Origin: a virus
DNA: 64,000 nt
IMG/VR virus record: IMGVR_UViG_3300025771_000012
Coordinates: 1-64,000 of that record
Direction: 5' to 3' (one strand)
Part shown: positions 1 through 64,000 of the stretch, piece by piece
Layout of the letters: every line of letters starts with the position of its first letter
Numbering within the stretch: the first letter of the stretch is position 1
Program-made: the position numbers and the translations under genes
Notes under the pieces: model-generated
Databases searched by the model: none
The model's input: only the letters and a program-made list of their open reading frames with translations
Told to the model about the DNA's origin: nothing

Positions 1-320
1 AATTGAAGTTCTATTAAATCTTTTGCTAAATCGCCAGTAGTTTTCAAAAGTCCTGCAGTCACTTCATATGCTCTGGGATGTTCACTTTCCCTTGCAATCA
101 TCATCAAATTTTGTAAAGATTCTTGTCCCATAGAAACTAAATCTTTTAAAAGTTCTCTGTGATATTGATAGTCTTCTTCAATATCTTCGTTTCTAGATTC
201 TTTGTCTTTATAAATTTCTACATTATTTTTTTGACGTTCTATTATTTCTTGTGATTTCTTTTCTATTTTGTTATCGATTTCAAGAAACTTACTTAACTGC
301 TCATCATCTAGTTTCTTCAT
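1..320 (-). CDS. 16: Terminase small subunit, gp16-like (partial, runs off left edge)
   Basis: The ATG is at 320 and the frame stays open to the window edge, giving 106 complete residues of the N-terminal part. The visible protein is helical and charged, starting MKKLDDEQLSKFLEIDNKIE, and it contains the segment EHPRAYEVTAGLLKTTGDLA, which resembles the conserved core of T4-like small terminases (T4 gp16 is 164 aa). The small subunit recognises DNA and regulates the large-subunit motor (gp17) during head filling. It lies 2 bp after gene 15 in the order 13-14-15-16, exactly where T4-like phages keep it, so it is probably translated from the same late transcript. The large subunit gp17 would be expected just beyond the left edge. 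The assignment rests on sequence pattern plus synteny. Confidence 0.85.
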   Translation of the reverse strand, partial: MKKLDDEQLSKFLEIDNKIEKKSQEIIERQKNNVEIYKDKESRNEDIEEDYQYHRELLKDLVSMGQESLQNLMMIARESEHPRAYEVTAGLLKTTGDLAKDLIELQ

Positions 321-322
321 TG

Positions 323-1090
323 TTATTCTCCAAAGTCTTCATTAAATGTGGTCAAAAATTCATAGTTATCTGTTTGAAGTGCATTACTAGGGTCAGTTGT
401 TACTGTTGCTTCCGCATATGTTACTTCTGAACTATCTAAGTCGCCCACTGTTGCAGTACTTGTTCTAATGATTTTTTGTTCTCTTGGAACACCATAGAAA
501 AATCCATTTAATGTAAATTCTAATGTCCACAGAAGCGCTCTTCTAGATAGAAAGTCTCCTTCATAATCATCCTCATATGATACAGAATTTAATGTCAATC
601 CTGTATCACGAATTACACTTAACTCATTTGCTTCTTTTATTGGTATATTAAAGGTAGGAGTAAAGTATGGTAATATCTGTTCTACTATTTGAGTTGCGTC
701 ATCCGCATTTTTTGCCATGACTGTTAAAGTAAATCCAATATCATAAGGGACTGGATTATACACATAATTTTTAGTATTTGGGTCTGTAGAATTTTGTCTA
801 GACATTTTTTGTGTCTTAGAAAATTTTCTTTCTGGTGCGTATGTAAATCCAGAAATTTCAAAACTCATTCTAGGCAAGGTGATTGCAACAGAATCTCCAA
901 GATTTCCTGCTGGTTGATTTATTCTTGCCAGATATTTTTGTGAAGGGCCGTATGCAAGAGGAACCTTAATCGTTTCCAACACATCTCCATTGGCGTTTCT
1001 TCTATCGATAGTAATATCATCGAATATAGAACCAAATGCAATAACATAGTTTCTAATTGTACTTCTATAATATGGACTATTACCTAACAT
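323..1090 (-). CDS. 15: Tail sheath stabilizer / tail completion protein, gp15-like
   Basis: This 255-aa protein is close to the size of T4 gp15 (272 aa). Recognisable segments are YRSTIRNYVIAFGSIFDDI near the N-terminus, VPLAYGPSQKYLARINQ around residues 43-59 and LPRMSFEISGFTYAPERKF around residues 68-90, the signature region of T4-like gp15. In T4 this protein forms a hexameric ring at the head-proximal end of the tail, stabilises the contracted sheath and makes the connection to the neck. Its ATG overlaps the stop codon of gene 14 by one base (TAATG), a sign of translational coupling. It is followed after 2 bp by gene 16. Nothing in it looks broken. Confidence 0.87.
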   Translation of the reverse strand: MLGNSPYYRSTIRNYVIAFGSIFDDITIDRRNANGDVLETIKVPLAYGPSQKYLARINQPAGNLGDSVAITLPRMSFEISGFTYAPERKFSKTQKMSRQNSTDPNTKNYVYNPVPYDIGFTLTVMAKNADDATQIVEQILPYFTPTFNIPIKEANELSVIRDTGLTLNSVSYEDDYEGDFLSRRALLWTLEFTLNGFFYGVPREQKIIRTSTATVGDLDSSEVTYAEATVTTDPSNALQTDNYEFLTTFNEDFGE

Positions 1091-1971
1091 TAGTAATCCT
1101 CACTGAATGGGTTTCCAACGGTAAAGTCGATAACCTTTTCTACATTTGAACTTGATCCAGTGAATACTGTGTCTTGTCCAGAAGTTCCATCTGTGGTGTC
1201 TGTTGTCTTGTTTTCTGTATATACAATCTGTTGCGTTGCGCCCAATAGATAATTTGCACCACTGTCTCTACCAACAGTATTTGTGTTTTGTGCAAAACTC
1301 CCTGTAAGGTTTGAAAGTTTCAAAACCTTAGTTCCAGAATTCCAAGTTTCTACTGTACCTGTTGCTGTTGCTGAATCGAAGTTTGCACCCTGATATACTA
1401 TTTCGCCTACGATAAAATCACCAGTTCCAGTACCCAAAGTTAAATCGACAGTAACAAATGTTTGTTGTTGAATATCATCAATCTCATCAATCCCTGTATT
1501 AAACTTCTCACTTGAGAATTCAAATGATTCTGTCGATAATCTATAGACATATCTTTTACCTAATTGCCAGAAAGAAACTTCGTCTTCTACGAATTTAATT
1601 TCATATACTTTATCTTGCAATGGCCAATATACTAAGTCACCTTCTTGTGGGTATTGCATTGTGGACTCTTCTTCCCATCTTTTAATAGACACAATAAGAT
1701 TTAATTGATCTCTAATCTCCAATCCAAACTTGGACAAGAAGTCTCCCTCTCCTTGGAAACCATCTGCGTCTTCGATGTACATTTCTATAGAAAATGCATC
1801 ATTAAATTCACTTATAGTTGACTCGTTAAAAACAGTATCTTCGTTTACATCGGTTCTTTTCAGATAATACATATCCTGCCCGTGAATCTGAATCGATTCA
1901 GCGACAAGATTTTCTGTTAAGGATTGCTCTGGTGCAAATGATATAGTGTTAAAATACTGATTTGTAGCCAT
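1090..1971 (-). CDS. 14: Neck / head completion protein, gp14-like
   Basis: This 293-aa protein is somewhat longer than T4 gp14 (256 aa). The N-terminal half has the features of T4-like gp14: an early YFN motif, the segment QDMYYLKRTDVNEDTVFNES, and SIEMYIEDADGFQGEGDFLS leading into a conserved stretch ending in SIKRWEE around residue 100. In T4, gp13 and gp14 form the neck that closes the packaged head and receives the tail. The C-terminal third (about 170-293) is rich in Thr, Gly and Ser and looks less constrained. It lies 4 bp downstream of gene 13 and overlaps the start of gene 15. Confidence 0.86.
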   Translation of the reverse strand: MATNQYFNTISFAPEQSLTENLVAESIQIHGQDMYYLKRTDVNEDTVFNESTISEFNDAFSIEMYIEDADGFQGEGDFLSKFGLEIRDQLNLIVSIKRWEEESTMQYPQEGDLVYWPLQDKVYEIKFVEDEVSFWQLGKRYVYRLSTESFEFSSEKFNTGIDEIDDIQQQTFVTVDLTLGTGTGDFIVGEIVYQGANFDSATATGTVETWNSGTKVLKLSNLTGSFAQNTNTVGRDSGANYLLGATQQIVYTENKTTDTTDGTSGQDTVFTGSSSNVEKVIDFTVGNPFSEDY

Positions 1972-1975
1972 ATGA

Positions 1976-2722
1976 CTATCCCACCATAATGTCTACAGGA
2001 AGTTCATAACTTAAAGACATTTCTTGTTCCAGTTGTTCTATTTCTTGATTTGCTTCATCAAGAATTCTGGAACCGTTGAAGGTCACACCTCCAGGCATCG
2101 AAATGCCTTCGTACTTCGATAAATTTTCTCCCCATTGTTTTTTAATCAGTGCGGTTGCATATCTTTTTAACCATCTGTCATTCCAAACATCTGTATAAAC
2201 ATCAGGGTCAAGAACCCTCATCGCTTCTACGATAATAAACTCACCAACAACTAATGCCTCATCCCAATCAATATCAAGATGAAGTTGGTTTTGATGTCTG
2301 TTAAATCTGATGGGAACTTGGCCAGTAATCATATCATTGACTAATTGAATATGACTTTGAGTCAATTCATATGATAACATCTCTGTACTTCTTAAATTAT
2401 AAACATCGTTTAAGAACATTTGATATCTAACATCAAACATATTTGTACTATGACTGAATTTTTCATAAAGAGGAATTACTCTCTTAACTCCAATTACTAA
2501 GTCATTAATAGGAATATATCGATTTGTAATATCGTCTTCAGTTATTTGGTGCTTGAGAAAAACATCCTCTACCGCATCAAAATGATAGTCACGATAAAAC
2601 TCTAGTGCATCGTCTACACGATCTTCTACTTGTTCATCTGCGACATTTATTTGAATAACTGGAGAACCTAGTTTTCTAAGACAATATTCTTTAAATTCAG
2701 CTCTAGATGTAACTACGGCCAT
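1976..2722 (-). CDS. 13: Neck protein, gp13-like
   Basis: This 248-aa protein begins MAVVTSRAEFKEYCLRKLGS and continues with an acidic helical segment containing VEDRVDDALEFYRDYHFD, the hallmark of T4-like gp13 (T4 gp13 is 309 aa). It forms the neck with gp14 and is needed for head completion and for joining head to tail. It is the first gene of the 13-14-15-16 group. A perfect late-promoter octamer lies 25 bp upstream, and a purine-rich AGAGAGG ribosome-binding stretch sits just before the ATG. All residues are open and the length is normal for marine relatives as I recall them. Confidence 0.9.
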   Translation of the reverse strand: MAVVTSRAEFKEYCLRKLGSPVIQINVADEQVEDRVDDALEFYRDYHFDAVEDVFLKHQITEDDITNRYIPINDLVIGVKRVIPLYEKFSHSTNMFDVRYQMFLNDVYNLRSTEMLSYELTQSHIQLVNDMITGQVPIRFNRHQNQLHLDIDWDEALVVGEFIIVEAMRVLDPDVYTDVWNDRWLKRYATALIKKQWGENLSKYEGISMPGGVTFNGSRILDEANQEIEQLEQEMSLSYELPVDIMVG

Positions 2723-2746
2723 GTCATACCTCTCTTTTGATATGAC

Positions 2747-2754
2747 TATTTATA
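2747..2754 (-). promoter_or_regulatory. T4-type late promoter for genes 13-16
   Basis: The minus strand reads TATAAATA, the exact T4 late-promoter octamer. It lies 25 bp upstream of the gene 13 start, in the only intergenic gap ahead of the neck operon. Confidence 0.8.
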
Positions 2755-2765
2755 TGTTTTTTAAG

Positions 2766-5318
2766 TTAACCTTTTAGTGGTTCTGTGGGCGGTGTAAAGT
2801 TTGCGGTGTACCTTGCAAGACCTTTGGTAATTCTTACATCTTGAATATAGCCAGTGGTATATACCACACCTCCATAACCTCTTGCTATATTAAAAGGCTC
2901 GGTACTGATAATATTTGTTGAATCAGTGATAGTAGAACCAACTTGATTCCCATCAAGAAAACATTTTAATTGGGTGCCCTGCCGAGTTACAGCTATATGA
3001 TACCAAGTATTAATATTTAAAGTCTGAGCAAAAGAGTTTTCAAAAATCCAAGTATTATTATACTGATAATTAAATTTTAGATGCTGAGAAGTGTAGTAAG
3101 ACAACATCCAACCACCTCTATTTGACCCAACATAAGCAGCATTATTTGCAGTTCCCAAAATATCAAAATACGTGCTCGGTTGATGCACATTTCTTAGAAA
3201 GCACTCAACAGTAAAATCACCAGTTCCAAAGTTAAAATTACCTAAACTGGTAGAAGATGTTTCTAAATAATCCCCAGTACCAGCAAAATACATTGACTTT
3301 GAATCTGTAAACTTAACCTGAGTTGTTGAACCAGTAGTATTTCCAAAGACTTTTAGATTACTACTTTGAGACTTATCAATAATAGAAGCGTCTGTACCTT
3401 TGATGTGTAATGATGAACCAGAAGAAGATAGTGGAGCGGTAGGTGGTGTAAATTCGGCGGTGTAAACCGCTGAACCAGTGACTACTCTTAAGTCAGAGAT
3501 GTAACCCTTCCAAACATAATCTCCAACACGTGCCGTACCAACTGTAAAGTTAGATGCACCACCTATACTTGTACTAAGTGAAGTTGAAAGAATACTTGTT
3601 CCGTTCAACCAAATATTAAAAGATGTTCCTGATCGTGTTAATGCTATGTGGTTCCATACTTTTTCGTCTATTACTGCGGTTGTTTGAAAATAATCTTGTG
3701 AACCCCCAAAGTCAAAATAAAAAACGCCACTACTCAAAAGAGCCAGCATAAACTGATCATCGGCATCGTTCGGGCCAGAGCCGAATATTCCCCTGACTGA
3801 GCCTATCGCTTCATCAAGATATATCCAAGCCTCTACGGTAAAATCACCTGTTCCAATATTGTTATGTATGTTCGAACCGACCGTTAAATAATCCCCCGTA
3901 CCATCAAAATATACAGATCCGCCGTGGACGTTTGGATTATATTCAAGGTAGTCATATGGCGTGAATGGGATTATGGAAACGTCACCAGTTACTGTAATAT
4001 CATGTGAGTTAGACGAACTATCTTTAATATATGGAAGAGAACTGCTAATAAATAATACGGTATTAGCATCAGATTCGAATGCCTCTGTGGGTGTTGAAAA
4101 TGCTACATCACCAAGTGATGTGCCACCTGTTCTTAAAACAGAGCCATTCGCTACAATGAGATCACTTATATATCCTTCTACGTTATATTGTGTTCCTCCC
4201 GCATCATAGCCTCCTATATATGGCCCATAACTGTAAGAATCATAATTAGCGGAATCTGTGGTTGTAAGTACTAAAGAACCATTTACATATAATTTTAGTG
4301 AATTACCGTTATTTGCATCTCTATTTAGACTTACATGGTGCCACTCATTTAGCGTGTAAGCATTAACTGTACTCCAAGAATCACCATACCCCCCATCCAC
4401 ATATCGTCCGAATACAAACTGATTAGTTCCAGTGGTAGATAGGTAGTATCCAGTCGCCACATCAACTCTATGTGTATTAAAAATCGGGCCTTGTGCTCCT
4501 GTCGGGTAGAACCAAAACTCAATACTAAATGAGTTAGTTCCGAAATTAAAATCTGAGAGTGCAGAGCCACCCAATGTAAGTTTATCGCCGGAACCATCAA
4601 AGTAAGTACTATAACCGCCGTTTCTATATGGACTAAATGTACCAGCATGAGCATCACCAGTTACTGTGATGCTATGGCTATTTGAAGAAGCATCTGTAAT
4701 GTTATTATTGTCTGACGTACCCGTAGCAGTGGCTAACAAAGTTGTGTAATTACTATTTAAAATCTGAAATTCCAAGGATATAGATGTATTCGCACTAACC
4801 GCACCATTAACACCATCAGTTGCATTAATTGTTAAAGTAAATGTTCCGAAATTGGCATCATCAGTACTAGGTGTAATTGTGAATACATTATCTACCTGAC
4901 TCACTGTAGCAATACTTTCAAGTCCAGATGTTGAATAACTCCATGTCAGAGGGAATCCTTCTGGGTCTGTAGAAACCGCTGTAATAACTGTAGGAGTTCC
5001 ATCTATAGCGAGTGAATAAGTTCCATTCACTCCAGTGATTGCACTTGGTGAGTCATTCTGTACTGTGGCAATCTTATACCAACCAGAACCAGAATATATA
5101 TAAAGATTATTGTTTCCTGTTACAAATGCCTGATCTCCATTAGACATTCCTGTTTTTGCAATTAACGCAGTCATATCTGCAAGAACATCTATAGATGCAC
5201 CACCAGAAGAAACTTCAGAACTTTCCCAATAACCTTTTGTGGCATTGTAAACATATGTTACATTGCCCTCTGTTACTTCTTGTGCATTTGTCGGATTGCT
5301 TGGAAAATTAATTGCCAT
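2766..5318 (-). CDS. Tail fibre/adhesin with three LamG-like lectin domains
   Basis: This 850-aa protein starts with a short module (MAINFPSNPTNAQEVTEGNV, with YVYNATKGYW ending near residue 32) that recurs at the front of several other fibre genes in this window. A cadherin/Ig-like domain follows around residues 88-186 (TDPEGFPLTWSYSTSG). Three concanavalin-A/LamG-like jelly rolls then fill about 190-415, 415-630 and 630-850. Each shows the family pattern: YFDGSGD or YFAGTGDYL, then WHH, WNH or WYH with an aliphatic residue and R, then GYISDL or GYIQDV followed by YTANFTPPTEP. Such folds bind sugars, so a host-receptor or particle-decoration role is likely but not proven. It is the last gene of the downstream adhesin cassette and a close paralogue of the 813-aa gene at 13045-15486. 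Confidence 0.75.
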   Translation of the reverse strand: MAINFPSNPTNAQEVTEGNVTYVYNATKGYWESSEVSSGGASIDVLADMTALIAKTGMSNGDQAFVTGNNNLYIYSGSGWYKIATVQNDSPSAITGVNGTYSLAIDGTPTVITAVSTDPEGFPLTWSYSTSGLESIATVSQVDNVFTITPSTDDANFGTFTLTINATDGVNGAVSANTSISLEFQILNSNYTTLLATATGTSDNNNITDASSNSHSITVTGDAHAGTFSPYRNGGYSTYFDGSGDKLTLGGSALSDFNFGTNSFSIEFWFYPTGAQGPIFNTHRVDVATGYYLSTTGTNQFVFGRYVDGGYGDSWSTVNAYTLNEWHHVSLNRDANNGNSLKLYVNGSLVLTTTDSANYDSYSYGPYIGGYDAGGTQYNVEGYISDLIVANGSVLRTGGTSLGDVAFSTPTEAFESDANTVLFISSSLPYIKDSSSNSHDITVTGDVSIIPFTPYDYLEYNPNVHGGSVYFDGTGDYLTVGSNIHNNIGTGDFTVEAWIYLDEAIGSVRGIFGSGPNDADDQFMLALLSSGVFYFDFGGSQDYFQTTAVIDEKVWNHIALTRSGTSFNIWLNGTSILSTSLSTSIGGASNFTVGTARVGDYVWKGYISDLRVVTGSAVYTAEFTPPTAPLSSSGSSLHIKGTDASIIDKSQSSNLKVFGNTTGSTTQVKFTDSKSMYFAGTGDYLETSSTSLGNFNFGTGDFTVECFLRNVHQPSTYFDILGTANNAAYVGSNRGGWMLSYYTSQHLKFNYQYNNTWIFENSFAQTLNINTWYHIAVTRQGTQLKCFLDGNQVGSTITDSTNIISTEPFNIARGYGGVVYTTGYIQDVRITKGLARYTANFTPPTEPLKG

Positions 5319-5324
5319 TTGTTA

Positions 5325-6692
5325 TTATCCTTGCCAGACTGCCATGTTAGCAGCCCCTATTTTATTTCTATAATAATCGTGTACCTTTTGTATTTCTGAT
5401 AAAGTTAAAACTACATCCCAGAATACAAAGGCATATACCTCATGAGTTGCAGTCCAAGTAGGATATGCATTATAAACCATCGCACTAGAAGCCATTTGCA
5501 ACCCTGTTGTTATAATACTATTAGATTGACCAAGTGTTAAGGCATTATACGAAGTGTTTCTGTTATTGTTTGGATATATACCATTTACTGTATCTACAAC
5601 AGTTTCTCCCGCCCAAGCAGTTTGATATCCATAATAATCAGTTCCCTGACTATTATGGAAAACTGAATAGTATGTCGCATCCGCATTTCCACTACCAAAC
5701 AGCACATGCATGTTATAACCAGTAGGTGGTCTAGATATTATAGCCCAAGTTTTCTGTCCTGACATGCTGCCACCAAAATTTATGGTACTATTCGTAGAAA
5801 AAGTCAAATGTCCATCTCCACTAAGAGAGCCTGGATTGCTTATAGTTTGATTGTTAGAATTTCCAGAAAGATCATTTAATACTGTAGTACTTACGGCCGT
5901 ATTATAACTATTTGTATCGGCAAACTCATACCACCCTATTATATTCTGTCTCTGAGGTATAAATTCAAGTTTAAAATCAATCAGTCTAGTAGTAGTTCTC
6001 GATCCATCCGATGCACTCAGTCTTACTGTAAAATTTCCCTCATCGGCCTGATTTGTGGTTGGAGTAAATGTATAAACTCCGCTTGTATTTACTGTGGTGT
6101 CTGTTGAAAGTTGTACTGGCCTTGTATTCCCTGCGGTTTTATATACAATACCATATGATATATCAAATCCTTCTGGGTCTTCCGCAACCATTGTAACTGT
6201 ACTTGTGGTTCCATCAATATTAAGAGTGTGTGTTGTTGGTGGTTCAGTAATAATTATAGGACTTTCATCATTTCCAGAAGATATTTTATCCCATTCGGTT
6301 CCATCCCATACATATAATGCTTTCGTGTCTTGTGCAAATGCAAAGTCACCTTCAGTGTTTCCATTTACAAATGCAGCAAAGTTTGCGTATACAGCGACTG
6401 AAGAACCATCTGCTCCACCTGTCTGAGTATTTGGGTTCATTTGAACCCATTGTGTAGATGTTCCATCATCATACCAGATAAATGTTTTTCCTACAGAACT
6501 ATCAAACCACATATCTCCGTTACTAGGACTGGATGGTGCAGTATCTGAGGTCGTTACAGTTGCTGGAGTGAGAGTTGGGCCCACGGCACTGTTGGAATTC
6601 CACACTCCAACTGTTGCATCATATGTATAAATGATTGTTCCGATTTGAACCGTTTGTCCATCAGTCGGATTGTCTGGTAATGAAATAGGCAT
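5325..6692 (-). CDS. Tail fibre-like protein with one LamG-like domain
   Basis: This 455-aa protein opens with a variant of the shared N-terminal module (MPISLPDNPTDGQTV, ending YTYDATVGVW). Around residues 48-85 it has a second short module, SDTAPSSPSNGDMWFD with DDGTSTQWVQ, seen seven times in the giant fibre at 20545-30436. A cadherin/Ig-like segment with AEDPEGFDISYG follows. The C-terminal 200 residues resemble a single LamG-like jelly roll ending in LSEIQKVHDYYRNKIG. It lies 4 bp after the glycine-rich adhesin gene and 6 bp before the 850-aa gene. It has no counterpart in the other adhesin cassette. The exact function is unknown and the adhesin role is inferred from domain content. Confidence 0.65.
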   Translation of the reverse strand: MPISLPDNPTDGQTVQIGTIIYTYDATVGVWNSNSAVGPTLTPATVTTSDTAPSSPSNGDMWFDSSVGKTFIWYDDGTSTQWVQMNPNTQTGGADGSSVAVYANFAAFVNGNTEGDFAFAQDTKALYVWDGTEWDKISSGNDESPIIITEPPTTHTLNIDGTTSTVTMVAEDPEGFDISYGIVYKTAGNTRPVQLSTDTTVNTSGVYTFTPTTNQADEGNFTVRLSASDGSRTTTRLIDFKLEFIPQRQNIIGWYEFADTNSYNTAVSTTVLNDLSGNSNNQTISNPGSLSGDGHLTFSTNSTINFGGSMSGQKTWAIISRPPTGYNMHVLFGSGNADATYYSVFHNSQGTDYYGYQTAWAGETVVDTVNGIYPNNNRNTSYNALTLGQSNSIITTGLQMASSAMVYNAYPTWTATHEVYAFVFWDVVLTLSEIQKVHDYYRNKIGAANMAVWQG

Positions 6693-7792
6693 TTATCAAG
6701 AACTCCACGATTGAATTGGCCCAGAACCAGTCCCGCCTGTACCACCAGTTCCACCAGTTCCACCAGTATCTCCAGTATCAGTTACAATTCTTGGATCATT
6801 TTCATCAGTTAGTTGTTCAAACGACTTTCTGTCATCTTTGTCAAAATATCCAATATCCGCAAAGTTGTATGTGATAAAATTAATTTGTTGAGCACTTGAT
6901 TCGAGCGGACTTGTACCAGATTTATCAGTTTCTGTTTTTATTATTTTTCTTGGGAATTTATATTCAATCGAATTTTCAGTTTCTTTTATGAGGAACCCTA
7001 TAGAAGACGGAATATGACTAGATACCGAAAAGTATTCGTCATTTCTATTAGTCATAATTAATTTTTCAGTTTCTACCGATTCAACAGAAATACTATTGGA
7101 GTTACTTAAAATTGCAACTGATTTTGGATTGGAATAACCAGTAGAAGAATATAATTTATTCGTGGGTATTCTTAAATTAGATATTGTATCTGTAAGAGCA
7201 TCCATACTGGTCAATGGGTTAGAAAAAGTATGTTGAGTGCCGTAAAGACTGGTTAAATTAAAACCAGCGGTTGGAATTTTCTCCACATTAGTAGTAGGGA
7301 ATGCAACATTTGTGCCCCAAACAATACGAACCGCACCAGTACCGCCTGGGCCGCCTCCAGCAGAAGTACCAGAGCCGCCACCCCCGCCGCCGTAGTTTCC
7401 ACCCACAATATCACCGCTTGATATTGAATTATTTGTTATGGGTTCGCCTGGATGTCCGTCTTCTCCACCAGAACCACCTTTACCACCCTCGCCAGTTGAT
7501 GACACCGTACCACCAGATGTTCCTTCTCCGTAAATTCCAACACCGCCACCGCCAGGCGTTCCCCAAGTTGATGAGTACCATCCGCCTGCGCCGCCACCGC
7601 CACCTTGTCCTGCTTCGCCCGATGATGAATTAACTCCACCATCACCACCTCTTCCAGAATAACCACCAGCGCCGCCGCCAGCTCTATTCCAAGACCCTTC
7701 ATATCCACCGTTACCGCCACGACCACCGCCGTCACCAGTGTATCCACCACCGTATCCGCCGTTTCCAGAACCAGTTGAATCAGTTCCGCCAC

Positions 7793-8038
7793 GACCAGCA
7801 CCGAATCCACAAACTGTGTTGACATCTATAAAGTATGAGTTATTTCCCATTGCGGCCGCATTAGTTGCGTTTGTTGTTAAAACAGTTCCATGGTCTCCAA
7901 CTACAACCGTATAAGACCAGCACCGAATCCACAAACTGTGTTGACATCTATAAAGTATGAGTTATTTCCCATTGCGGCCGCATTAGTTGCGTTTGTTGTT
8001 AAAACAGTTCCATGGTCTCCAACTACAACCGTATAAGA
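7793..8038. repeat. 122-bp tandem direct duplication
   Basis: The block beginning GACCAGCACCGAATCC at 7793 recurs exactly 122 bp later at 7915. Both copies end in GTATAAGA, so the identity includes a 2-bp junction overlap. Since 122 is not a multiple of 3, it shifts the glycine-rich adhesin frame. Confidence 0.95.
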
Positions 8039-8096
8039 TTGCCCTGCAGTTACAGAAATATTATTTTTCCAACCAAGGCCACCGCCTCCGCCACCG

Positions 8097-8190
8097 CCAG
8101 AAGACCATTGATATCCACCAGTGCCACCAGCGCCAACACAAACCCAGAAGACCATTGATATCCACCAGTGCCACCAGCGCCAACACAAAC
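8097..8190. repeat. 47-bp tandem direct duplication
   Basis: Positions 8097-8143 and 8144-8190 are identical, starting CCAGAAGACCATTG. The unit encodes VCVGAGGTGGYQWSSG and shifts the adhesin frame by 2 mod 3. Confidence 0.95.
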
Positions 8191-8793
8191 AACAGATACT
8201 GAAGATACTCCTGATGGACATGTCCATGAATATGTGCCGGGTGTAGTAAATTCGGCGTTTCCACCAGAATTTCCACTAGTTGCATCCTCAACATATTGTT
8301 CCAAATAAGATAATGGATAATTTACATTTACACTAGGGCCCAAGAAATCAAAAGTACTTTCGTCTTTTATTTCTATGTGATTTAAGTTTGTTGGGATTTC
8401 TACTGTTTTAATTTGAGTAGTATCATTAACTAAAATACTAAGTTCACTGCTATTGATATCTGGTAGTGCATATACATCATTTTTTTCTGTTTTGATATTA
8501 AGTTTAGAAGATAATACCTCAGTAACATTTAATGTATTATTTGTGATTAATTGTAAACTATCAGATAAAAAATTAGAAGAAGAGTTATAATCTCCATCTT
8601 CAATTACTATACCGATTTTTGAAATCGTGTCTACAAGAGGATTTTGCCTGACTAAAGGTTTAACAAAAAATGAAATCGGAGTTCCAGCGAGAATATTCGC
8701 TGGAAATTCCGATGCACTTTTTTCTGCTACTCTGGTTTCAATTCCTAATGTGACAGAAACCGTATCTACAGAGACAGTCATCAACTATCTCCT

Positions 8794-10620
8794 TTAGATT
8801 TCGATACTTGCCGTCACATTTGTAAATCCAGCACCAGTGATAATTGTATCTACTTGTAGGTCACCAGTTGTAAGTGTTGTTACAGTTTTTGTAGTTGTAC
8901 CATCACTAAAAGTCATAGAACTACCTTCAATAACTAGTTTAACACTTGTTGCAATTCTTGCACCAGAGGCGTTAATTGCACTCACATTTACAAATGTGTT
9001 AATGTTAGAACCAGCGTATGAATATGATGTATTCTCTGGAGTAATAGAAACAGTAACTGGTAGTGTTGGAGTCAACAAATGAAGTTCTGGGTAATTTTGC
9101 CCAACTTCTCCGTCTTCTTGACAATACCAAATTCTATCTAAAGAATCTCTACCAACTGCAGTAACTATATTTGAAATAGTTGATGTTTCGCCCCAACCAG
9201 TAGAATCGTTCCAAACATAAATTTTAAAACTTGTTTTAAACCAAACACCCAGCATAGTTCTAGAATCATTTAACCAGATCATATTTCTTGCAACTTGCCC
9301 ATAATCTAACTTAGAATGATAAGTAAGAGCTTTAGGGTTTGCTGCATCAACAGAGTAAACAATTACTGTTTTCATTGCTGGGTCAGATTCGGATGAGGTT
9401 TGAATTCTTCCGTCAATAGGAAAATATGCAACATATCTTTGGTTGTTACTAACCCAAGTTTCTGTATGCGCCAAATTACATCTCATGTTACTTGTATCAA
9501 AGGTCGAAGATTGTAGGGCGACATGTGCAGTACTTTTATCTCCAGTAATTGAAATATCTGTTTCAATTGCAAAAGTATCATCTGCAAGATTCCAAGTAAC
9601 TACCATTGGATAGAAATCTCCATATGAATCCCAATATCCTTTATAGAATGCCTTCTTTCCAGCATCTCTTGGGTCAGTAAATGTCTTAGAACATGTGTGC
9701 CAAAATTGATCGTTATTTAAATTATAACCACCTTGATGGGTTCCTGCAGCAACTGTTTGAACATTTTCAAGATGCGCCATTTGTGTCCAAGTTGGTTGGG
9801 TTGATCCCAAAGTCGCCTTAACTATTTTTACACTATTACTCATGGTGCCGCCTTGAGAATATGTTCCACATAAAAGAGGCATTCCATCTACTTGTGAATT
9901 ACCAAGCACTTGAACACTCCAATAACTCCCAAAACCAGATGGTGAATATTGCCAACCCGACCCATAAGAATTTGGCCAACCACTTCCGGCAGTAAGAAAC
10001 ATATAACTGGGGTAGTTTAAGTAACTACCACCGCCGTCAAATTGTGCCATTGCATAAATGTACCCACCATTAGTCCAAGATGGATGTGCCATTGGGTTTC
10101 TTTGATAACTCCATGTTGGATCTGCATCTTGAGATAATCTGACTTCATCTACATATGTGTCATCTGAAATATTTTGTGTATATCCGTCAAGATTAATGGT
10201 ATTACTATGTGACGAGTTCCAGATCGACATTCTTTTGTTTCCATTTCCATCATCATGCTCAGTCCAAGTAGAAAACGAAACTTCGGATTCCATTGTTTCA
10301 TCCATCCATCTCCACGCACTGTCATTTGGAACATTATATTGCGCTTGTGCTGTGGTGTTCCACTCATTTACATGGGTCGTCATTTTCTTTAATAATAACT
10401 GGTTCATGCCAACATCCGTGTTTGCACCTGTCTGATTGCTGCCGTGCCAATTACTCCAACCAGTCCCAATTGTCCAGTTCATTTTTTTGTTGTATTGCGG
10501 AGTAAGACTTGTTTTATCGTGTCTAACCCCAAACATCCACCAACCATCATTACCAGCTCTAGGGTCTTCCATTAGAACTGGTTGGTCATTTTCTCCAGAA
10601 AATTTATATACTTTCGCCAT
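8794..10620 (-). CDS. Virion structural protein, propeller-like body with Ig-like C-terminus (cassette copy 2)
   Basis: This 608-aa protein has no name I can give it with confidence. It is rich in Trp, Tyr, Ser and Asn, with irregular repeated beta segments suggestive of a propeller (for example VVTWNLADDTFAIETDISIT and ARNMIWLNDSRTMLGVW). The last 90 residues look like an invasin/Big-type Ig domain: VSITPENTSYSYAGSN through SVKLVIEGSSMTFSDGTTTK to ITGAGFTNVTASIEI. It is clearly paralogous over the C-terminal 350 residues to the 604-aa gene at 16777-18591 (both have VDAANPK or VDAADPK followed by RNM[IV][WF]LNDSRTM). It lies 12 bp before the glycine-rich adhesin gene and 3 bp after an 85-aa gene. 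A fibre or receptor-binding role is inferred. Confidence 0.6.
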   Translation of the reverse strand: MAKVYKFSGENDQPVLMEDPRAGNDGWWMFGVRHDKTSLTPQYNKKMNWTIGTGWSNWHGSNQTGANTDVGMNQLLLKKMTTHVNEWNTTAQAQYNVPNDSAWRWMDETMESEVSFSTWTEHDDGNGNKRMSIWNSSHSNTINLDGYTQNISDDTYVDEVRLSQDADPTWSYQRNPMAHPSWTNGGYIYAMAQFDGGGSYLNYPSYMFLTAGSGWPNSYGSGWQYSPSGFGSYWSVQVLGNSQVDGMPLLCGTYSQGGTMSNSVKIVKATLGSTQPTWTQMAHLENVQTVAAGTHQGGYNLNNDQFWHTCSKTFTDPRDAGKKAFYKGYWDSYGDFYPMVVTWNLADDTFAIETDISITGDKSTAHVALQSSTFDTSNMRCNLAHTETWVSNNQRYVAYFPIDGRIQTSSESDPAMKTVIVYSVDAANPKALTYHSKLDYGQVARNMIWLNDSRTMLGVWFKTSFKIYVWNDSTGWGETSTISNIVTAVGRDSLDRIWYCQEDGEVGQNYPELHLLTPTLPVTVSITPENTSYSYAGSNINTFVNVSAINASGARIATSVKLVIEGSSMTFSDGTTTKTVTTLTTGDLQVDTIITGAGFTNVTASIEI

Positions 10621-10623
10621 TTT

Positions 10624-10881
10624 TTATGCTCCTTGATGTTGATTGTCTGATTTAAACCACGCAACACCTTCATCTAAATCTTTCCATGCACTTCTTGAAC
10701 CATCGTTCTCATTTTTCCATGGTTGATTTAAGATTAATGTCTCGTTTTCGCCATCAATTATCCATACTTTTAAAGTACCGTCCTCAAGAATGGCTCTATG
10801 TGGCGTTGATTCTGTAGATTCTTCCACTTCGTTTGTTTCTTCGTTCAAAATATGAACTTCTTTGATTATATCAAAATTCAT
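10624..10881 (-). CDS. Small acidic protein, paralogue of the 75-aa gene (cassette copy 2)
   Basis: This 85-aa protein starts MNFDIIKEVHILNEETNEVE. It has a C-terminal pattern QPW, DGSR, SAW, DEG and AWFK that matches the 75-aa protein at 18604-18831 (QPW, GDGSR, SW, DE and TWFK). It sits at the same place in both adhesin cassettes, directly before the propeller-like gene, only 3 bp away. Such a fixed pairing suggests a partner or assembly factor for that large protein, but this is inference. No signal peptide or membrane segment is visible. The function is unknown. Confidence 0.6.
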   Translation of the reverse strand: MNFDIIKEVHILNEETNEVEESTESTPHRAILEDGTLKVWIIDGENETLILNQPWKNENDGSRSAWKDLDEGVAWFKSDNQHQGA

Positions 10882-10915
10882 TTTTATCTCCTAATTTTTT
10901 TTAAAATTTTTCTAC

Positions 10916-10923
10916 TATTTATA
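10916..10923 (-). promoter_or_regulatory. T4-type late promoter
   Basis: An exact TATAAATA on the minus strand lies 35 bp before the 85-aa gene. It could drive the 85-aa, 608-aa, glycine-rich, 455-aa and 850-aa genes, which are spaced by only 3-12 bp. Confidence 0.78.
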
Positions 10924-10929
10924 AATTGT

Positions 10930-13008
10930 TTATGTTTGTCTATATTTGAATTGAACTACTAAATCTTCACCTTTATTCGTTGTTCCAATAGATGTTATAT
11001 CTACTGTTATGTAATCGCCTTCCACCATAGGAAACTCTGGTGCAGAAACAACACTGGAAAATTGTCCCGCTAAAATTGAACTGGATTTAACAGTAGAACC
11101 GTTTTTCTTAATTTGAATTGATATATTAGAATCTGCAGAAGATGAAACCTTTGTGTTGATACCAGTTACTAGTAGATCGAAGGGAGCATACCATCGTGCG
11201 GTGCCAGTTACTAATTGCAATTCGCCTTGTTGATTTAGATTTGTGATGAATGTAGTTTGTTCTTTTACTTTTGTAAGATTTGTGACAGTATCATCATTTA
11301 CTTTTTCTACAATTTTATCTTCCGCAAGTTCTCCAATTCTTTCTTGAATTACTGGAGTTTTAGTAATATAATCGCCCATATCTTGTGGAACAAATTCAGA
11401 TAGAGAAGAGTCGTAAACTAAACAAGATTGTCCTGCAATTGAAGGCCTCTGTTTAATTTCTACTGGAACAGAATGATCTTCTTGATCGTGTTGGAAATAT
11501 ACAACATAATTGCCTGCACCATTCGTTTCTACTTCAAGATTCTTGATGGTTAACATACCTCTCATAGAACTGTGATTTCCACACTGATAATACAAAACAT
11601 CTGGAGCATCATTTGGAACAACAAATTGAACTGTACCAGAATCATTCCTAGAACCTGTCACTCCATTGGTATATTCATCAACATACTGCCCCTGCGCCCA
11701 GTTTGTTCCATCATCTTGAGTTAAATAAAATGGATGTCCAGAAACACTAGAGTCTAAATTGAATGTATATGTACCACCCCTATAAAGAGGGCCAATATCT
11801 GGATTATCTCCCATTGTAATACCACTAAATGTATATGCACCAGAGTTTGCAAATTCAACATCATATACTAAATTTGGTGCAACTAAAGTTGGTAATGTGA
11901 TTGTAGATGGAACACTAATGTTTAATCTTTGAACTTCTGTTGCATTATCTCCATTAACACCTTCAAATGTAATATTTTGAACATTTAAAGTTGATGTTGC
12001 CCACGATACTAAATTGTCTGTGCCTGCACCTTCAATCCACTTAAGATAAATTTTATGAGTTTGAGTCATCGAACCATGAAGTTCATGTGCTGCAAAGTTA
12101 AATAAAGTATATGTGCCTGCAATGTAAATTGGAACGCCTGATTGCACCTGATTTAAAATAGTTGATCTTGCATACGGAAGGGCACCTGATTTCCATGTCC
12201 ATAACCATGGAGTACTATGACCAGCTGCCGGTGCATCTACCGCCATCTCTAGTACTTCTGGATTGGGTTCCAGTCTAACATTCGTCATCTGTCCTATTTC
12301 AGTAGGAACAACTGCACCATCAATCAATGACCCAGAAGGGAGTTGTAAAAGTCCTTCATTATTTACGGAAATTTCTACATCACCAATATAAAGAGTATTA
12401 CCACTCAAATATAAATCACGAAATCTATTTGTTGTAGAACCCAGATCATATGCAGAATCTGAGTTTGGAATTATGTGCCCCGCTAATGTTGTAGCAGCAA
12501 GAGTTTTATTTGAAAGAGTCTCTGTACCAGTTTGTGTTACATATCCTGCAAGGTCTGACGCTTCTAGTTTATTTGCAAGTGATGCGGTGATATTTGTTGC
12601 GAAGTTTGCGTCATCTCCAATCGCAGCCGCAAGTTCGTTAAGAGTATCTAATGTGCCTGGCGCAGTGTCTACTAAATTAGAAATTGCGGTATTGATATCT
12701 GTCTGAGTTGCAAATGAAACTGCAGAACCACCAGATGGTGTTACTTCAAAAACTCCATTATTATCAGAAATAACAAGATCGCCGATTGTAATAGAGTTTC
12801 CACTTAGATATAAATCACGAAATCTTTGTGTATTAGAACCTAAATCATATGTCTCGTTTGCATCTGGTAAAACATGTCCAGTGACAACTGGTGGTATGGA
12901 TGTATAAGATTTTTGCCATGCAGTAGTGGTGGAATTGTAAACATACACAATTCCATTGGAAGTAAAACTATCACCATTAGATGGATTGTCTGGAAAATTT
13001 ACTGCCAT
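10930..13008 (-). CDS. Tail fibre-like protein with cupredoxin-like domain (cassette copy 2)
   Basis: This 692-aa protein starts with the shared fibre module (MAVNFPDNPSNGDSFTSNGI, ending near W32). Two modules of the form YDLGSNTQRFRDLYLSGN follow within the first 215 residues, separated by LDTLNELAAAIGDD. A middle segment contains FAAHELHGSMTQTHKIYLKW. Residues about 375-495 look like a cupredoxin fold: SGHPFYL with H425 and YYQCGNHSSMRGM with C476, H479 and M482/M485, the residue types that hold copper in blue-copper proteins. The C-terminal 100 residues, with RWYAPFDLLVTGI and GDYITVDITSIGTTNKG, look like a small jelly roll. It is paralogous to the 559-aa gene at 18862-20541. Copper binding is untested; the fold may only be structural. 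Confidence 0.65.
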   Translation of the reverse strand: MAVNFPDNPSNGDSFTSNGIVYVYNSTTTAWQKSYTSIPPVVTGHVLPDANETYDLGSNTQRFRDLYLSGNSITIGDLVISDNNGVFEVTPSGGSAVSFATQTDINTAISNLVDTAPGTLDTLNELAAAIGDDANFATNITASLANKLEASDLAGYVTQTGTETLSNKTLAATTLAGHIIPNSDSAYDLGSTTNRFRDLYLSGNTLYIGDVEISVNNEGLLQLPSGSLIDGAVVPTEIGQMTNVRLEPNPEVLEMAVDAPAAGHSTPWLWTWKSGALPYARSTILNQVQSGVPIYIAGTYTLFNFAAHELHGSMTQTHKIYLKWIEGAGTDNLVSWATSTLNVQNITFEGVNGDNATEVQRLNISVPSTITLPTLVAPNLVYDVEFANSGAYTFSGITMGDNPDIGPLYRGGTYTFNLDSSVSGHPFYLTQDDGTNWAQGQYVDEYTNGVTGSRNDSGTVQFVVPNDAPDVLYYQCGNHSSMRGMLTIKNLEVETNGAGNYVVYFQHDQEDHSVPVEIKQRPSIAGQSCLVYDSSLSEFVPQDMGDYITKTPVIQERIGELAEDKIVEKVNDDTVTNLTKVKEQTTFITNLNQQGELQLVTGTARWYAPFDLLVTGINTKVSSSADSNISIQIKKNGSTVKSSSILAGQFSSVVSAPEFPMVEGDYITVDITSIGTTNKGEDLVVQFKYRQT
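12032..12100. repeat. 69-bp exact repeat, copy 1 (copy 2 at 19964-20032)
   Basis: These 69 bases are identical to 19964-20032 although the genes around them have diverged. The stretch encodes the HELHGSMTQTHKIYLKWIE region of the two cupredoxin-containing fibre proteins. Confidence 0.95.
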
Positions 13009-13028
13009 CTTGTTCCTCTTTTATGAAC

Positions 13029-13036
13029 TATTTATA
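13029..13036 (-). promoter_or_regulatory. T4-type late promoter
   Basis: An exact TATAAATA on the minus strand lies 21 bp before the ATG of the 692-aa fibre gene. It marks the start of the second adhesin cassette. Confidence 0.78.
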
Positions 13037-13044
13037 ATCCGTTA

Positions 13045-15486
13045 TTAGCCTTTTAGTGATTCTGTAGGCGGTGTAAAGTTTGCGGTGTATCTTGCGAGAC
13101 CTTTGGAGATGCGGAAGTCTTGTAGATAACCATAGAGAAAGTTAGAATTACTATTATGATATTTTCCTATGCTCCCAGCCGAATTTCCGACATAATTGAG
13201 TGAATCGGCATATGTTCCAATTGACGAGCCATTGACATAAAGAGTAGTTGTTCCGTTATTTTTTACTATAGCAAAGTGATACCAAGTATTAGTTGATGGA
13301 TTAACTCCACTATATATTCTATAGTTGGTATCGGTGATATATCTCCAATCCCCATCTTGAATAGCTAAAGCCGGATTTGTATTAGTACTAGCTCTAAAAT
13401 CAAAAACATATGAAGTTGATGTACTAATAAAATATACCCAACCTTCAATTGTCCAGTTTCCAGTTCCTAATGCTTCATGGTTAACTACAACATAATCCCC
13501 GTTACCATCAAAATACATTGACTTAGAATCAGCAAACTTAACTTGAGTAGTTGAGCCAGTAGTGTTTCCAACAAGCTTTAGGTTAGCGTTTTGAGACTTA
13601 TCTATGATGGAAGCGTCTGTTCCAATTACATGAACCGCTGCGGCCGAAGAACTAACTGGTTCCGTTGGTGGTGTAAAGTTTCCTGTATATACAACTGTAC
13701 CATTAAAAACACGCAAATCAGAAATGTACCCATTAAAGTCACTATCACCAGCGCTACTACTGCCAATTAAAATTGCTTTATCCCCTGTTCCTGTTGCGCT
13801 TCCTGTACTTGTGTATATTCCAACAGATTCACCATTGATATACATAGTAAATGTACTTCCTGATCTAGTAACAGCCACATGATACCACACATTATCATAT
13901 ATTGGGCCACTGGCAATTAACATTGCATTACCCCCAATGCCTTGCATTGCTAAACATATAGAATCATTATCATCATTGTGTTTGTATAATATCGACAATT
14001 GACTTGATCCCCACGGAGTGTTCTGTGGGCCAATTTGTAATACTCTTGGATAATTACGGGCTTTACTAATACCATATACCCAACAATCTATAGTAAAATC
14101 GTTAGTATCAAGTGTTAGTTCAGAGGCTAATGCACTTTGAACATATTGTCCCGATCCACCACTTGTTGCAGTAGAACCACTGGTAGCAAAATAAATTGAA
14201 CCACCGTGATCTGCTGCAGAGTATTCTTCATAATCATATGGACTAAATGGTTTTGTTGAAGTGTTGCCGTTTACTGTGATTGAATGATCGTTAGTCGATC
14301 CATCTGCTATGTAAGGTAGGTGACAAGTGAGTAGGCTAGTATTGGTGATTGCTGTTAAGCGTTTTGTTGGTGGAGTAAAAGTGGAAGTGTAGACGGCTGT
14401 ACCTTTTACTATACGCACATCTGTCATATAGCCCGTAATTGGAAACGAAGATGTAACAACTCCGGCGCCCACTTCAACAGCGTATGAGCCTGGATTAAGA
14501 GATGTTGAGATAGTACCAGATACTTTTTCAACTCCGTCCACATATATTTTCGTAGTAGAACTATTTCTTACAACAGTTATATGATGCCATGTATTATTCG
14601 TAAGCCCAGTAGTAGTTGCTTGTATGTAAGACGTTGTGCCACCATCAGTGTAATAAAATCTTAAATTGTTGTTGCCATTATTTTTATATAATCTCCATCC
14701 ACCATTTTGAGCGTAACCTCTACTTATAAACGCTAACCAAGTACTGTTTACATCTGGAATATTAATCCACGTTTCAATTGTGAAATCACCAGTACCAAAG
14801 TCGAAACTTGTATTGGAAGGGGCTGTAATATAATCCCCACTTCCATCAAAATAAGTGCTATAACCCCCGCTGCGATAAGGACTAAATGAACTTGATGTAG
14901 GTGCATTTATAGGCGAAAGTGTTAATGCATTTGTTGAAGAATCTGTAAAACTACTATTATCTGATGTATCTACCGCTGTTGCTAATAAAGTTGTGTAATT
15001 ACTATTTAAAATCTGAAATTGCAGAGTTATAGATGTATTTGTACTCACCACTCCATTCACACCATCAGTTGCGTTTATGGTTAAAGTAAATGTACCAGCG
15101 TCTGCTTCTGTAGTGCTAGGTGTAATAGTAAATACATTATCTGATTGACTCACTGTAGCAATAGAGCCCAACCCACTCGTAGAATAACTCCATGTCAAAG
15201 GGAATCCTTCTGGGTCTGTCGAAACAGCAGTAATAACTGTAGGTGTTCCATCTACAACGAGTGAATAAGTTCCATTCACTCCAGTGATTGCACTTGGAGA
15301 ATCGTTTTGTACTGTAGCAATCTTATACCAACCAGTTCCAGCATACACATAGATGTTGTTATTTGATTGTACAAACGCCTGAGCCCCGTCAGTTCCTGTT
15401 GCTGCAATCAATGCATTCATATCTGTATAGACAGTTGTACCACTGCTACCACTGCTTGCATATCTTATACTTGAGTAATTCGTCAT
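13045..15486 (-). CDS. LamG-domain adhesin lacking its N-terminal module (cassette copy 1)
   Basis: This 813-aa frame is the paralogue of the 850-aa gene. It has a cadherin/Ig-like segment (QNDSPSAITGVNGTYSLVVD) and three LamG-like domains marked by YFDGSGDYI, WHHITVVRNS, GYMTDVRIVKGTAVYTS, then WYHVAVTRSGS, GYISDLRVFNG, then WYHFAIVKNNG and GYLQDFRISKGLARYTA. The first ATG (15486) is preceded in the same frame by a single TAA, and before that by a 25-codon frame encoding the usual fibre N-terminal module. The ATG at 15486 has no good ribosome-binding site of its own. The main frame therefore looks like the body of a formerly longer gene of about 839 codons. It may be translated by re-initiation or readthrough, or the stop may be a sequence error. 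Confidence 0.72.
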   Translation of the reverse strand: MTNYSSIRYASSGSSGTTVYTDMNALIAATGTDGAQAFVQSNNNIYVYAGTGWYKIATVQNDSPSAITGVNGTYSLVVDGTPTVITAVSTDPEGFPLTWSYSTSGLGSIATVSQSDNVFTITPSTTEADAGTFTLTINATDGVNGVVSTNTSITLQFQILNSNYTTLLATAVDTSDNSSFTDSSTNALTLSPINAPTSSSFSPYRSGGYSTYFDGSGDYITAPSNTSFDFGTGDFTIETWINIPDVNSTWLAFISRGYAQNGGWRLYKNNGNNNLRFYYTDGGTTSYIQATTTGLTNNTWHHITVVRNSSTTKIYVDGVEKVSGTISTSLNPGSYAVEVGAGVVTSSFPITGYMTDVRIVKGTAVYTSTFTPPTKRLTAITNTSLLTCHLPYIADGSTNDHSITVNGNTSTKPFSPYDYEEYSAADHGGSIYFATSGSTATSGGSGQYVQSALASELTLDTNDFTIDCWVYGISKARNYPRVLQIGPQNTPWGSSQLSILYKHNDDNDSICLAMQGIGGNAMLIASGPIYDNVWYHVAVTRSGSTFTMYINGESVGIYTSTGSATGTGDKAILIGSSSAGDSDFNGYISDLRVFNGTVVYTGNFTPPTEPVSSSAAAVHVIGTDASIIDKSQNANLKLVGNTTGSTTQVKFADSKSMYFDGNGDYVVVNHEALGTGNWTIEGWVYFISTSTSYVFDFRASTNTNPALAIQDGDWRYITDTNYRIYSGVNPSTNTWYHFAIVKNNGTTTLYVNGSSIGTYADSLNYVGNSAGSIGKYHNSNSNFLYGYLQDFRISKGLARYTANFTPPTESLKG

Positions 15487-15564
15487 TTAACGATCCGTCC
15501 ATGTTTTAGAACCTACAACATGAATATCACCGTCAGAGGGAGATGTAGGAAAGTTGATAGCCAT
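15487..15564 (-). CDS. 25-aa fibre N-terminal module cut off by an in-frame stop
   Basis: The ATG at 15564 follows AAGGAG (15572-15577) with ideal spacing. The frame encodes MAINFPTSPSDGDIHVVGSK and then TWTDR before TAA. This is the same N-terminal module that starts the 850-, 692- and 559-aa fibre genes. The next codon after the stop is the ATG of the 813-aa LamG gene, in the same frame, so one stop codon separates module and body. The ribosome-binding site overlaps the stop of the 394-aa gene upstream. Confidence 0.6.
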   Translation of the reverse strand: MAINFPTSPSDGDIHVVGSKTWTDR

Positions 15565-15575
15565 TTATCATCTCC

Positions 15576-16760
15576 TTAGTACCATGTTTGAATTTCTGTG
15601 ACTGTTCCACCACCGCCACCTTCACCTTCGGCTCCAGTACTGTCAATAATTCTTGCACTAGTGTGACTTCTAGTTCCAGATTGTAACTTATTTAATTCAT
15701 TTAAATCGTAGGGAGTTAAATTACTGAAACTTCCTACTGAAATTCTTTTTTCTGTATTAAAGAATCCATCGTCTGGTAAGTTAGAAATAAGATCTTTTCT
15801 TGATGTGATACTTATTTCATCAAAATAAACAAAGCGATCTTGTTCATCTACAGTCTTTAGTGTCAATCTTTCTGCTGGTAAAGTATTTGGTAAAATTTGT
15901 TTTGATGTAGTTATAACATTAGTAGAGATTATATCTCCAATTTTAATGTTTAAACTGTGATTGAATGTGGTAGACTCCTCATATTCTTCCACCATCAATC
16001 CTGCCGTTGGAACTGTCGTTGTTCTATCTGGATCAAACATATACATTGCAGAATTGTTATCGAATGTATATGTTCCTGCTGTAAAAGTTCTTTCGTAAAC
16101 AACCTCATCTGATGAACTGTCTTGTAAAATATTTCCAGCATTTCCAATACTTGTCCAACCAGTTGTATCAACTGCGTTCCAGTTTGTCTGCCTTATCATA
16201 TAAACAGTTGTTGTAAATGCAAAGGTAATATCAATTGCGTCACTCGTATTAATTTCTTGGGTTGTCACAAGTCCTTGCAAATCAACTCCAATATTTGATT
16301 GAGTATTCTGTAAATTATTATATGTAGTCCAGTTATTTACTGGTATTTTTAACTGCAATCCATTCACGGCAATTCCAAGTGGTTGAGCCCAACTTGAAGA
16401 CAATGTAATTCCACAGTTTGCAACACTTAAAGTATCAGTTGACGAAACTTGTTGATCTCCACCAGTAGAATTAATTGTGTAATATCCAAGTCCAAAGGTA
16501 TGTGTGTTTGGTGTTTCAAAGGGTGCGGAATCAGTTTCTACCAATAAAGGTAATGTTTCAAGAACAACCGAATAATTTGGATTACTTCTTGAAACATTGA
16601 TAGTTGTTATCGATTGATTTTCTGGGTCACCTACATATTTGTCTGTTGGCAAGGAAGACCATGTATCACTAGTATCAGAGACATTTAGGTTGAATTTACC
16701 AAAATGTACTCCGATACCTTGTGTGTCTCCACCTTGTGACCTAATACTAATTGCACCCAT
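15576..16760 (-). CDS. Virion structural protein of unknown function (cassette copy 1)
   Basis: This 394-aa protein begins MGAISIRSQGGDTQGIGVHF and has alternating short hydrophobic and polar stretches typical of beta-structured fibre proteins. The last 80 residues, with RISVGSFSNLTPYDLNELNK and a run of five glycines before VTEIQTWY, resemble the end of the glycine-rich adhesin at 6696-8781 (DRKSFEQLTDENDPR and IQSWSS). It occupies the same slot in its cassette, between the propeller-like gene and the LamG gene. It therefore looks like the counterpart of the adhesin with most of the glycine-rich central domain missing or replaced. I do not recognise a named family. Confidence 0.55.
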   Translation of the reverse strand: MGAISIRSQGGDTQGIGVHFGKFNLNVSDTSDTWSSLPTDKYVGDPENQSITTINVSRSNPNYSVVLETLPLLVETDSAPFETPNTHTFGLGYYTINSTGGDQQVSSTDTLSVANCGITLSSSWAQPLGIAVNGLQLKIPVNNWTTYNNLQNTQSNIGVDLQGLVTTQEINTSDAIDITFAFTTTVYMIRQTNWNAVDTTGWTSIGNAGNILQDSSSDEVVYERTFTAGTYTFDNNSAMYMFDPDRTTTVPTAGLMVEEYEESTTFNHSLNIKIGDIISTNVITTSKQILPNTLPAERLTLKTVDEQDRFVYFDEISITSRKDLISNLPDDGFFNTEKRISVGSFSNLTPYDLNELNKLQSGTRSHTSARIIDSTGAEGEGGGGGTVTEIQTWY

Positions 16761-16776
16761 TGGTTCACCTTAGTAG

Positions 16777-18591
16777 TTAAATCGAAACACTTGCTACAAT
16801 ATCACTCAACCCTGCACCAGTAATTACTACTGCCTGAGATACATCTGCAGTTGTAGATGTTGTTACTGTTGTAGATGTTGAACCACCACCAAAGTTCATA
16901 GTAGAACCATCAATTGTTAATGCAACATCAACTGCAATTCTATCTCCAGATGCATTATATGCACTTATTGAAACGGTTGTGTTAATATCACTTCCTGCGT
17001 AATTATAGTTGGTTGCAGCAGGGGTAATACTAATTTTAACTGGAATAGAAGGAGTAATGATGTGCATTGATGCATAACTGTTGAATGCACCAACTTCAGT
17101 TGCCCAAATTCTATCGGTTGTATCTCTACCCAGTGATGTGAATTTACCAGCATATGTTGTAGTCAAAACCCATCCATCAACATTATTCCAGTTAAAGATA
17201 TAAATTGCATTCTCACCAATCACACCAAACATTGTTCTAGAATCATTCAAGAATACCATATTTCTTGGTGTTGCTGGAATTGTTACTGTAGAGTGATGCG
17301 TCAATTGTTTTGGATCTGCCGCATCCACTTGATATGTTACAACAGTTCTTGCAGTTGGTGTATTATCGTGACATTGATAGAAACCGTGAATTGGGAAAAG
17401 TGATAGATATCTATTTCCAGAAGAAACAAAAGTTTCATTATAGAAATACGCACTCATATCACTATTATCACCTTGTCCGCCTGTGTGGTTATTAAAGTGA
17501 GTAGAACTTACATCACCAGTAATTGTAATATCAGAATTGTTGGTGAATGTATCTGTAGATTTATCCCACTGATACCAGAATGGATGATAATTTAAGTTTG
17601 CATCAAGATATGGAACATAAAAACACTTGTTTCCAGCGCTTGTTGGGTCATCAAATGTGTGGGATGCCCATTTTACATGTCTGCCAATTGTTGTTGTTGC
17701 TCTTGTACCACCATAGTTAGTTCCTGCAGCTGTTGGGGCAGTATTAAATCTATGCAAATCAGTAGTTGTATTCGCACTCACATTGTGTTTTGTGATATAC
17801 TGATCGTGATCGTTGTCTTGATTATTATACAAGTAAATTGGTTTACCATCTACAGTAGACATACCGATATATTGAACACTATACGGAGCTCTCATGGTAG
17901 TATTCCAATTATCATTAGTATCACTATAGTCTAGCATATAGTTTCTTCCCAATCCCATGTGAGGCCTTGCAACATAAGAATCGTGTCTAACCTGTTGGCA
18001 GATATTAGAAACCCATTTTGTACCTACTTCTTCTTCAGTTGCCATTGTTGGCACCATAATTTCACTAGACGAACCCTGCCCGTCATATCCCCAAGAAGTA
18101 GATGGCGATGCTTCATATAATTCTCTTGTTGGATTTAACCAAGAAATTTGACGATACCAATTATAAAACATCGGACGGTTTTGCCAAACATAGAGGTCTG
18201 TACCATCGTCTGCAGTAATTCTCTGCATACCAGTTCCTCTTCTAGACTCTTCCATACTTAAATATTGTAAAAATGGAATATTCGTTACTCTATGGTTTCC
18301 TACTGTGTTGTCTTCTTGATTACAATACGCAACTTCTTTACCAAGCGCCATTGTCGATGCACCATCACCACTTCGTTGTGAGTGGGCATTATCATCGTTT
18401 CTATAAATGTTTTGACCCCACAAAGAATCTTTTGCTTGGCCCGTGTACATATACATAGAACCATTGAAGATAGGAGCAAGGGTTGATTTATTATGTCCTT
18501 CTGATTCTAAATAAATGGTGTTTGTGTTTGGATTAATGTCTTCTAACACTGAACACACATTTCTTTTACTTGCCTGTTTAATCTCTGCCAT
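16777..18591 (-). CDS. Virion structural protein, propeller-like body with Ig-like C-terminus (cassette copy 1)
   Basis: This 604-aa protein is the paralogue of the 608-aa gene at 8794-10620. The N-terminal 230 residues differ strongly and contain many Asn, Tyr and Trp residues (for example MFYNWYRQISWLNP). The C-terminal 350 residues are shared, with FWYQWDKSTDTFTNNSDITI, VDAADPKQLTHHSTV and PRNMVFLNDSRTMFGVIGEN. The end is an Ig-like domain with VKISITPAATNYNYAGSDIN and GAGLSDIVASVSI. A variable front and a conserved back suggest that the N-terminal part contacts a variable target and the C-terminal part attaches to the particle, or the reverse. It lies 12 bp after the 75-aa gene and 16 bp before the 394-aa gene. 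Confidence 0.6.
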   Translation of the reverse strand: MAEIKQASKRNVCSVLEDINPNTNTIYLESEGHNKSTLAPIFNGSMYMYTGQAKDSLWGQNIYRNDDNAHSQRSGDGASTMALGKEVAYCNQEDNTVGNHRVTNIPFLQYLSMEESRRGTGMQRITADDGTDLYVWQNRPMFYNWYRQISWLNPTRELYEASPSTSWGYDGQGSSSEIMVPTMATEEEVGTKWVSNICQQVRHDSYVARPHMGLGRNYMLDYSDTNDNWNTTMRAPYSVQYIGMSTVDGKPIYLYNNQDNDHDQYITKHNVSANTTTDLHRFNTAPTAAGTNYGGTRATTTIGRHVKWASHTFDDPTSAGNKCFYVPYLDANLNYHPFWYQWDKSTDTFTNNSDITITGDVSSTHFNNHTGGQGDNSDMSAYFYNETFVSSGNRYLSLFPIHGFYQCHDNTPTARTVVTYQVDAADPKQLTHHSTVTIPATPRNMVFLNDSRTMFGVIGENAIYIFNWNNVDGWVLTTTYAGKFTSLGRDTTDRIWATEVGAFNSYASMHIITPSIPVKISITPAATNYNYAGSDINTTVSISAYNASGDRIAVDVALTIDGSTMNFGGGSTSTTVTTSTTADVSQAVVITGAGLSDIVASVSI

Positions 18592-18603
18592 TTTCTCCGC
18601 TCC

Positions 18604-18831
18604 TTAAAAGTTTTCTTTAAACCAAGTCACAACTTCGTCAACTGACGCCCAAGATGCTCTTGAACCGTCACCAAGTGGATTCCATGGTTGGTCTGCAATT
18701 TTGATGGCCTCACCATCTACTACTTTTGAAACACTTGCATTTTGTCCATCAAGGTTTGCTGTGTAGTTTTCTGTTACTGTGATTTCGTTACCGTCCTCAT
18801 CAGTGGTAACTTTATCAATTGTAAAGTCCAT
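18604..18831 (-). CDS. Small acidic protein, paralogue of the 85-aa gene (cassette copy 1)
   Basis: This 75-aa protein begins MDFTIDKVTTDEDGNEITVT. The C-terminal half carries QPWNPLGDGSRASWASVDEV and TWFK, shared with the 85-aa protein of the other cassette. The pair is always located directly before the propeller-like gene (12 bp here). A late promoter lies 28 bp upstream. The function is unknown. A chaperone or partner of the downstream large protein is possible but unproven. Confidence 0.6.
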   Translation of the reverse strand: MDFTIDKVTTDEDGNEITVTENYTANLDGQNASVSKVVDGEAIKIADQPWNPLGDGSRASWASVDEVVTWFKENF

Positions 18832-18858
18832 TGTTATCTCCTATTATGTTTTTACTTC

Positions 18859-18866
18859 TATTTATA
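18859..18866 (-). promoter_or_regulatory. T4-type late promoter overlapping a stop codon
   Basis: An exact TATAAATA on the minus strand overlaps the end of the 559-aa fibre gene and lies 28 bp before the 75-aa gene. Confidence 0.75.
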
Positions 18867-20541
18867 CTTTTTTATATGTAAACTGCAGATAGAGGTCTTG
18901 GCCAACGGAGTTAGTTCCAATACTCGTAATATCAACTGTTAAATAATCCCCAGCATTCATTGTAAAAAATGGGGCAACAATATTTGTTGTTGTGGTATTT
19001 GGAGAAAATGAAACAGTTTTTGCAGAAACTCCGTTATTCTTTACATCAATTCCTACGATATTATCTGCAGCGGTTCCAAGATTTGCTGAAATACCTACTA
19101 TCTGTAAATCAAATGGAGCATACCACCTTTTTGTGCCAGTGATTACTTGTAAATCTCCACCTTGATGCATGTTAATATTAAATACAGTTTCATCTTTAAT
19201 CTTGTCTGTTACTTGTGTGGTTGTTGGTTTGTCTGCAGTTTCTGTATTTACTAAATTTGCAATCTTTGACTGAAATTGAGAAGTAGAATCTAGATATTCT
19301 CCCATGTCCTGCACTTTAAATTTTCCAGAAGGGCCATCATAAACTAAACATACATTATCAATATCTGCGAGTGTTCGTTTTGGGCGTATCTCTGCTGGTG
19401 TTGAATGTCCATCTTGGTCGTGTTGGAAATATACAACATAATTACCATCTACATTTGTTTCTACTGCTAAATCTTTAATTGTAATCATACCCCTCATAGG
19501 ATTGTGATTTCCGCATTGATAATATAATGTATCTGGTGCATCATTTGGAACGGTAAATACCAAAGTTCCACTTTCATTTCTCGAACCTGTTACGCCAGAA
19601 GTGTATTCATCGACATAATTTCCTGCAGAATAATTAGTACCATCGTCTGTGGTTAAATAAAATGGATGTCCAGAAAGTGATGCGTCTAAATTAAAAGTAT
19701 ATGTACCACCACGATAGAATGGGCCAATATCTGGATTATCGCCCGAAGAACTACCAGCAAAGGTATACGCACCCGATGATACAAAAGATACATCATATGA
19801 CACACTTGGTGCATTTAAAGTTGGTGGTGTGATTGTAGATGGAACATTTATGACAATTCTTTGTACTTCTGTTGCATTTCCACCATTTATGTTTGGATTG
19901 GTAACTCCTGTCACACTGTCTGTAATTGTTGCCCATGAAACTAGATTATCTATACCGGCGCCCTCAATCCACTTAAGATAAATTTTATGAGTTTGAGTCA
20001 TCGAACCATGAAGTTCATGTGCTGCAAAGTTATTGATTGTATAAGTTCCCTGATTATATAATGGAACATTTGATTGAATTAAATTAGTTATCTTAAGTCT
20101 ACTATATGCAACCGATCCAGCTTCCCAAGTCCACTTCCAATGCATACCATGGCCTGCATCTGGTGCATCTACATTTAATGTAAATATTTCATCTGATATT
20201 GTTACATCGATGTCAGATAATTCTTCTACTGCACTTGGAATTGTCGTGCCGTCAATAACAGTTCCAGCCGGCAACCCTAAAACTCCATTTTCATCCACAG
20301 ACAAGGCAGTATCGCCCAAATAGATAGTATTACCACTCAAATAAATATCACGGAATCTTTGTGTTGTACTTCCTAAATCATAAACTTCATTTGCATTTGG
20401 TAAAACATGTCCATTAACGACTGGTGGTGCGGTTGTAGATTGTTTTGCCCACACACCTTTTGTAGAATTGTAAATATACACAATTCCATTTGCGGTAAAG
20501 TTGTCACCATTTGAGGGACTATCTGGAAAATTTACAGCCAT
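18862..20541 (-). CDS. Tail fibre-like protein with cupredoxin-like domain (cassette copy 1)
   Basis: This 559-aa protein is the shorter paralogue of the 692-aa gene. It has the shared N-terminal module (MAVNFPDSPSNGDNFTANGI, ending near W32) and only one YDLGSTTQRFRDIYLSGN module. The HELHGSMTQTHKIYLKW segment follows, then the cupredoxin-like domain with H292 in SGHPFYL and C343, H346 and M349/M352 in YYQCGNHNPMRGM. The His-to-Cys distance (51 residues) is identical in both paralogues. The C-terminal domain again has RWYAPFDLQIVGI and GDYLTVDITSIGTNSVG. The ATG lies 3 bp after the restored stop codon of the giant fibre gene. The likely role is a fibre or decoration protein. Confidence 0.65.
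   Translation of the reverse strand: MAVNFPDSPSNGDNFTANGIVYIYNSTKGVWAKQSTTAPPVVNGHVLPNANEVYDLGSTTQRFRDIYLSGNTIYLGDTALSVDENGVLGLPAGTVIDGTTIPSAVEELSDIDVTISDEIFTLNVDAPDAGHGMHWKWTWEAGSVAYSRLKITNLIQSNVPLYNQGTYTINNFAAHELHGSMTQTHKIYLKWIEGAGIDNLVSWATITDSVTGVTNPNINGGNATEVQRIVINVPSTITPPTLNAPSVSYDVSFVSSGAYTFAGSSSGDNPDIGPFYRGGTYTFNLDASLSGHPFYLTTDDGTNYSAGNYVDEYTSGVTGSRNESGTLVFTVPNDAPDTLYYQCGNHNPMRGMITIKDLAVETNVDGNYVVYFQHDQDGHSTPAEIRPKRTLADIDNVCLVYDGPSGKFKVQDMGEYLDSTSQFQSKIANLVNTETADKPTTTQVTDKIKDETVFNINMHQGGDLQVITGTKRWYAPFDLQIVGISANLGTAADNIVGIDVKNNGVSAKTVSFSPNTTTTNIVAPFFTMNAGDYLTVDITSIGTNSVGQDLYLQFTYKKV
19964..20032. repeat. 69-bp exact repeat, copy 2 (copy 1 at 12032-12100)
   Basis: Identical base for base to 12032-12100, while the flanking coding sequence differs within one or two bases on either side. 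Confidence 0.95.
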
Positions 20542-20544
20542 TTA

Positions 20545-23500
20545 TTATCTCTCCATTAGTAACCAACCTTGAGTTGCGTTATAATAAACCAACCCAAATG
20601 CGGCCCTATTCGTTGTTATTATTAGATTATCTGCAACACCTTGAATATTACTTCCACTCCTATTTATGCGTTGTTATTATTAGATTATCTGCAGCACCTT
20701 GAATATTGCTTCCACTCCTATTTATGGTTATATTATTTATAGATGCATTACCTGTCGCATCAATTATTCTAACTTCATCTCCCTGTGATGGTGAGGATGG
20801 AAGTGTTACAGTAACCGCACTAGAACTACAGTCAACAAACAGTTTATCACCAGCACTTGCAGTATAATCTGCAGATTGTTCTTGCCATTGTGGTGTAGAT
20901 GTTGAATTATTTTCTCCAGAAACACTGACCCACTGAGAATTAGTGCCATCATTGTAATAAATAAGAAGAGTAGCATACTGACTATCAAACCACATATCAC
21001 CAGCGTTTGGTGATGTTGGTGCAGTATCAGATACTGTTACTGAGGCGCCTCCGCCGGAGGCGCCAATAAGATTGACCCACTGTTCTGATGAACCATCATC
21101 ATAACGGAAATATAATGAATCGTCTGATGAGTCAAACCAAAGACTGTTTACAACAGGATTTGTAGGTGCAGTATCGGACGAAATAATTGGTGAAGTCGCA
21201 CCTGATGGGTTTGATTGAATCCACTGTGACGATGTTCCATCATTGAAGTACACATACATCTTTGTGTTCGCAGAATTGAACCAAAGATCACCAACAGAAG
21301 GAGAAGAAGGTGCGGTGTCGGATACAGAAACGGAAGCTCCACCTCCACCGCCAGAAGCAACATTACCCGGCTTCCAAACAGAGTTTGCGCTATCCCAAAT
21401 AAGTGCCTGTCCATCTGTGGGTGATGTTGTTGTTAAATCTACATCCGTCAAATCGTCTAACGCAGACGGTACGGATGGTTTATTTGTTAAACTATTATAG
21501 TCTCCGTCAAATGCATCTGTAATACCATAACCAGCGATTGTTGTTGGGGTTCCAGTGAGAGATGCCCAAGTTCCATCAAATACTTCTGATACATTTGCAA
21601 GCTCAATCCATGAACCACCATGGGCATAATATGCCTTACCAGTTGCATGGACATGTGCAAACATTCCATGGTAAGATGCAGCTGAAGGTAAATCTCCAAT
21701 AGTTGCATACATATTAGAGAACAGAACCTTATTAGTTCCTAAATCTAAATCTTGTCCTTCAACATGTGAACGAACTCTTGCGTCTGTATAGTAAAGATTT
21801 GTTCCTTCAGAAAGGTCAGTTGTAGATTTTGTCGTTAACCAAGAATCGGCAGTTGTATTAAAATCAGTAATTGCAAGTTTAGTTCCAATCAAGTTGGTAA
21901 TTGTAGTTGCAAAGTTTGGATCATCACCAAGAGCCGCAGCAAGTTCATTAAGAGTATCTAATGTTGTTGGTGCAGAACTCACCAAGTTTGCAAGTTCAGT
22001 ATCTACATATGAAACAGTTGCAAATGGTTGTGCAGACCCGCCACCAGTTGTATGTACTTGAAGAGCACCAGAATGTTCAGTGAGAACAATACCACCAAGA
22101 GTAATACTATTTCCACTTAGATACAAATCTCTAAATTTGTGAGTTGAACTACCCAAGTCATATGTTACATCTGTGTCGGGAATAATATGTCCAGAAACAT
22201 TACCAAGTTTTGTTTGAACTCTGGTGTCTGTATAATAAAGATTTACTGAACCTTCAGTCAAATCATCTGTATCTTTAGTTGCAAAATCTGTGTTGAAGTC
22301 TGATGTTGCATAACCAGAAATAGTGCCGGGCACAAAATTTGTACCATTAAATATAAGAGTTTGACCATTTGTAGGTGCAGTTGTGGTTATATCTACATCC
22401 GTTAAGTCATCAAGAGAAGTTTGTCCTGTAGAATTTACAGAACCAGAAGCTTCAATCCACTGGGAAGAATTTCCATCATTATAGTAAACATAAAGTCTAA
22501 GATTGCTACTATTAAACCACAAGTCGCCCTCAGATGGAGAACTTGGAGCTGCATCTGAAAGATGTACATTAGATGCAACATTTCCTGCAGCTTCTACCCA
22601 CTGAGAAGAAGTTCCATCGTTATAATAAATGTAAGTTTTTAATTCTGAAGAATCAAACCACAAGTCTCCATCTGATGGACTTGAGGGTGCAATGTCAGAA
22701 ACATCAATAGAAGAACCAGCGGATGCGCCAGGCACCCACTTACTATTTGTATTATCCCAAACGAGTGCCTGCCCATCCGTTGGTGTTGTGGTTGAAGTAT
22801 CTACATCAGAAAGGTCATCAATAGAAGAACCAGAAACAATATTCGCAGCTGCGATTCTTGCATCAACTCTTGCATCAGTGTAATATAGATTTGTACCTTC
22901 AGTTAAATCAGTTGTAGATTTTGTAGCAAGTCTTGTATCAAATCTAGTATCCGTGTAATATAGATTTGTACCTTCAGTTAAATCTGTAGTTGTTTTGCCA
23001 GCAAATGCAGAATTAAATCTTGTCTGAGTATAATAAAGATTTGTAGAACCTTCCGAAAGATTATCTGTAGTTAGACCAGATAGATCTTGAAGATATCTTC
23101 CATCCAGACTTATAGTTGCAGCGGTGGATGCATCATCTCTAGTAAGAGTTAATGTTCCATTTGTAAATGTTGCACTATTAATTCTTGAAAGATTTGTATC
23201 ATCAAATAGAGGACTAAAATCAATAGTAAATGTTGTTGCATCATCTCTAGTGAATGTTGCAATACCAGTAGTTCCATTTAATGTACCACTTACTAATCTT
23301 GCAAGATTTGTATCATCCAAGTAGAGAGATAAATCAATATTTGTTGTATTACCATCTTCATCTGTATATGTCAGAACATTTCCTGCAATTCCAAGTGAAG
23401 TCAGTGTTTCTGCCGCAATTCCTTGTGCGGTTAAATATGATTGAACTCTTGCGTCTGTATAGTAAAGATTTGTACCTTCAGAAAGGTCAGTTGTGGATTT

Positions 23501-26500
23501 CGTTCCAAAGTCCGTATCAAAGTCAGAAGAATCATATGGATTAGATGCAGTAATTCTAGCATCAACTCTTGCATCTGTATAGTAAAGATTTGTTCCTTCT
23601 ACAACATCAGTTGTAGATTTTGTAGCAAGTCTTGCATCAAATCTGGCATCTGTATAATAAAGATTTGTAGAACCTTCTGAAACATCATCAGTATTAGTTG
23701 GTAGTTCAGATACATTTGCAAGTTCTACCCACTGTCCATTATGGGCATAATATGCCTTTCCTGTACCGTGTACATGTGCAAACATACCATGGTAAGATGA
23801 AGCACTTGGCAAATCACCAGTATTTGCATAAACATTAGAAAATAAGATCTTATTCGAACCCATATCAAGGTCGGCGCCTTGGATGTGAGTTCTAACTCTA
23901 GCATCAGTATAGTAAAGATTTGTACCTTCAGAAAGGTCAGTTGTGGATTTCGTTCCAAAGTCCGTATCAAAATCTGTACTTGTATAACCCGAAATAGTGC
24001 CTGGCACAAAAGTTGTACCATTGAATATGAGAGTTTGTCCATTAGTTGGTGCAGTTGTAGTCGTATCTACATCACTAAGATCGTCAAGAACTAAAGTACC
24101 AATATTTGTTGTCAGTGAATCTATTTGACTTTGTAAATTTAAATCTGCCTGTTCTCTGTCATATACTTCATCATCTAAATCTGAAGAAATACTTGCAATT
24201 TGTGCTGCAACATATGAAGTTGTAGCATATCCTGTACCAGACAAATAAGAGGCAACTCTTGCATCAGTATAGTAAAGATTGGTAGTACCTTCCGTTAAAT
24301 CGTCTGTGTCTTTTGTTGCAAACCGTGTGTCAAAATATGAATTAATTTCATTACCAAGATTAATAAATCCAAAATTACTATTTCCAGCATCATATAATAA
24401 AACATCTCCACTTGCTGGTGTATCAACTGCATCTACATCCGATAAGTCTTGAATACTTGCAGTATTAATACGAGTATCGGCATATGTGTTTACTTCAGTT
24501 GCAAAATCGACTGGTAGAAATTCATTACCATCATACAGAAGGAAATCTCCAGTCGCAATTCCAGTTGTATTTACATCATTCAATACTCCAATATTTGCAT
24601 TAGCAACTCTCGCATCCGCCCTAGCATCTGTATAGTAAAGATTTGTACCTTCGGTTAAATCGGTTGTAGACTTGCCAGAAAAGTTAGCATCAAAATCAGA
24701 AGAATCATATGGATTAGATGCAGTAATTCTTGCGTCAACTCTAGCATCTGTATAGTAAAGATTTGTACCTTCGGTTAAATCGGTTGTAGACTTGCCAGAA
24801 AAGTTAGCATCAAAATCAGAAGAATCATATGGATTAGATGCAGTAATTCTAGCATCTACTCTTGCATCTGTGTAGTAGAGATTTGTAGAACCTTCGGAAA
24901 TGTCATCGGTAGTTCCAGACAATTCTGATAATTGATCTTTTGTTGCAATTGCAGAATCGACATAAGATTTTGTGGCCGCATCAGATGGGTCAGTTGGCGT
25001 TCCAACATTATAAATTCTAAATGCATTTACATTGATTTTACCACCAGCATTCGCTTCTAGTTCTAGGTCAGTCTGTCCATTATTTGCCGGTAGATATTTT
25101 TGTCCATAGAAGAATGGTTGACCACTATTATTTTTAATTGCCATGCCAGCAGAACCAGCAGCAGTTCCAACACCGAAATACGAATTATTTGTTCTTAACT
25201 GTATTCTGTCTGCAGTTGCATTCGATTCCAGATATGTTTCAACTCTGGCATCTGTATAATAAAGGTTTGCAGAACCTTCAGACAAATCATCCGTAGTTTT
25301 ATTTGCAAGTGAAAGATTTGCACCTGTTTGAAGTGCAATTCTTGCATCAACTCTTACATCTGTATAATAAAGGTTTGTTCCCTCAGTTAAATCGGTGGTT
25401 GTCTTACCAGTTAACCAACTATCAGCAGTTGTATTAAAATCTGCTGTTGCAAGTTTTGTTCCAATCAAATTAGTAATTGTAGTACTAAAGTTTGGATCAT
25501 CTCCCAAGGCAGCTGCAAGTTCGTTTAGTGTATCTAATGTAGTTGGGGAAGAATCTACTAAGTTTGCAACTGCAGTGTCAACATAAGTTTCTGTTGCAAA
25601 TGCTTCTGTACTACCACTTGCAGTTACCTCAAGGGCCCCATTATTGTCAGATAATTGTAAAGTTCCAAGATAGATAGAACTTCCACTCAAATAAATGTCT
25701 TTGAACCTATTTGTATTGCTACCCAAATCATAAGTAACATTTGTATCTGGAACGATACTACCAGAAAGATTCGATAGATAATTTTGTACAGAGGTATTTA
25801 ATGATGCAGTAGTTGCTTGGTTACTTGCATTACCGATGAAAATGTTTCCACTGTTTAAGTTAGGTACAGCATTTGTACGTCCTGCACCCATAATAACGCC
25901 GCCGCCGTTGGATGCATGAACTTTTGTGACACGGCCTAAGTTTTGTAATAGATTACTTTCACCAACTGGAGGGGTATTTGTGTAACCACCACCGACTGCA
26001 ACATAAATTATGTCGCCTTCATTAAATGCACTTGTGTCAACTCCAGAGATTCGACCCATATGAATGACGAATCCTGTAGCACCTGATGCTAAATCTTGTT
26101 CTAAAACACCAACCGCTGGCATTGTAGCTGAACTACTTGCATCAGCTGGTGCAATTGTCATTGCATTGCCACTTGTTCCTGTTTGATAAACAGGTGTGCC
26201 TTTAAGAATAGTTGACCCAGTTTGGTTTGTTACTTCAGTATGAATTGTGTCTAAATTTTCAAACGATAACGTACCGCTACCATCTGTCATAATAACTTGG
26301 CGATTTGTACCATCTGCAACTGGCAGACTATAACCATCTGCACTAATATTAGTAATATTAAATCCACCAGAATTTAAGTTGCCGCCTAATGTGGGAGTTG
26401 TATCTTCTACAACTTCATTTATACTAACCGATTGAACTCTTGCATCTGTGTAGTAAAGATTTGTAGAACCTTCTGGCAAATCATCAGTAGAACCCAATGC

Positions 26501-29500
26501 AGAAGCAGTAATTCTTGCATCAACTCTAGCATCTGTGTAATAAAGATTTGTAGAACCTTCTATTAAATCGTCTGTGTCTTTTGTTGCGAATCTTGTATCA
26601 AATCTTGTATCAGTGTAGTAAAGGTTATTATTACCTTCTGGGATTGCATCCGTATCCTGTGCAATACCCCCTGACGCCTCGACCCATTGTGCTGAGGAAC
26701 CGTCATTGTAATATATGTACAGTTTAAGGTTATTATCGTTAAACCAAAGGTCGCCGTCTGAAGGACTGCTAGGAGCAGTACTAGAAGATTGTACAGATGC
26801 ACCACCATCTCCTGCCGCCTCAACCCACTGTGAGGAAGTTCCATCGTTATAATAAATGAATGTTTTTAATTCTGTAGAATCAAACCACAAATCACCATCA
26901 TTTGGATTTGATGGAGCAGCATCACCTACAGTAATTGCTGCGACATCTAAAAGTCCAGTCGTATCAGTGAAATCAGATAAATCTGTAGGGGTATTTGATA
27001 AATCCGCATATGAACCAGAGAAGGCAACATTTGCAAGGTTTGCAGTCGCCCAAGTATTTACTCTAGCATCCGTATAGTACAGATTTGTAGAACCTTCGGT
27101 TAAATCATCTGTATCTTTTGTTGCAAACGCAGTATCAAATCTTGCTTGAGTATAATAGAGATTTGTACCTTCAGTTAAATCTGTTGTAGTCTTGGTTGCA
27201 AAATTTGAGTCAACTCTGGCATCTGTGTAGTAAAGATTTGTACCCTCAGTTAAATCAGTCGTTGACTTAACACCAAACGCAGTATCGAATCTTGATTGAG
27301 TATAATAAAGATTTGTACCCTCAGTTAAATCAGTCGTTGACTTAACACCAAACGCAGTATCGAATCTTGATTGAGTATAATAAAGATTAGTTCCTTCCGC
27401 AAGGTCGGTAGTAGTGTGATTACTGATATCTGAAACTTGTCCAGTTATATTTGCATTAATATCTTTGTTTGATAAAAATTCATCAGTAGTAGAGTTATAA
27501 GTAAAGGATGCAGAACCATCTGTTCCTAAATCAATCGTAATTCCACCACCATTGGCAGCAGCTGCATTTGTTGCTCCACTTCCCAACACAATATTTAAAT
27601 CGCCAACTTCTACTGTAGTGGAGTTGATGGTTGTTGTGGTGCCATCGACCTGTAGGTCACCAGCAATTACAACCTTTCCTGTATTGTCTCCTACCCCTGC
27701 AGGGTCAATAGTTAATGTTGATGGGCCTGCAATATAACCAGTGGTTGTGATGTTTCCATATGTTCTATTACCACTTATATAAGTTGCAACTCTTGAATCG
27801 GTATAGTAAAGATTTGTAGAGCCTTCCGCAACGTCATCAGTTGTTTTTGATGCAATATTTGCATCAACTCTAGCATCAGTATAGTAAAGATTTGTACCTT
27901 CGGTTAAATCGGTTGTAGATTTTGTAGCAAGTCTTGCATCAAATCTTGCTTCTGTATAGTAAAGATTTGTTCCTTCGGAAAGATTAGTTGTGGATTTTGT
28001 AGCAAGTCTTGCATCAAATCTGGCATCTGTATAGTATAAATTTGTACCTTCAGATATATGATCTGTTGAGGATGGTATTGAGAAAACACCAGTAGAAGAT
28101 ACATATCCAGCGACACCTGTTGTTGCACTGATTGCACTTCTTACTCTAGTATCTGTATAATACAGATTTGTAGAACCTTCTGGAAGGTCATCTGTACTTG
28201 TTGGAAGATCCCCATCATTAGCTAATTCAACCCACTGTCCATTATGGGCATAGTACGCTTTGCCAGTTCCGTGTACATGTGCAAACATACCATGGTAAGA
28301 AGATGCATTTGGTAAGTCTCCTAATGCAGAGTAAACATTAGAAAAGAGAATTTTATTTGAACCAAGGTCTAAATCTTGTCCTTCGACATGAGAACGAACT
28401 CTTGTATCAGTATAGTAAAGATTTGTACCTTCGGTTAAATCTGTTGTTGTTTTCGCTGCAAATGCAGAGTCAAAATCTGTCTGACTAAACGGAGCTTGTG
28501 GAACCCAAGATGTTCCATTCCATACAAGTGCATCACCAGAAGTGGGAGAACTTGCATTCACATCTGTCAAGTCATTAAGTACTAAATTGTCGATCTGACT
28601 TTGTAGATTTAAATCCGCCTGTTCTCTATCGTAAATCTCATCATCTAAATCGGATGAAACGGATGCGATCTGTGCTGCAACAGCAGATGTGGTAGTGTAA
28701 CCATTATTATTAAGATATGTTGCAACTCTAGTATCCGTATAGTAAAGATTTGTACCTTCGGTTAAATCGGTTGTAGATTTTGTTGCCAGTCTTGTATCAA
28801 ATCTTGCTTCTGTATAGTAAAGATTTGTACCTTCGGTTAAATCGGTTGTTGTTTTCGCTGCAAAGTTTGAATCGACTCTAGCATCCGTGTAGTAAAGGTT
28901 TGTTCCTTCAGAAAGGTCTGTAGTGGATTTTGTTGCAAGTCTAGTATCAAATGCAATATTTACTCTTGAATCTGTATAGTAAAGATTTGTAGAACCTTCA
29001 GAAAGATCATCTGTGGTGTTGTTTGATAGATTAATTCCATCGATACTAGATGCTAGTGCAATCGTTAGAGTATTTGCAACATCATCATATACAACAGAAA
29101 TATCTTCTCCTGCTTGAATTAATGCGGCAACTCTATCATCTACTCTTTCTTCTGTGAAATATAAGTTTGTACCTTCCGCAAGATCAGTTGTAGATTTTGT
29201 TGCCAGTCTTGCATCAAATCTTGCTTCTGTGTAATAAAGATTTGTTGAACCCTCTGGAATATTGTCAGTGGTTCTAGAGGCCAAGAAAGTATTTACAGCA
29301 CCTTCAATGATATCATCAGAATCAAATTCAGTAAAATCTATCGCAATGTTTAGAAGATTCCCAGCATCATCATAACTTTTTGTAATTCCCTGCCCATCTA
29401 AAATTAAATTTGCAACTCTGTCATCGACTCTCTCATCTGTATAGTAGAGATTTGTGGCACCTTCTACGATTGTATCAGTATCGCCTTGGGTATAACTTAT

Positions 29501-30436
29501 TACACCTGTAGCTGGATCGTAATTAATACTTCCAGTTGCACTAATGGAATTTCTTGATCTAGTTTCTGTAAAATAAAGATTTGTTGAACCTTCTGGAATA
29601 TTATCAGTTGTTCTATTTGCAAGGAATGTATTGACTGCGCCTTCGACAATATCATCAGAGTCGAATTCACTAAAATCAATTTCTACATTTAAAAGATTAC
29701 CAGCATCATCATAATTTTTAGTTAATCCTTTACCATCAACAAAAAGATTTGCAACTCGATCATCTACTCTTTCATCTGTATAGTAAAGATTTGCAGTTCC
29801 TTCGTTTATATCATCTGTTGTTCTATTTGATAAGAAAGTATTAACAGTGCCTTCGACAATATCATCAGTATCAAATTCTGAAAAGTCAATTGCAATGTTT
29901 AGAAGATTTCCGGCATCGTCATATGCCTTTTGAATTCCTTTTCCATCAACAAAAAGAGCAGCAACTCTATCGTCTACTCTTTCGTCTGTAAAATAAAGAT
30001 TTATTCCTTCTGGAATATCAGAAGTTGATCTATTTGCAAGGAATGTGTTAACTGAACCTTCAATGATATCATCAGTATCAAATTCACTGAAGTTTATTTC
30101 GATGTTTAGAAGATTTCCAGCATCATCATAATTTTTCTGAATACCAACGCCATCGACAATAAGAGCCGCAACTCTATCATCCACTCTTTCATCAGTGAAA
30201 TATAGATTGGTTGTGCCCTCTGGAATATCGTCAGTATTTGGTTTGTTTAATAAATCTGCCCAACTTCCTGATGCGGCAATATCTGCAAGTCCAAGGTTTG
30301 TTCTAGCATCTGCCGCATTAGTTGCACCAGTTCCACCGTGATCCAGACCTACCGTTTCATTTGTTCGAAATTCACTTAAACCTGTTGTATCACCAGAACC
30401 ATCTACGACTACTCTTATTGGGATAGCGTTAGTCAT
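20545..30436 (-). CDS. Giant repeat tail fibre, about 3277 aa (C-terminus interrupted by a 58-bp duplication)
   Basis: The ATG is at 30436. The N-terminus (IPIRVVVDGSGDTTGLSEFR and GLDHGGTGATNAADARTNLG) is the type used by phage fibre proteins and resembles that of the 310-aa gene. About 40 copies of a motif like TEGTNLYYTDARVD follow, often in 25-residue units. There are also three copies of YHGMFAHVHGTGKAYYAHNG, two YDLGS modules with LDTLNELAAALGDDPNF, and seven APSSPSDGDLWFD modules near QWVEA. As given, the frame stops at 20660 inside a 58-bp duplication, ending ITTHK. Removing one duplicate continues the protein through NLIITTNRAAFGLVYYNATQ to a stop at 20545. It is probably a long tail fibre shaft. 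No enzymatic motif is seen. Confidence 0.8.
20611..20726. repeat. 58-bp imperfect tandem duplication
   Basis: Positions 20611-20668 and 20669-20726 match except for two bases (CTGCAACACC versus CTGCAGCACC, and ATTACTT versus ATTGCTT). The extra unit shifts the frame and truncates the giant fibre gene. Confidence 0.93.
24621..24850. repeat. 120-bp in-frame tandem repeat
   Basis: Positions 24621-24730 and 24741-24850 are identical over 110 bases with a 120-bp period. Each unit encodes 40 residues with the core TEGTNLYYTDAR and TASNPYDSSDFDANFSGK. Confidence 0.9.
27231..27388. repeat. 75-bp in-frame tandem repeat
   Basis: A 75-bp period (25 residues, core LYYTQSRFDTAFGVKSTTDL) is repeated without change from 27231 to 27388. 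It shows that whole repeat units of the giant fibre are gained or lost in frame. Confidence 0.9.
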
Positions 30437-30455
30437 TAAATTCCTCTTTTCTTAC

Positions 30456-30463
30456 TATTTAGG
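30456..30463 (-). promoter_or_regulatory. Weak late-promoter-like octamer
   Basis: The minus strand reads CCTAAATA, 6 of 8 bases of the late consensus, 20 bp before the giant fibre ATG. It directly follows a hairpin and may be a degenerate late promoter. Confidence 0.35.
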
Positions 30464-30464
30464 A

Positions 30465-30487
30465 TCGGCCATACTCAGTATGACCGA
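30465..30487 (-). terminator. 10-bp hairpin between the 1297-aa and giant fibre genes
   Basis: The minus-strand RNA can form UCGGUCAUAC-UGA-GUAUGGCCGA, ten pairs with one G-U wobble and a 3-base loop. The wobble exists only on the minus transcript. No T-run follows, so termination would be partial; it may instead stabilise or process the RNA. Confidence 0.5.
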
Positions 30488-30503
30488 AACCTTAAACTTT
30501 CAA

Positions 30504-33500
30504 TTAAGAGGTAAGTAGAGTTGTATCTGCATCGGTATTTTCGATACCATTTCCAGCAACTAGCATTAATAATCTCATACCATTGCCGTAAGCTTCGGAT
30601 GACATTAATCCTCTATACAGTCTCTTCTTATCTGTCGTTCCAGCAGTACTAAATCTATCACTAGAGATAAGAGTATCTTGACCCACCGCACCAGCAGCAC
30701 AGAAAGAAATCAAATCAAGTTCTTTACCTGTGTACAAGAATCGTTGAGATCCAAGTCTGTTAGGGAATTGAATGACTAACTGTCCTTTATCATTAAGAGA
30801 CAATTGTTCTAATGGATTAAGGACGGCATGAGAATCTGTTTCATTAATACCAGCAAAAACATGTCTATCCCATGGTTTCAAAACATCCTTTTCACGAACA
30901 ACAAAGCGTCTAAATCTTGATTGGGTGTCCATATCCAGTGCAAGCAACTCTTGGTTTTGCATTTCATCGATTGTGAAATTAAACAAGTAATTACCAGCGA
31001 CATCGTACAAACCAGTATATGCAATAGACTCTTCTCTCTTTGTTGTTTTAGAAGTAAAGTATGGAACTAAATCAGAGAACAATGTTGGTGGTTCGGAAGT
31101 TGCATAAACACAATGGATCGGTTGATGTTCTGATGAATAGTCAGCCTCACCAGTAATAGAATCAACGTGTCTTTGAACAACAAACCATGCGTGATCGTCT
31201 GCTTGATCTGATGATGCTTGGTCTCTAACCATCATCGAAATACCGTGATCTGCAAATGTTGCAGTAAATGACATTGGATAAGATACAGCAACATCTGGAT
31301 GTGATTTTCCAGTTCTTCTAAACCATCCTTTTTGAAGTCTTAGAGAACCAGAGTTATATGGAGTATCATATGTCAGTTCTGTAGAAGAACCTACCAAAAA
31401 TCTTTCCTCATATCTGTATTCATTATCATTTAATATTCCTTCTGTGACAACTTGTCCGTTATTTTTTGTGATAGTATACCCAGCAGGGTCTACAAAGGGC
31501 GTATATAACCCCGTAATTATTGTACCTGTAATATCAAAATGTTTTCTACCTACCAAACCAGCAGTTGGATTAAAATCAGTTACAACAGAATTTCTTAATT
31601 GTTCTCTATTCACAAAAGGACTAATTAAGTGGGATGCACTCTCTAGATATCCAGTAAACTGAGGACGCAATGCACCCAAGAAGCCTGGTTCTCTCATTTT
31701 TGCTTCTTTAGTACCATCTCTTCCTTCAATCTGAGAAACATCACCGTCTGATTTCAACTGGAATTCAGTTGCGACATGACATTTAAAATATTCAAAACTA
31801 TTTGAAGCATCAACATCTCCTCTTACTTGAAGAACTGCATCATTGATATATGGAGAAGTTTCTCTAACTTCATATCCTCTAGAAATATCAAAACGAATTC
31901 TCCATGGTTGGTCTCCATTATTTCCAGATAAAGAATTTGCACCTTTTGTCTGTAAAACAATTGGGCCCATTGAGTGATCTGTGATGTACTCAAAACTATC
32001 AATTTCTATTTCATGAGTATATGTGTTGAACTCTTTAAAACTTGTTTTAGACAAAGAAAGGCCAGGGTGTGTACTATTTGGGTGTCTAGTTCTTTGATCT
32101 AAATCAAAGGAAACTTGTGGCCCGACTGGTCTAGAACCATCTGTATGCAAAATATTTTGTTGATATGAAACAAAATATGAAGTATCCTTTGCATCAGCAC
32201 CAATCTGAACCTTCCAATTTCCATTTATTGGATTTGCAAAAGTACCAAAGTCTCTTGCAAGTGGAAATTGCATTCTAACTTTTGATACATCAGATATTTG
32301 TGGAGATTGTGTTTGTGAAAGTTCAAACTCCATTGGATCACCATCAACATCCGCATCACCACTAGAAGTTCTACCAGTATCTGTTGCAGTTAAAAGTGTT
32401 GCAAGAGTATATGTACCAGAAACTGTAAATGCAGTTGGTAGTGCGGTAGCATCTGCAACAGTGACACCATTAACAGGATAGTCAGTCACTGTGACTTCTC
32501 CAATTGTTGTGTTGGCAAAATGAGTAGAGTCTGCTAAAGATAACCCAGAAGATCTACCTTTTCCGCCGAATGCAAAATATGCAGATGAATTTTTATTATA
32601 TTCTAATATAATTGAAGAACCAGAAGATTTAACTGTCATATAGGTGTTGATATAACCGATTTGACGCAATTTGCTTACAATCTGGGATGTCATTTGTGCG
32701 GAGTTTAAATTTTCCAACGCCTTAAATTCAAGAACAATATCATCTAAAGTTGCATTTGCGGTGTCGTATACTCCTGCAGCGACTTTTGTTTCATCAACCA
32801 ATCCAGAAATTGTAATTACGGTGGTGTCCCCAATATTACAACCATCAAATCCTCTTAGTTGTACTTGATGGTAATATCCATTCGGGAAAACAGGTTCCGC
32901 TGCAAGTGTGGTTGTTCCATCTGTAATAGTAGATGTTGCAGTAGTAATAGGAACAGTAAATTGAGTTAAAGAGTTTACTAGAGTTGCCTGAGGGCGTTCC
33001 GTTCTTTCCACAGATACAGCAAGGTAGAAACCAACTTCTCTAGATTCGAATTGAATTACCCCTTCTCTATCGTCCTGATTAATTGACGCAAGGAAAGGCC
33101 CACCCTTTGGATCGCATAGTGCAGTTTTTACTAATACATCATAAATATCTTGCGTATATCCAACAATACTGTTATCTAAACCAACAGGTACATCAATTTC
33201 ATATTCGATAGTCGAATTTGGTGCAAGGTTTGTAACCGCAAAAGTAAACTTATAACTATCACCTCTTTGTAGATTATTACCATTAAATGTGTGAAGATAT
33301 CCTACAATCAATTCTCCACGATATCTCCTTGGTTCTAGTGTTCCTGCAGGAAAGAAAAATTCATCTCTATAGTTAGAAATCCAGAAATGGTGAAAAACAT
33401 CACCCTGTGATGTTACCTCTTCTCTATATTGACGAAGTTTTGCCTGTGTATTAATTCCAGATTCAATGTCTGGTAAAAATTTAACATCTCTCGCTGTATT

Positions 33501-34397
33501 TGTCAGACATCTTTTAATTTTATTGTATTCGTTTTGATAAACTGTCCTAGAAATATTTGGAAGTCCGATATATCCTGATTGATCTGTCTGTTCCAGTTTT
33601 ACAGGAGATGGAGCTTCTTTAAAAAAATGTCCATTCAACAGAGTTGCAGGTCTTGGATCGCCAGTACCAAATACCAAATTCTGTCCACTCACACTAATAA
33701 TGGGGTCTGAAAGAGTAACAACATTGATATTAATTGAAGTAATTGTTGGATATGGCGCCGAAAGTGCAACACCATTATTTGATCTCAATTCCATACCAAC
33801 AGACAATTGAGCTGCATTATAGGTGGTTACGGTAGTTGAACCAGCTGGGTCACTATCGGCATCAATAGTAACTGTAGTTGCCCAAGAACTATTTGCGCCG
33901 CCGCCCCTTCTATTTGGATGTGGGTTTAAATATGCAAATAATTCCGCATTTGGGCCCAATATTTTATCTGTAGTGAGACCTGCTGTACTGGCAGCTGTTG
34001 AAGATGGAAAGTTTTCTGATAACAAATCGTGCCAATCTTTATTGTCATAAACATCATCAATTTCTTTTCTTCTCGCTACTGAAGCTTCCCCATCTAAATA
34101 AAATGGAGTGAATGTCTGACCAGCAGTTGGTGACGTAGGATCGTCAATTCCATATGCACCTTCTGTTGACGATGTTGCGCCAGAATCATAATTCCACACG
34201 ATAAATTCATCAATATATTTTGTTAATTCTGAATCTCTGATCGAAATCTTTGTGATTTGTGGCCCGACATCATCAAATCCATTTTCTAAGAATTGTTCTG
34301 TTACTTGTTGTATAAGTGGAATAAAATCATCACGCTTTGGATCTCTGTAGTATCCGTCCATGTGAATGATTTCATTTTTTTGGATAGACTTAGACAT
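30504..34397 (-). CDS. Large virion protein, member 4 of a paralogous family
   Basis: This 1297-aa protein starts MSKSIQKNEIIHMDGYYRDP. It shares two conserved blocks with the 682-, 1427- and 1571-aa proteins. The first, near residue 1070, is DQADDHAWFVVQRHVDS followed by PIHCVYA. The second, near residue 1165, is RRFVVREKDVLKPWDRHVFA, then SHAVLNPLEQLS, RFLYTGKELDLISF, and YGNGMRLLMLVAG. Here the two blocks are only about 95 residues apart. The first 1000 residues are specific to this protein and mostly beta-rich. There is no signal peptide and no enzyme motif I can name. Size and position (between a short fibre and the giant fibre) suggest a baseplate or fibre-attachment component. That role is inferred. 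Confidence 0.6.
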   Translation of the reverse strand: MSKSIQKNEIIHMDGYYRDPKRDDFIPLIQQVTEQFLENGFDDVGPQITKISIRDSELTKYIDEFIVWNYDSGATSSTEGAYGIDDPTSPTAGQTFTPFYLDGEASVARRKEIDDVYDNKDWHDLLSENFPSSTAASTAGLTTDKILGPNAELFAYLNPHPNRRGGGANSSWATTVTIDADSDPAGSTTVTTYNAAQLSVGMELRSNNGVALSAPYPTITSININVVTLSDPIISVSGQNLVFGTGDPRPATLLNGHFFKEAPSPVKLEQTDQSGYIGLPNISRTVYQNEYNKIKRCLTNTARDVKFLPDIESGINTQAKLRQYREEVTSQGDVFHHFWISNYRDEFFFPAGTLEPRRYRGELIVGYLHTFNGNNLQRGDSYKFTFAVTNLAPNSTIEYEIDVPVGLDNSIVGYTQDIYDVLVKTALCDPKGGPFLASINQDDREGVIQFESREVGFYLAVSVERTERPQATLVNSLTQFTVPITTATSTITDGTTTLAAEPVFPNGYYHQVQLRGFDGCNIGDTTVITISGLVDETKVAAGVYDTANATLDDIVLEFKALENLNSAQMTSQIVSKLRQIGYINTYMTVKSSGSSIILEYNKNSSAYFAFGGKGRSSGLSLADSTHFANTTIGEVTVTDYPVNGVTVADATALPTAFTVSGTYTLATLLTATDTGRTSSGDADVDGDPMEFELSQTQSPQISDVSKVRMQFPLARDFGTFANPINGNWKVQIGADAKDTSYFVSYQQNILHTDGSRPVGPQVSFDLDQRTRHPNSTHPGLSLSKTSFKEFNTYTHEIEIDSFEYITDHSMGPIVLQTKGANSLSGNNGDQPWRIRFDISRGYEVRETSPYINDAVLQVRGDVDASNSFEYFKCHVATEFQLKSDGDVSQIEGRDGTKEAKMREPGFLGALRPQFTGYLESASHLISPFVNREQLRNSVVTDFNPTAGLVGRKHFDITGTIITGLYTPFVDPAGYTITKNNGQVVTEGILNDNEYRYEERFLVGSSTELTYDTPYNSGSLRLQKGWFRRTGKSHPDVAVSYPMSFTATFADHGISMMVRDQASSDQADDHAWFVVQRHVDSITGEADYSSEHQPIHCVYATSEPPTLFSDLVPYFTSKTTKREESIAYTGLYDVAGNYLFNFTIDEMQNQELLALDMDTQSRFRRFVVREKDVLKPWDRHVFAGINETDSHAVLNPLEQLSLNDKGQLVIQFPNRLGSQRFLYTGKELDLISFCAAGAVGQDTLISSDRFSTAGTTDKKRLYRGLMSSEAYGNGMRLLMLVAGNGIENTDADTTLLTS

Positions 34398-34441
34398 TAA
34401 TAAACTCCTATTATTTTAAATTGCAATTATTTATTTCTTAT

Positions 34442-34449
34442 TATTTATA
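34442..34449 (-). promoter_or_regulatory. T4-type late promoter
   Basis: An exact TATAAATA on the minus strand lies 45 bp before the 1297-aa gene, in an AT-rich 61-bp gap. Confidence 0.75.
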
Positions 34450-34458
34450 AAAAAGAAT

Positions 34459-35391
34459 TTATACACCGTTTACGACCAAATCTATATCGTCTTGGGTGCC
34501 GTTTGCTGTAAAAAATTCAACTACGCCATTTACTATTTGATTACCATGGAAAGTTGTGGTCAATGGAATATCATCCCTACTACCGTCTTCCATAGTAAAC
34601 TTGATAAATCCACCAACTCCAAAATCACTAGTTGGTTCGTATTTTCCACTGGTGGTATCATAAACAATACCAACCTTTCCAGCACCAGATACCTGTGCTG
34701 CAGTGTGTCCTTCATATGCAAAATTTGCAAGGTCGTTAGTAACCCCTGTTATTTGTGATATAATAGAAGATTCTACACCAGTTGCCCTATTAATTTCGTT
34801 TTGCAGAGCAGTGTCCAACAATACATCAGCATTATTTAGACTAGTTGCACCAGAAATAAAATTGGTGTTTGCATTTGGAGTATAAGTACCATCCGTATTT
34901 AGTCCAGAGCCGCCTATAATTGCGTTTATTTGGTTTCTAAGTGGTGTAAAATCTACCGTTACTGATGTAGTACTCGTGTCTGGGTTGTATATAACAATAA
35001 TATCTCCGCCAAACTCAAGTCCACCAGTGATATTATCTTGAACTAAAAGTGCCTGTCCTACTTCAAACCAAGCTTCTCCTGTACCATAAAACAATCTTCC
35101 AGAAGTACTATCCATTGCTATTCTACCAGCATCTGGAACTTCTTGTTGAATTGCGATTATAGAAGAATATGTTTCATATCGTGCGAGTTCAAAATTATCT
35201 CGCATTTGTTGTCTGATTGCATCAAGTAATTCTTCATCTGTTGCTGTTGCAGGAAGACTATTACTTTCTCTACTTCCCCCTGCGCCAGTGCCACCATCTA
35301 GAATACCAATATAGTCGGATTCTAAAAATTCTCCAAGAACAACATCACCAGACTGTTGTACGAGTGCCTTAATAGGATATGCAATTGCCAA
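34459..35391 (-). CDS. Short fibre-like structural protein
   Basis: This 310-aa protein begins MAIAYPIKALVQQSGDVVLG and continues with GILDGGTGAG, matching the N-terminus of the giant fibre (IPIRVVVDGSGD through GLDHGGTGAT). Around residues 170-215 it carries LNTDGTYTPNANTNFISGAT and LLDTALQNEINRATGVESSI, also seen in the partial fibre at the right edge of the window. The C-terminal end has two related stretches, FTMEDGSRDDIPL and FTANGTQDDIDLVVNGV. The common N-terminus suggests that this protein and the giant fibre attach at the same kind of site. It lies directly downstream of the PAAR gene and has its own late promoter. Confidence 0.62.
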   Translation of the reverse strand: MAIAYPIKALVQQSGDVVLGEFLESDYIGILDGGTGAGGSRESNSLPATATDEELLDAIRQQMRDNFELARYETYSSIIAIQQEVPDAGRIAMDSTSGRLFYGTGEAWFEVGQALLVQDNITGGLEFGGDIIVIYNPDTSTTSVTVDFTPLRNQINAIIGGSGLNTDGTYTPNANTNFISGATSLNNADVLLDTALQNEINRATGVESSIISQITGVTNDLANFAYEGHTAAQVSGAGKVGIVYDTTSGKYEPTSDFGVGGFIKFTMEDGSRDDIPLTTTFHGNQIVNGVVEFFTANGTQDDIDLVVNGV

Positions 35392-35420
35392 TGAAAAACT
35401 CCGTCTTATCTTTTATACAT

Positions 35421-35428
35421 TATTTATA
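35421..35428 (-). promoter_or_regulatory. T4-type late promoter
   Basis: An exact TATAAATA on the minus strand lies 30 bp before the 310-aa gene, immediately after the PAAR gene. Confidence 0.76.
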
Positions 35429-35719
35429 TCATCCACCAGCAAAAACATTTCCACTACCAACGGCAACGGAAGAACCACATGCGACTGGATCTCCTATTCT
35501 ACCGACCTGTAATCCATTCGCAAAAACTGTACTAGAACCAGATGAAAGAACAGAACCATGACATGTGGGCGGCGGGCAACAATGAGTCGCCCATCCATCA
35601 CTTTGTCGATGAACTGGAATACTATTTACAAACACATTTCCACTTCCTTGGACACTCGCTCTTGGTGGAAAACAACCGTGTCCTGTACAGGTGTCGCCCT
35701 TTCTAGTTACAGCTGGCAT
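35429..35719 (-). CDS. 5.4: PAAR-domain spike tip protein (gp5.4-like)
   Basis: This 96-aa protein consists of a single PAAR domain. It begins MPAVTRKGDTCTGHGC, has FPPRASVQGSGNVFVNSIPV and HRQSDGWATHCCPPPTCHG in the middle, and ends GRIGDPVACGSSVAVGSGNV. PAAR proteins form a sharp metal-binding cone that caps the central spike of contractile tails; in T4 this is gp5.4 on gp5. The His and Cys residues in the HRQ, THCC and TCHG segments are candidates for the bound metal ion. The length is normal for a lone PAAR cap with no attached effector. Its start overlaps the end of the 1770-aa gene by 17 bp. Confidence 0.9.
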   Translation of the reverse strand: MPAVTRKGDTCTGHGCFPPRASVQGSGNVFVNSIPVHRQSDGWATHCCPPPTCHGSVLSSGSSTVFANGLQVGRIGDPVACGSSVAVGSGNVFAGG

Positions 35720-38700
35720 ATACTGGATATCCTCTAATTACTTTTGCATCCTGATCAAAGTCATAGAATATTTCTTCTGAAACCTCAAATTCACAATTAA
35801 GTACAAATGGTTCAATATTTTCCAAATATGTAAATTGATTATTTTCAGACTCTACATATGGATAATTTGTATTAAAATATTCGATAGAAACTTGTGATAG
35901 TTTGGCCTGGTTTACATTATACTTATCCGTTGTTCCAAATTCGAGTTTAACAAAACTGTCAATATATTCTATATATTCTTCTCTCTTCTCTTCTGACATA
36001 AAACTTCTAGAATTAATTATGAAATTTTTCTTCCATACATAATCATCATAAGTGATAATACCATTATTATAATTATTTATTGACTGTATCCATGCGTTAT
36101 CAAGTGCAGTATTGTTTCTACTAGGGTCATATGTGAAATTTCCCTTATTTCTTTGTTCTTCAATCCACTTCAACCTATCTTGATTATCTGGAGTCTGTAT
36201 TTTATCAGATTTGTGCAAGAATAAATCTTTATCATATGTAAAGTTATTCCAGATTGGCATAACTATTTCTATATTTTTTATCAATCCACCACTGTTATCG
36301 ACAATAAAATCATGTACGATTGCTTGCAGGGATGTTTCTTCACTTTCGACATATTTAAAATTTGTGATTGGCGATTCGTCTGTAATTGCAAAATAACCTT
36401 CGCTTGCGACATTTCCATCTATAATATCCTGCAATTCATCGATTCTTTCTTGTATAAGAGTTGCAGTGTTTCCAGTTGCAAAAACTAAGTCTTCTTGTAA
36501 TTTTGCAATTTCAATAGATGCCGTTTGAGTACTAGGAACAAAAACAGAAGTTTGAGTAGTTTCATTTGAAGTTATATCAATTTCACCTTTCAGTTCTCTA
36601 TATTCATATCGTGTTACCGTTACAGTTTCAACACCAGTATCCCTTAAAACTTCAGTTGTATAATCAGAACCAACACTGTCAATTACAAGAGTGGTATCAC
36701 CTTGCACAATAACTTCACCAAAAGAATATCTTTCGCCGCCGGAATGTATTACATCTAATTCTCCTCTAGTAGTGTTTGTACCAGTCATCTGCAAAGTAAA
36801 TATTCTAGGATTGGTTAATTGGAAATCAGAATAATCATAGTCTATATTATCAGCGTGCGAAATCCACGCACCATCTATTTCTTGACCCTGACTTTTCATC
36901 CAAGTTTCAAATGCGTTTTTTCTCACAAACATATCAGTTTCACTGAGTCTGCCTTTAATAATATTCCCATCCAATTCTAGACAATCTGGTAGTCTACCAG
37001 TTTTATCGTTTTTAATTATTTCATATGTAAAGTTATATTGTTTTTTGGCTGCTCGGGCCAATCCCCATCCACTTTCAAATGAACCATTCTTGTCTAAATC
37101 CCAGTCTACTTCAGAGAACTCAAATAAGAATTTCCCCCCACTACCAACATCACCAAGAATCTGCGTTTCACTGTATTCTTGATCCACATGAAATGCACCA
37201 GAACCGTGGTTTTTACCAACACTATTTTCCTTTATAAACCCTAAGAAGGCCCCTTCCTTATATCGACTTTTAGGAACTTCTACGGTAGTAGGCTCATGTC
37301 CATATGCATCAGAACCATCACTTCTAGGGTGGCCACTCTCAACCTTTTCATAATAAGTAGGTTGGAATTTTGTAGCGTCCCAAAGATTAGAAGAAACTCC
37401 AACAAAAGAATCAAAAATAAATTCATATGTCGGTTGATTACTTACAATAAATTTTGGTTTGAATATTTCTTCAAGCATTTTAAATTTAAAACTATTTTTA
37501 GGATCAATACCAGTATCTTTTGCAAGTAAATAGTTTTGTTCAATTATATAAGAAACATCGTCCATATTATATTGGAAAGGACTAAAGTTTAAACTAGTAT
37601 TCCATTCATCTAAATCAATAAAGAATAATTTATTAATATATGTCTTATCTAAAGTTTCTGTATAGAAAGGTGCAACATTAAACTGAATATCTTTTGCCCT
37701 ATCAAAGAAAACGGACTTAGGATAATCAAATTCAAATATTTTAACAGTCTCTTTAAATAAAGTATTATCTAAAACAATATCTTTAGATTTTATAAAATAA
37801 TCATTTGGTGGAATTACAACATCCATCACCTCTTTAATCTGTTGATTGTATTTAAATGCAGAATCTTTATATTTTGCAAAGTAATGATTAATAGGAATAT
37901 TAATATCTTTTGGTTTTCCAAAATATAAAGATTTTGTTATATCAGATGCCTCATCACTAGGTTTAAAATAATATAAACCAGTATTAGTATCTAATATCAA
38001 ATCTTGTGTGTTAGATGTAGTAAATTCTGCCCTTGGTAATTCACCCAATAAATTAAGATTATCTCTTATTATAGTATATTCAGCTCTTGGCAAATCTCCA
38101 AAGTTATAAGTTATTCCTGCAAGATTTACTTCCCAAATCTTTGTTATTAAATCTTGTTTTACTTTTAGTCCACCTAGAGTTTGTTCAAATATCGGCGTAC
38201 TTGGTCTTCTATCAATAAAGTCCATTTCCCATATTTTAGAAATATCCAGTGACTTCCCACCAGTAAATGGAGAATAGTCAAAGTGAATAGTTTTTGATTG
38301 CAATATCATATTAATATTGTTATAATCTAAAATTGTCGAACCATATAAATCTGGACGCATCAATTCAACAACATCTTGATTATATCCGTCCATTCCAACA
38401 GATAGTTCAAACGTTCTTAAATCGAACTTTGCAACTGATTCTAATTCTTGTCTATCAACAACAAATCTAGTTGAATCGATTATTTCAATAAAGTAAGGAT
38501 TTGGAACTGGGCCCGACAACTCTTCTGACATGTAAGTTCTTTCAGTTCCCATTCCACCCACTGCAATGAAACCGTTTCTAGATGTTGGATAATCTTCAGA
38601 AGTAGTCTCTGACTCCACATCGATTAATGGTTCAAATATAACATCTTCCCAAGATGCATTTGCTGCAGAAAAGTTGCTGATACCAATTCTAGAATAAATA

Positions 38701-41015
38701 AACTTTTCTAGTTCTGGGTCTGATGTCAAATCAATTTCAATTTCTGTAGATGGATCAATAGTCTCTGGATCATCAAATTGACTTGTATAAAGTTTTACGA
38801 TATTTGCACGTTTTTCAATTCTTATTTTTGTTCCATTAGGAAACATATTCCACTGAGCGCCCTGTGATTCCACCTCTGCATCCAAAAATTCAGCAGGAAC
38901 TTCTGGTTTTGGTGCAGTAGGAGTTCCATCCCATATTTCGTGATAGAAAGGATTGATATCTTTATCAAATTCATATTCATAATCAATAACTTCATCAGGA
39001 CGTAAACCCAACCATTCCCAAGGTTCACCAAGAGTGCTACTTGCCTGATTACAGTTTGCAATTGCAAGCCAAGACTTACCTCTAAAGTGTTGTCCAAGAG
39101 CTCGTAATACACTTAACGTGTATTCTTTTCCATCTTCAAATACAAAACCAATAACTAAACCAACTGCATCATTATCAAACTCTCCACTCTTTACCCTAAC
39201 TTCTAAATTATAATTTTCATAAGATTCAAAAGAAACAAATCCAGTATAACCTCTGAAATTTTGAGTAGAAACTATTTTATTATCGACAATATCATATACA
39301 TATGCAGTTTCTAATTCATCTTGTGGGTCAAATGGATATACTGCCTCATCACCTAAATGAGAAAATCTATACCAAGAATTAAATATTTGATCCGCTCGGA
39401 AACCATCGGTAAATGGGTTATCAAATAATCTAGGAATTCTTTCAATCTCAAACCAGACTATGCCATCATATGATGGAAAATTGAGAGAAAGCAAATCAAT
39501 ACTCAGATGTACCCATTCTTTATCTACTTGTCCACTCAAATCAAAGTCTATTTCATCAATTAAAGATGATGTATTTTTAGAATAAAAATTGGTTAAATCT
39601 TCCAACACATCTTCGTGGTTTTCTTTTGAGTGATAAACAGATACTCTTAAATGTTCTTCAAATAAACTAAAATCTATGTCTTTAACACTTACTGAAAAAT
39701 GAAATACATCTTCAAGGGTATTCATTCTCTGCGAAGGATGTCTTGGATGCCAGTATTTAAATGGGACGGTTGCAGTTTTTCTATTATAACCATCTAATAC
39801 AACATATACCCCATCCTGTTGTTCATCTAAGGTAGAACTAATTTGTGGAATATATCTTTTGTTTACATTATATTTGTTTTTAAATACACCTTGATTAAAC
39901 TCATCGTAAGTTGATGTATATGTTGTTGCCGTAACAGTACCAAATAACAACTCAGAGTTTATCGTAGTGTATAATTTTGCATTCGTGTCTTCAGCATATT
40001 GTTCGTCTATTTTTTCTCCGTTTTTTGTGCCAATATACAAATATGCACTTCTATAGTCCCATGCGATATCTGCAAAACTTGTAATAAAATTATTACTCAA
40101 TTCCCCTGTCCATACAGACTTATTGGCACTAGGTTCATCGAAAGTGTTTATGATAATCATATCACCATCAGAAAAAGTAGAAATAAAATTTCTTAGATTT
40201 ATTGCATTGAAATATCCTATAGTTCTAACTTCTCTAAAAGTAACTGTAAAATTTTCTGGTGGTAAATTTTGTAATGTGGCTCTGGTGGAAATTGTTGGAG
40301 ACTCAACTGATCCTGCGATAAATCCCATAGAATCTAATGCAGCAAAAGTATCAGGGTCATTTATATCGTATGTCCCTACAAGTTCATATACCTCACCAAC
40401 AACTGCGTCTTGTCCTGCCACCAAAAATGTACTAAGAGACTCTGTACTATCAAAAGTGTCATATTGAATACTATCAACAAATGTCCAAAAACTACCATTC
40501 TTGATTAATTTTGTAACTCTAACTCCTCGACTTGTATGATAGAGTTTTTTATCAATTTGTTTTGTGATTGGATTGTAATAATCAATCCTTTGAGATCGAT
40601 ATTCACTGGAATTTGCGGTGACATTGGCAGCGTCCAATCCAATACTTTCTACTTCAATATAAAAGTTTGGATTATATTCTCCAATACCACCTCTATGAAC
40701 ACTTGTTTGAACTAAGTTGTCATAATATCTTTGTGCTAAATTTATTCCATTTGTATAGAAATAGTTTGCATAACCAATCTCATCAAGTTCTAGTCCATAG
40801 TTCCATACTAAATCAGAACGCCTAACTTCATATGTCTTTCCCTGATAAGTTTTTATTCTTTCTAGATCAATTGCATTATTTCTAGGATCGATGTCTGGAG
40901 TAAAGTAATTTACATATTCGACTTGTGGTGGATCAATAGTTTCAACTATAATATTTGAAACTATTTTAGTTGCAACCTGTATCTTTTGTCCATTAGCGGT
41001 TTGAAACTGTGGCAT
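35703..41015 (-). CDS. Very large virion structural protein, probable baseplate or tail-tip component
   Basis: This 1770-aa protein begins MPQFQTANGQKIQVATKIVS. Residues about 555-800 (YPFDPQDELETAYVYDIVDN through SNFSAANASWEDVIFEPL) look like a lectin-type jelly roll. Residues about 1005-1170 contain several imperfect 30-40-residue repeats of the form YF, K, KDI (YFGKPKDINI, YFAKYKDSAF, YFIKSKDIVL, FFDRAKDIQF). The stop overlaps the PAAR gene, so the two proteins are probably made together. Size and position suggest a baseplate wedge or tail-tip scaffold. In T4 the large wedge gp7 is 1032 aa, but I see no motif that proves a gp7 relation. The identity remains open. Confidence 0.55.
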   Translation of the reverse strand: MPQFQTANGQKIQVATKIVSNIIVETIDPPQVEYVNYFTPDIDPRNNAIDLERIKTYQGKTYEVRRSDLVWNYGLELDEIGYANYFYTNGINLAQRYYDNLVQTSVHRGGIGEYNPNFYIEVESIGLDAANVTANSSEYRSQRIDYYNPITKQIDKKLYHTSRGVRVTKLIKNGSFWTFVDSIQYDTFDSTESLSTFLVAGQDAVVGEVYELVGTYDINDPDTFAALDSMGFIAGSVESPTISTRATLQNLPPENFTVTFREVRTIGYFNAINLRNFISTFSDGDMIIINTFDEPSANKSVWTGELSNNFITSFADIAWDYRSAYLYIGTKNGEKIDEQYAEDTNAKLYTTINSELLFGTVTATTYTSTYDEFNQGVFKNKYNVNKRYIPQISSTLDEQQDGVYVVLDGYNRKTATVPFKYWHPRHPSQRMNTLEDVFHFSVSVKDIDFSLFEEHLRVSVYHSKENHEDVLEDLTNFYSKNTSSLIDEIDFDLSGQVDKEWVHLSIDLLSLNFPSYDGIVWFEIERIPRLFDNPFTDGFRADQIFNSWYRFSHLGDEAVYPFDPQDELETAYVYDIVDNKIVSTQNFRGYTGFVSFESYENYNLEVRVKSGEFDNDAVGLVIGFVFEDGKEYTLSVLRALGQHFRGKSWLAIANCNQASSTLGEPWEWLGLRPDEVIDYEYEFDKDINPFYHEIWDGTPTAPKPEVPAEFLDAEVESQGAQWNMFPNGTKIRIEKRANIVKLYTSQFDDPETIDPSTEIEIDLTSDPELEKFIYSRIGISNFSAANASWEDVIFEPLIDVESETTSEDYPTSRNGFIAVGGMGTERTYMSEELSGPVPNPYFIEIIDSTRFVVDRQELESVAKFDLRTFELSVGMDGYNQDVVELMRPDLYGSTILDYNNINMILQSKTIHFDYSPFTGGKSLDISKIWEMDFIDRRPSTPIFEQTLGGLKVKQDLITKIWEVNLAGITYNFGDLPRAEYTIIRDNLNLLGELPRAEFTTSNTQDLILDTNTGLYYFKPSDEASDITKSLYFGKPKDINIPINHYFAKYKDSAFKYNQQIKEVMDVVIPPNDYFIKSKDIVLDNTLFKETVKIFEFDYPKSVFFDRAKDIQFNVAPFYTETLDKTYINKLFFIDLDEWNTSLNFSPFQYNMDDVSYIIEQNYLLAKDTGIDPKNSFKFKMLEEIFKPKFIVSNQPTYEFIFDSFVGVSSNLWDATKFQPTYYEKVESGHPRSDGSDAYGHEPTTVEVPKSRYKEGAFLGFIKENSVGKNHGSGAFHVDQEYSETQILGDVGSGGKFLFEFSEVDWDLDKNGSFESGWGLARAAKKQYNFTYEIIKNDKTGRLPDCLELDGNIIKGRLSETDMFVRKNAFETWMKSQGQEIDGAWISHADNIDYDYSDFQLTNPRIFTLQMTGTNTTRGELDVIHSGGERYSFGEVIVQGDTTLVIDSVGSDYTTEVLRDTGVETVTVTRYEYRELKGEIDITSNETTQTSVFVPSTQTASIEIAKLQEDLVFATGNTATLIQERIDELQDIIDGNVASEGYFAITDESPITNFKYVESEETSLQAIVHDFIVDNSGGLIKNIEIVMPIWNNFTYDKDLFLHKSDKIQTPDNQDRLKWIEEQRNKGNFTYDPSRNNTALDNAWIQSINNYNNGIITYDDYVWKKNFIINSRSFMSEEKREEYIEYIDSFVKLEFGTTDKYNVNQAKLSQVSIEYFNTNYPYVESENNQFTYLENIEPFVLNCEFEVSEEIFYDFDQDAKVIRGYPVYASCN

Positions 41016-41028
41016 TCTTAACTATCCA

Positions 41029-44000
41029 TCAACTAAAAAATCTGTTGCCCAATTCTCTATCAACAAATGGGCCAATATATTTATTTGCTGATAAGACAGG
41101 CGTTAAGACATATAATTTTATCTCACCATCTCTCATTACGATTGTACCAAGTTCCCTTGTTCCATCATCCTGACTGGGTGGATTACTTGGTGCGTCTTCA
41201 TCAATCTCTTCATCGTTTGTAGGCGGAACTGGTTGATCATCGTCAGGCTCTTCATCTGGAATAACTGGTGGTTGTGAATCATCATCAGTTTCTTCATCTG
41301 GAATAACTGGTGGTTTTCCATCATCATCAGTTTCTTCATCTGGAATAACTGGTGGTTTTCCATCATCATCGGTTTCTTCATCTGGAATAACTGGTGGTTG
41401 TGAATCATCATCAGTTTCTTCATCTGGAATAACTGGTGGTTTTCCATCATCATCAGTTTCTTCATCTGGAATAACTGGTGGTTTTCCATCATCATCAGTT
41501 TCTTCATCTGGAATAACTGGTGGTTCAGAAACATCTTCTGTATCATCTGTATCTGTTACTGGTGGTTCAGAAACATCTTCTGTATCATCTGTATCTGTTA
41601 CTGGTGGTTCAGAAACATCTTCTGTATCATCTGTATCTGTTACTGGTGGTTCAGAAACATCTTCTGTATCATCTTCGTCAGTAACAGGCGGTTCTGAAAC
41701 ATCTTCTGTTTCATCAGTATCTGTAGTGGGTGGTTCTGAAACATCTTCTGTAGTTTCTTCATCATCTACTACTGGTGTTGTGTCATCTTCTTGTGCATCA
41801 TCTAATGTTTCGTCTGCACCATCAGTATCAGTCTGCTCTTCTCCATCAGAAACTCGTATAGATGGGTCTGTTTCGAAATCATCTTCATCTCCTGACGGAA
41901 CTCCAGGCTGATCTTCTGGAACTTCATCATCTGAGCCAGTAGGAATCTCTTCATTGTCTGTATCATTTCCATCCGTAACTGGTGGTGTTGTATCATCTTC
42001 ACCCGCTTCATCGGTAGATGGAACTGAGTCCGTATCATCTTCACCATCTTCATCCGTAGATGGAACTGAGTCCGTATCATCAATAGAATCGTCACCAGAA
42101 GATTCTGTAGCATCTGTATCATCAACAGTATCGTCACCAGAAGATTCTGTGGTGTCGGTATCATCACCAACCGTTTCATCATCTGATGTAGATGTATCAG
42201 ATATATCATCTACTGTATCTTGTTCTCCGCCAACACCAGCATCACTATCTTCTACAGCATCATCTTCACTTGTCGGGTCTCCAGATTCATCTGTAGTTAC
42301 ATCTGTACCATCTTCGGTAGTATCTGTTTCGTCACTAACTGTATCATCTTCGCCTTTAGGGTCACTTGGTTGATCTGTAGTTACATCTGTACCATCTTCG
42401 GTAGTATCTGTTTCGTCACTAACTGTATCATCTTCGCCTTTAGGGTCACTTGGTTGATCTGTAGTTTCGTCTGTACCATCTTCAGTAGTATCTGTCTGAT
42501 CGTCAACTGTATCATCTTCTGAGGTTGGTTGGCCAGATTCATCTGTAGTTACATCTGTTCCATCTTCAGTAGTATCAGTTTCATCTTCCGTTTCATCTAC
42601 AGAGGATTCTGTTGAAGTTGTGTCATCTTCCGTTTCATCTACAGAGGATTCTGTTGAAGTTGTGTCATCTTCCGTTTCATCTACAGAGGATTCTGTTGAA
42701 GTTGTGTCATCTGTTGTTTCATCCGTTTCTGTTTCAGTTGAAGTTGTGTCATCTGTTGTTTCATCTATGTCTGAGACAGGTGGTTGGTTTGAATCTTCTC
42801 TATTATCAACATCAACTTCGATGCCGTCATTTTCATCATTTGGTTCTTCCGAATCAATTACTGGTTCATTTAACTCATCAGTGGTTTGATTATCATCGGT
42901 AGCAGAAGTTGTTGAGTCATCTTCAGATTCAGTGTCATCAGTAACAGAAGTTGTTGAGTCATCTTCAGATTCAGTGTCATCAGTAACAGAAGTTGTTGAG
43001 TCATCTTCTGAAGTCTCAGTATCTACTGCTGTTGTTGTTTCATCATCTTCAGATTCAGTATCATCGGTAGCAGAAGTTGTTGAGTCATCTTCAGATTCAG
43101 TACCATCAATAACGGAAGTTGTCGAGTCATCATTAGAGGTTTCATCTGCACTAGAAGTTGCGTCACTATCATCATCCACTCCATCATCACCAACATTATT
43201 AGTTTCTTGCTGATCTACTGATGTATCAGAATCGGATTCGGTATCTCCAGATTCGTCAACTGGTGTATCAGTATCTGTACTAACTTCTATTTGTTGATCT
43301 ACTGATGTATCAGAATCGGATTCGGTATCTCCAGATTCGTCAACTGGTATATCTGTTTCGGTTTCGATTATATTCTGTTCGTCAGTAACATCACTCGCAT
43401 CATCTGAAACTGGCTGAACTTCATCTTCGACCTCAGAATCTGGCGTTTCTGTTGTGCTAGGATCTTCTTCTGGCACCTCACTAGGAGTTGTAGTATCTTC
43501 GGTTGCATCTTCTGGAGTTTCGGTATCAGTTCCACCTTCAAGTTCAGAATCAGAAACCACATTTCCATCAGACACAGTTTCTGAAGATTCGTCTTCCTCA
43601 TCTAAAGATGGTGAAGGTGTAGCATCTGTATCGTCATCTACTGTAGCGTCTGGAGACTCTGTAGCATCTGTATCGTCATCTACTGTAGCGTCTGGAGACT
43701 CTGTAGTGTCCGTGGCATCATCTACTGTAGCATCTGGAGACTCTGTAGCATCTGTATCGTCATCTACTGTAGCGTCTGGAGACTCTGTAGTGTCCGTGGC
43801 ATCATCTACAGTTGCATCTGGAGACTCTGTAGTGTCCGTGGCATCATCTATAGTTGCATCTGGAGACTCAGTAGCGTCTGTACTATCGTCTACTGTGGCA
43901 TCATCTACTGAAGTTTCTGTAACCTCATCATCGACACTTGTATCAGAAGTTGTTGAATCTGCACTATCTTCTTCGACAACTTCTCCATCACTTCCAGTTG

Positions 44001-46085
44001 AAATTTGTTCGTCTGAAGTGGTGTCCTGCGAATCTACTGTTTCACTAGCAGCATCCAACTTTTCTTCCAGTTGTTGTTCTTCTGGAGACTCTTCTGTTCT
44101 TTCTTGCTCAACACCTTCCGTTGTTTCTACTGTGGTATCAATATCTGCAGTAACTTCTTCTACTACATCTTGTTCTTCTGAACTATCTAATGTAGAAGTT
44201 TCTATTACATCAACGGTTTCATCTTTTGCCTGATCTAGTGTTGATAACGTTTCAATTGTTTCATCAGTTTCTGGTAAAATAAATGTTTCAGTTAAAGTTT
44301 CTTCCAAAAATTCTTGTAGTACTGTTGAAAGACTTTCTCTGACCAATTCTTGGGTTATATTTTCTAATTGAATATTTTCTAAATCTAATAAAATATCTGG
44401 AGTTAAAAGACTTTGAATATCTTCTAAGTTTTGAATGTCTGCAGTTTTTAATTCTTCGGAATCACTTAATTCCGATAATACTTGAATTAGAAAATCTGGA
44501 GTTATTTCTTCGGCAAAAGATTCTAATTGATTTGTTAAAATATTTTCTAGGTCAGAAAAAAGATCTGATAGTTTTAATTCTTCGTTATCTGTTAATTCTT
44601 CTCTAACCTGTTCTAAAGAGCCTGTTGAATAGTAGAGCCTGTTGAATAGTATCTGAAAATGTATCTGGTGTAGATGTTTCTGGAGAATCAGTAACGGCAA
44701 GTAGTTCTTGTTCAGAAGTTTCTACAACCTCATCTTCTGCAAATGTATCTGGTGTAGATGTATCTGGAGAGTCTGTTACTGCCAACAACTCTTGTTCAGA
44801 AGTTTCTACAACCTCATCTTCTACAAATGTTTCTTGTTCTGAAGTTTCTGGAGAATCAGTAACGGCAAGTAGTTCTTGTTCTGAAGTTTCTGGAGAATCA
44901 GTAACGGCAAGTAGTTCTTGTTCTGAAGTTTCTACAATCTCATCTTCTACAAATGTATCTGGTGTAGATGTTTCTACAACCTCATCTTCTACAAATGTTT
45001 CTTGTTCTGAAGTTTCTGGAGAATCAGTAACGGCAAGTAGTTCTTGTTCTGAAGTTTCTGGAGAATCAGTAACGGCAAGTAGTAAGTAGTTCTTGTTCAG
45101 AAGTCTCTGAAACTTCATCTTCTACAAATGTTTCTTGTTCAGAAGTTTCTACAACCTCATCTTCTACAAATGTTTCTTGTTCTGAAGTTTCTGGAGAATC
45201 AGTAACGGCAAGTAGTTCTTGTTCAGAAGTTTCTACAACCTCATCTTCTACAAATGTTTCTTGTTCTGAAGTCTCTAAAGTTTCTTGAACCAATTCTTGC
45301 GTATAATCTTGAGATTCTTGTGTTTCTAAAACACTATCAATCTCCGCATCCTTTGCGGTAATAACCTCTGTAATCTCCGCACTCTCTTGGACTGTTGTTT
45401 CTACAATATCAGTTTCAGAAGTTAAAATTGTATCTCTAAATTCTTCAAATTCTTGAGCAAGTAAAACTTGCAAATCACCAAGAGCTTCCTGATATGCCTC
45501 TGAAAAATTTTCTTGAATGAGTGTAGACAGTTCTTCTTTTACACTTTCAAAATCTACATCACCAGCATTTAATTGGTTTATAATACTTTGAAATACAGTT
45601 GTATCAGAATCTGTTAATGTAGGAGATGTCGTATCAATCTTTTCAAGATCATCATTGGTCGAGGAAGTTGACCTATCTGAGTCAAAGTTCGCAACCTCTG
45701 GATCGTTTAATTCGACAATATAATCTATTGTTGTGCCATCTGCAACAATACTGTATGTGTTGGATTGATTTAGGGTTGGATTTTCTAAAGATAATTGTAC
45801 TACATCGTTATTAGATATTGTTGTACTTGTACCTTGACTAGTGCCATTGACAAGAATATCTCCAGCAGAAAATGACAGTGTTATAGAAGATGCAAGACCA
45901 GAAACAAATACTATGTTTGATAATACGGTAATATCCCAAGAAGTTGTTGTTGCATTATAAGTGTATGTAAGTCCATTTTGTTCAACAACTTGGCCATCAG
46001 ATGGGCCATTGATTCCAACTGGAGAATCAATTCCAACCTTGACTTTTATTACATCGTTAAATAAAAATATATTTTCTACAGACAT
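41029..46085 (-). CDS. Giant acidic 14-residue-repeat protein (frame interrupted by two short insertions)
   Basis: The ATG at 46085 starts a 271-residue front part (MSVENIFLFNDVIKVKVGID) with a variant of the fibre module (GPSDGQVVEQNGLTYTYNAT, then W) and a beta-rich domain. Next come 15 repeats of 14 residues (TSEQELLAVTDSPE / TSEQETFVEDEVVE). A helical acidic linker of about 120 residues follows, then 74 repeats of 14 residues with Asp at position 1, and a 42-residue tail (RELGTIVMRDGEIKLYVLTP to NRFFS). The frame shifts at a 7-bp duplication (45077-45090) and again at a 17-bp-period duplication (44617-44650). Removing 7 bp and 16 or 19 bp gives one protein of about 1676 aa. It is extremely rich in Asp, Glu, Thr and Ser and probably extended. 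The function is unknown; a fibre stalk or cation-binding surface protein is possible. Confidence 0.7.
41158..44265 (-). repeat. 74 contiguous 42-bp (14-residue) coding repeats
   Basis: Counting back from the C-terminal tail, every 14 residues start a new unit without a gap, and the arithmetic closes exactly (74 x 42 = 3108 bp). Asp is at unit position 1 in 67 of 74. Local families include DATDTTESPDATVD, DDSTTSVTDDTESE, DDTTSTESSVDETE, DVSEPPVTDTDDTE and DDGKPPVIPDEETD. Confidence 0.92.
44617..44650. repeat. 17-bp-period tandem duplication at a frameshift
   Basis: AGAGCCTGTTGAATAGT occurs at 44617-44633 and again at 44634-44650. The reading frame of the acidic protein changes here; a net insertion of 1 mod 3 (for example 19 bp) would restore QQALEQVREE. 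Confidence 0.85.
44636..45272 (-). repeat. 15 coding repeats of 42 bp (TSEQ family)
   Basis: Fifteen 14-residue units run from 45272 to 44636 once the extra 7 bp at 45077-45090 are removed. They alternate among TSEQELLAVTDSPE, TSEQETFVEDEVVE and TSTPDTFVEDEIVE types. Confidence 0.9.
45077..45090. repeat. 7-bp tandem duplication causing a frameshift
   Basis: AAGTAGT is repeated twice in tandem. With one copy removed, EQELL runs on in frame into AVTDSPE, as in every other unit of this repeat family. Confidence 0.88.
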
Positions 46086-46098
46086 TTTTCTTTGGTAT

Positions 46099-46127
46099 AA
46101 AAAAAGGGGAGACTTTATGTCTCCCCT
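46099..46127 (-). terminator. Strong intrinsic terminator after the 1571-aa gene
   Basis: The minus strand reads GGGGAGAC-ATAAA-GTCTCCCC followed by seven T. That is a perfect 8-bp GC-rich stem (extendable by one A-T pair) with a 5-base loop and a T-run. It lies between the 1571-aa gene and the acidic repeat gene. Confidence 0.92.
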
Positions 46128-46128
46128 A

Positions 46129-46136
46129 TATTTATG
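46129..46136 (-). promoter_or_regulatory. Late-promoter-like octamer beside the terminator
   Basis: The minus strand reads CATAAATA (7 of 8 late-consensus bases) just upstream of the terminator stem and 44 bp before the acidic repeat gene. A transcript from it would begin within the hairpin. Confidence 0.4.
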
Positions 46137-46159
46137 ATAATTTTATCAATCTTTAGAAA

Positions 46160-49100
46160 TTATGAACCAAAGTTTACATAATTCCCGTTCCAAGAAGAAC
46201 CAACATTCTTAGTGAATGCGAATGTTCCTACAGCAAGCGTTCCTACAGTAGAACCACTACTTCTGACAGTAATGGAACCGGCACTAGAAGAAACCTCAGT
46301 TACTGTGAGTGTAACTGTATCGCCCTCTGTTGTAGTTACCGAAGAAGTAGCACCTACTAAAATATCAGAAGAGATACTAGTGACAGTCGCACCAGAAATT
46401 GTGGATGTACCGACATTAATTACTGCATCATCGGCAGTAACTAAATTACCTGAGCGTTCACCATCATCGAATGTATAGTCTACTCCTCCAAGAGTTTCAA
46501 TAGCACCGTTAACAGCACCTGTTGGGAAGTTATCTGAAATTCCTCTTACATCTCTTGGTGTATAGTCACTATATGATGGTCTGATTGGGCCACCTCTTGT
46601 TAAGATGAAGATTCTCATACCATTACCAAATGGTTTAGTAGACATCATACCCACATAAGTTCTATGTGTTGAGTTTTCTGTTGTGTCAAATGCATCAGTT
46701 GTTCCATCTGACTGTTTCACATTGTGCCAGAAATACTCTCTTCTGAAGTTAAGTGGATCAGTATTAGAAGATGTAGATGCAGTACCACCTTGTGGACTTA
46801 ATGTACTAGCATGTTGTCCGTCAAGGTCATATTTAGTTGCAGATGTCTTAATGATACCACCTTGAGTAGAACTATCCGCACCAGCGATACAGATCAAGTC
46901 TGCTTCTGCGTCACTATAGATAAATCTTTGTGATGCAAGTGGTGTTGGGAAGTTAAAGATAACAGTTTTATCCTGTGTAATCGATAACTGTTCAACAGGG
47001 TTAATACATGCAGGACTGTCAACCTGTGGTGTAACAGCAGAGACATGATAATCCCATGGTTTAAACACATCGTTTTCACGAACAATAAATCTGTAGATAC
47101 CTTTTGCAACTTTATGAATATCGTTCCAGATTGCAGGAATATCTCTGTCTTCTGGAAGTTTAATCAAGTAAGTTGATCTACCAGTATCTCTTTCTTCCAC
47201 ATCATTATAGTTTTCATATGAAATCTTAACAACTGTGGCAAACTCTAGAGGTTCGTTAAATTTAACTTTGTCCGTAGTTAATGAATATGCATACATTGGT
47301 TTTTGAACACCAAAGTATTCTGTAGAACCACCAGTCGTACCAAATTCAATATTACCAGAAGAATCGAATTGATAATTCTGTCCTTGAACCGCAGCATCTG
47401 CCTCTTGTCCATCAACAAACACTTTAAGTCTGTTAACCTCAAAGAGTGGGTTAGATGCAGTACCATATCTACCAAAGAAGTTGGTATACTCATTGTTAAA
47501 TCCAGCACCTTCCCATGCATATTCATAGATGAATTGGTCATTTTCTGGGAAGGAGTCGATTATAGAAAGAACTCTAAATCCAAATCCTGCAGTTTGTGCA
47601 GTTGCGGTTGTAAGTTCATCTCCAACCTTTACATCACCAGTAGAACCAGTTCCATCTAATACAATGAAGTCTTGTCCAATACCACCAGTCGCAGCCGTTT
47701 GGACAGCAGCACCAGCAGAATCAAGTGCAAGTTTGTGTCCAACTGCATTTCCACCAAATGAAGAACCAGTAACAGGAACTAATGTTAAGTCAGTAATACC
47801 ACCCAATGCACCAGCAAATTGTCCTTGAGTACCAAGAAGAGGATTCGAACCTGTCCCAGTTGTTGCACCAATATCTAAGTTGTCAACGAAAAGAATTCTG
47901 CGTCTTCTCTTTGCAACAAGATTCTTAGCAGCAACAGATGTTGGTGTAAAGATTGCAACCGTTGAACTGATTGGAAGTTCTCTTGCCTGTCCGTTTGCAT
48001 CAGTCGCAGGCGCAACTTCAGTTTTACTTACAAACTGGAAGTCAGTTTCATAATCCAAGAAGGTGTCAACACCATCAGAACTTCTGTGACGAACTCTGTA
48101 TGTACGCAAACCTAACTGAGCAGGGCCTTGCATTTGTGTTCTTGCAACGGAATAGTTTTTCAAACCTTTACCATCTTGGTCATTAATTAATGTCCAAGAA
48201 GATGGGGCCCCATTAGTGTCTATGACATCATATCTCGAGCCGGAACCAGTACCATTTTCAAAACCAGTAATATAGTCACCTACTGGTACAAATGAACTAC
48301 CATATGCAGAACCAAAGTTTAATGCAAATGCATCTCTATCAAAAGGCGGCACACTCAGATTACTTTGAATAACTGCAAGTTCTGCAGTACCCAATCCACG
48401 ATCAGTCGGGCCAGCCTGGAGGTTCGCAGCAGTAATCTCTGGGAATTTATAGTAGTCGTTAACAACTGTAAATCCAGTTGCGGAATCTGTTCCTAACGCA
48501 CCATGGTCGGCAAGTGGAACGTTTGCAGTAGAAGAAGTGTTCAGATATGAAAGTCCTCTACCGTATGCTTCTGGGATCAATGCAACAGGTCTTGAGTCAG
48601 TAGGAATTGTTACATTCACTGGAAGTCCCGGCTTCAGTTTTCTACCGTTTACATCAAAGATTTCCAATTCATCCAATGACTTAGATGTGACTGTTGTTGC
48701 ACCAGTAGTTGTATTCAACTCTTCACTAACCTCTGCAAAGAAACCGATATTAAAATCTGATGTTTCTTCTGGTCTAGAAGATGGAGAATACAAGCAGTGA
48801 ACTGGAGACTTACCATCTTCGAATTCAATTTTACCAGAAATGTTGTTAACATGTCTTTGAATAACAAACCATGCATAATCGTCATCTTGGTCAACGGAGG
48901 CCTGATCGAATACGAAAAGTCCAGTACCGTGGTCAGTACAAGTCAAACGGAATGCGATTGGATATGTTGGTTCTGTATCATCTGTAGTTTTACCTTGTCT
49001 GCGGAAGAATCCAGATTTCGCCTTGTTACTATCGTTTGAGAAGTTATAGTAAATTTCACTAAGTTCTCCAGGCTGTCTGTAAACTGCCTGTTTGATACCG

Positions 49101-50875
49101 TCACGACCTTGTCCTTTTGAAAGGTCTCCGTTATCTTTAATTTGCAATGCAGTAGCAACATTTACATAAAGATATTCATCTCTAGTGTCATAGAAGAAAC
49201 GCATTCTCCACTTCTGTGGTTTACGAGCATCTTTAACTGGCTGAGTCAATGAAACTGAAGTTGGAATCGCATCTGTAGCACTATTAATTTCTTTCTTGGA
49301 TGAAAGTAAGTCTGTACCTTTTTCCGATTCAACAACAAACATATCACCAATTCTTTTAATTGCAGCCATTACATTTCTGTGATTTTGTTGTCCATCATTT
49401 CCAATTGGAATTGGTGTGTTACTATCTGTATCCACAAATGGATAAATTATGTTGTAGGGTTGTGCTTCAAAATCAGATACAGGAATTGCGAGTCTCCATT
49501 TTCCTGTTGCATATGATTTATCTCCTGCAACCATACCAGTAATTGGTTCACCGTCTGTTGCATCTTCATATGAAAATGGATTACTTTCTTCATTATTCGT
49601 ACTTGTCATTTCAAGAGTTGCGACATATGGATTTAATGTATGTCCATCACCTGTAACTCTAAGAATTGCAACACCCGAACCATTTACTTCGACAATTCTT
49701 TTTCCATCGTCTGCAGCGGTAAAACCACTTTCGTCAGTAACACCGAACCGTACACCAGCATCGTCATAAAGTTCTACAGATGCGCCATCTACTGCACCGC
49801 CCTTAATTACAATGGACGCTGATCTTTGTGGAACACTAGAAAACGCAGAACTATAGTAGTTACCATATGGGTGTAAACATAAATCTTTTGCAAGAGTTCT
49901 TAAGAAGCCATCACTTGCAGAAGGATCTTTGTCAGTATCAATAAAGTACTCTAAAAGAACTGTATCACCAACTTGGAAAGATTCACTTCTCCAAGTTACT
50001 GTTCCGTAATCGAATGCAAGTTGGGTTGATGTTGTTACTGCTTCTACAGTGATTACCAAATCACTTCCACCATCATTTCCAAGTTCGCTGTTTGGAATAG
50101 TGATTGTGTCAGCAATTACATAAGTTTCACCGAACTCCAATGGAACGACTTTTGTTACTGTGCCACCAGCATCAACATATACTTGGAATTTTGCACCACT
50201 ACCAGCAACAGAATCTGTAGTTGTTGTTGCAACATAATAGACGCCTGGCCTATGTCCTGTTTGTCCACTAGTGATGTTTACGGAAGTAAGTGCGCCAATA
50301 CCTTCAAAGAACGAAACATAAAACTGTCCTTCATCTGGACTTTCATCAATTTTTGCACTTAAAGTTTGTGCAGCAGCTGCATCGTAATTGTTACCAGAAG
50401 AAACAATATCAACCGAAACAATTCTACCAGAATTATCAGAAGTTGCAGTTACAACTGCAGGAGTTAATGTTCCACTTGTTGGTTCACCACCTCTAATATT
50501 TACATTAAAAGTTGTATTTGGTGCATAACCAAAACCACCATCAAGAACATTGATAGATTGAATTGCACCGTTTGCATCTAATTGAATTGAACCAAGAACA
50601 GAAGGAAGATTTCCGTTTCTATATGTTTGTTTTAATGGGCGTGTAACAGTTGTAACAGTACCACCAACAAATACTCTTCTCTGTGAAGAGAGTGCATATG
50701 GTGCGATTCTGTCAAATTCGTGTTGGGCCGGTTTTGAAAGCCTTGTATATGTCTGATTGAAACTATTCAAAAATTCGAACTTCTGTGCGTATTTCTGCTG
50801 TTGCATAGATACCATTTCGTTTCTTTGAATAGAAAATCCACCAGAAAGGAACTCTGTCGATAATGCAGTAGTCAT
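46160..50875 (-). CDS. Large virion protein, member 3 of a paralogous family
   Basis: This 1571-aa protein begins MTTALSTEFLSGGFSIQRNE. It has the shared block RKPQKWRMRFFYDTRDEYLY, then GQGRDGIKQAVYRQPGEL, and near residue 660 DQDDDYAWFVIQRHV with PVHCLYSP. The second shared block begins near residue 1258 with YRFIVRENDVFKPWDYHVSA, then SPACINPVEQLSIT, QRFIYSDAEADLI and PFGNGMRIFILTRGG. About 600 residues lie between the blocks, against about 100 in two other family members, so an extra domain set seems inserted there. A further 130-residue Ser/Thr-rich extension ends the protein (SSWNGNYVNFGS). It is followed by a strong terminator. Function inferred: tail or baseplate structural protein. 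Confidence 0.62.
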   Translation of the reverse strand: MTTALSTEFLSGGFSIQRNEMVSMQQQKYAQKFEFLNSFNQTYTRLSKPAQHEFDRIAPYALSSQRRVFVGGTVTTVTRPLKQTYRNGNLPSVLGSIQLDANGAIQSINVLDGGFGYAPNTTFNVNIRGGEPTSGTLTPAVVTATSDNSGRIVSVDIVSSGNNYDAAAAQTLSAKIDESPDEGQFYVSFFEGIGALTSVNITSGQTGHRPGVYYVATTTTDSVAGSGAKFQVYVDAGGTVTKVVPLEFGETYVIADTITIPNSELGNDGGSDLVITVEAVTTSTQLAFDYGTVTWRSESFQVGDTVLLEYFIDTDKDPSASDGFLRTLAKDLCLHPYGNYYSSAFSSVPQRSASIVIKGGAVDGASVELYDDAGVRFGVTDESGFTAADDGKRIVEVNGSGVAILRVTGDGHTLNPYVATLEMTSTNNEESNPFSYEDATDGEPITGMVAGDKSYATGKWRLAIPVSDFEAQPYNIIYPFVDTDSNTPIPIGNDGQQNHRNVMAAIKRIGDMFVVESEKGTDLLSSKKEINSATDAIPTSVSLTQPVKDARKPQKWRMRFFYDTRDEYLYVNVATALQIKDNGDLSKGQGRDGIKQAVYRQPGELSEIYYNFSNDSNKAKSGFFRRQGKTTDDTEPTYPIAFRLTCTDHGTGLFVFDQASVDQDDDYAWFVIQRHVNNISGKIEFEDGKSPVHCLYSPSSRPEETSDFNIGFFAEVSEELNTTTGATTVTSKSLDELEIFDVNGRKLKPGLPVNVTIPTDSRPVALIPEAYGRGLSYLNTSSTANVPLADHGALGTDSATGFTVVNDYYKFPEITAANLQAGPTDRGLGTAELAVIQSNLSVPPFDRDAFALNFGSAYGSSFVPVGDYITGFENGTGSGSRYDVIDTNGAPSSWTLINDQDGKGLKNYSVARTQMQGPAQLGLRTYRVRHRSSDGVDTFLDYETDFQFVSKTEVAPATDANGQARELPISSTVAIFTPTSVAAKNLVAKRRRRILFVDNLDIGATTGTGSNPLLGTQGQFAGALGGITDLTLVPVTGSSFGGNAVGHKLALDSAGAAVQTAATGGIGQDFIVLDGTGSTGDVKVGDELTTATAQTAGFGFRVLSIIDSFPENDQFIYEYAWEGAGFNNEYTNFFGRYGTASNPLFEVNRLKVFVDGQEADAAVQGQNYQFDSSGNIEFGTTGGSTEYFGVQKPMYAYSLTTDKVKFNEPLEFATVVKISYENYNDVEERDTGRSTYLIKLPEDRDIPAIWNDIHKVAKGIYRFIVRENDVFKPWDYHVSAVTPQVDSPACINPVEQLSITQDKTVIFNFPTPLASQRFIYSDAEADLICIAGADSSTQGGIIKTSATKYDLDGQHASTLSPQGGTASTSSNTDPLNFRREYFWHNVKQSDGTTDAFDTTENSTHRTYVGMMSTKPFGNGMRIFILTRGGPIRPSYSDYTPRDVRGISDNFPTGAVNGAIETLGGVDYTFDDGERSGNLVTADDAVINVGTSTISGATVTSISSDILVGATSSVTTTEGDTVTLTVTEVSSSAGSITVRSSGSTVGTLAVGTFAFTKNVGSSWNGNYVNFGS

Positions 50876-50906
50876 CTAATAATTCTCCTTTGAATGTTTT
50901 TTCTTA

Positions 50907-50914
50907 TATTTATA
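50907..50914 (-). promoter_or_regulatory. T4-type late promoter (proximal of a pair)
   Basis: An exact TATAAATA on the minus strand lies 32 bp before the 1571-aa gene. Confidence 0.76.
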
Positions 50915-50932
50915 ACTTTAAAGTGTTTCAAG

Positions 50933-50940
50933 TATTTATA
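50933..50940 (-). promoter_or_regulatory. T4-type late promoter (distal of a pair)
   Basis: A second exact TATAAATA lies 26 bp further upstream in the same gap. Two octamers before one gene suggest higher late expression. Confidence 0.7.
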
Positions 50941-50969
50941 CCCAGTTTATGTAATTATTTTATTTTATT

Positions 50970-53900
50970 TTAACTTCCTAGTGTCGACCCAGGCGCAGTA
51001 CCAGGCGTTACATCACTGTATCTAATACTAGAACCAGTAACTTGCATAAACACTCTCATACCATTTCCATTTGGTAATGTTGCAGACATACCTTCATACT
51101 TTCTGGCATTTTTTCTCCAAATATACTTAACCCCATCAGGGCCTTCATGTCCTGCATATCTTGTAACTTCAGCAGGAGAAGTTGAAGAAATTGAGGCAGG
51201 AACAAAAGAACCACCTCTAAACTCTTCATTTACTCCATCCGAATCATCATATTTGTTTATTTCTACATGACCCGATTGTGTCGAGAAATCTGCAGAAGAA
51301 ATACAAATAATATCAAGTTCACTTTGTGGATAATAGAATCTTTGAGTTGTTATCTGAGTTGGGAACGAGAAAACAAAATTTCTATCTTGTGTAATAGAAA
51401 GTTGTTCCATCGGATTGATAACAGCATGAGAATCGATTTCGTGCATTGTTGCAGAAACATGGAAATCCCATGGTTTTAATACATCTTGTTCTCTAACAAC
51501 AAATCTATTGATTGTTTTCACTTCATTCATATTTCTTTCTGGGAAATCTCTATCCTCTGGAACAGTAATAATATATGCACCCTGAGCAGGATTTGAAGTA
51601 ACATAGTTAATAATAGATATTGTCAATTCTGCGCCCGCTCTTGGAGAAACCTTAAAATAGAGCGTCTGATTGAAGAAATCATACATGTATTCATTTTTCA
51701 AAGAACTTTGGTCAGTCCACACTGGGTCTCCAGGCATTTTGTTCAAAAGATTTTCTCTTACAGATGACTGAACCGCATGATTGGCTGCCACTAATGCATA
51801 AGTTGGTTGGTTCGCAGAACTTGCGCCGGCGTGTGCGTAAAAGAAATTTCTTCCAGTAGATGGGTTTGTGTCACCAACTGTCAATGTTTTGGTTGCGACA
51901 TCAACATTGTCCCATCTAATAGTAGTTCCATCTATAGAAGGAACTCTAAAATCTGAACCAATTGTTGTAACCCCAGCGGCGTCTAAAGACTCCACAAATC
52001 TCTGTACTGTATTAGGATCACCATGACTAACCCATTCGTCATAAGATAAAATATATGCACTCTTATCTCTAATAATTTCTACATCGTCCAATGCAATAAC
52101 CATAGACTCAAAAATTTTGTCCATGTTTGCAACTGGAGCACTGTATAGAATATCTAGTAATGCAGAATCTGCAGATTTATAATCAACAAGTCCAACAGAA
52201 GTATCAGATGTGGGTACTCCATCACCAGAACGTGATGCGTACTTAAATGTTGACATTCTTTCTAAAAGGTTTTGTGGGAATGCAACATTTTCCGACAAAC
52301 TCACTCCTGCATTAGAACCCATGACATATTGCGCCGGTACTGCAGTCGAAGAAGTGAGGATCTCTCCAGAACGATCATAATGTTCCAGTCCATCAATTGT
52401 AGTTGTTGTTGTTGGATCTGTCGCAGGCGGAACTGCAGGAGTTACTGTAAATGTTTTAATCTGTTCAACCGCCGATGGCGATGGTGATGCACCAGTTGTA
52501 AATGCAACATCCTTCCTTCTTGGAAGAGAGTTAAAACCTTGAATTTGAAGGTCAAAAACAGCATGTTGAAATTCTTCTTGGAATGTATTTCCTGTAGGCC
52601 CATCTAGTGGAATTGCAACGAAGTCACCAGTAGTTTCAGCAGTGAAATCAATCGATACATCACCCGATCCAGAAGTTCCTTCTTTTAGTACCAATGGTGA
52701 TGGTGGTGCATCAGGGTCAGCGCCTTCGGCAGCTGGTGGGCGTGCGAAGGTTAGTCCAACATGTCCAGCGATAATTAATCTACCAGTTTCTTTATTAAAC
52801 GCAACGATTCTACCACCTTTTCGTGTAATATTTCCTTCTGCATCTGTAATTTCTTGTGCGATAAACTTCCCTGGCGTCAAGACTTCTACATTTCTAACTC
52901 CACTAGAAGCAAATGCAGTAGAAACTGTTATGTCTCTATCAATTTGCAACCTATGAGCAGTTAATGACCAAAGATTCTGATTTTCTGCATATCCTGTTCC
53001 AGTAAATCCTCTCGTAAGGTCACTTCTAATATCGTTATAGTATAATTGTCCTAATGTGTTTGTGGTGGTTCCGCCTGTTGCATATCCAATTGGATTAAAG
53101 TCGATTGCATTAACAATTCCATTAAATAACGCAAGATCTCTGTTAACAAAGATAGTCGGCGCTTCTGATCTGAAAACTTGTCCAAGTGAGTTTTGGATTG
53201 GGCCAGGTTTACTTAAATCATCCAAATCTTGAGATGCAAAATATGGAGTTAGACTTGCAACATCTACAGGACGTTTGCATGGCGAATATACACAGTGTAC
53301 TGGAGACTTTTCAGCAAACTCTGGTTGTCCAGTTGTTTGGTCAACATGTCTTTGTACTACTAACCATGCGTAATCATCGTCTTGATCCACTGATGCATGG
53401 TCAAATAAGAAAAGTCCCAAACCATGATTTGTAACTGTAAGTCTATAAGACATTGGATATGAGGTTGAAAGCGAATCTTCTATTTGAGTTTTTCTAAACC
53501 ACTGTGATTTGGCTTTACTCATTTGTAAGATTGCACCTCTACCAATCATTGGTGAACTATACACATCACACAACTCGCCGGGCTCTCTGTAAACAGGATT
53601 CTTAATCCCGTCACGGCCTTGTGGTTGTGAAATAGTAAAATCATCTTTCAGCTGATAAGAAGTTGCAACATTTACTTTTAAATATCTTTCATCATCGTTC
53701 CACTCAAATCTCATTCTCCACTTCTGTGGTTTTCTTACGGCAGAAGGAGAAAGACTTGATGCAAAACTCAAGTTAGTGTCTGATAATAAATCGACACCTT
53801 TGTTGGACTCAACTAAGAATCCATTTGTAATTCTTCTCAATGCATCTTTAACATCTTCTTTATCGTTACTAACTGGAGTAGGATAAATCAAATCGAATGG

Positions 53901-55253
53901 TCTTTGGAAGTTATCATTTTCTTGGAATGTAAGCATCCAAGATGTGCCTTCCTCTGTGGTTGCCAACTCGTCTTTCTGTCCAGATGCAGTAATCGCAGCT
54001 GCAATATTTGGAGTATCAGTTGTTTGGTCGTAGAAAAATGCAACGAAACCATTTACTGCAGTACCTGTTGGTTGTCCATCTGATGTTGTTGCCTTTGAGT
54101 ACGCCCAGTAATCAGTATCAACTGCATTGTTTTTTGGCCATGAATAATCATTTGCACCACCAGAAAGTGTCTCTTGCTGGGGGCCCAGTCCGCCAGGCCC
54201 CACTAATGCACCATACGGAACATCAATTGTCTTACCCCAATGGTAAGATATAGTAAACACGCATTGACTTAGGTCTGAGACCCAAGGCATTACCTCTGTT
54301 CTTTTAAATTTAAATAGAGTTGACCTTGAAACATTATTAGAAGTCGCAATCCAATCTTCAGACGGTAAAACTCTTCCATTCAAAGAAACTCTAAATTCAC
54401 CAGAACCAAGATCAGAAATTGTAAGTGGGAAATCTCCGATGATACTTGGCCATGTATTTGAATCAGAAGGGTCAATACTTGCAAACGGTGTTGCACCACC
54501 CGAACCTAAGTTTAATTCTGTAACTACTTTATGTTCTCTCACAACTTTCCAAAGTTTACCAGCAACTAATTGATCTGCTGGCGTACCATCTTCGGAATAA
54601 TCTCTGTTATACTGAACTGGTAATACCTGTTGATACGCAGTAAGATTTCCAGTTCCTGTGTCAATTTCATTAAGGATTTCACTTGTGGTAAAATCGCTGG
54701 TAATTTCATTGCCAGGAGTACCATCTGCATCAGTATCAAAAGTTACATCTCTACTTAAATTTAAATTAAAGATTTCTGGGAATTCAAATGGATGAACTGT
54801 TAAATCGTGTGCCAGTTGGAATAAAAGTCCACCATCACTTCCTGTGAAATGTGTAACATGTTCGATATACTTGATTTCAATTATTTCACCAGAAATAGGT
54901 CTAACCTCTTCTGCAAAAACAATTCCACCAAACTCTCCCAACGCCGAATCGTATCTAATCGAACCTTGTCCTGCAGAAGTACTACCCTCTACATAAACTC
55001 TATCTTTATATAATTCTGCATCAGTTGCAGTTACCCCAGACACCATAGAGTTATTACCTAAACCTCTGTTAAGGTAAAAACGTGTTTCTCCAATTCTAAT
55101 ATCCCATTCCCAATCCTTATCAGAAACATCAGGTCTTGATCTTAAAAAATAAATATTAGACCCACTCAGTGCATTGTGTGTTTCAACTTGACTGCGGTGA
55201 GGGACATCGATAATGTCATTTCTTTGTATGCTATATCCACTGGCAATAGACAT
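50970..55253 (-). CDS. Large virion protein, member 2 of a paralogous family
   Basis: This 1427-aa protein begins MSIASGYSIQRNDIIDVPHR. The first shared block is RKPQKWRMRFEWNDDERYLK, GRDGIKNPVYREPGEL and, near residue 620, DQDDDYAWLVVQRHVD with PVHCVYSP. The second, near residue 1246, is INRFVVREQDVLKPWDFHVS, SHAVINPMEQLSIT, QRFYYPQSELDIICI and PNGNGMRVFMQVTG. About 625 residues separate the blocks, as in the 1571-aa protein, and that insert is only weakly alike between the two. No membrane segment or catalytic motif is visible. It lies 76 bp downstream of the 682-aa gene, with its own late promoter. Confidence 0.62.
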   Translation of the reverse strand: MSIASGYSIQRNDIIDVPHRSQVETHNALSGSNIYFLRSRPDVSDKDWEWDIRIGETRFYLNRGLGNNSMVSGVTATDAELYKDRVYVEGSTSAGQGSIRYDSALGEFGGIVFAEEVRPISGEIIEIKYIEHVTHFTGSDGGLLFQLAHDLTVHPFEFPEIFNLNLSRDVTFDTDADGTPGNEITSDFTTSEILNEIDTGTGNLTAYQQVLPVQYNRDYSEDGTPADQLVAGKLWKVVREHKVVTELNLGSGGATPFASIDPSDSNTWPSIIGDFPLTISDLGSGEFRVSLNGRVLPSEDWIATSNNVSRSTLFKFKRTEVMPWVSDLSQCVFTISYHWGKTIDVPYGALVGPGGLGPQQETLSGGANDYSWPKNNAVDTDYWAYSKATTSDGQPTGTAVNGFVAFFYDQTTDTPNIAAAITASGQKDELATTEEGTSWMLTFQENDNFQRPFDLIYPTPVSNDKEDVKDALRRITNGFLVESNKGVDLLSDTNLSFASSLSPSAVRKPQKWRMRFEWNDDERYLKVNVATSYQLKDDFTISQPQGRDGIKNPVYREPGELCDVYSSPMIGRGAILQMSKAKSQWFRKTQIEDSLSTSYPMSYRLTVTNHGLGLFLFDHASVDQDDDYAWLVVQRHVDQTTGQPEFAEKSPVHCVYSPCKRPVDVASLTPYFASQDLDDLSKPGPIQNSLGQVFRSEAPTIFVNRDLALFNGIVNAIDFNPIGYATGGTTTNTLGQLYYNDIRSDLTRGFTGTGYAENQNLWSLTAHRLQIDRDITVSTAFASSGVRNVEVLTPGKFIAQEITDAEGNITRKGGRIVAFNKETGRLIIAGHVGLTFARPPAAEGADPDAPPSPLVLKEGTSGSGDVSIDFTAETTGDFVAIPLDGPTGNTFQEEFQHAVFDLQIQGFNSLPRRKDVAFTTGASPSPSAVEQIKTFTVTPAVPPATDPTTTTTIDGLEHYDRSGEILTSSTAVPAQYVMGSNAGVSLSENVAFPQNLLERMSTFKYASRSGDGVPTSDTSVGLVDYKSADSALLDILYSAPVANMDKIFESMVIALDDVEIIRDKSAYILSYDEWVSHGDPNTVQRFVESLDAAGVTTIGSDFRVPSIDGTTIRWDNVDVATKTLTVGDTNPSTGRNFFYAHAGASSANQPTYALVAANHAVQSSVRENLLNKMPGDPVWTDQSSLKNEYMYDFFNQTLYFKVSPRAGAELTISIINYVTSNPAQGAYIITVPEDRDFPERNMNEVKTINRFVVREQDVLKPWDFHVSATMHEIDSHAVINPMEQLSITQDRNFVFSFPTQITTQRFYYPQSELDIICISSADFSTQSGHVEINKYDDSDGVNEEFRGGSFVPASISSTSPAEVTRYAGHEGPDGVKYIWRKNARKYEGMSATLPNGNGMRVFMQVTGSSIRYSDVTPGTAPGSTLGS

Positions 55254-55279
55254 TCATATCTCCTTTGTATTTTTCTTTA

Positions 55280-55287
55280 TATTTATA
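55280..55287 (-). promoter_or_regulatory. T4-type late promoter
   Basis: An exact TATAAATA on the minus strand lies 27 bp before the 1427-aa gene. Confidence 0.76.
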
Positions 55288-55329
55288 AAAATTTTTTTGT
55301 TGTTTTACTAAATTCTCAAACTATATTCA

Positions 55330-57378
55330 TTATGCAGGTGTTCCCACAGGGTCATATGTGTCAAGATTGATATCACTATTAAAAATATATTGTCCATTTA
55401 CTAAGACTAGTAATCTCATTCCATTTCCAAATGCCATAGTTGAACGCATTCCTTGGTATCTTCTTTGGTCTACATTAGTACCATTGTATAGGTATGTTGT
55501 CATTGGTACATTACTGGATTCTGCTACTACTTCTGCAGATGAAAAACAAATCATATCCATCTCTTCTTTAGGATACATATATCTCTGTGTTGTTAGTCCA
55601 GTTGGAAAGGTAATGATAAATCTATTTTCATCTGTAATGGCCAATTGTTCTAATGGATTAATAACTGCATTACTATCTGTCTGATGTTTTGTTGCAAATT
55701 TATGCACATCAGTTGGTTTTAATACATCAAATTCTCTTACAACAAATCTCCAAATATTTTTTGCCTGCCATTCATCGGCAAGATAGTCTTCTCTATCGTA
55801 TGGACTTAATATATAGAATGTTTTTGAATTGTCCATATTTGATAAATTGTATATATTTCCTGCTTCATCGAATACTGTGTCTACCAAATCTTCTGCAGTC
55901 TGTAGGTTTGCTGCTTGATTGGAAAAGTAAATTCCAGCATCAGAAGAATAAAAACTTTCTCTAGAACAAGAATACATACAATGAACAGGGAATTTTGACG
56001 CTTCGTCTGTTCTTGGAAGTCCCGACTCATTGCTTGATGTTCTTTGTATACAGAACCATGAATAATCGTCTGCCTGATCTGCAGCAGCATCATCATACAT
56101 GTAAAGAACAATACCCTTTTCTGTCATAGTAAGCCTATATGAGAACGGATAGGTTCCTTGCAATTCTGCATTCATTTTTGGAAATCTTTTAAACCAACCA
56201 TAACCCTTTCTTTTATTTCTAAATCTAATCGACCTGTTATTAACATATTTCTTATAATCCGTTCCAGAAGGTGCGCCTGCCTGATTAAATGAAGAACCTG
56301 TATCTGGAATGTAGAAGGTTGCAAGTGGATACTCTGTAAAAGTATGAACTGTAGAAGAACCTGTTCCACCAGCGTCAATATCTGCCTGATCTGCTGCAGC
56401 CTTATCTAAGTATACTGGATAATAATATCCTTGATTAATACCATAGTTACCAGTATCTGTGTTTTGTCCAAAGACAAAATATGGCCCTGTATTTGCAACA
56501 TCTGCAGTAATAGTTACATCATCAAAATGCAAGTCTACCATTTCACCTGGCATTCTTATAATAGAAGTATCAACAGTTGAACCATTTTCTAATGTAATCA
56601 ATCCATCAGTCGTAAGTTGTGGACTTGAAATAGTACCATCTGTACTAATTTGATTAGACGTTCCTACATTTACCTTAAACCATCCATACATAGGATTTGG
56701 AATACCGACTGTAGTTTCCCAACCACTATTTAAAATCCCATTATAACTGTAGCCTGGATGATATTGTGGCTGATACTCTGCCTCTAGTACAGTATTTCCT
56801 TCTTGATATTTTGGCCTTCCCTGCGATGCCATTCTAAGATTTAGTTGATACAATTCACTATTAAATTCTTTATCACCACTCGTACCAACACCGGCACCAA
56901 ACAAACGTGGTCTAAGGTCGAATTCAAATCTTATTCTATAATTTTGATCAATACCTCTCGCAACTGCACCAGACTTAGGCAGAATTTGATTTGTGGTCTG
57001 AAAAATCATAACATGTTGCTCTGGATTGGTTCCATCACCAACCTCACTGAAGTTTGCAACCCCAGCATATACACCACTACCCCCACCATTTGCAGAAGTT
57101 GGGCGGTTTAGTGATATCTGACTAAAGAACTGTTTTGTTATTTGAGTTGTAACTAGAGTTTGAGTCTCATCAATTAATTCATTTCCAGCGATTGGTTCAC
57201 CAGCAAATAATGGCCATTCTCTTGCCAAATCTTCAGCAAGAACGCCCATAAATCCGCCACTGATACTACCATCATTACTGTTTACGCCACCATTACCAAT
57301 TACAGAAGTAAATGAATTTCTTTGACGAGATATTCCAAAATTAGGAAAGTAGTTTGGGTCTATATTTCTCTGTGCCAT
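55330..57378 (-). CDS. Virion protein, member 1 (shortest) of a paralogous family
   Basis: This 682-aa protein begins MAQRNIDPNYFPNFGISRQR. It has the family blocks in compact form: near residue 430 DQADDYSWFCIQRTSSNESG with PVHCMYSCSR, and near residue 540 IWRFVVREFDVLKPTDVHKF, SNAVINPLEQLAIT, QRYMYPKEEMDMICF and AFGNGMRLLVLVNGQ. The blocks are about 108 residues apart, with no large insert, so it may represent the minimal version of the fold. Several Cys residues (CIQR, HCMYSC) cluster near the first block. A near-consensus late promoter precedes it. The role is inferred to be structural. Confidence 0.62.
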   Translation of the reverse strand: MAQRNIDPNYFPNFGISRQRNSFTSVIGNGGVNSNDGSISGGFMGVLAEDLAREWPLFAGEPIAGNELIDETQTLVTTQITKQFFSQISLNRPTSANGGGSGVYAGVANFSEVGDGTNPEQHVMIFQTTNQILPKSGAVARGIDQNYRIRFEFDLRPRLFGAGVGTSGDKEFNSELYQLNLRMASQGRPKYQEGNTVLEAEYQPQYHPGYSYNGILNSGWETTVGIPNPMYGWFKVNVGTSNQISTDGTISSPQLTTDGLITLENGSTVDTSIIRMPGEMVDLHFDDVTITADVANTGPYFVFGQNTDTGNYGINQGYYYPVYLDKAAADQADIDAGGTGSSTVHTFTEYPLATFYIPDTGSSFNQAGAPSGTDYKKYVNNRSIRFRNKRKGYGWFKRFPKMNAELQGTYPFSYRLTMTEKGIVLYMYDDAAADQADDYSWFCIQRTSSNESGLPRTDEASKFPVHCMYSCSRESFYSSDAGIYFSNQAANLQTAEDLVDTVFDEAGNIYNLSNMDNSKTFYILSPYDREDYLADEWQAKNIWRFVVREFDVLKPTDVHKFATKHQTDSNAVINPLEQLAITDENRFIITFPTGLTTQRYMYPKEEMDMICFSSAEVVAESSNVPMTTYLYNGTNVDQRRYQGMRSTMAFGNGMRLLVLVNGQYIFNSDINLDTYDPVGTPA

Positions 57379-57406
57379 TAATTTTTTTCTCTCATTACTT
57401 TATCAA

Positions 57407-60400
57407 CTATTTATCTCTAAATATTGAAAGAATTTTTCCAGTTACAAAAGTAATTGGATGCCACACAGTACACCAAATTCTTCCCACAATATCGTCTTTC
57501 TCTTTTTTACCAATACCTAAGTGTCCTGCATAACCATCTCTACTTAAAATATACTTTAAGTGTTGCGTTCTTCTTTGTGCCAACCATCCACCAGACTTAG
57601 TTAAGGTATCACTCTTTCTCATTCCTTTAACCCAAGGCATGAATAAGAAATGATACCCTCTTTGGTGATACTGAGTCAAATGAGTCTTTGTGTGCAATCC
57701 CCAAATCTTCATTGCAGTTTTCCAATCATCTAGTTGTGTCTGTCTATACATCTCCGTACAAACAATCTTATCAGACTGTCCAGAAGTACCACTACCACCA
57801 GAATCACTAATGTTGTCATCTCTAGTTGGGCCAATCATTGCCCCAGGCGCTCCAGTTCCAGTAGAGAATACACCATCTGGTTGATCCGCCCTTAGGGATT
57901 GAATTTCATTATGTGTCATAGGACTATCAAAATATGTTACAGTTCCAGTTGATGGTTCATAGTGAGACATAAATGTTGGTTCATTATGATTATCATCATT
58001 ACCACCGCCACCAGAAGTTACTGGATCCCCATTGCTATCAACAACTGGATCCCCATCCCCATCTGTAACTACTGTTACAGGTGCAGTGCTTGGTCCAGAA
58101 GGGCCGCCACTATTATCATTGTTACCGCCCGTGTCTGCAGGCGGTGGGCGTGTCCAAGTTGTTCCAGTTCCAGTTCCATCACCCAAGAAGAAACAATTAA
58201 AGTGAGTTAATCCACCCTCTACATAAAAGTTACCCATTGGCGAAGGTGTAACTCTTAAGTCAGTGAAGTCATTATCAACACCGTCATCCATTTCAAGTGT
58301 AGTCCAACTGTTATTGTTGTTTTCAGTTGTCGATTCTCCGCCCGGCAGTTCTTTTCTGAATATTCCCCATATTTGATATGTTATTGTATTACCCCCAGCA
58401 GTCTTAGTACAAGCGGCAATGAGATTGCTTGGATCCCTATGATAGCGCCATCCATTATAATCTATACTTTCTGTATTTGAACTGTCGTTGTCAAAAGACC
58501 ACGATCCTTCCCAATTTATATCCCATGAATAGTTACTGTAGGGGTTATTTTCGACAGCGGGAACAAATCCATATGAAGAAAGAGTATTATCAGCTTTGGC
58601 AACAGTTCCAAAACTAACACCATCACCTTTAATCACATCTGTTCCCCATTTAATATAATACATAGTGGGTTGACCTTCCTGTTTTAGCACGGCAAAAACA
58701 GATGTACCACCTGTAGGGGTTTCATCACAGTTACCAGAATGTAAATAATCTGGAAATTGTTTATTTCTAAGAACACCTGTCGGCCGTCCGTCAGAAGTTG
58801 AACCACCAGTTGTGTTTTGGTGTGACCTTCCATCATCGATGATTCTTGTTGTCATTGATGATGCTCTGTTACTTTGCAATCCAGAGGAACGTAAAACATA
58901 GACATCATCTTCACTCAATGTAAATGTCTGTGTACTAGCATTAGGGCCAAATACGATTGATGACGGGCCAATACCACCACTACCAATATTAGTAAATGTC
59001 ATTGTGTTTTCATAACTAGCTTGTCGAGTAGTTTCAAATGTAACCGTACATTTTCTAATCGGCCATGGGTCTGGACTTTGAATATCATTATCAATGTCAC
59101 TTCTCTTTGCACCAGTGACAACATATTCATCTGGCGCCTGTACTGGATCTGTAGTTATTTGTACGGATGGAAGATATCCAGCTGGTGGACTGGGACTAAA
59201 GAATGGGCCAGGCGCAGTGCCACTTCTTTCTACTTTTGCGTAATGTTCTCCATTTTGACATAAATATACACGGTATTTTTGTGTTCCGTTTTTCTGCAAT
59301 TGGAAAGTATGCACCAAGTAATACTGTTTTCCTTGTCCGAATAAAAGTATTTCTTTTGAAGAAATTGAACCAGTTAACTCTTGATTTCCTTCACAAAATA
59401 CATTCGCAACAGAGTACATAACAACTTGTCCTCTATCGTCAATCAATGCAATGCCAGGCTTTGATATTTTTGTATAATCGTTTCCTTTAGAACCAAATAC
59501 GACAACTACACCATCTCCACCATCTCCTGAGTTAGATTCATATGTACTTTCTTGAGTTTGACTGCCAGGCACCAAATCTAAGTATGAGGTCTGATTTGAT
59601 TGTCCACCTCTACCGACTTTAATATCAACAATATCGCCGGGCGATACCATAAAGTCACCAAAGAATCCACTTGCAGCTGCCTGTCCACCAATAGTAGCAC
59701 TTTTCGATGTACTACTATAATATCTCATACCATGTTGGCCAGCTGCACCACCAGATCCATATACTGGATTTGGTTCTGATGGACTTCCATTTGTTGGAAA
59801 CTCAGGTGCAACTCTTGTACCAGAACCATGCCACGAAGAACCGCCGTCTCCACCATCATTATTAAAGAAATGCAATTCTCCTAATCCTGATGATTCGAAC
59901 CAGTAAGTATTAATTGGGAATTTTTCAACCAATGCACTTACAATATTTGCACCACTTGATGGAAGGTCTGCATAATACGACAATGGAGTACTTTGTAAAT
60001 TATCTCTTGTGTATTTCAAAGAGTTTATTGGTAAAGTAGATAGTGCGTAAGTTCTATTTGTCGCAACCCCACCAGTAACACTAATCAGTTGACTCTTTGT
60101 GGGTATAGTTCCCTGGCCAGGTATTACGACAGGTGGTTCCGTAACTGTAGATCCAAATTGTGCGGCGTATTCGGCAGTACCAACAACATAATTGATTCCT
60201 TGGAATACTGTATAATTTTGTTGACGGAAAAGGTCTCTGTCAATTACATTAGAGTTTCTTCCAACATATTTTTGATAAATTTTATCGATTGTATCTGTGT
60301 CCAGTGAAGTTTCTAGTGTGAAACTATTCATTGAAACACCACCAACTCCAGCTGGTTGTGATGTAGTGCCACCATCCGTAACACACCAGTACCACTGTTC

Positions 60401-63091
60401 ATCATCTGAAGATGACCAATGGGACAATTCAACCTTACCCTCAGAGTCAAAAACAAGATGTCTTGGAGCAGGACTAGTAGAAGTAGGCGTTAAGCGTCCG
60501 TTTATACCCCAGAAGTTTTTAGACCAAACTATAACTTCCATTCCTGCATAAGTGGCATCAAGTTCTAATGTATAAGTTCCAGATTCAGCTGGGGTTGTAA
60601 AATTCGCACCTCTTTTACCAATCGCATAGTACCATTGTTCTCTGTCACTTGACGATGGATGTATGAAAGAAAAGTAACCATCATTATCAACACTAAAGGT
60701 ATATGATCTAAAATAGTTTTTACCCCAAACATATACTGATTTTCCAGCGTTGTGAACTCCAACAAATATTCGTTCTGTACCATAAGATGCTGGAGTATAA
60801 AATTGCCCTGCATCTTCTTCTGTTGTCATAAAGAACCAATATTCGGGGTCTGAAGAAGATTGGTGAACAACACTGACATTTCCATTCACATCGGTGTATA
60901 ATTTCTGAGATGCAAAAAAATTATGACCCCAAATAAAGATACCCTTACCAGCGGGTTGGCCAGTTGCACCAAGTGGTAAATCGTGCGTTCCACTTCGTGC
61001 AATAGTACTAAACCCACCACCATCAATTTCTGGTAGAATTGCAGATGTAGTCACCGTTTTTAAATCAGTAACAACTTTAACTGTAGAGTCTGGATTTGTA
61101 ATATTCAATCTACCAGAAGCAAGTCTAATTTCTCCTTGATTTCCTGTTAGAGTGGGAGCACTTGATCCAGTATAATTAACTTGACGAACACCGTTCACAT
61201 AAATTTCTAATTCTGGGCGAACACTCTGCGTAGTATTTTGTAAGTATGCATTATATTCATAATAAAAATTACCACTACTTGAAACAACAAACTCAGAATT
61301 TGTTGCGGCAGAATTTGCTGCAATAGGAGTATTTGCGGTAGTAGATGTTACTTCAGTGGTTTGTGTAGATGCAGTCCAAGCAGAATACGTTATCTCGGCA
61401 AAACCTGATTGGCCCTCGGTGAAGTCTTCGTCAAAACCAACCCTTGTGGTATCGATGAAGCCATCACTTACACCAATTATTTCGCCTCTGTAGTAATTCT
61501 GGCCATCGATATCTGTAAATACATATTCTCCCAGTGCAGGAAATCCATTAGAGATTGTGCCTCGGACATTTCTAATTGGGAAAAGAAAATTCGCATTGTA
61601 TGCAAAAGTGGTATCGCCAAGATGTTCAAAAGTCAAAAGTAAATTATCTGCCACATTTGATATAGTTGTAGTTGTTGTTTGATTATTATTGGCAGTTGTA
61701 CCATTTTCTGCATAAACTTTGTGTTGATAGAGATTACCACTGGTATTAATAGTACCAGTATCGGTGCCAGAATAATTTGGAATATTCGTTGTTGTACTTG
61801 TAGACAAACTACTTGCTTGAGCAAGTAAATATTTAAATCCATCTGTAGTTGAAAATGTGTTGGGCCCAAAGTCTGGGTTTGCAGCGATAACATCAACAAA
61901 TCCAGTTCTTCCCTGTATATAACGAATGACATCCACCACAGTATCTGAGTTTACATGTCTAGATTTCTCTGTTGCATTAGCGTTTCTTTCCAACATACTA
62001 TTGTATATTCTATCCGTAACTTCTGCAGAGACTTCTAAACTTTTAACTCTAGATACCTTATACCACTTTAATGTACCTTGAGGATCTTCATCAATAACTT
62101 CAGAAGTTGAAGTATACAACCAACCAGAACTATCTCTAACATCTTCTGAAATATCATTTGATGTTGCAAGAAGTTGGTTTTGCCAATAAAATTGGTAGTT
62201 TGAGTCATTAGTTTCTAAAATATATGAACCATTGTACTTACCTTCGGCATAATCAGTTTCTGAAAAACCACTTGCAAGTGTTACTGTTCCAGTCTCTGTT
62301 TGAAGTGTATCAGTAGTCTCGCCACGAATTGTTGTAGACTCTCCTGTTGCATTTGAAAGTTTACCACCAATACCACCAAAAATTTTAATCTTCTGATTAT
62401 TTGGCATTGTAATAGTTGTGTCTTCGCCAGCAAATCCTTGGTCTTCCGTACCTACCAATCCTTCACGAACATAATCTTCTACAGTAGGTTGGCCAGGAAT
62501 ATATTGTGAAGAACCAGAACCACCGGCACCAGTTGCTAAAATTCTAAGTCTTCTGTATCCTTTTGGAATTCTAATTTTCCAATCACCAGCCTCAAAGACT
62601 TGTTGATTGTCTACTTTGTTAGACCAGTGTTGTTCATACCCAACTTGCTCAAATCCTTCTTCAGTTCCCATCTTGAAACTCATTGCAGGAATAGTTAACT
62701 TAACATATTCCCAATCTTGTGGAGTATCAATTCTTACAGAACCAAGTTCTTCATTTCTTGTGAAATAGACGGTATTATTATCATTAATCTGATCCCACCT
62801 AGTCATAAATGTTCCATCTCTAAGGCGCATATATTTCCATGCGTCTTCAACACATATGGTAGGAATTAAAATATTATAAGGAAGTGTTGCATCAGATGTT
62901 CCACGGAAATCAGAATATTTTATTGTACGCCCTCTGGGCCCAACAGGAATATTTCTATTATTAAATCTATCTGGAACATTACCACCACCTCTATAATATT
63001 CAGACAGAGAATGGGGTGCGGAGTTATTTACTGGTTTAAACTCCGCAACAATGTGCGTCATTTTCAGTCTGCCGTCTGCTGGTATTGCCAT
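57407..63091 (-). CDS. Large modular tail protein (phage-type N-terminus, DUF4214-like and glycine-rich modules)
   Basis: This 1894-aa protein starts with a phage structural module (MAIPADGRLKMTHIVAEF, then SLSEYYRGGGNVPD and GRTIKYSDFRGTS). DUF4214-like helical segments occur near residues 360-415 (IYNSMLERNANATEKSRHV) and 930-985 (IYQKYVGRNSNVIDRD). Three tandem modules of about 70 residues lie between (about 700-915), each ending in a motif such as HQSSSDPEYWFF, HPSSSDREQWYY or HWSSSDDEQWYW. A glycine-rich stretch follows around 1070-1175. The last 120 residues form a separate conserved-looking domain: CTEMYRQTQLDDWKTAMKIW, HQRGYHFLFMPWVKGMRKSD, and RRTQHLKYILSRDGYAGHLG. The function of that domain is unknown to me. 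A tail-tip or adhesin role is likely. Confidence 0.6.
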   Translation of the reverse strand: MAIPADGRLKMTHIVAEFKPVNNSAPHSLSEYYRGGGNVPDRFNNRNIPVGPRGRTIKYSDFRGTSDATLPYNILIPTICVEDAWKYMRLRDGTFMTRWDQINDNNTVYFTRNEELGSVRIDTPQDWEYVKLTIPAMSFKMGTEEGFEQVGYEQHWSNKVDNQQVFEAGDWKIRIPKGYRRLRILATGAGGSGSSQYIPGQPTVEDYVREGLVGTEDQGFAGEDTTITMPNNQKIKIFGGIGGKLSNATGESTTIRGETTDTLQTETGTVTLASGFSETDYAEGKYNGSYILETNDSNYQFYWQNQLLATSNDISEDVRDSSGWLYTSTSEVIDEDPQGTLKWYKVSRVKSLEVSAEVTDRIYNSMLERNANATEKSRHVNSDTVVDVIRYIQGRTGFVDVIAANPDFGPNTFSTTDGFKYLLAQASSLSTSTTTNIPNYSGTDTGTINTSGNLYQHKVYAENGTTANNNQTTTTTISNVADNLLLTFEHLGDTTFAYNANFLFPIRNVRGTISNGFPALGEYVFTDIDGQNYYRGEIIGVSDGFIDTTRVGFDEDFTEGQSGFAEITYSAWTASTQTTEVTSTTANTPIAANSAATNSEFVVSSSGNFYYEYNAYLQNTTQSVRPELEIYVNGVRQVNYTGSSAPTLTGNQGEIRLASGRLNITNPDSTVKVVTDLKTVTTSAILPEIDGGGFSTIARSGTHDLPLGATGQPAGKGIFIWGHNFFASQKLYTDVNGNVSVVHQSSSDPEYWFFMTTEEDAGQFYTPASYGTERIFVGVHNAGKSVYVWGKNYFRSYTFSVDNDGYFSFIHPSSSDREQWYYAIGKRGANFTTPAESGTYTLELDATYAGMEVIVWSKNFWGINGRLTPTSTSPAPRHLVFDSEGKVELSHWSSSDDEQWYWCVTDGGTTSQPAGVGGVSMNSFTLETSLDTDTIDKIYQKYVGRNSNVIDRDLFRQQNYTVFQGINYVVGTAEYAAQFGSTVTEPPVVIPGQGTIPTKSQLISVTGGVATNRTYALSTLPINSLKYTRDNLQSTPLSYYADLPSSGANIVSALVEKFPINTYWFESSGLGELHFFNNDGGDGGSSWHGSGTRVAPEFPTNGSPSEPNPVYGSGGAAGQHGMRYYSSTSKSATIGGQAAASGFFGDFMVSPGDIVDIKVGRGGQSNQTSYLDLVPGSQTQESTYESNSGDGGDGVVVVFGSKGNDYTKISKPGIALIDDRGQVVMYSVANVFCEGNQELTGSISSKEILLFGQGKQYYLVHTFQLQKNGTQKYRVYLCQNGEHYAKVERSGTAPGPFFSPSPPAGYLPSVQITTDPVQAPDEYVVTGAKRSDIDNDIQSPDPWPIRKCTVTFETTRQASYENTMTFTNIGSGGIGPSSIVFGPNASTQTFTLSEDDVYVLRSSGLQSNRASSMTTRIIDDGRSHQNTTGGSTSDGRPTGVLRNKQFPDYLHSGNCDETPTGGTSVFAVLKQEGQPTMYYIKWGTDVIKGDGVSFGTVAKADNTLSSYGFVPAVENNPYSNYSWDINWEGSWSFDNDSSNTESIDYNGWRYHRDPSNLIAACTKTAGGNTITYQIWGIFRKELPGGESTTENNNNSWTTLEMDDGVDNDFTDLRVTPSPMGNFYVEGGLTHFNCFFLGDGTGTGTTWTRPPPADTGGNNDNSGGPSGPSTAPVTVVTDGDGDPVVDSNGDPVTSGGGGNDDNHNEPTFMSHYEPSTGTVTYFDSPMTHNEIQSLRADQPDGVFSTGTGAPGAMIGPTRDDNISDSGGSGTSGQSDKIVCTEMYRQTQLDDWKTAMKIWGLHTKTHLTQYHQRGYHFLFMPWVKGMRKSDTLTKSGGWLAQRRTQHLKYILSRDGYAGHLGIGKKEKDDIVGRIWCTVWHPITFVTGKILSIFRDK
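57408..57415 (-). promoter_or_regulatory. Near-consensus late promoter overlapping a stop codon
   Basis: The minus strand reads GATAAATA (7 of 8 bases), overlapping the last codons of the 1894-aa gene and 30 bp before the 682-aa gene. Confidence 0.55.
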
Positions 63092-63119
63092 GTTAGAATT
63101 CTCTTCTCTTACTAATTAA

Positions 63120-64000
63120 TTAAACTTGGAATGCAATAATATCACCACTACATTCAATTTTCAGCGACTGATTTCCAGTAACTTTGAGATCTGCACCTTC
63201 GATTGTTAGTGTTCCAGACATTGTATCGCCAGTTTTCTTAACATATCCACCAGCGTTGTGGTCGGTAATTAATGGAAGAACCTGTTGATATAGTGCATTA
63301 ATGGCATTAACAATTGAAGTAGTATCACCGACACCACTATTCAAGTTACCAAGTGGGTCTGCATCAGTAGCGCCAGGCCCTCTTACAATTAACTTATCTT
63401 CTTTGGTTTCTAAATCAGTTACAATATTGTCAACTCTATCTTTAAGACTTCCAAAAACTTCATCATTAACCAATTTCAATGTGGAATCAAGAATGTTTAT
63501 GTTTTCTTTTACAGTACCGTAGTCTGCATAATTATTTGATAATACTGCATCGTATACACCATCATTGTTTGTACCCACTGAGTGTTTCAAGAAGTTTTGT
63601 ACATTTTCCAATCTAGTTGTTTTAGATTCTAATGAAGTGATATCGTCCTCATTAACTTTTACTGCAGTATCTAATTCAACAAGATTTGTCTTTACTACTG
63701 CATTATTATCACTGTCTGTAGAAAGATAATTAACACCCAAACCATCATAATCAAACTGTCCAGTAAGAGCACCACCACCAACTGTAATATTTAATCTATC
63801 TAACAAATCAGATTTAGTTTTCAAAGTGGTATCTAAAAGACTAATTCCCTGTCTAAGACTAGTCGCAGCAGGAACATATGTTGCCGTAGAAATTAATGAA
63901 TATGTTCCGTCAGCGTTTAATCCGGCAGCATTCTGAGTTACATCTAATTCTGCCTGTAGGGCATTGTCTGCTGCAATTCGTGCATTTCTTTCTTTTTCTA
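63120..64000 (-). CDS. Tail fibre-like protein (partial, start lies beyond right edge)
   Basis: The frame is open to the window end, giving about 293 residues of the C-terminal part. A TTG near 63824 is not the start, because good coding sequence continues upstream: ERNARIAADNALQAELDVTQ, then AAGLNADGTYSLISTATYVP, then ATSLRQGISLLDTTLKTKSD. That pattern matches phage fibre shafts and part of the 310-aa protein. The end has HNAGGYVKKTGDTMSGTLTI followed by LKVTGNQSLKIECSGDIIAF, a common fibre segment (GDTMSG). It lies 28 bp before the 1894-aa gene. Confidence 0.72.
   Translation of the reverse strand, partial: EKERNARIAADNALQAELDVTQNAAGLNADGTYSLISTATYVPAATSLRQGISLLDTTLKTKSDLLDRLNITVGGGALTGQFDYDGLGVNYLSTDSDNNAVVKTNLVELDTAVKVNEDDITSLESKTTRLENVQNFLKHSVGTNNDGVYDAVLSNNYADYGTVKENINILDSTLKLVNDEVFGSLKDRVDNIVTDLETKEDKLIVRGPGATDADPLGNLNSGVGDTTSIVNAINALYQQVLPLITDHNAGGYVKKTGDTMSGTLTIEGADLKVTGNQSLKIECSGDIIAFQV

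Follow-up and report, generated by a model that had tools for sequence, protein, structure and literature searches.

Does a phage tail protein carry a copper site? The question is raised by two genes in a 64,000-nucleotide stretch of viral DNA (the window; positions 1 to 64,000 of the IMG/VR record IMGVR_UViG_3300025771_000012), which encode P0001 and P0002, two proteins from the tail fibres of a large marine phage, each with a cupredoxin-like domain. A first-pass annotation of the window had noted in both proteins a His followed, 51 residues later, by Cys-x-x-His-x-x-Met, and had compared these residues with the ligands of blue-copper or CuA sites, with a beta-sandwich kept for its stability only as the alternative.

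Two fibre proteins with one ligand motif

The motif is indeed present in both paralogues (H425/C476/H479/M482 in P0001 and H292/C343/H346/M349 in P0002), within a domain of approx. 110 residues and with the same His-to-Cys distance of 51. A search of the whole virus record (135,728 bases) gave these two copies of the domain and no others. The features are as follows:

10930..13008, minus strand: P0001, fibre protein of 692 aa with one cupredoxin-like domain (ORF and PHROG matches)
11524..11886, minus strand: P0001 cupredoxin-like domain, residues 375-495, the domain proper being approx. residues 380-495 (AlphaFold model and rusticyanin match)
11734..11736, minus strand: P0001 His425 in GHPFYL, predicted ligand 1 (invariant column)
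11581..11583, minus strand: P0001 Cys476, predicted ligand 2 (invariant column)
11572..11574, minus strand: P0001 His479, predicted ligand 3 (invariant column)
11563..11565, minus strand: P0001 Met482, predicted axial ligand (invariant column; retained in the F-A-x-M clade too)
18862..20541, minus strand: P0002, fibre protein of 559 aa, paralogue of P0001 (ORF and PHROG 677)
19456..19815, minus strand: P0002 cupredoxin-like domain, the domain proper being approx. residues 247-359 (75% identity to the P0001 domain)
19666..19668, minus strand: P0002 His292, predicted ligand 1 (18/18 in set A4)
19513..19515, minus strand: P0002 Cys343, predicted ligand 2 (18/18 in set A4)
19504..19506, minus strand: P0002 His346, predicted ligand 3 (18/18 in set A4)
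19495..19497, minus strand: P0002 Met349, predicted axial ligand (invariant in set A4)
18865..19209, minus strand: P0002 C-terminal beta domain, residues 445-559, fibre-head-like (structure matches of the model)

Both proteins match PHROG 677, 'baseplate wedge tail fiber protein connector', over the C-terminal part of its profile only (P0001, E 7.1e-16, profile positions 217-410 of 412; P0002, E 7.2e-23, positions 179-411 of 412), and P0001 also matches several tail-fibre PHROGs. Searches of Pfam and NCBIfam with the whole proteins returned nothing relevant. In model comparison, residues 445-559 of P0002 resembled the tail fibre of Agrobacterium phage 7-7-1 (9rkv_M, Z 10.6), the trimeric cement protein of phage KHP40 (7dou, Z 9.7) and a Klebsiella phage baseplate cup (9f4b, Z 9.7).

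The first-pass annotation had stressed that the ligands are unchanged between the paralogues, which is correct but weak as evidence: with domains so similar, four given residues would be kept by chance in roughly a third of cases. The significance of the kept ligands comes from the wider family and not from this pair.

Predicted fold and sequence relationship to cupredoxins

The structure prediction that the annotation had proposed for residues 375-495 of P0001 yielded a confident AlphaFold model (pLDDT 95.4, pTM 0.88), which matched rusticyanin with Z 10.5 at 2.5 Å over 103 residues; the best 50 structural matches listed were all cupredoxins. Model residues 2-115 align with rusticyanin residues 34-155, a range consistent with the positions of its copper ligands, H85, C138, H143 and M148. 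In the full-length model of P0002 (pLDDT 72.6), residues 244-356 matched rusticyanin with Z 11.3 at 2.1 Å over 101 residues. The predicted fold is that of the cupredoxin superfamily, a Greek-key beta-sandwich like plastocyanin and rusticyanin.

Searched by itself, the P0001 domain gave no match in Pfam and no match of note among PDB sequences. The family profile A1, when compared with PDB, related the domain to the cupredoxin superfamily, with amicyanin at E 1.2e-6 and cupredoxins in all 60 matches listed. The circularity of this match was checked by masking the four ligand columns: amicyanin remained the top match at E 8.4e-4, i.e. 700-fold weaker, and antibody light chains, which are other beta-sandwiches, appeared lower down the list. 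Pfam Copper-bind matched 10 of 30 family members (best 8.1e-8). A profile built from the ligand-less clade alone (see below) found no cupredoxin in PDB, so the sequence link depends on the site-bearing members. In the alignment of A1 with amicyanin the two C-x2-H-x2-M loops fall on one another, and the first His lies two residues off its amicyanin counterpart owing to a Pro-Pro match that pulls the alignment.

Conservation of the ligands

The domain was present in 310 phage records, nearly all of cyanophages, with up to four domains seen per phage genome. Cyanophage connectors labelled 'gp9' in the record annotations carry it at the C-terminus with the same four residues. The conservation queries were made without the ligand motifs. 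All four ligands (HCHM) were intact in 16/16 loci of the window fibre family and in 78/78 assessable gp9 loci, and the domains read HCHM in 139/139 cases; 80 gp9 loci had been kept, of which two ended just past the query region and were left out. A set of 25 site-bearing representatives (cut at 80% identity, F-A-x-M clade left out) has nine invariant columns of 98, which include all four ligand columns; the chance probability of this is C(9,4)/C(98,4) = 3.5e-5. The other invariant columns, F34, P44, G65, Y90 and G100, look structural. Across 58 distinct gp9 proteins, conservation of Cys, His or Met at 95% or more is confined to the four ligands, the start Met aside, and 56 of these proteins have a single Cys. 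In the window family a second Cys is also well conserved (C398 of P0002, 17/18). The site-bearing tree, with 22.2 substitutions per site, contains no change at the four ligand columns; the median alignment column has 13 changes over the whole tree (total 24.8).

Relatives were also found at 16 loci in bacterial genome contigs, where all 18 domains read HCHM, in a set biased by a search pattern that includes the ligand Cys. Five proteins from these loci had no match in Pfam, except collagen in one. Some of the contigs may actually be phage, as one locus (L196) has a gp9-like gene.

A clade without the site

In one clade, designated F-A-x-M after a pattern read in 39/42 loci of the clade search, the two His and the Cys are absent and the Met and the domain are retained. 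All three were lost on one stem of length 0.56, as a single event on the tree; the annotation had named free loss among homologues as the outcome that would speak against a site, and one loss of three ligands together is not of that kind. The second His position in this clade is now V, T or I, as would be expected from a lifted constraint. The isolate S-B43 has a ligand-less copy (F-A-V-M), the only copy that its genome yielded, and together with the clade it shows that the site is dispensable in some phages. The isolates Syn9 and Syn33 have a gp9 with the four residues intact.

Nature and possible role of the site

Structure prediction, structure comparison, profile search and family-wide conservation support a cupredoxin fold with a kept ligand set, and the constraint across the family suggests that a metal site has been maintained, in all likelihood one of type 1 (blue) copper. 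His, Cys, His and Met form the ligand set of electron-transfer type 1 copper sites, and the phage residues stand in the right order and loops. Of the two site types first suggested, CuA is rejected: it has two bridging cysteines (C-x3-C) and two His, and the domain has one Cys, which in 56/58 gp9 proteins is the only one overall. The same ligands would also suit zinc or some other soft metal. Since the ligands are kept across marine phages, one lineage excepted, phage tails may carry copper.

We consider it probable that P0001 and P0002, as proteins of the tail fibre or the baseplate connector, contain a genuine cupredoxin domain and an intact copper site, which has a structural or contact role in the fibre or connector. 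The predicted site would consist of the His in the GHPF loop and of Cys-x2-His-x2-Met in a short, amicyanin-type C-terminal loop, with one copper ion most likely bound per domain. Synthesis in the cytoplasm would yield a metal-free protein, to be loaded with copper after lysis, outside the cell; the metal would then fix the two ligand loops together as a rigid face at one end of the beta-sandwich, and this face would serve fibre assembly or contact with the host surface. We infer that the metal is structural and does not carry electrons, since a redox partner is not apparent and one clade lacks the site. A broader extension, about which we are doubtful, is that marine phages generally, including most T4-like cyanophages, have tails with many type 1 copper sites, several to each fibre or baseplate, that control attachment or fibre deployment, so that infection depends on seawater copper.

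That the fold is a stable beta-sandwich spacer only, with the ligands as leftovers or core-packing residues, apparently applies to the F-A-x-M clade, and the structural look of the other invariant columns would suit it; for most of the family it is disfavoured by the unchanged ligand columns, by the varied second His position after the loss and by the single free Cys of nearly all gp9 proteins, which packing hardly explains, and as a general account we find it unlikely. A disulfide at the conserved Cys in place of a metal site is highly improbable, even with C398 as a second Cys in the window family: the joint loss of His, Cys and His speaks against it, and an intrachain bond is ruled out where gp9 has one Cys, an intermolecular one being possible.

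Two further readings accept the metal and give it another task. A change between Cu(I) and Cu(II), or oxidation in seawater, could act as a switch by which fibres are deployed or the host is sensed, in keeping with the electron-transfer ligand set, but neither a partner nor an acceptor is visible and the site is missing from one clade, and we rate this as quite unlikely. It is very unlikely that the tail metal engages a copper-binding or uptake protein of the host as bait. The domain does occur in tail proteins of marine phages, and trace metals are scarce in marine waters; however, no host receptor is known, and the copper site of cupredoxins is buried and thus hard to present to one. For iron, HxH motifs in phage tails and such a 'Trojan Horse' hypothesis have been published (excerpts of PMC11705849).

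Comparison with known systems

Should these sites hold copper, the particles of cyanophages would be copper proteins with a new kind of virus-tail metal site, a counterpart of the iron sites already known from tail fibres; phage attachment would be tied to a trace metal that is limiting or toxic for marine cyanobacteria, and viruses would join the copper ligands of seawater. The idea is directly testable in cultured phages, the F-A-x-M clade providing a natural metal-free comparison. Among the matches listed in open-licence PMC literature, we found no description of a cupredoxin in phage virions, and no copper or cupredoxin feature is named for gp9 in the records examined. In S-TIM4, host adaptation is accompanied by mutations in tail and baseplate genes (excerpts of PMC6224464).

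A phage-borne cupredoxin is encoded by cyanophages as petE, plastocyanin (excerpts of PMC3037559), which is a stand-alone photosynthesis gene, whereas the fibre cupredoxin is a domain of a tail protein. Metal ions in a phage tail fibre are represented by T4 gp37-type HxH motifs, where paired His-x-His residues bind octahedral iron (excerpts of PMC11705849), in contrast to the cupredoxin-type site considered here. In cyanophage gp9 the domain is C-terminal, whereas in P0001 and P0002 further domains follow it. Rusticyanin and amicyanin have the fold and the H...C..H..M order in common with the phage domain, and amicyanin, the best PDB sequence match of the family profile, also has the same C-x2-H-x2-M loop; both are electron carriers, whereas in the phage the domain forms a single module of fibre proteins that are encoded in a tail gene cluster.

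Two tail proteins with a cupredoxin-like domain

Both paralogous fibre proteins, P0001 (692 aa) and P0002 (559 aa), contain SGHPFYL and YYQCGNHxxM with a His-to-Cys spacing of 51 residues, as described in the first-pass annotation:

10930-13008, minus strand: P0001 gene, SGHPFYL and YYQCGNHxxM
18862-20541, minus strand: P0002 gene, SGHPFYL and YYQCGNHxxM

These motifs hold the four predicted copper ligands, HCHM (His of the GHPF loop, then C-x2-H-x2-M). No third domain copy was found in the 135,728-base parent IMG/VR record (E 0.001), of which the window covers 64,000 bases. As the two domains are 75% identical, ligand preservation between them proves little by itself.

The 'fibre' label, virion position aside, is supported by the neighbouring tail genes (sheath stabiliser, head closure, sheath, wedge-like and fibre proteins), by matches of both proteins to PHROG 677, 'baseplate wedge tail fiber protein connector' (P0001 additionally matched several tail-fibre families), and by the fibre-like C-terminal domain in the full-length model of P0002 (pLDDT 72.6). 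In this model the cupredoxin domain occupies residues 244-356 and the separate C-terminal domain residues 445-559, the latter resembling in structure comparison the tail fibre of Agrobacterium phage 7-7-1 (Z 10.6) and likewise fibre or cement proteins of other phages. P0002 also has H185, H374, H379 and C398, which are conserved in 17-18 of 18 relatives and lie shortly beyond the limits of the cupredoxin domain; these residues could possibly form another metal site or a catalytic one. Near the two fibre genes lie two further paralogues, of 608 and 604 aa (8794-10620 and 16777-18591), which suggests duplication of a fibre module.

Elsewhere in the window, a 3258-aa protein (20660-30436) has many TTDLTEGTNLYYTDARVDARI-like repeats, and three proteins (30504-34397, 50970-55253 and 55330-57378) share a match to tail sheath family phrog_12249; in two of these proteins the matching part is preceded by some 1000 additional residues. 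A perfect 47-base tandem duplication (8097-8190) in the glycine-rich end of a gene disrupts the frame (ORFs 8050-8784 and 7901-8227), 47 not being a multiple of three, and is either an assembly artefact or a real frameshift.

Predicted fold

The P0001 domain, modelled from 42 aligned sequences (pLDDT 95.4, pTM 0.88), supports the proposed cupredoxin-like fold: the best 50 matches listed by VIA-align were all cupredoxins, headed by rusticyanin (2cal) and the nitrite reductase cupredoxin domain (2dv6; Z 10.5 each). Foldseek against PDB returned laccases and rusticyanin (E about 5e-4 to 1e-3), with two aspartic peptidase entries within the first ten rows. The profile of 30 domains of this phage family (A1) matched amicyanin best in PDB (E 1.2e-6), followed by nitrite reductases, plastocyanins, rusticyanins and auracyanins; with the four ligands masked, to see whether the match depended on them alone, amicyanin remained top (E 8.4e-4). 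Pfam Copper-bind was matched by 10/30 members (best 8.1e-8), the window's own member giving no match. Structural matches in BFVD include 'beta-sandwich proteins' of the giant viruses Pithovirus LCPAC302 and Marseillevirus LCMAC201 (A0A481Z6J5, A0A481YVH3 and others).

Conservation and loss of the four ligands

Since peptide patterns containing the ligands are biased for counting their retention, counts were taken from queries outside the domain or from patterns lacking any ligand. A ligand-free query found the site intact at 16/16 loci of the window's fibre family (10 distinct domains). With the N-terminus of gp9, the cyanophage PHROG 677 protein, as query, 78 of the best 80 of 565 relatives had a full domain; the other two loci end 41 and 131 bases past the match (L118 and L142). 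HCHM was present in all 139 domains at these 80 loci (88 distinct). Start Met aside, no Cys, His or Met position other than the four ligands reaches 95% conservation among 58 distinct gp9 proteins, and 56 of these proteins have a single cysteine. Nine of 98 columns are invariant in 25 site-bearing representatives (ligand-less rows left out), all four ligands included.

The S-B43-type tail-fibre family keeps the domain with F, A or S, V/T/I and M at the ligand places. This F-A-x-M pattern occurs at 39/42 loci, the others being L194 (HCHM), L191 (truncated) and L195 (no usable match); a profile of these ligand-less relatives found no cupredoxin in PDB. On a tree of 71 domains (98 columns, ligand columns excluded), they form one group (support 99), adjoined by the site-bearing L194 and Bellamy, and one change suffices to explain the loss; the remaining forks are poorly resolved at this alignment length. 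All three strong ligands are replaced jointly, as a single event, on one stem comprising 0.56 of 24.8 substitutions per site. By our own arithmetic for three random changes, two would join the first there with a chance of about (0.023)^2, some 5 in 10,000. Homologues thus do not lose the ligands freely, a possibility raised in the first-pass annotation: strong-ligand changes number zero elsewhere in the site-bearing part (22.2 substitutions per site). Within the clade, after the loss, four further changes occur at the second His position and Met is constant. No second domain copy was found in S-B43 (E 0.001); a phage can therefore do without the site.

Distribution among phages

A tblastn search detected the domain in 310 out of 50,697 phage records. 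Of these, 305 carry the name Synechococcus phage, Prochlorococcus phage or cyanophage, the rest being Pelagibacter (2), marine (2) and uncultured (1). T4-like cyanophages have it as the C-terminal part of gp9, and P-SCSP2 and P-GSP1, listed under Autographiviridae, possess it too. Several phages have multiple copies (four matches in P-SSM2). A further, diverged copy that retains all four residues (GHPM...YYYCxxHxxM) lies in the large protein encoded by the gene following cyanophage gp9 (L042, L045, L047, L048, L051, L056 and L057); it was read in 64 ORFs, which give 44 different domain sequences. The S-SCSM2R record labels as 'PetE' (plastocyanin) a 168-aa tail-cluster protein with the fibre domain, probably a mislabel; the gene (L038, 2812-3318) lies beside an S8 peptidase.

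Possible role of the site

The predicted fold, the ligand set, its constraint and its concerted loss support a site that most likely binds metal. Copper is the likeliest candidate, because a type 1 copper site is what the fold, the order of the ligands and the short loop resembling that of amicyanin all indicate. We infer that the domain would be loaded after lysis and that the metal would play a structural part, holding the ligand loops together at one end of the sandwich; this end may then form a contact face. Possible rivals to such a structural role are redox switching at the site and, by analogy with the Trojan Horse idea for iron described in PMC11705849, a copper 'bait'.

Iron in phage tail fibres is already known, according to the same paper. 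A search of open-licence papers in PMC turned up no description of phage tail proteins with a cupredoxin domain. Cyanophage plastocyanin (petE) is likewise phage-encoded, but is known as a metabolic gene from PMC3037559 and PMC2984593, whereas here the domain resides in a tail protein; what appears to be new is the virion setting of a known copper-protein fold.

Follow-up and report, generated by a model that had tools for sequence, protein, structure and literature searches.

Intrinsically disordered acidic tandem repeats form a general kind of stalk or extender in surface proteins, and disordered tandem repeats are usually expected to vary freely in length. The Asp-rich calcium-binding repeats of the RTX type are short, with a period of 9 residues, while the rings of T4-type tails have a rise of roughly 40 Å. 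Whisker-like appendages have been described in phage vB_PcaM_CBB, and the gene products behind them are not known (PMC5259590). Here, we analysed a window of 64,000 nucleotides (positions 1 to 64,000 of the IMG/VR virus record IMGVR_UViG_3300025771_000012, which comprises 135,728 bp), in which one minus-strand gene encodes a long acidic array of 14-residue units.

The initial annotation had described 74 uninterrupted units of exactly 14 residues, 67 of them starting with Asp. Translation of 41158-44265(-) gave precisely this, namely 1036 gap-free residues, with Asp at unit position 1 in 67 and Asp or Glu in 70 of the 74 units. Since Asp makes up 25% of the array (T 19%, E 15%, S 11%), the chance of finding it first in so many units is P ~2e-32. 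Sixteen units match every other unit at no more than 6 of 14 positions, and 10 of these begin with Asp (P = 0.002). Tandem Repeats Finder, proposed earlier as a check with an expected period of 42 bp, independently returned 42-bp periods across much of 41236-43902. Units 1-8 are a degenerate transition out of the preceding helical segment. The net charge per residue of the array is ~-0.39, and its composition falls on the disordered side of the charge-hydropathy line; the arrays of other clades are much less charged.

The initial annotation had placed the array at the C-terminus of the acidic protein. The ORF 41029-44700, which carries the array, is only the last part of a gene that begins at ATG 46085, and the array lies in the C-terminal part of the protein but not at its very end, where a conserved 42-residue domain follows (41032-41157). 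The order in the protein is an Ig-like N-domain, a first 14-residue array (array A), a helical segment, the acidic array (array B) and the C-domain (Table 1). The helical segment of the homologue in contig L007 spans ~9 x 14 residues.

Table 1. Features of the repeat-protein gene, in window coordinates.
Feature	Position	Strand	Description
N-terminal part	45223..46085	(-)	ATG 46085, Ig-like N-domain (IFLFND...VSGL...), then acidic/helical linker
Array A	44660..45222, ends approximate	(-)	~14 units of 14 residues: EQELLAVTDSPETS / EQETFVEDEVVETS / TPDTFAEDEVVETS
Helical segment between arrays A and B	44266..44650	(-)	LEQVREELTDNEELKLSDLFSDLENIL...
Array B, acidic	41158..44265	(-)	74 x 14-residue units, uninterrupted
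Conserved C-terminal domain	41029..41157	(-)	42 residues + stop, RELGTIVMRDGEIKLYVLTPV...IGPFVDRELGNRFFS
17-bp tandem duplication	44617..44651	(-)	Frame changes here; L006/L007 read through
7-bp tandem duplication (AAGTAGT)	45076..45095	(-)	Frame shift; absent from contig L003

In the window, the gene is divided into three ORFs in three frames (45066-46085, 44603-45118 and 41029-44700), with array A in frames other than that of array B. Both frame changes coincide with the short tandem duplications of 7 and 17 bp. Contig L003, which is 99.7% identical over 16.5 kb, is without the 7-bp duplication, and in contigs L006 and L007 a single open frame of 1682 codons spans the whole gene. Both breaks are therefore local; on this comparison of contigs they are probably assembly errors and less likely a real variant. 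Elsewhere in the window, two exact tandem duplications, 122 and 47 bp long (7793-8038 and 8097-8190), neither a multiple of 3, break the ORF series 6696-8784, and these resemble assembly errors as do the ones at 44-45 kb.

The source is an uncultured T4-like marine myophage, with the repeat protein in its tail/baseplate module. The immediate upstream neighbour of the repeat gene has tail-sheath-like stretches (phrog_12249), and a fibre-like protein and a PAAR protein follow it. The window also encodes a wedge/tail-fibre connector, with baseplate wedge genes close by in G000. Beyond the window, the record encodes a gp6-type baseplate wedge, a tail tube, a DNA end protector and a probable tape measure. 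The repeat protein itself was rejected as the tape measure, since the separate 847-aa probable tape measure (L037:6565-9105) is encoded near the tail tube and DNA end protector genes, in the same neighbourhood as in Pelagibacter phage HTVC008M. By baseplate wedge gp6, the nearest cultured phages are HTVC008M and Methylophilales phage Melnitz (37-38% identity), both listed as Kyanoviridae. In their structural regions (~42 kb), no protein shows strong 14-residue periodicity. A weak relative of the sheath-like neighbour occurs in phage NCTB, but the stretch examined there encodes no such repeat protein. Bacterial and archaeal genomes yielded no relative of this neighbour.

Several further features of the record were observed. 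Four window proteins have phrog_12249 tail-sheath stretches (30504-34397, 46160-50875, 50970-55253 and 55330-57378, all on the minus strand), three of them of 1297-1571 aa with large extra regions, and a 3258-aa fibre-like protein (20660-30436(-)) carries 25-residue (75-bp) tandem repeats. A protein with CHASE2 and an adenylate/guanylate cyclase catalytic domain is encoded at L039:4780-6927(-), and HTVC008M also has a cyclase annotation. Curli-type genes lie at L039:7224-7919(-), 7840-8979(-), 9728-10540(-) and 10553-11044(-), record positions ~131.2-135.0 kb; they encode CsgG, CsgF, a curlin-repeat protein (PF07012) and, in addition, a protein with a FecR domain. In Melnitz and pelagimyophages, csgGF has been reported without csgA/csgB (PMC9004378), and a phage record in which csgGF is accompanied by a curlin-repeat gene may therefore be novel.

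To collect homologues, IMG/VR was searched with the upstream neighbour, which gave 32 loci, and alignments of that neighbour added a few. At each locus of sufficient length, the next gene encodes a homologue with the same N-domain, and with the same C-domain where complete; in every usable locus, the repeat gene directly follows the protein with sheath-like stretches and precedes a fibre-like protein. The ~20 syntenic homologues measure 688-2334 aa between stops. Period 14 and its multiples are the top signal in 21 homologous proteins plus the window, with units unrelated in sequence, such as DDTPDSPQQFETAT (L012), DETPEVATQINSPT (L019), DESTTLVTGGETGE (L025) and DETSQTVSGAELIT (L028), and with hydrophobic units, predicted to be helical, in the clade of L031 and L032 (for example DILSILESSTIDTG in L032). 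At L028:16483-20437, two adjacent ORFs instead of one carry the N-domain and 14-residue repeats. Contigs L003, L004, L005, L008, L009, L011, L017, L019, L021 and L030-L032 end inside the repeat gene; public assemblies thus probably under-sample this family.

The earlier statement that no named phage family is of this type held. No match was obtained in Pfam at E <= 0.1 for the ORFs 41029-44700 and 45066-46085, in NCBIfam for L007, in PHROGs for L007, L025 and L029 (L032 gave short matches only, inside the repeats) or in a PDB sequence search. A tblastn search with three homologues against 50,697 phage records found no cultured-phage relative, scanning viral contigs for the N-domain brought in no further ones, and literature searches turned up no account of acidic 14-residue repeats in the tails of phages.

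The constancy of the unit length was examined by a self-match test on 19 proteins (28-residue windows, >=13 identities, lag modulo 14). The results showed that 96-100% of the self-matches fall at lag 0 in 18 of the 19 proteins and 90% in the array of the window, which has the most repetitive composition of the set, a property from which its off-phase matches may stem. Units of 13 or 15 residues, which would have told against the fixed length, were looked for in the other isolates and none was seen within the arrays. Between homologues of the repeat protein, 23 of 27 indels are multiples of 14, compared with 0 of 23 for the upstream neighbour; these counts carry no formal P value because the comparisons share lineages and are not independent. 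The non-14 indels, of 1 and 60 residues, both occur in L020, where they are located in the N-domain and the helical part, and each was counted in two comparisons. Moreover, neighbouring genes have ~1.5 small indels per 100 amino-acid substitutions, whereas the repeat proteins have almost none alongside ~1300 substitutions (pooled over overlapping pairs). Conservation of register over the whole protein was rejected, since the arrays and end domains are not in register with each other between clades; the length constraint thus acts inside the arrays. That relatives hold the exact unit length while nearly all of the sequence is swapped suggests that the spacing itself is under selection.

Ten arrays were then phased against each other by residue class with leave-one-out correlation. 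Nine showed one clear phase (correlation 0.46-0.71 vs 0.17-0.36 for the next best), and the second array of L028 showed none (0.22 vs 0.17). In the common unit profile, Asp/Glu occupies positions 1, 2 and 11 and Ser/Thr position 3, with small hydrophobic residues between; this weak pattern, [DE][DE][ST]...[DE], is common to the clades. Position 1 is the slowest (rate 0.033 vs a mean of 0.131 in four clades), and between the window and L007 none of 114 substitutions falls on it. The dN/dS of the array is 0.13-0.17, against 0.09-0.16 in neighbouring genes, which indicates purifying selection on the encoded protein. Register and sequence are both selected. The earlier proposal of a length constraint stronger than the sequence constraint is partly right: the constant length is real and kept against indels in ~20 homologues with unrelated units, but the sequence is constrained as well.

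On our preferred reading, a tentative one with a probability of about 0.45, the array forms an acidic stalk in a virion protein associated with the tail or baseplate, namely a disordered polyanionic tether with a single docking or cation site in every unit. The protein would have two conserved ends, the Ig-like N-domain and the small C-domain, with helical segments and 14-residue arrays running between them. The acidic array would behave as an extended, intrinsically disordered tether. Each unit would offer one selected anchor ([DE][DE][ST], its first Asp/Glu nearly invariant), probably for docking to a partner or for cation binding, which would oblige the units to keep register, and the length would change only by gain or loss of whole units through recombination between 42-bp repeats. 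The place in the virion is suggested by synteny. Disorder-like composition and tandem units of variable copy number, both found here, are the marks of an acidic disordered repeat stalk. A disordered tether alone needs no exact 14-residue register, and the docking or ion site was added to explain that register. Against a pure polyanion stand the hydrophobic helical units of the L031/L032 clade, and against the tether the differing register relative to the end domains.

A second possibility, which we regard as unlikely, is a repeat protein of a new kind, conserved only in its 14-residue spacing and one anchor residue, the chain being matched to a periodic partner or self-assembling into an oligomeric fibre, with sequence, charge and secondary structure free to change between lineages. 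Somewhat more doubtful is the structural rod suggested by the initial annotation, in which the units would stack, one coil or layer each, into a regular solenoid, either oligomeric or dependent on ions, so that an indel of a single residue would break the stacking. The strict unit length, the Asp/Glu columns, the common profile and the slow position 1 across clades are all consistent with it. AlphaFold2 modelling covered single chains of the homologues L029 and L032. In the model of L029, the N-domain is a beta-sandwich (10-residue blocks reach pLDDT ~92), the part corresponding to the helical segment forms long helices, and the C-terminus has a weak hairpin region; the acidic units are coil without strands, at pLDDT ~30-35. 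The model of L032 repeats a helix of 10 residues and a loop of 4 in each unit, exactly in phase, which favours a rod, but only at pLDDT ~45-50. Foldseek against PDB folds gave weak Ig-like matches only, none with E <= 0.001. As no fold was obtained for the acidic units of L029, the rod is unsupported, and a single shared fold is hard to see when one clade is helical and others acidic or coil.

It is improbable that the array is a neutral flexible spacer, whose 42-bp unit would persist only since tandem repeats recombine as whole units. Whole-unit gains and losses, the natural outcome of such recombination, are indeed seen, and the sequence is disordered-like; however, selection comparable to that on neighbouring genes and the near absence of small indels disfavour this explanation, and the 14-residue length also recurs in clades with unrelated units. 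Still less probable is a strap or ruler in which every unit would attach to a single ring or subunit of the tail sheath or tube, 14 residues (~40-46 Å extended) equalling the ring repeat. The estimated length of an extended unit fits a ring rise of ~40 Å, the neighbour has sheath-like stretches in all loci, and the lengths of tape measure and repeat protein loosely rise together in the few records with both. In those same records, however, the probable tape-measure open frames span 783-904 aa and the repeat protein 683-1877 aa, so the number of units is not proportional to tail length; moreover, the units of L031 and L032, predicted to be helical, would not be long enough for one unit to span a ring. 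We consider it very improbable that the array is a DNA mimic or an ejected polyanion that enters the cell with the genome: its charge would suit such a role, but the synteny is with tail/baseplate genes rather than early genes or internal head proteins, and the charge is much lower in other clades. That the assembler collapsed, expanded or invented the array can practically be dismissed, for although the frame is interrupted at exact short tandem duplications and many related contigs stop within the gene, L006 and L007, from other samples, have a full-length open frame, the same architecture and a nearly equal unit number, and distant relatives share the period.

The repeat proteins make up a new orphan family whose N- and C-terminal domains can be recognised. 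In a widespread family of uncultured marine phages, one unit length is kept while nearly all of the sequence is replaced, in a tail module without a cultured counterpart. This natural case of length conserved above sequence makes the question of what reads the spacing testable.

Compared with known systems, the protein resembles acidic disordered stalks in being of low complexity and highly acidic, with tandem units, whole-unit copy variation and two conserved end domains. It differs from them in its 14-residue unit length, which stays fixed between clades whose units are unrelated, in the near absence of small indels, in a common phase motif and in its location in a phage tail module. Short Asp-rich units that might bind cations recall RTX repeats, but the period is 14 instead of 9, no beta-roll is predicted in L029 and no curated repeat profile matched (Pfam at E <= 0.1 for the two ORFs, NCBIfam for L007). 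With the tape measure proteins of T4-like marine phages (e.g., HTVC008M AGE60354), it shares the character of a long tail-related protein of variable length, whereas its unit number is not proportional to tape-measure length here. The whisker-like appendages of vB_PcaM_CBB (PMC5259590), which are long and thin and borne on a contractile tail, represent a possible kind of structure, a likeness that serves only as a lead.
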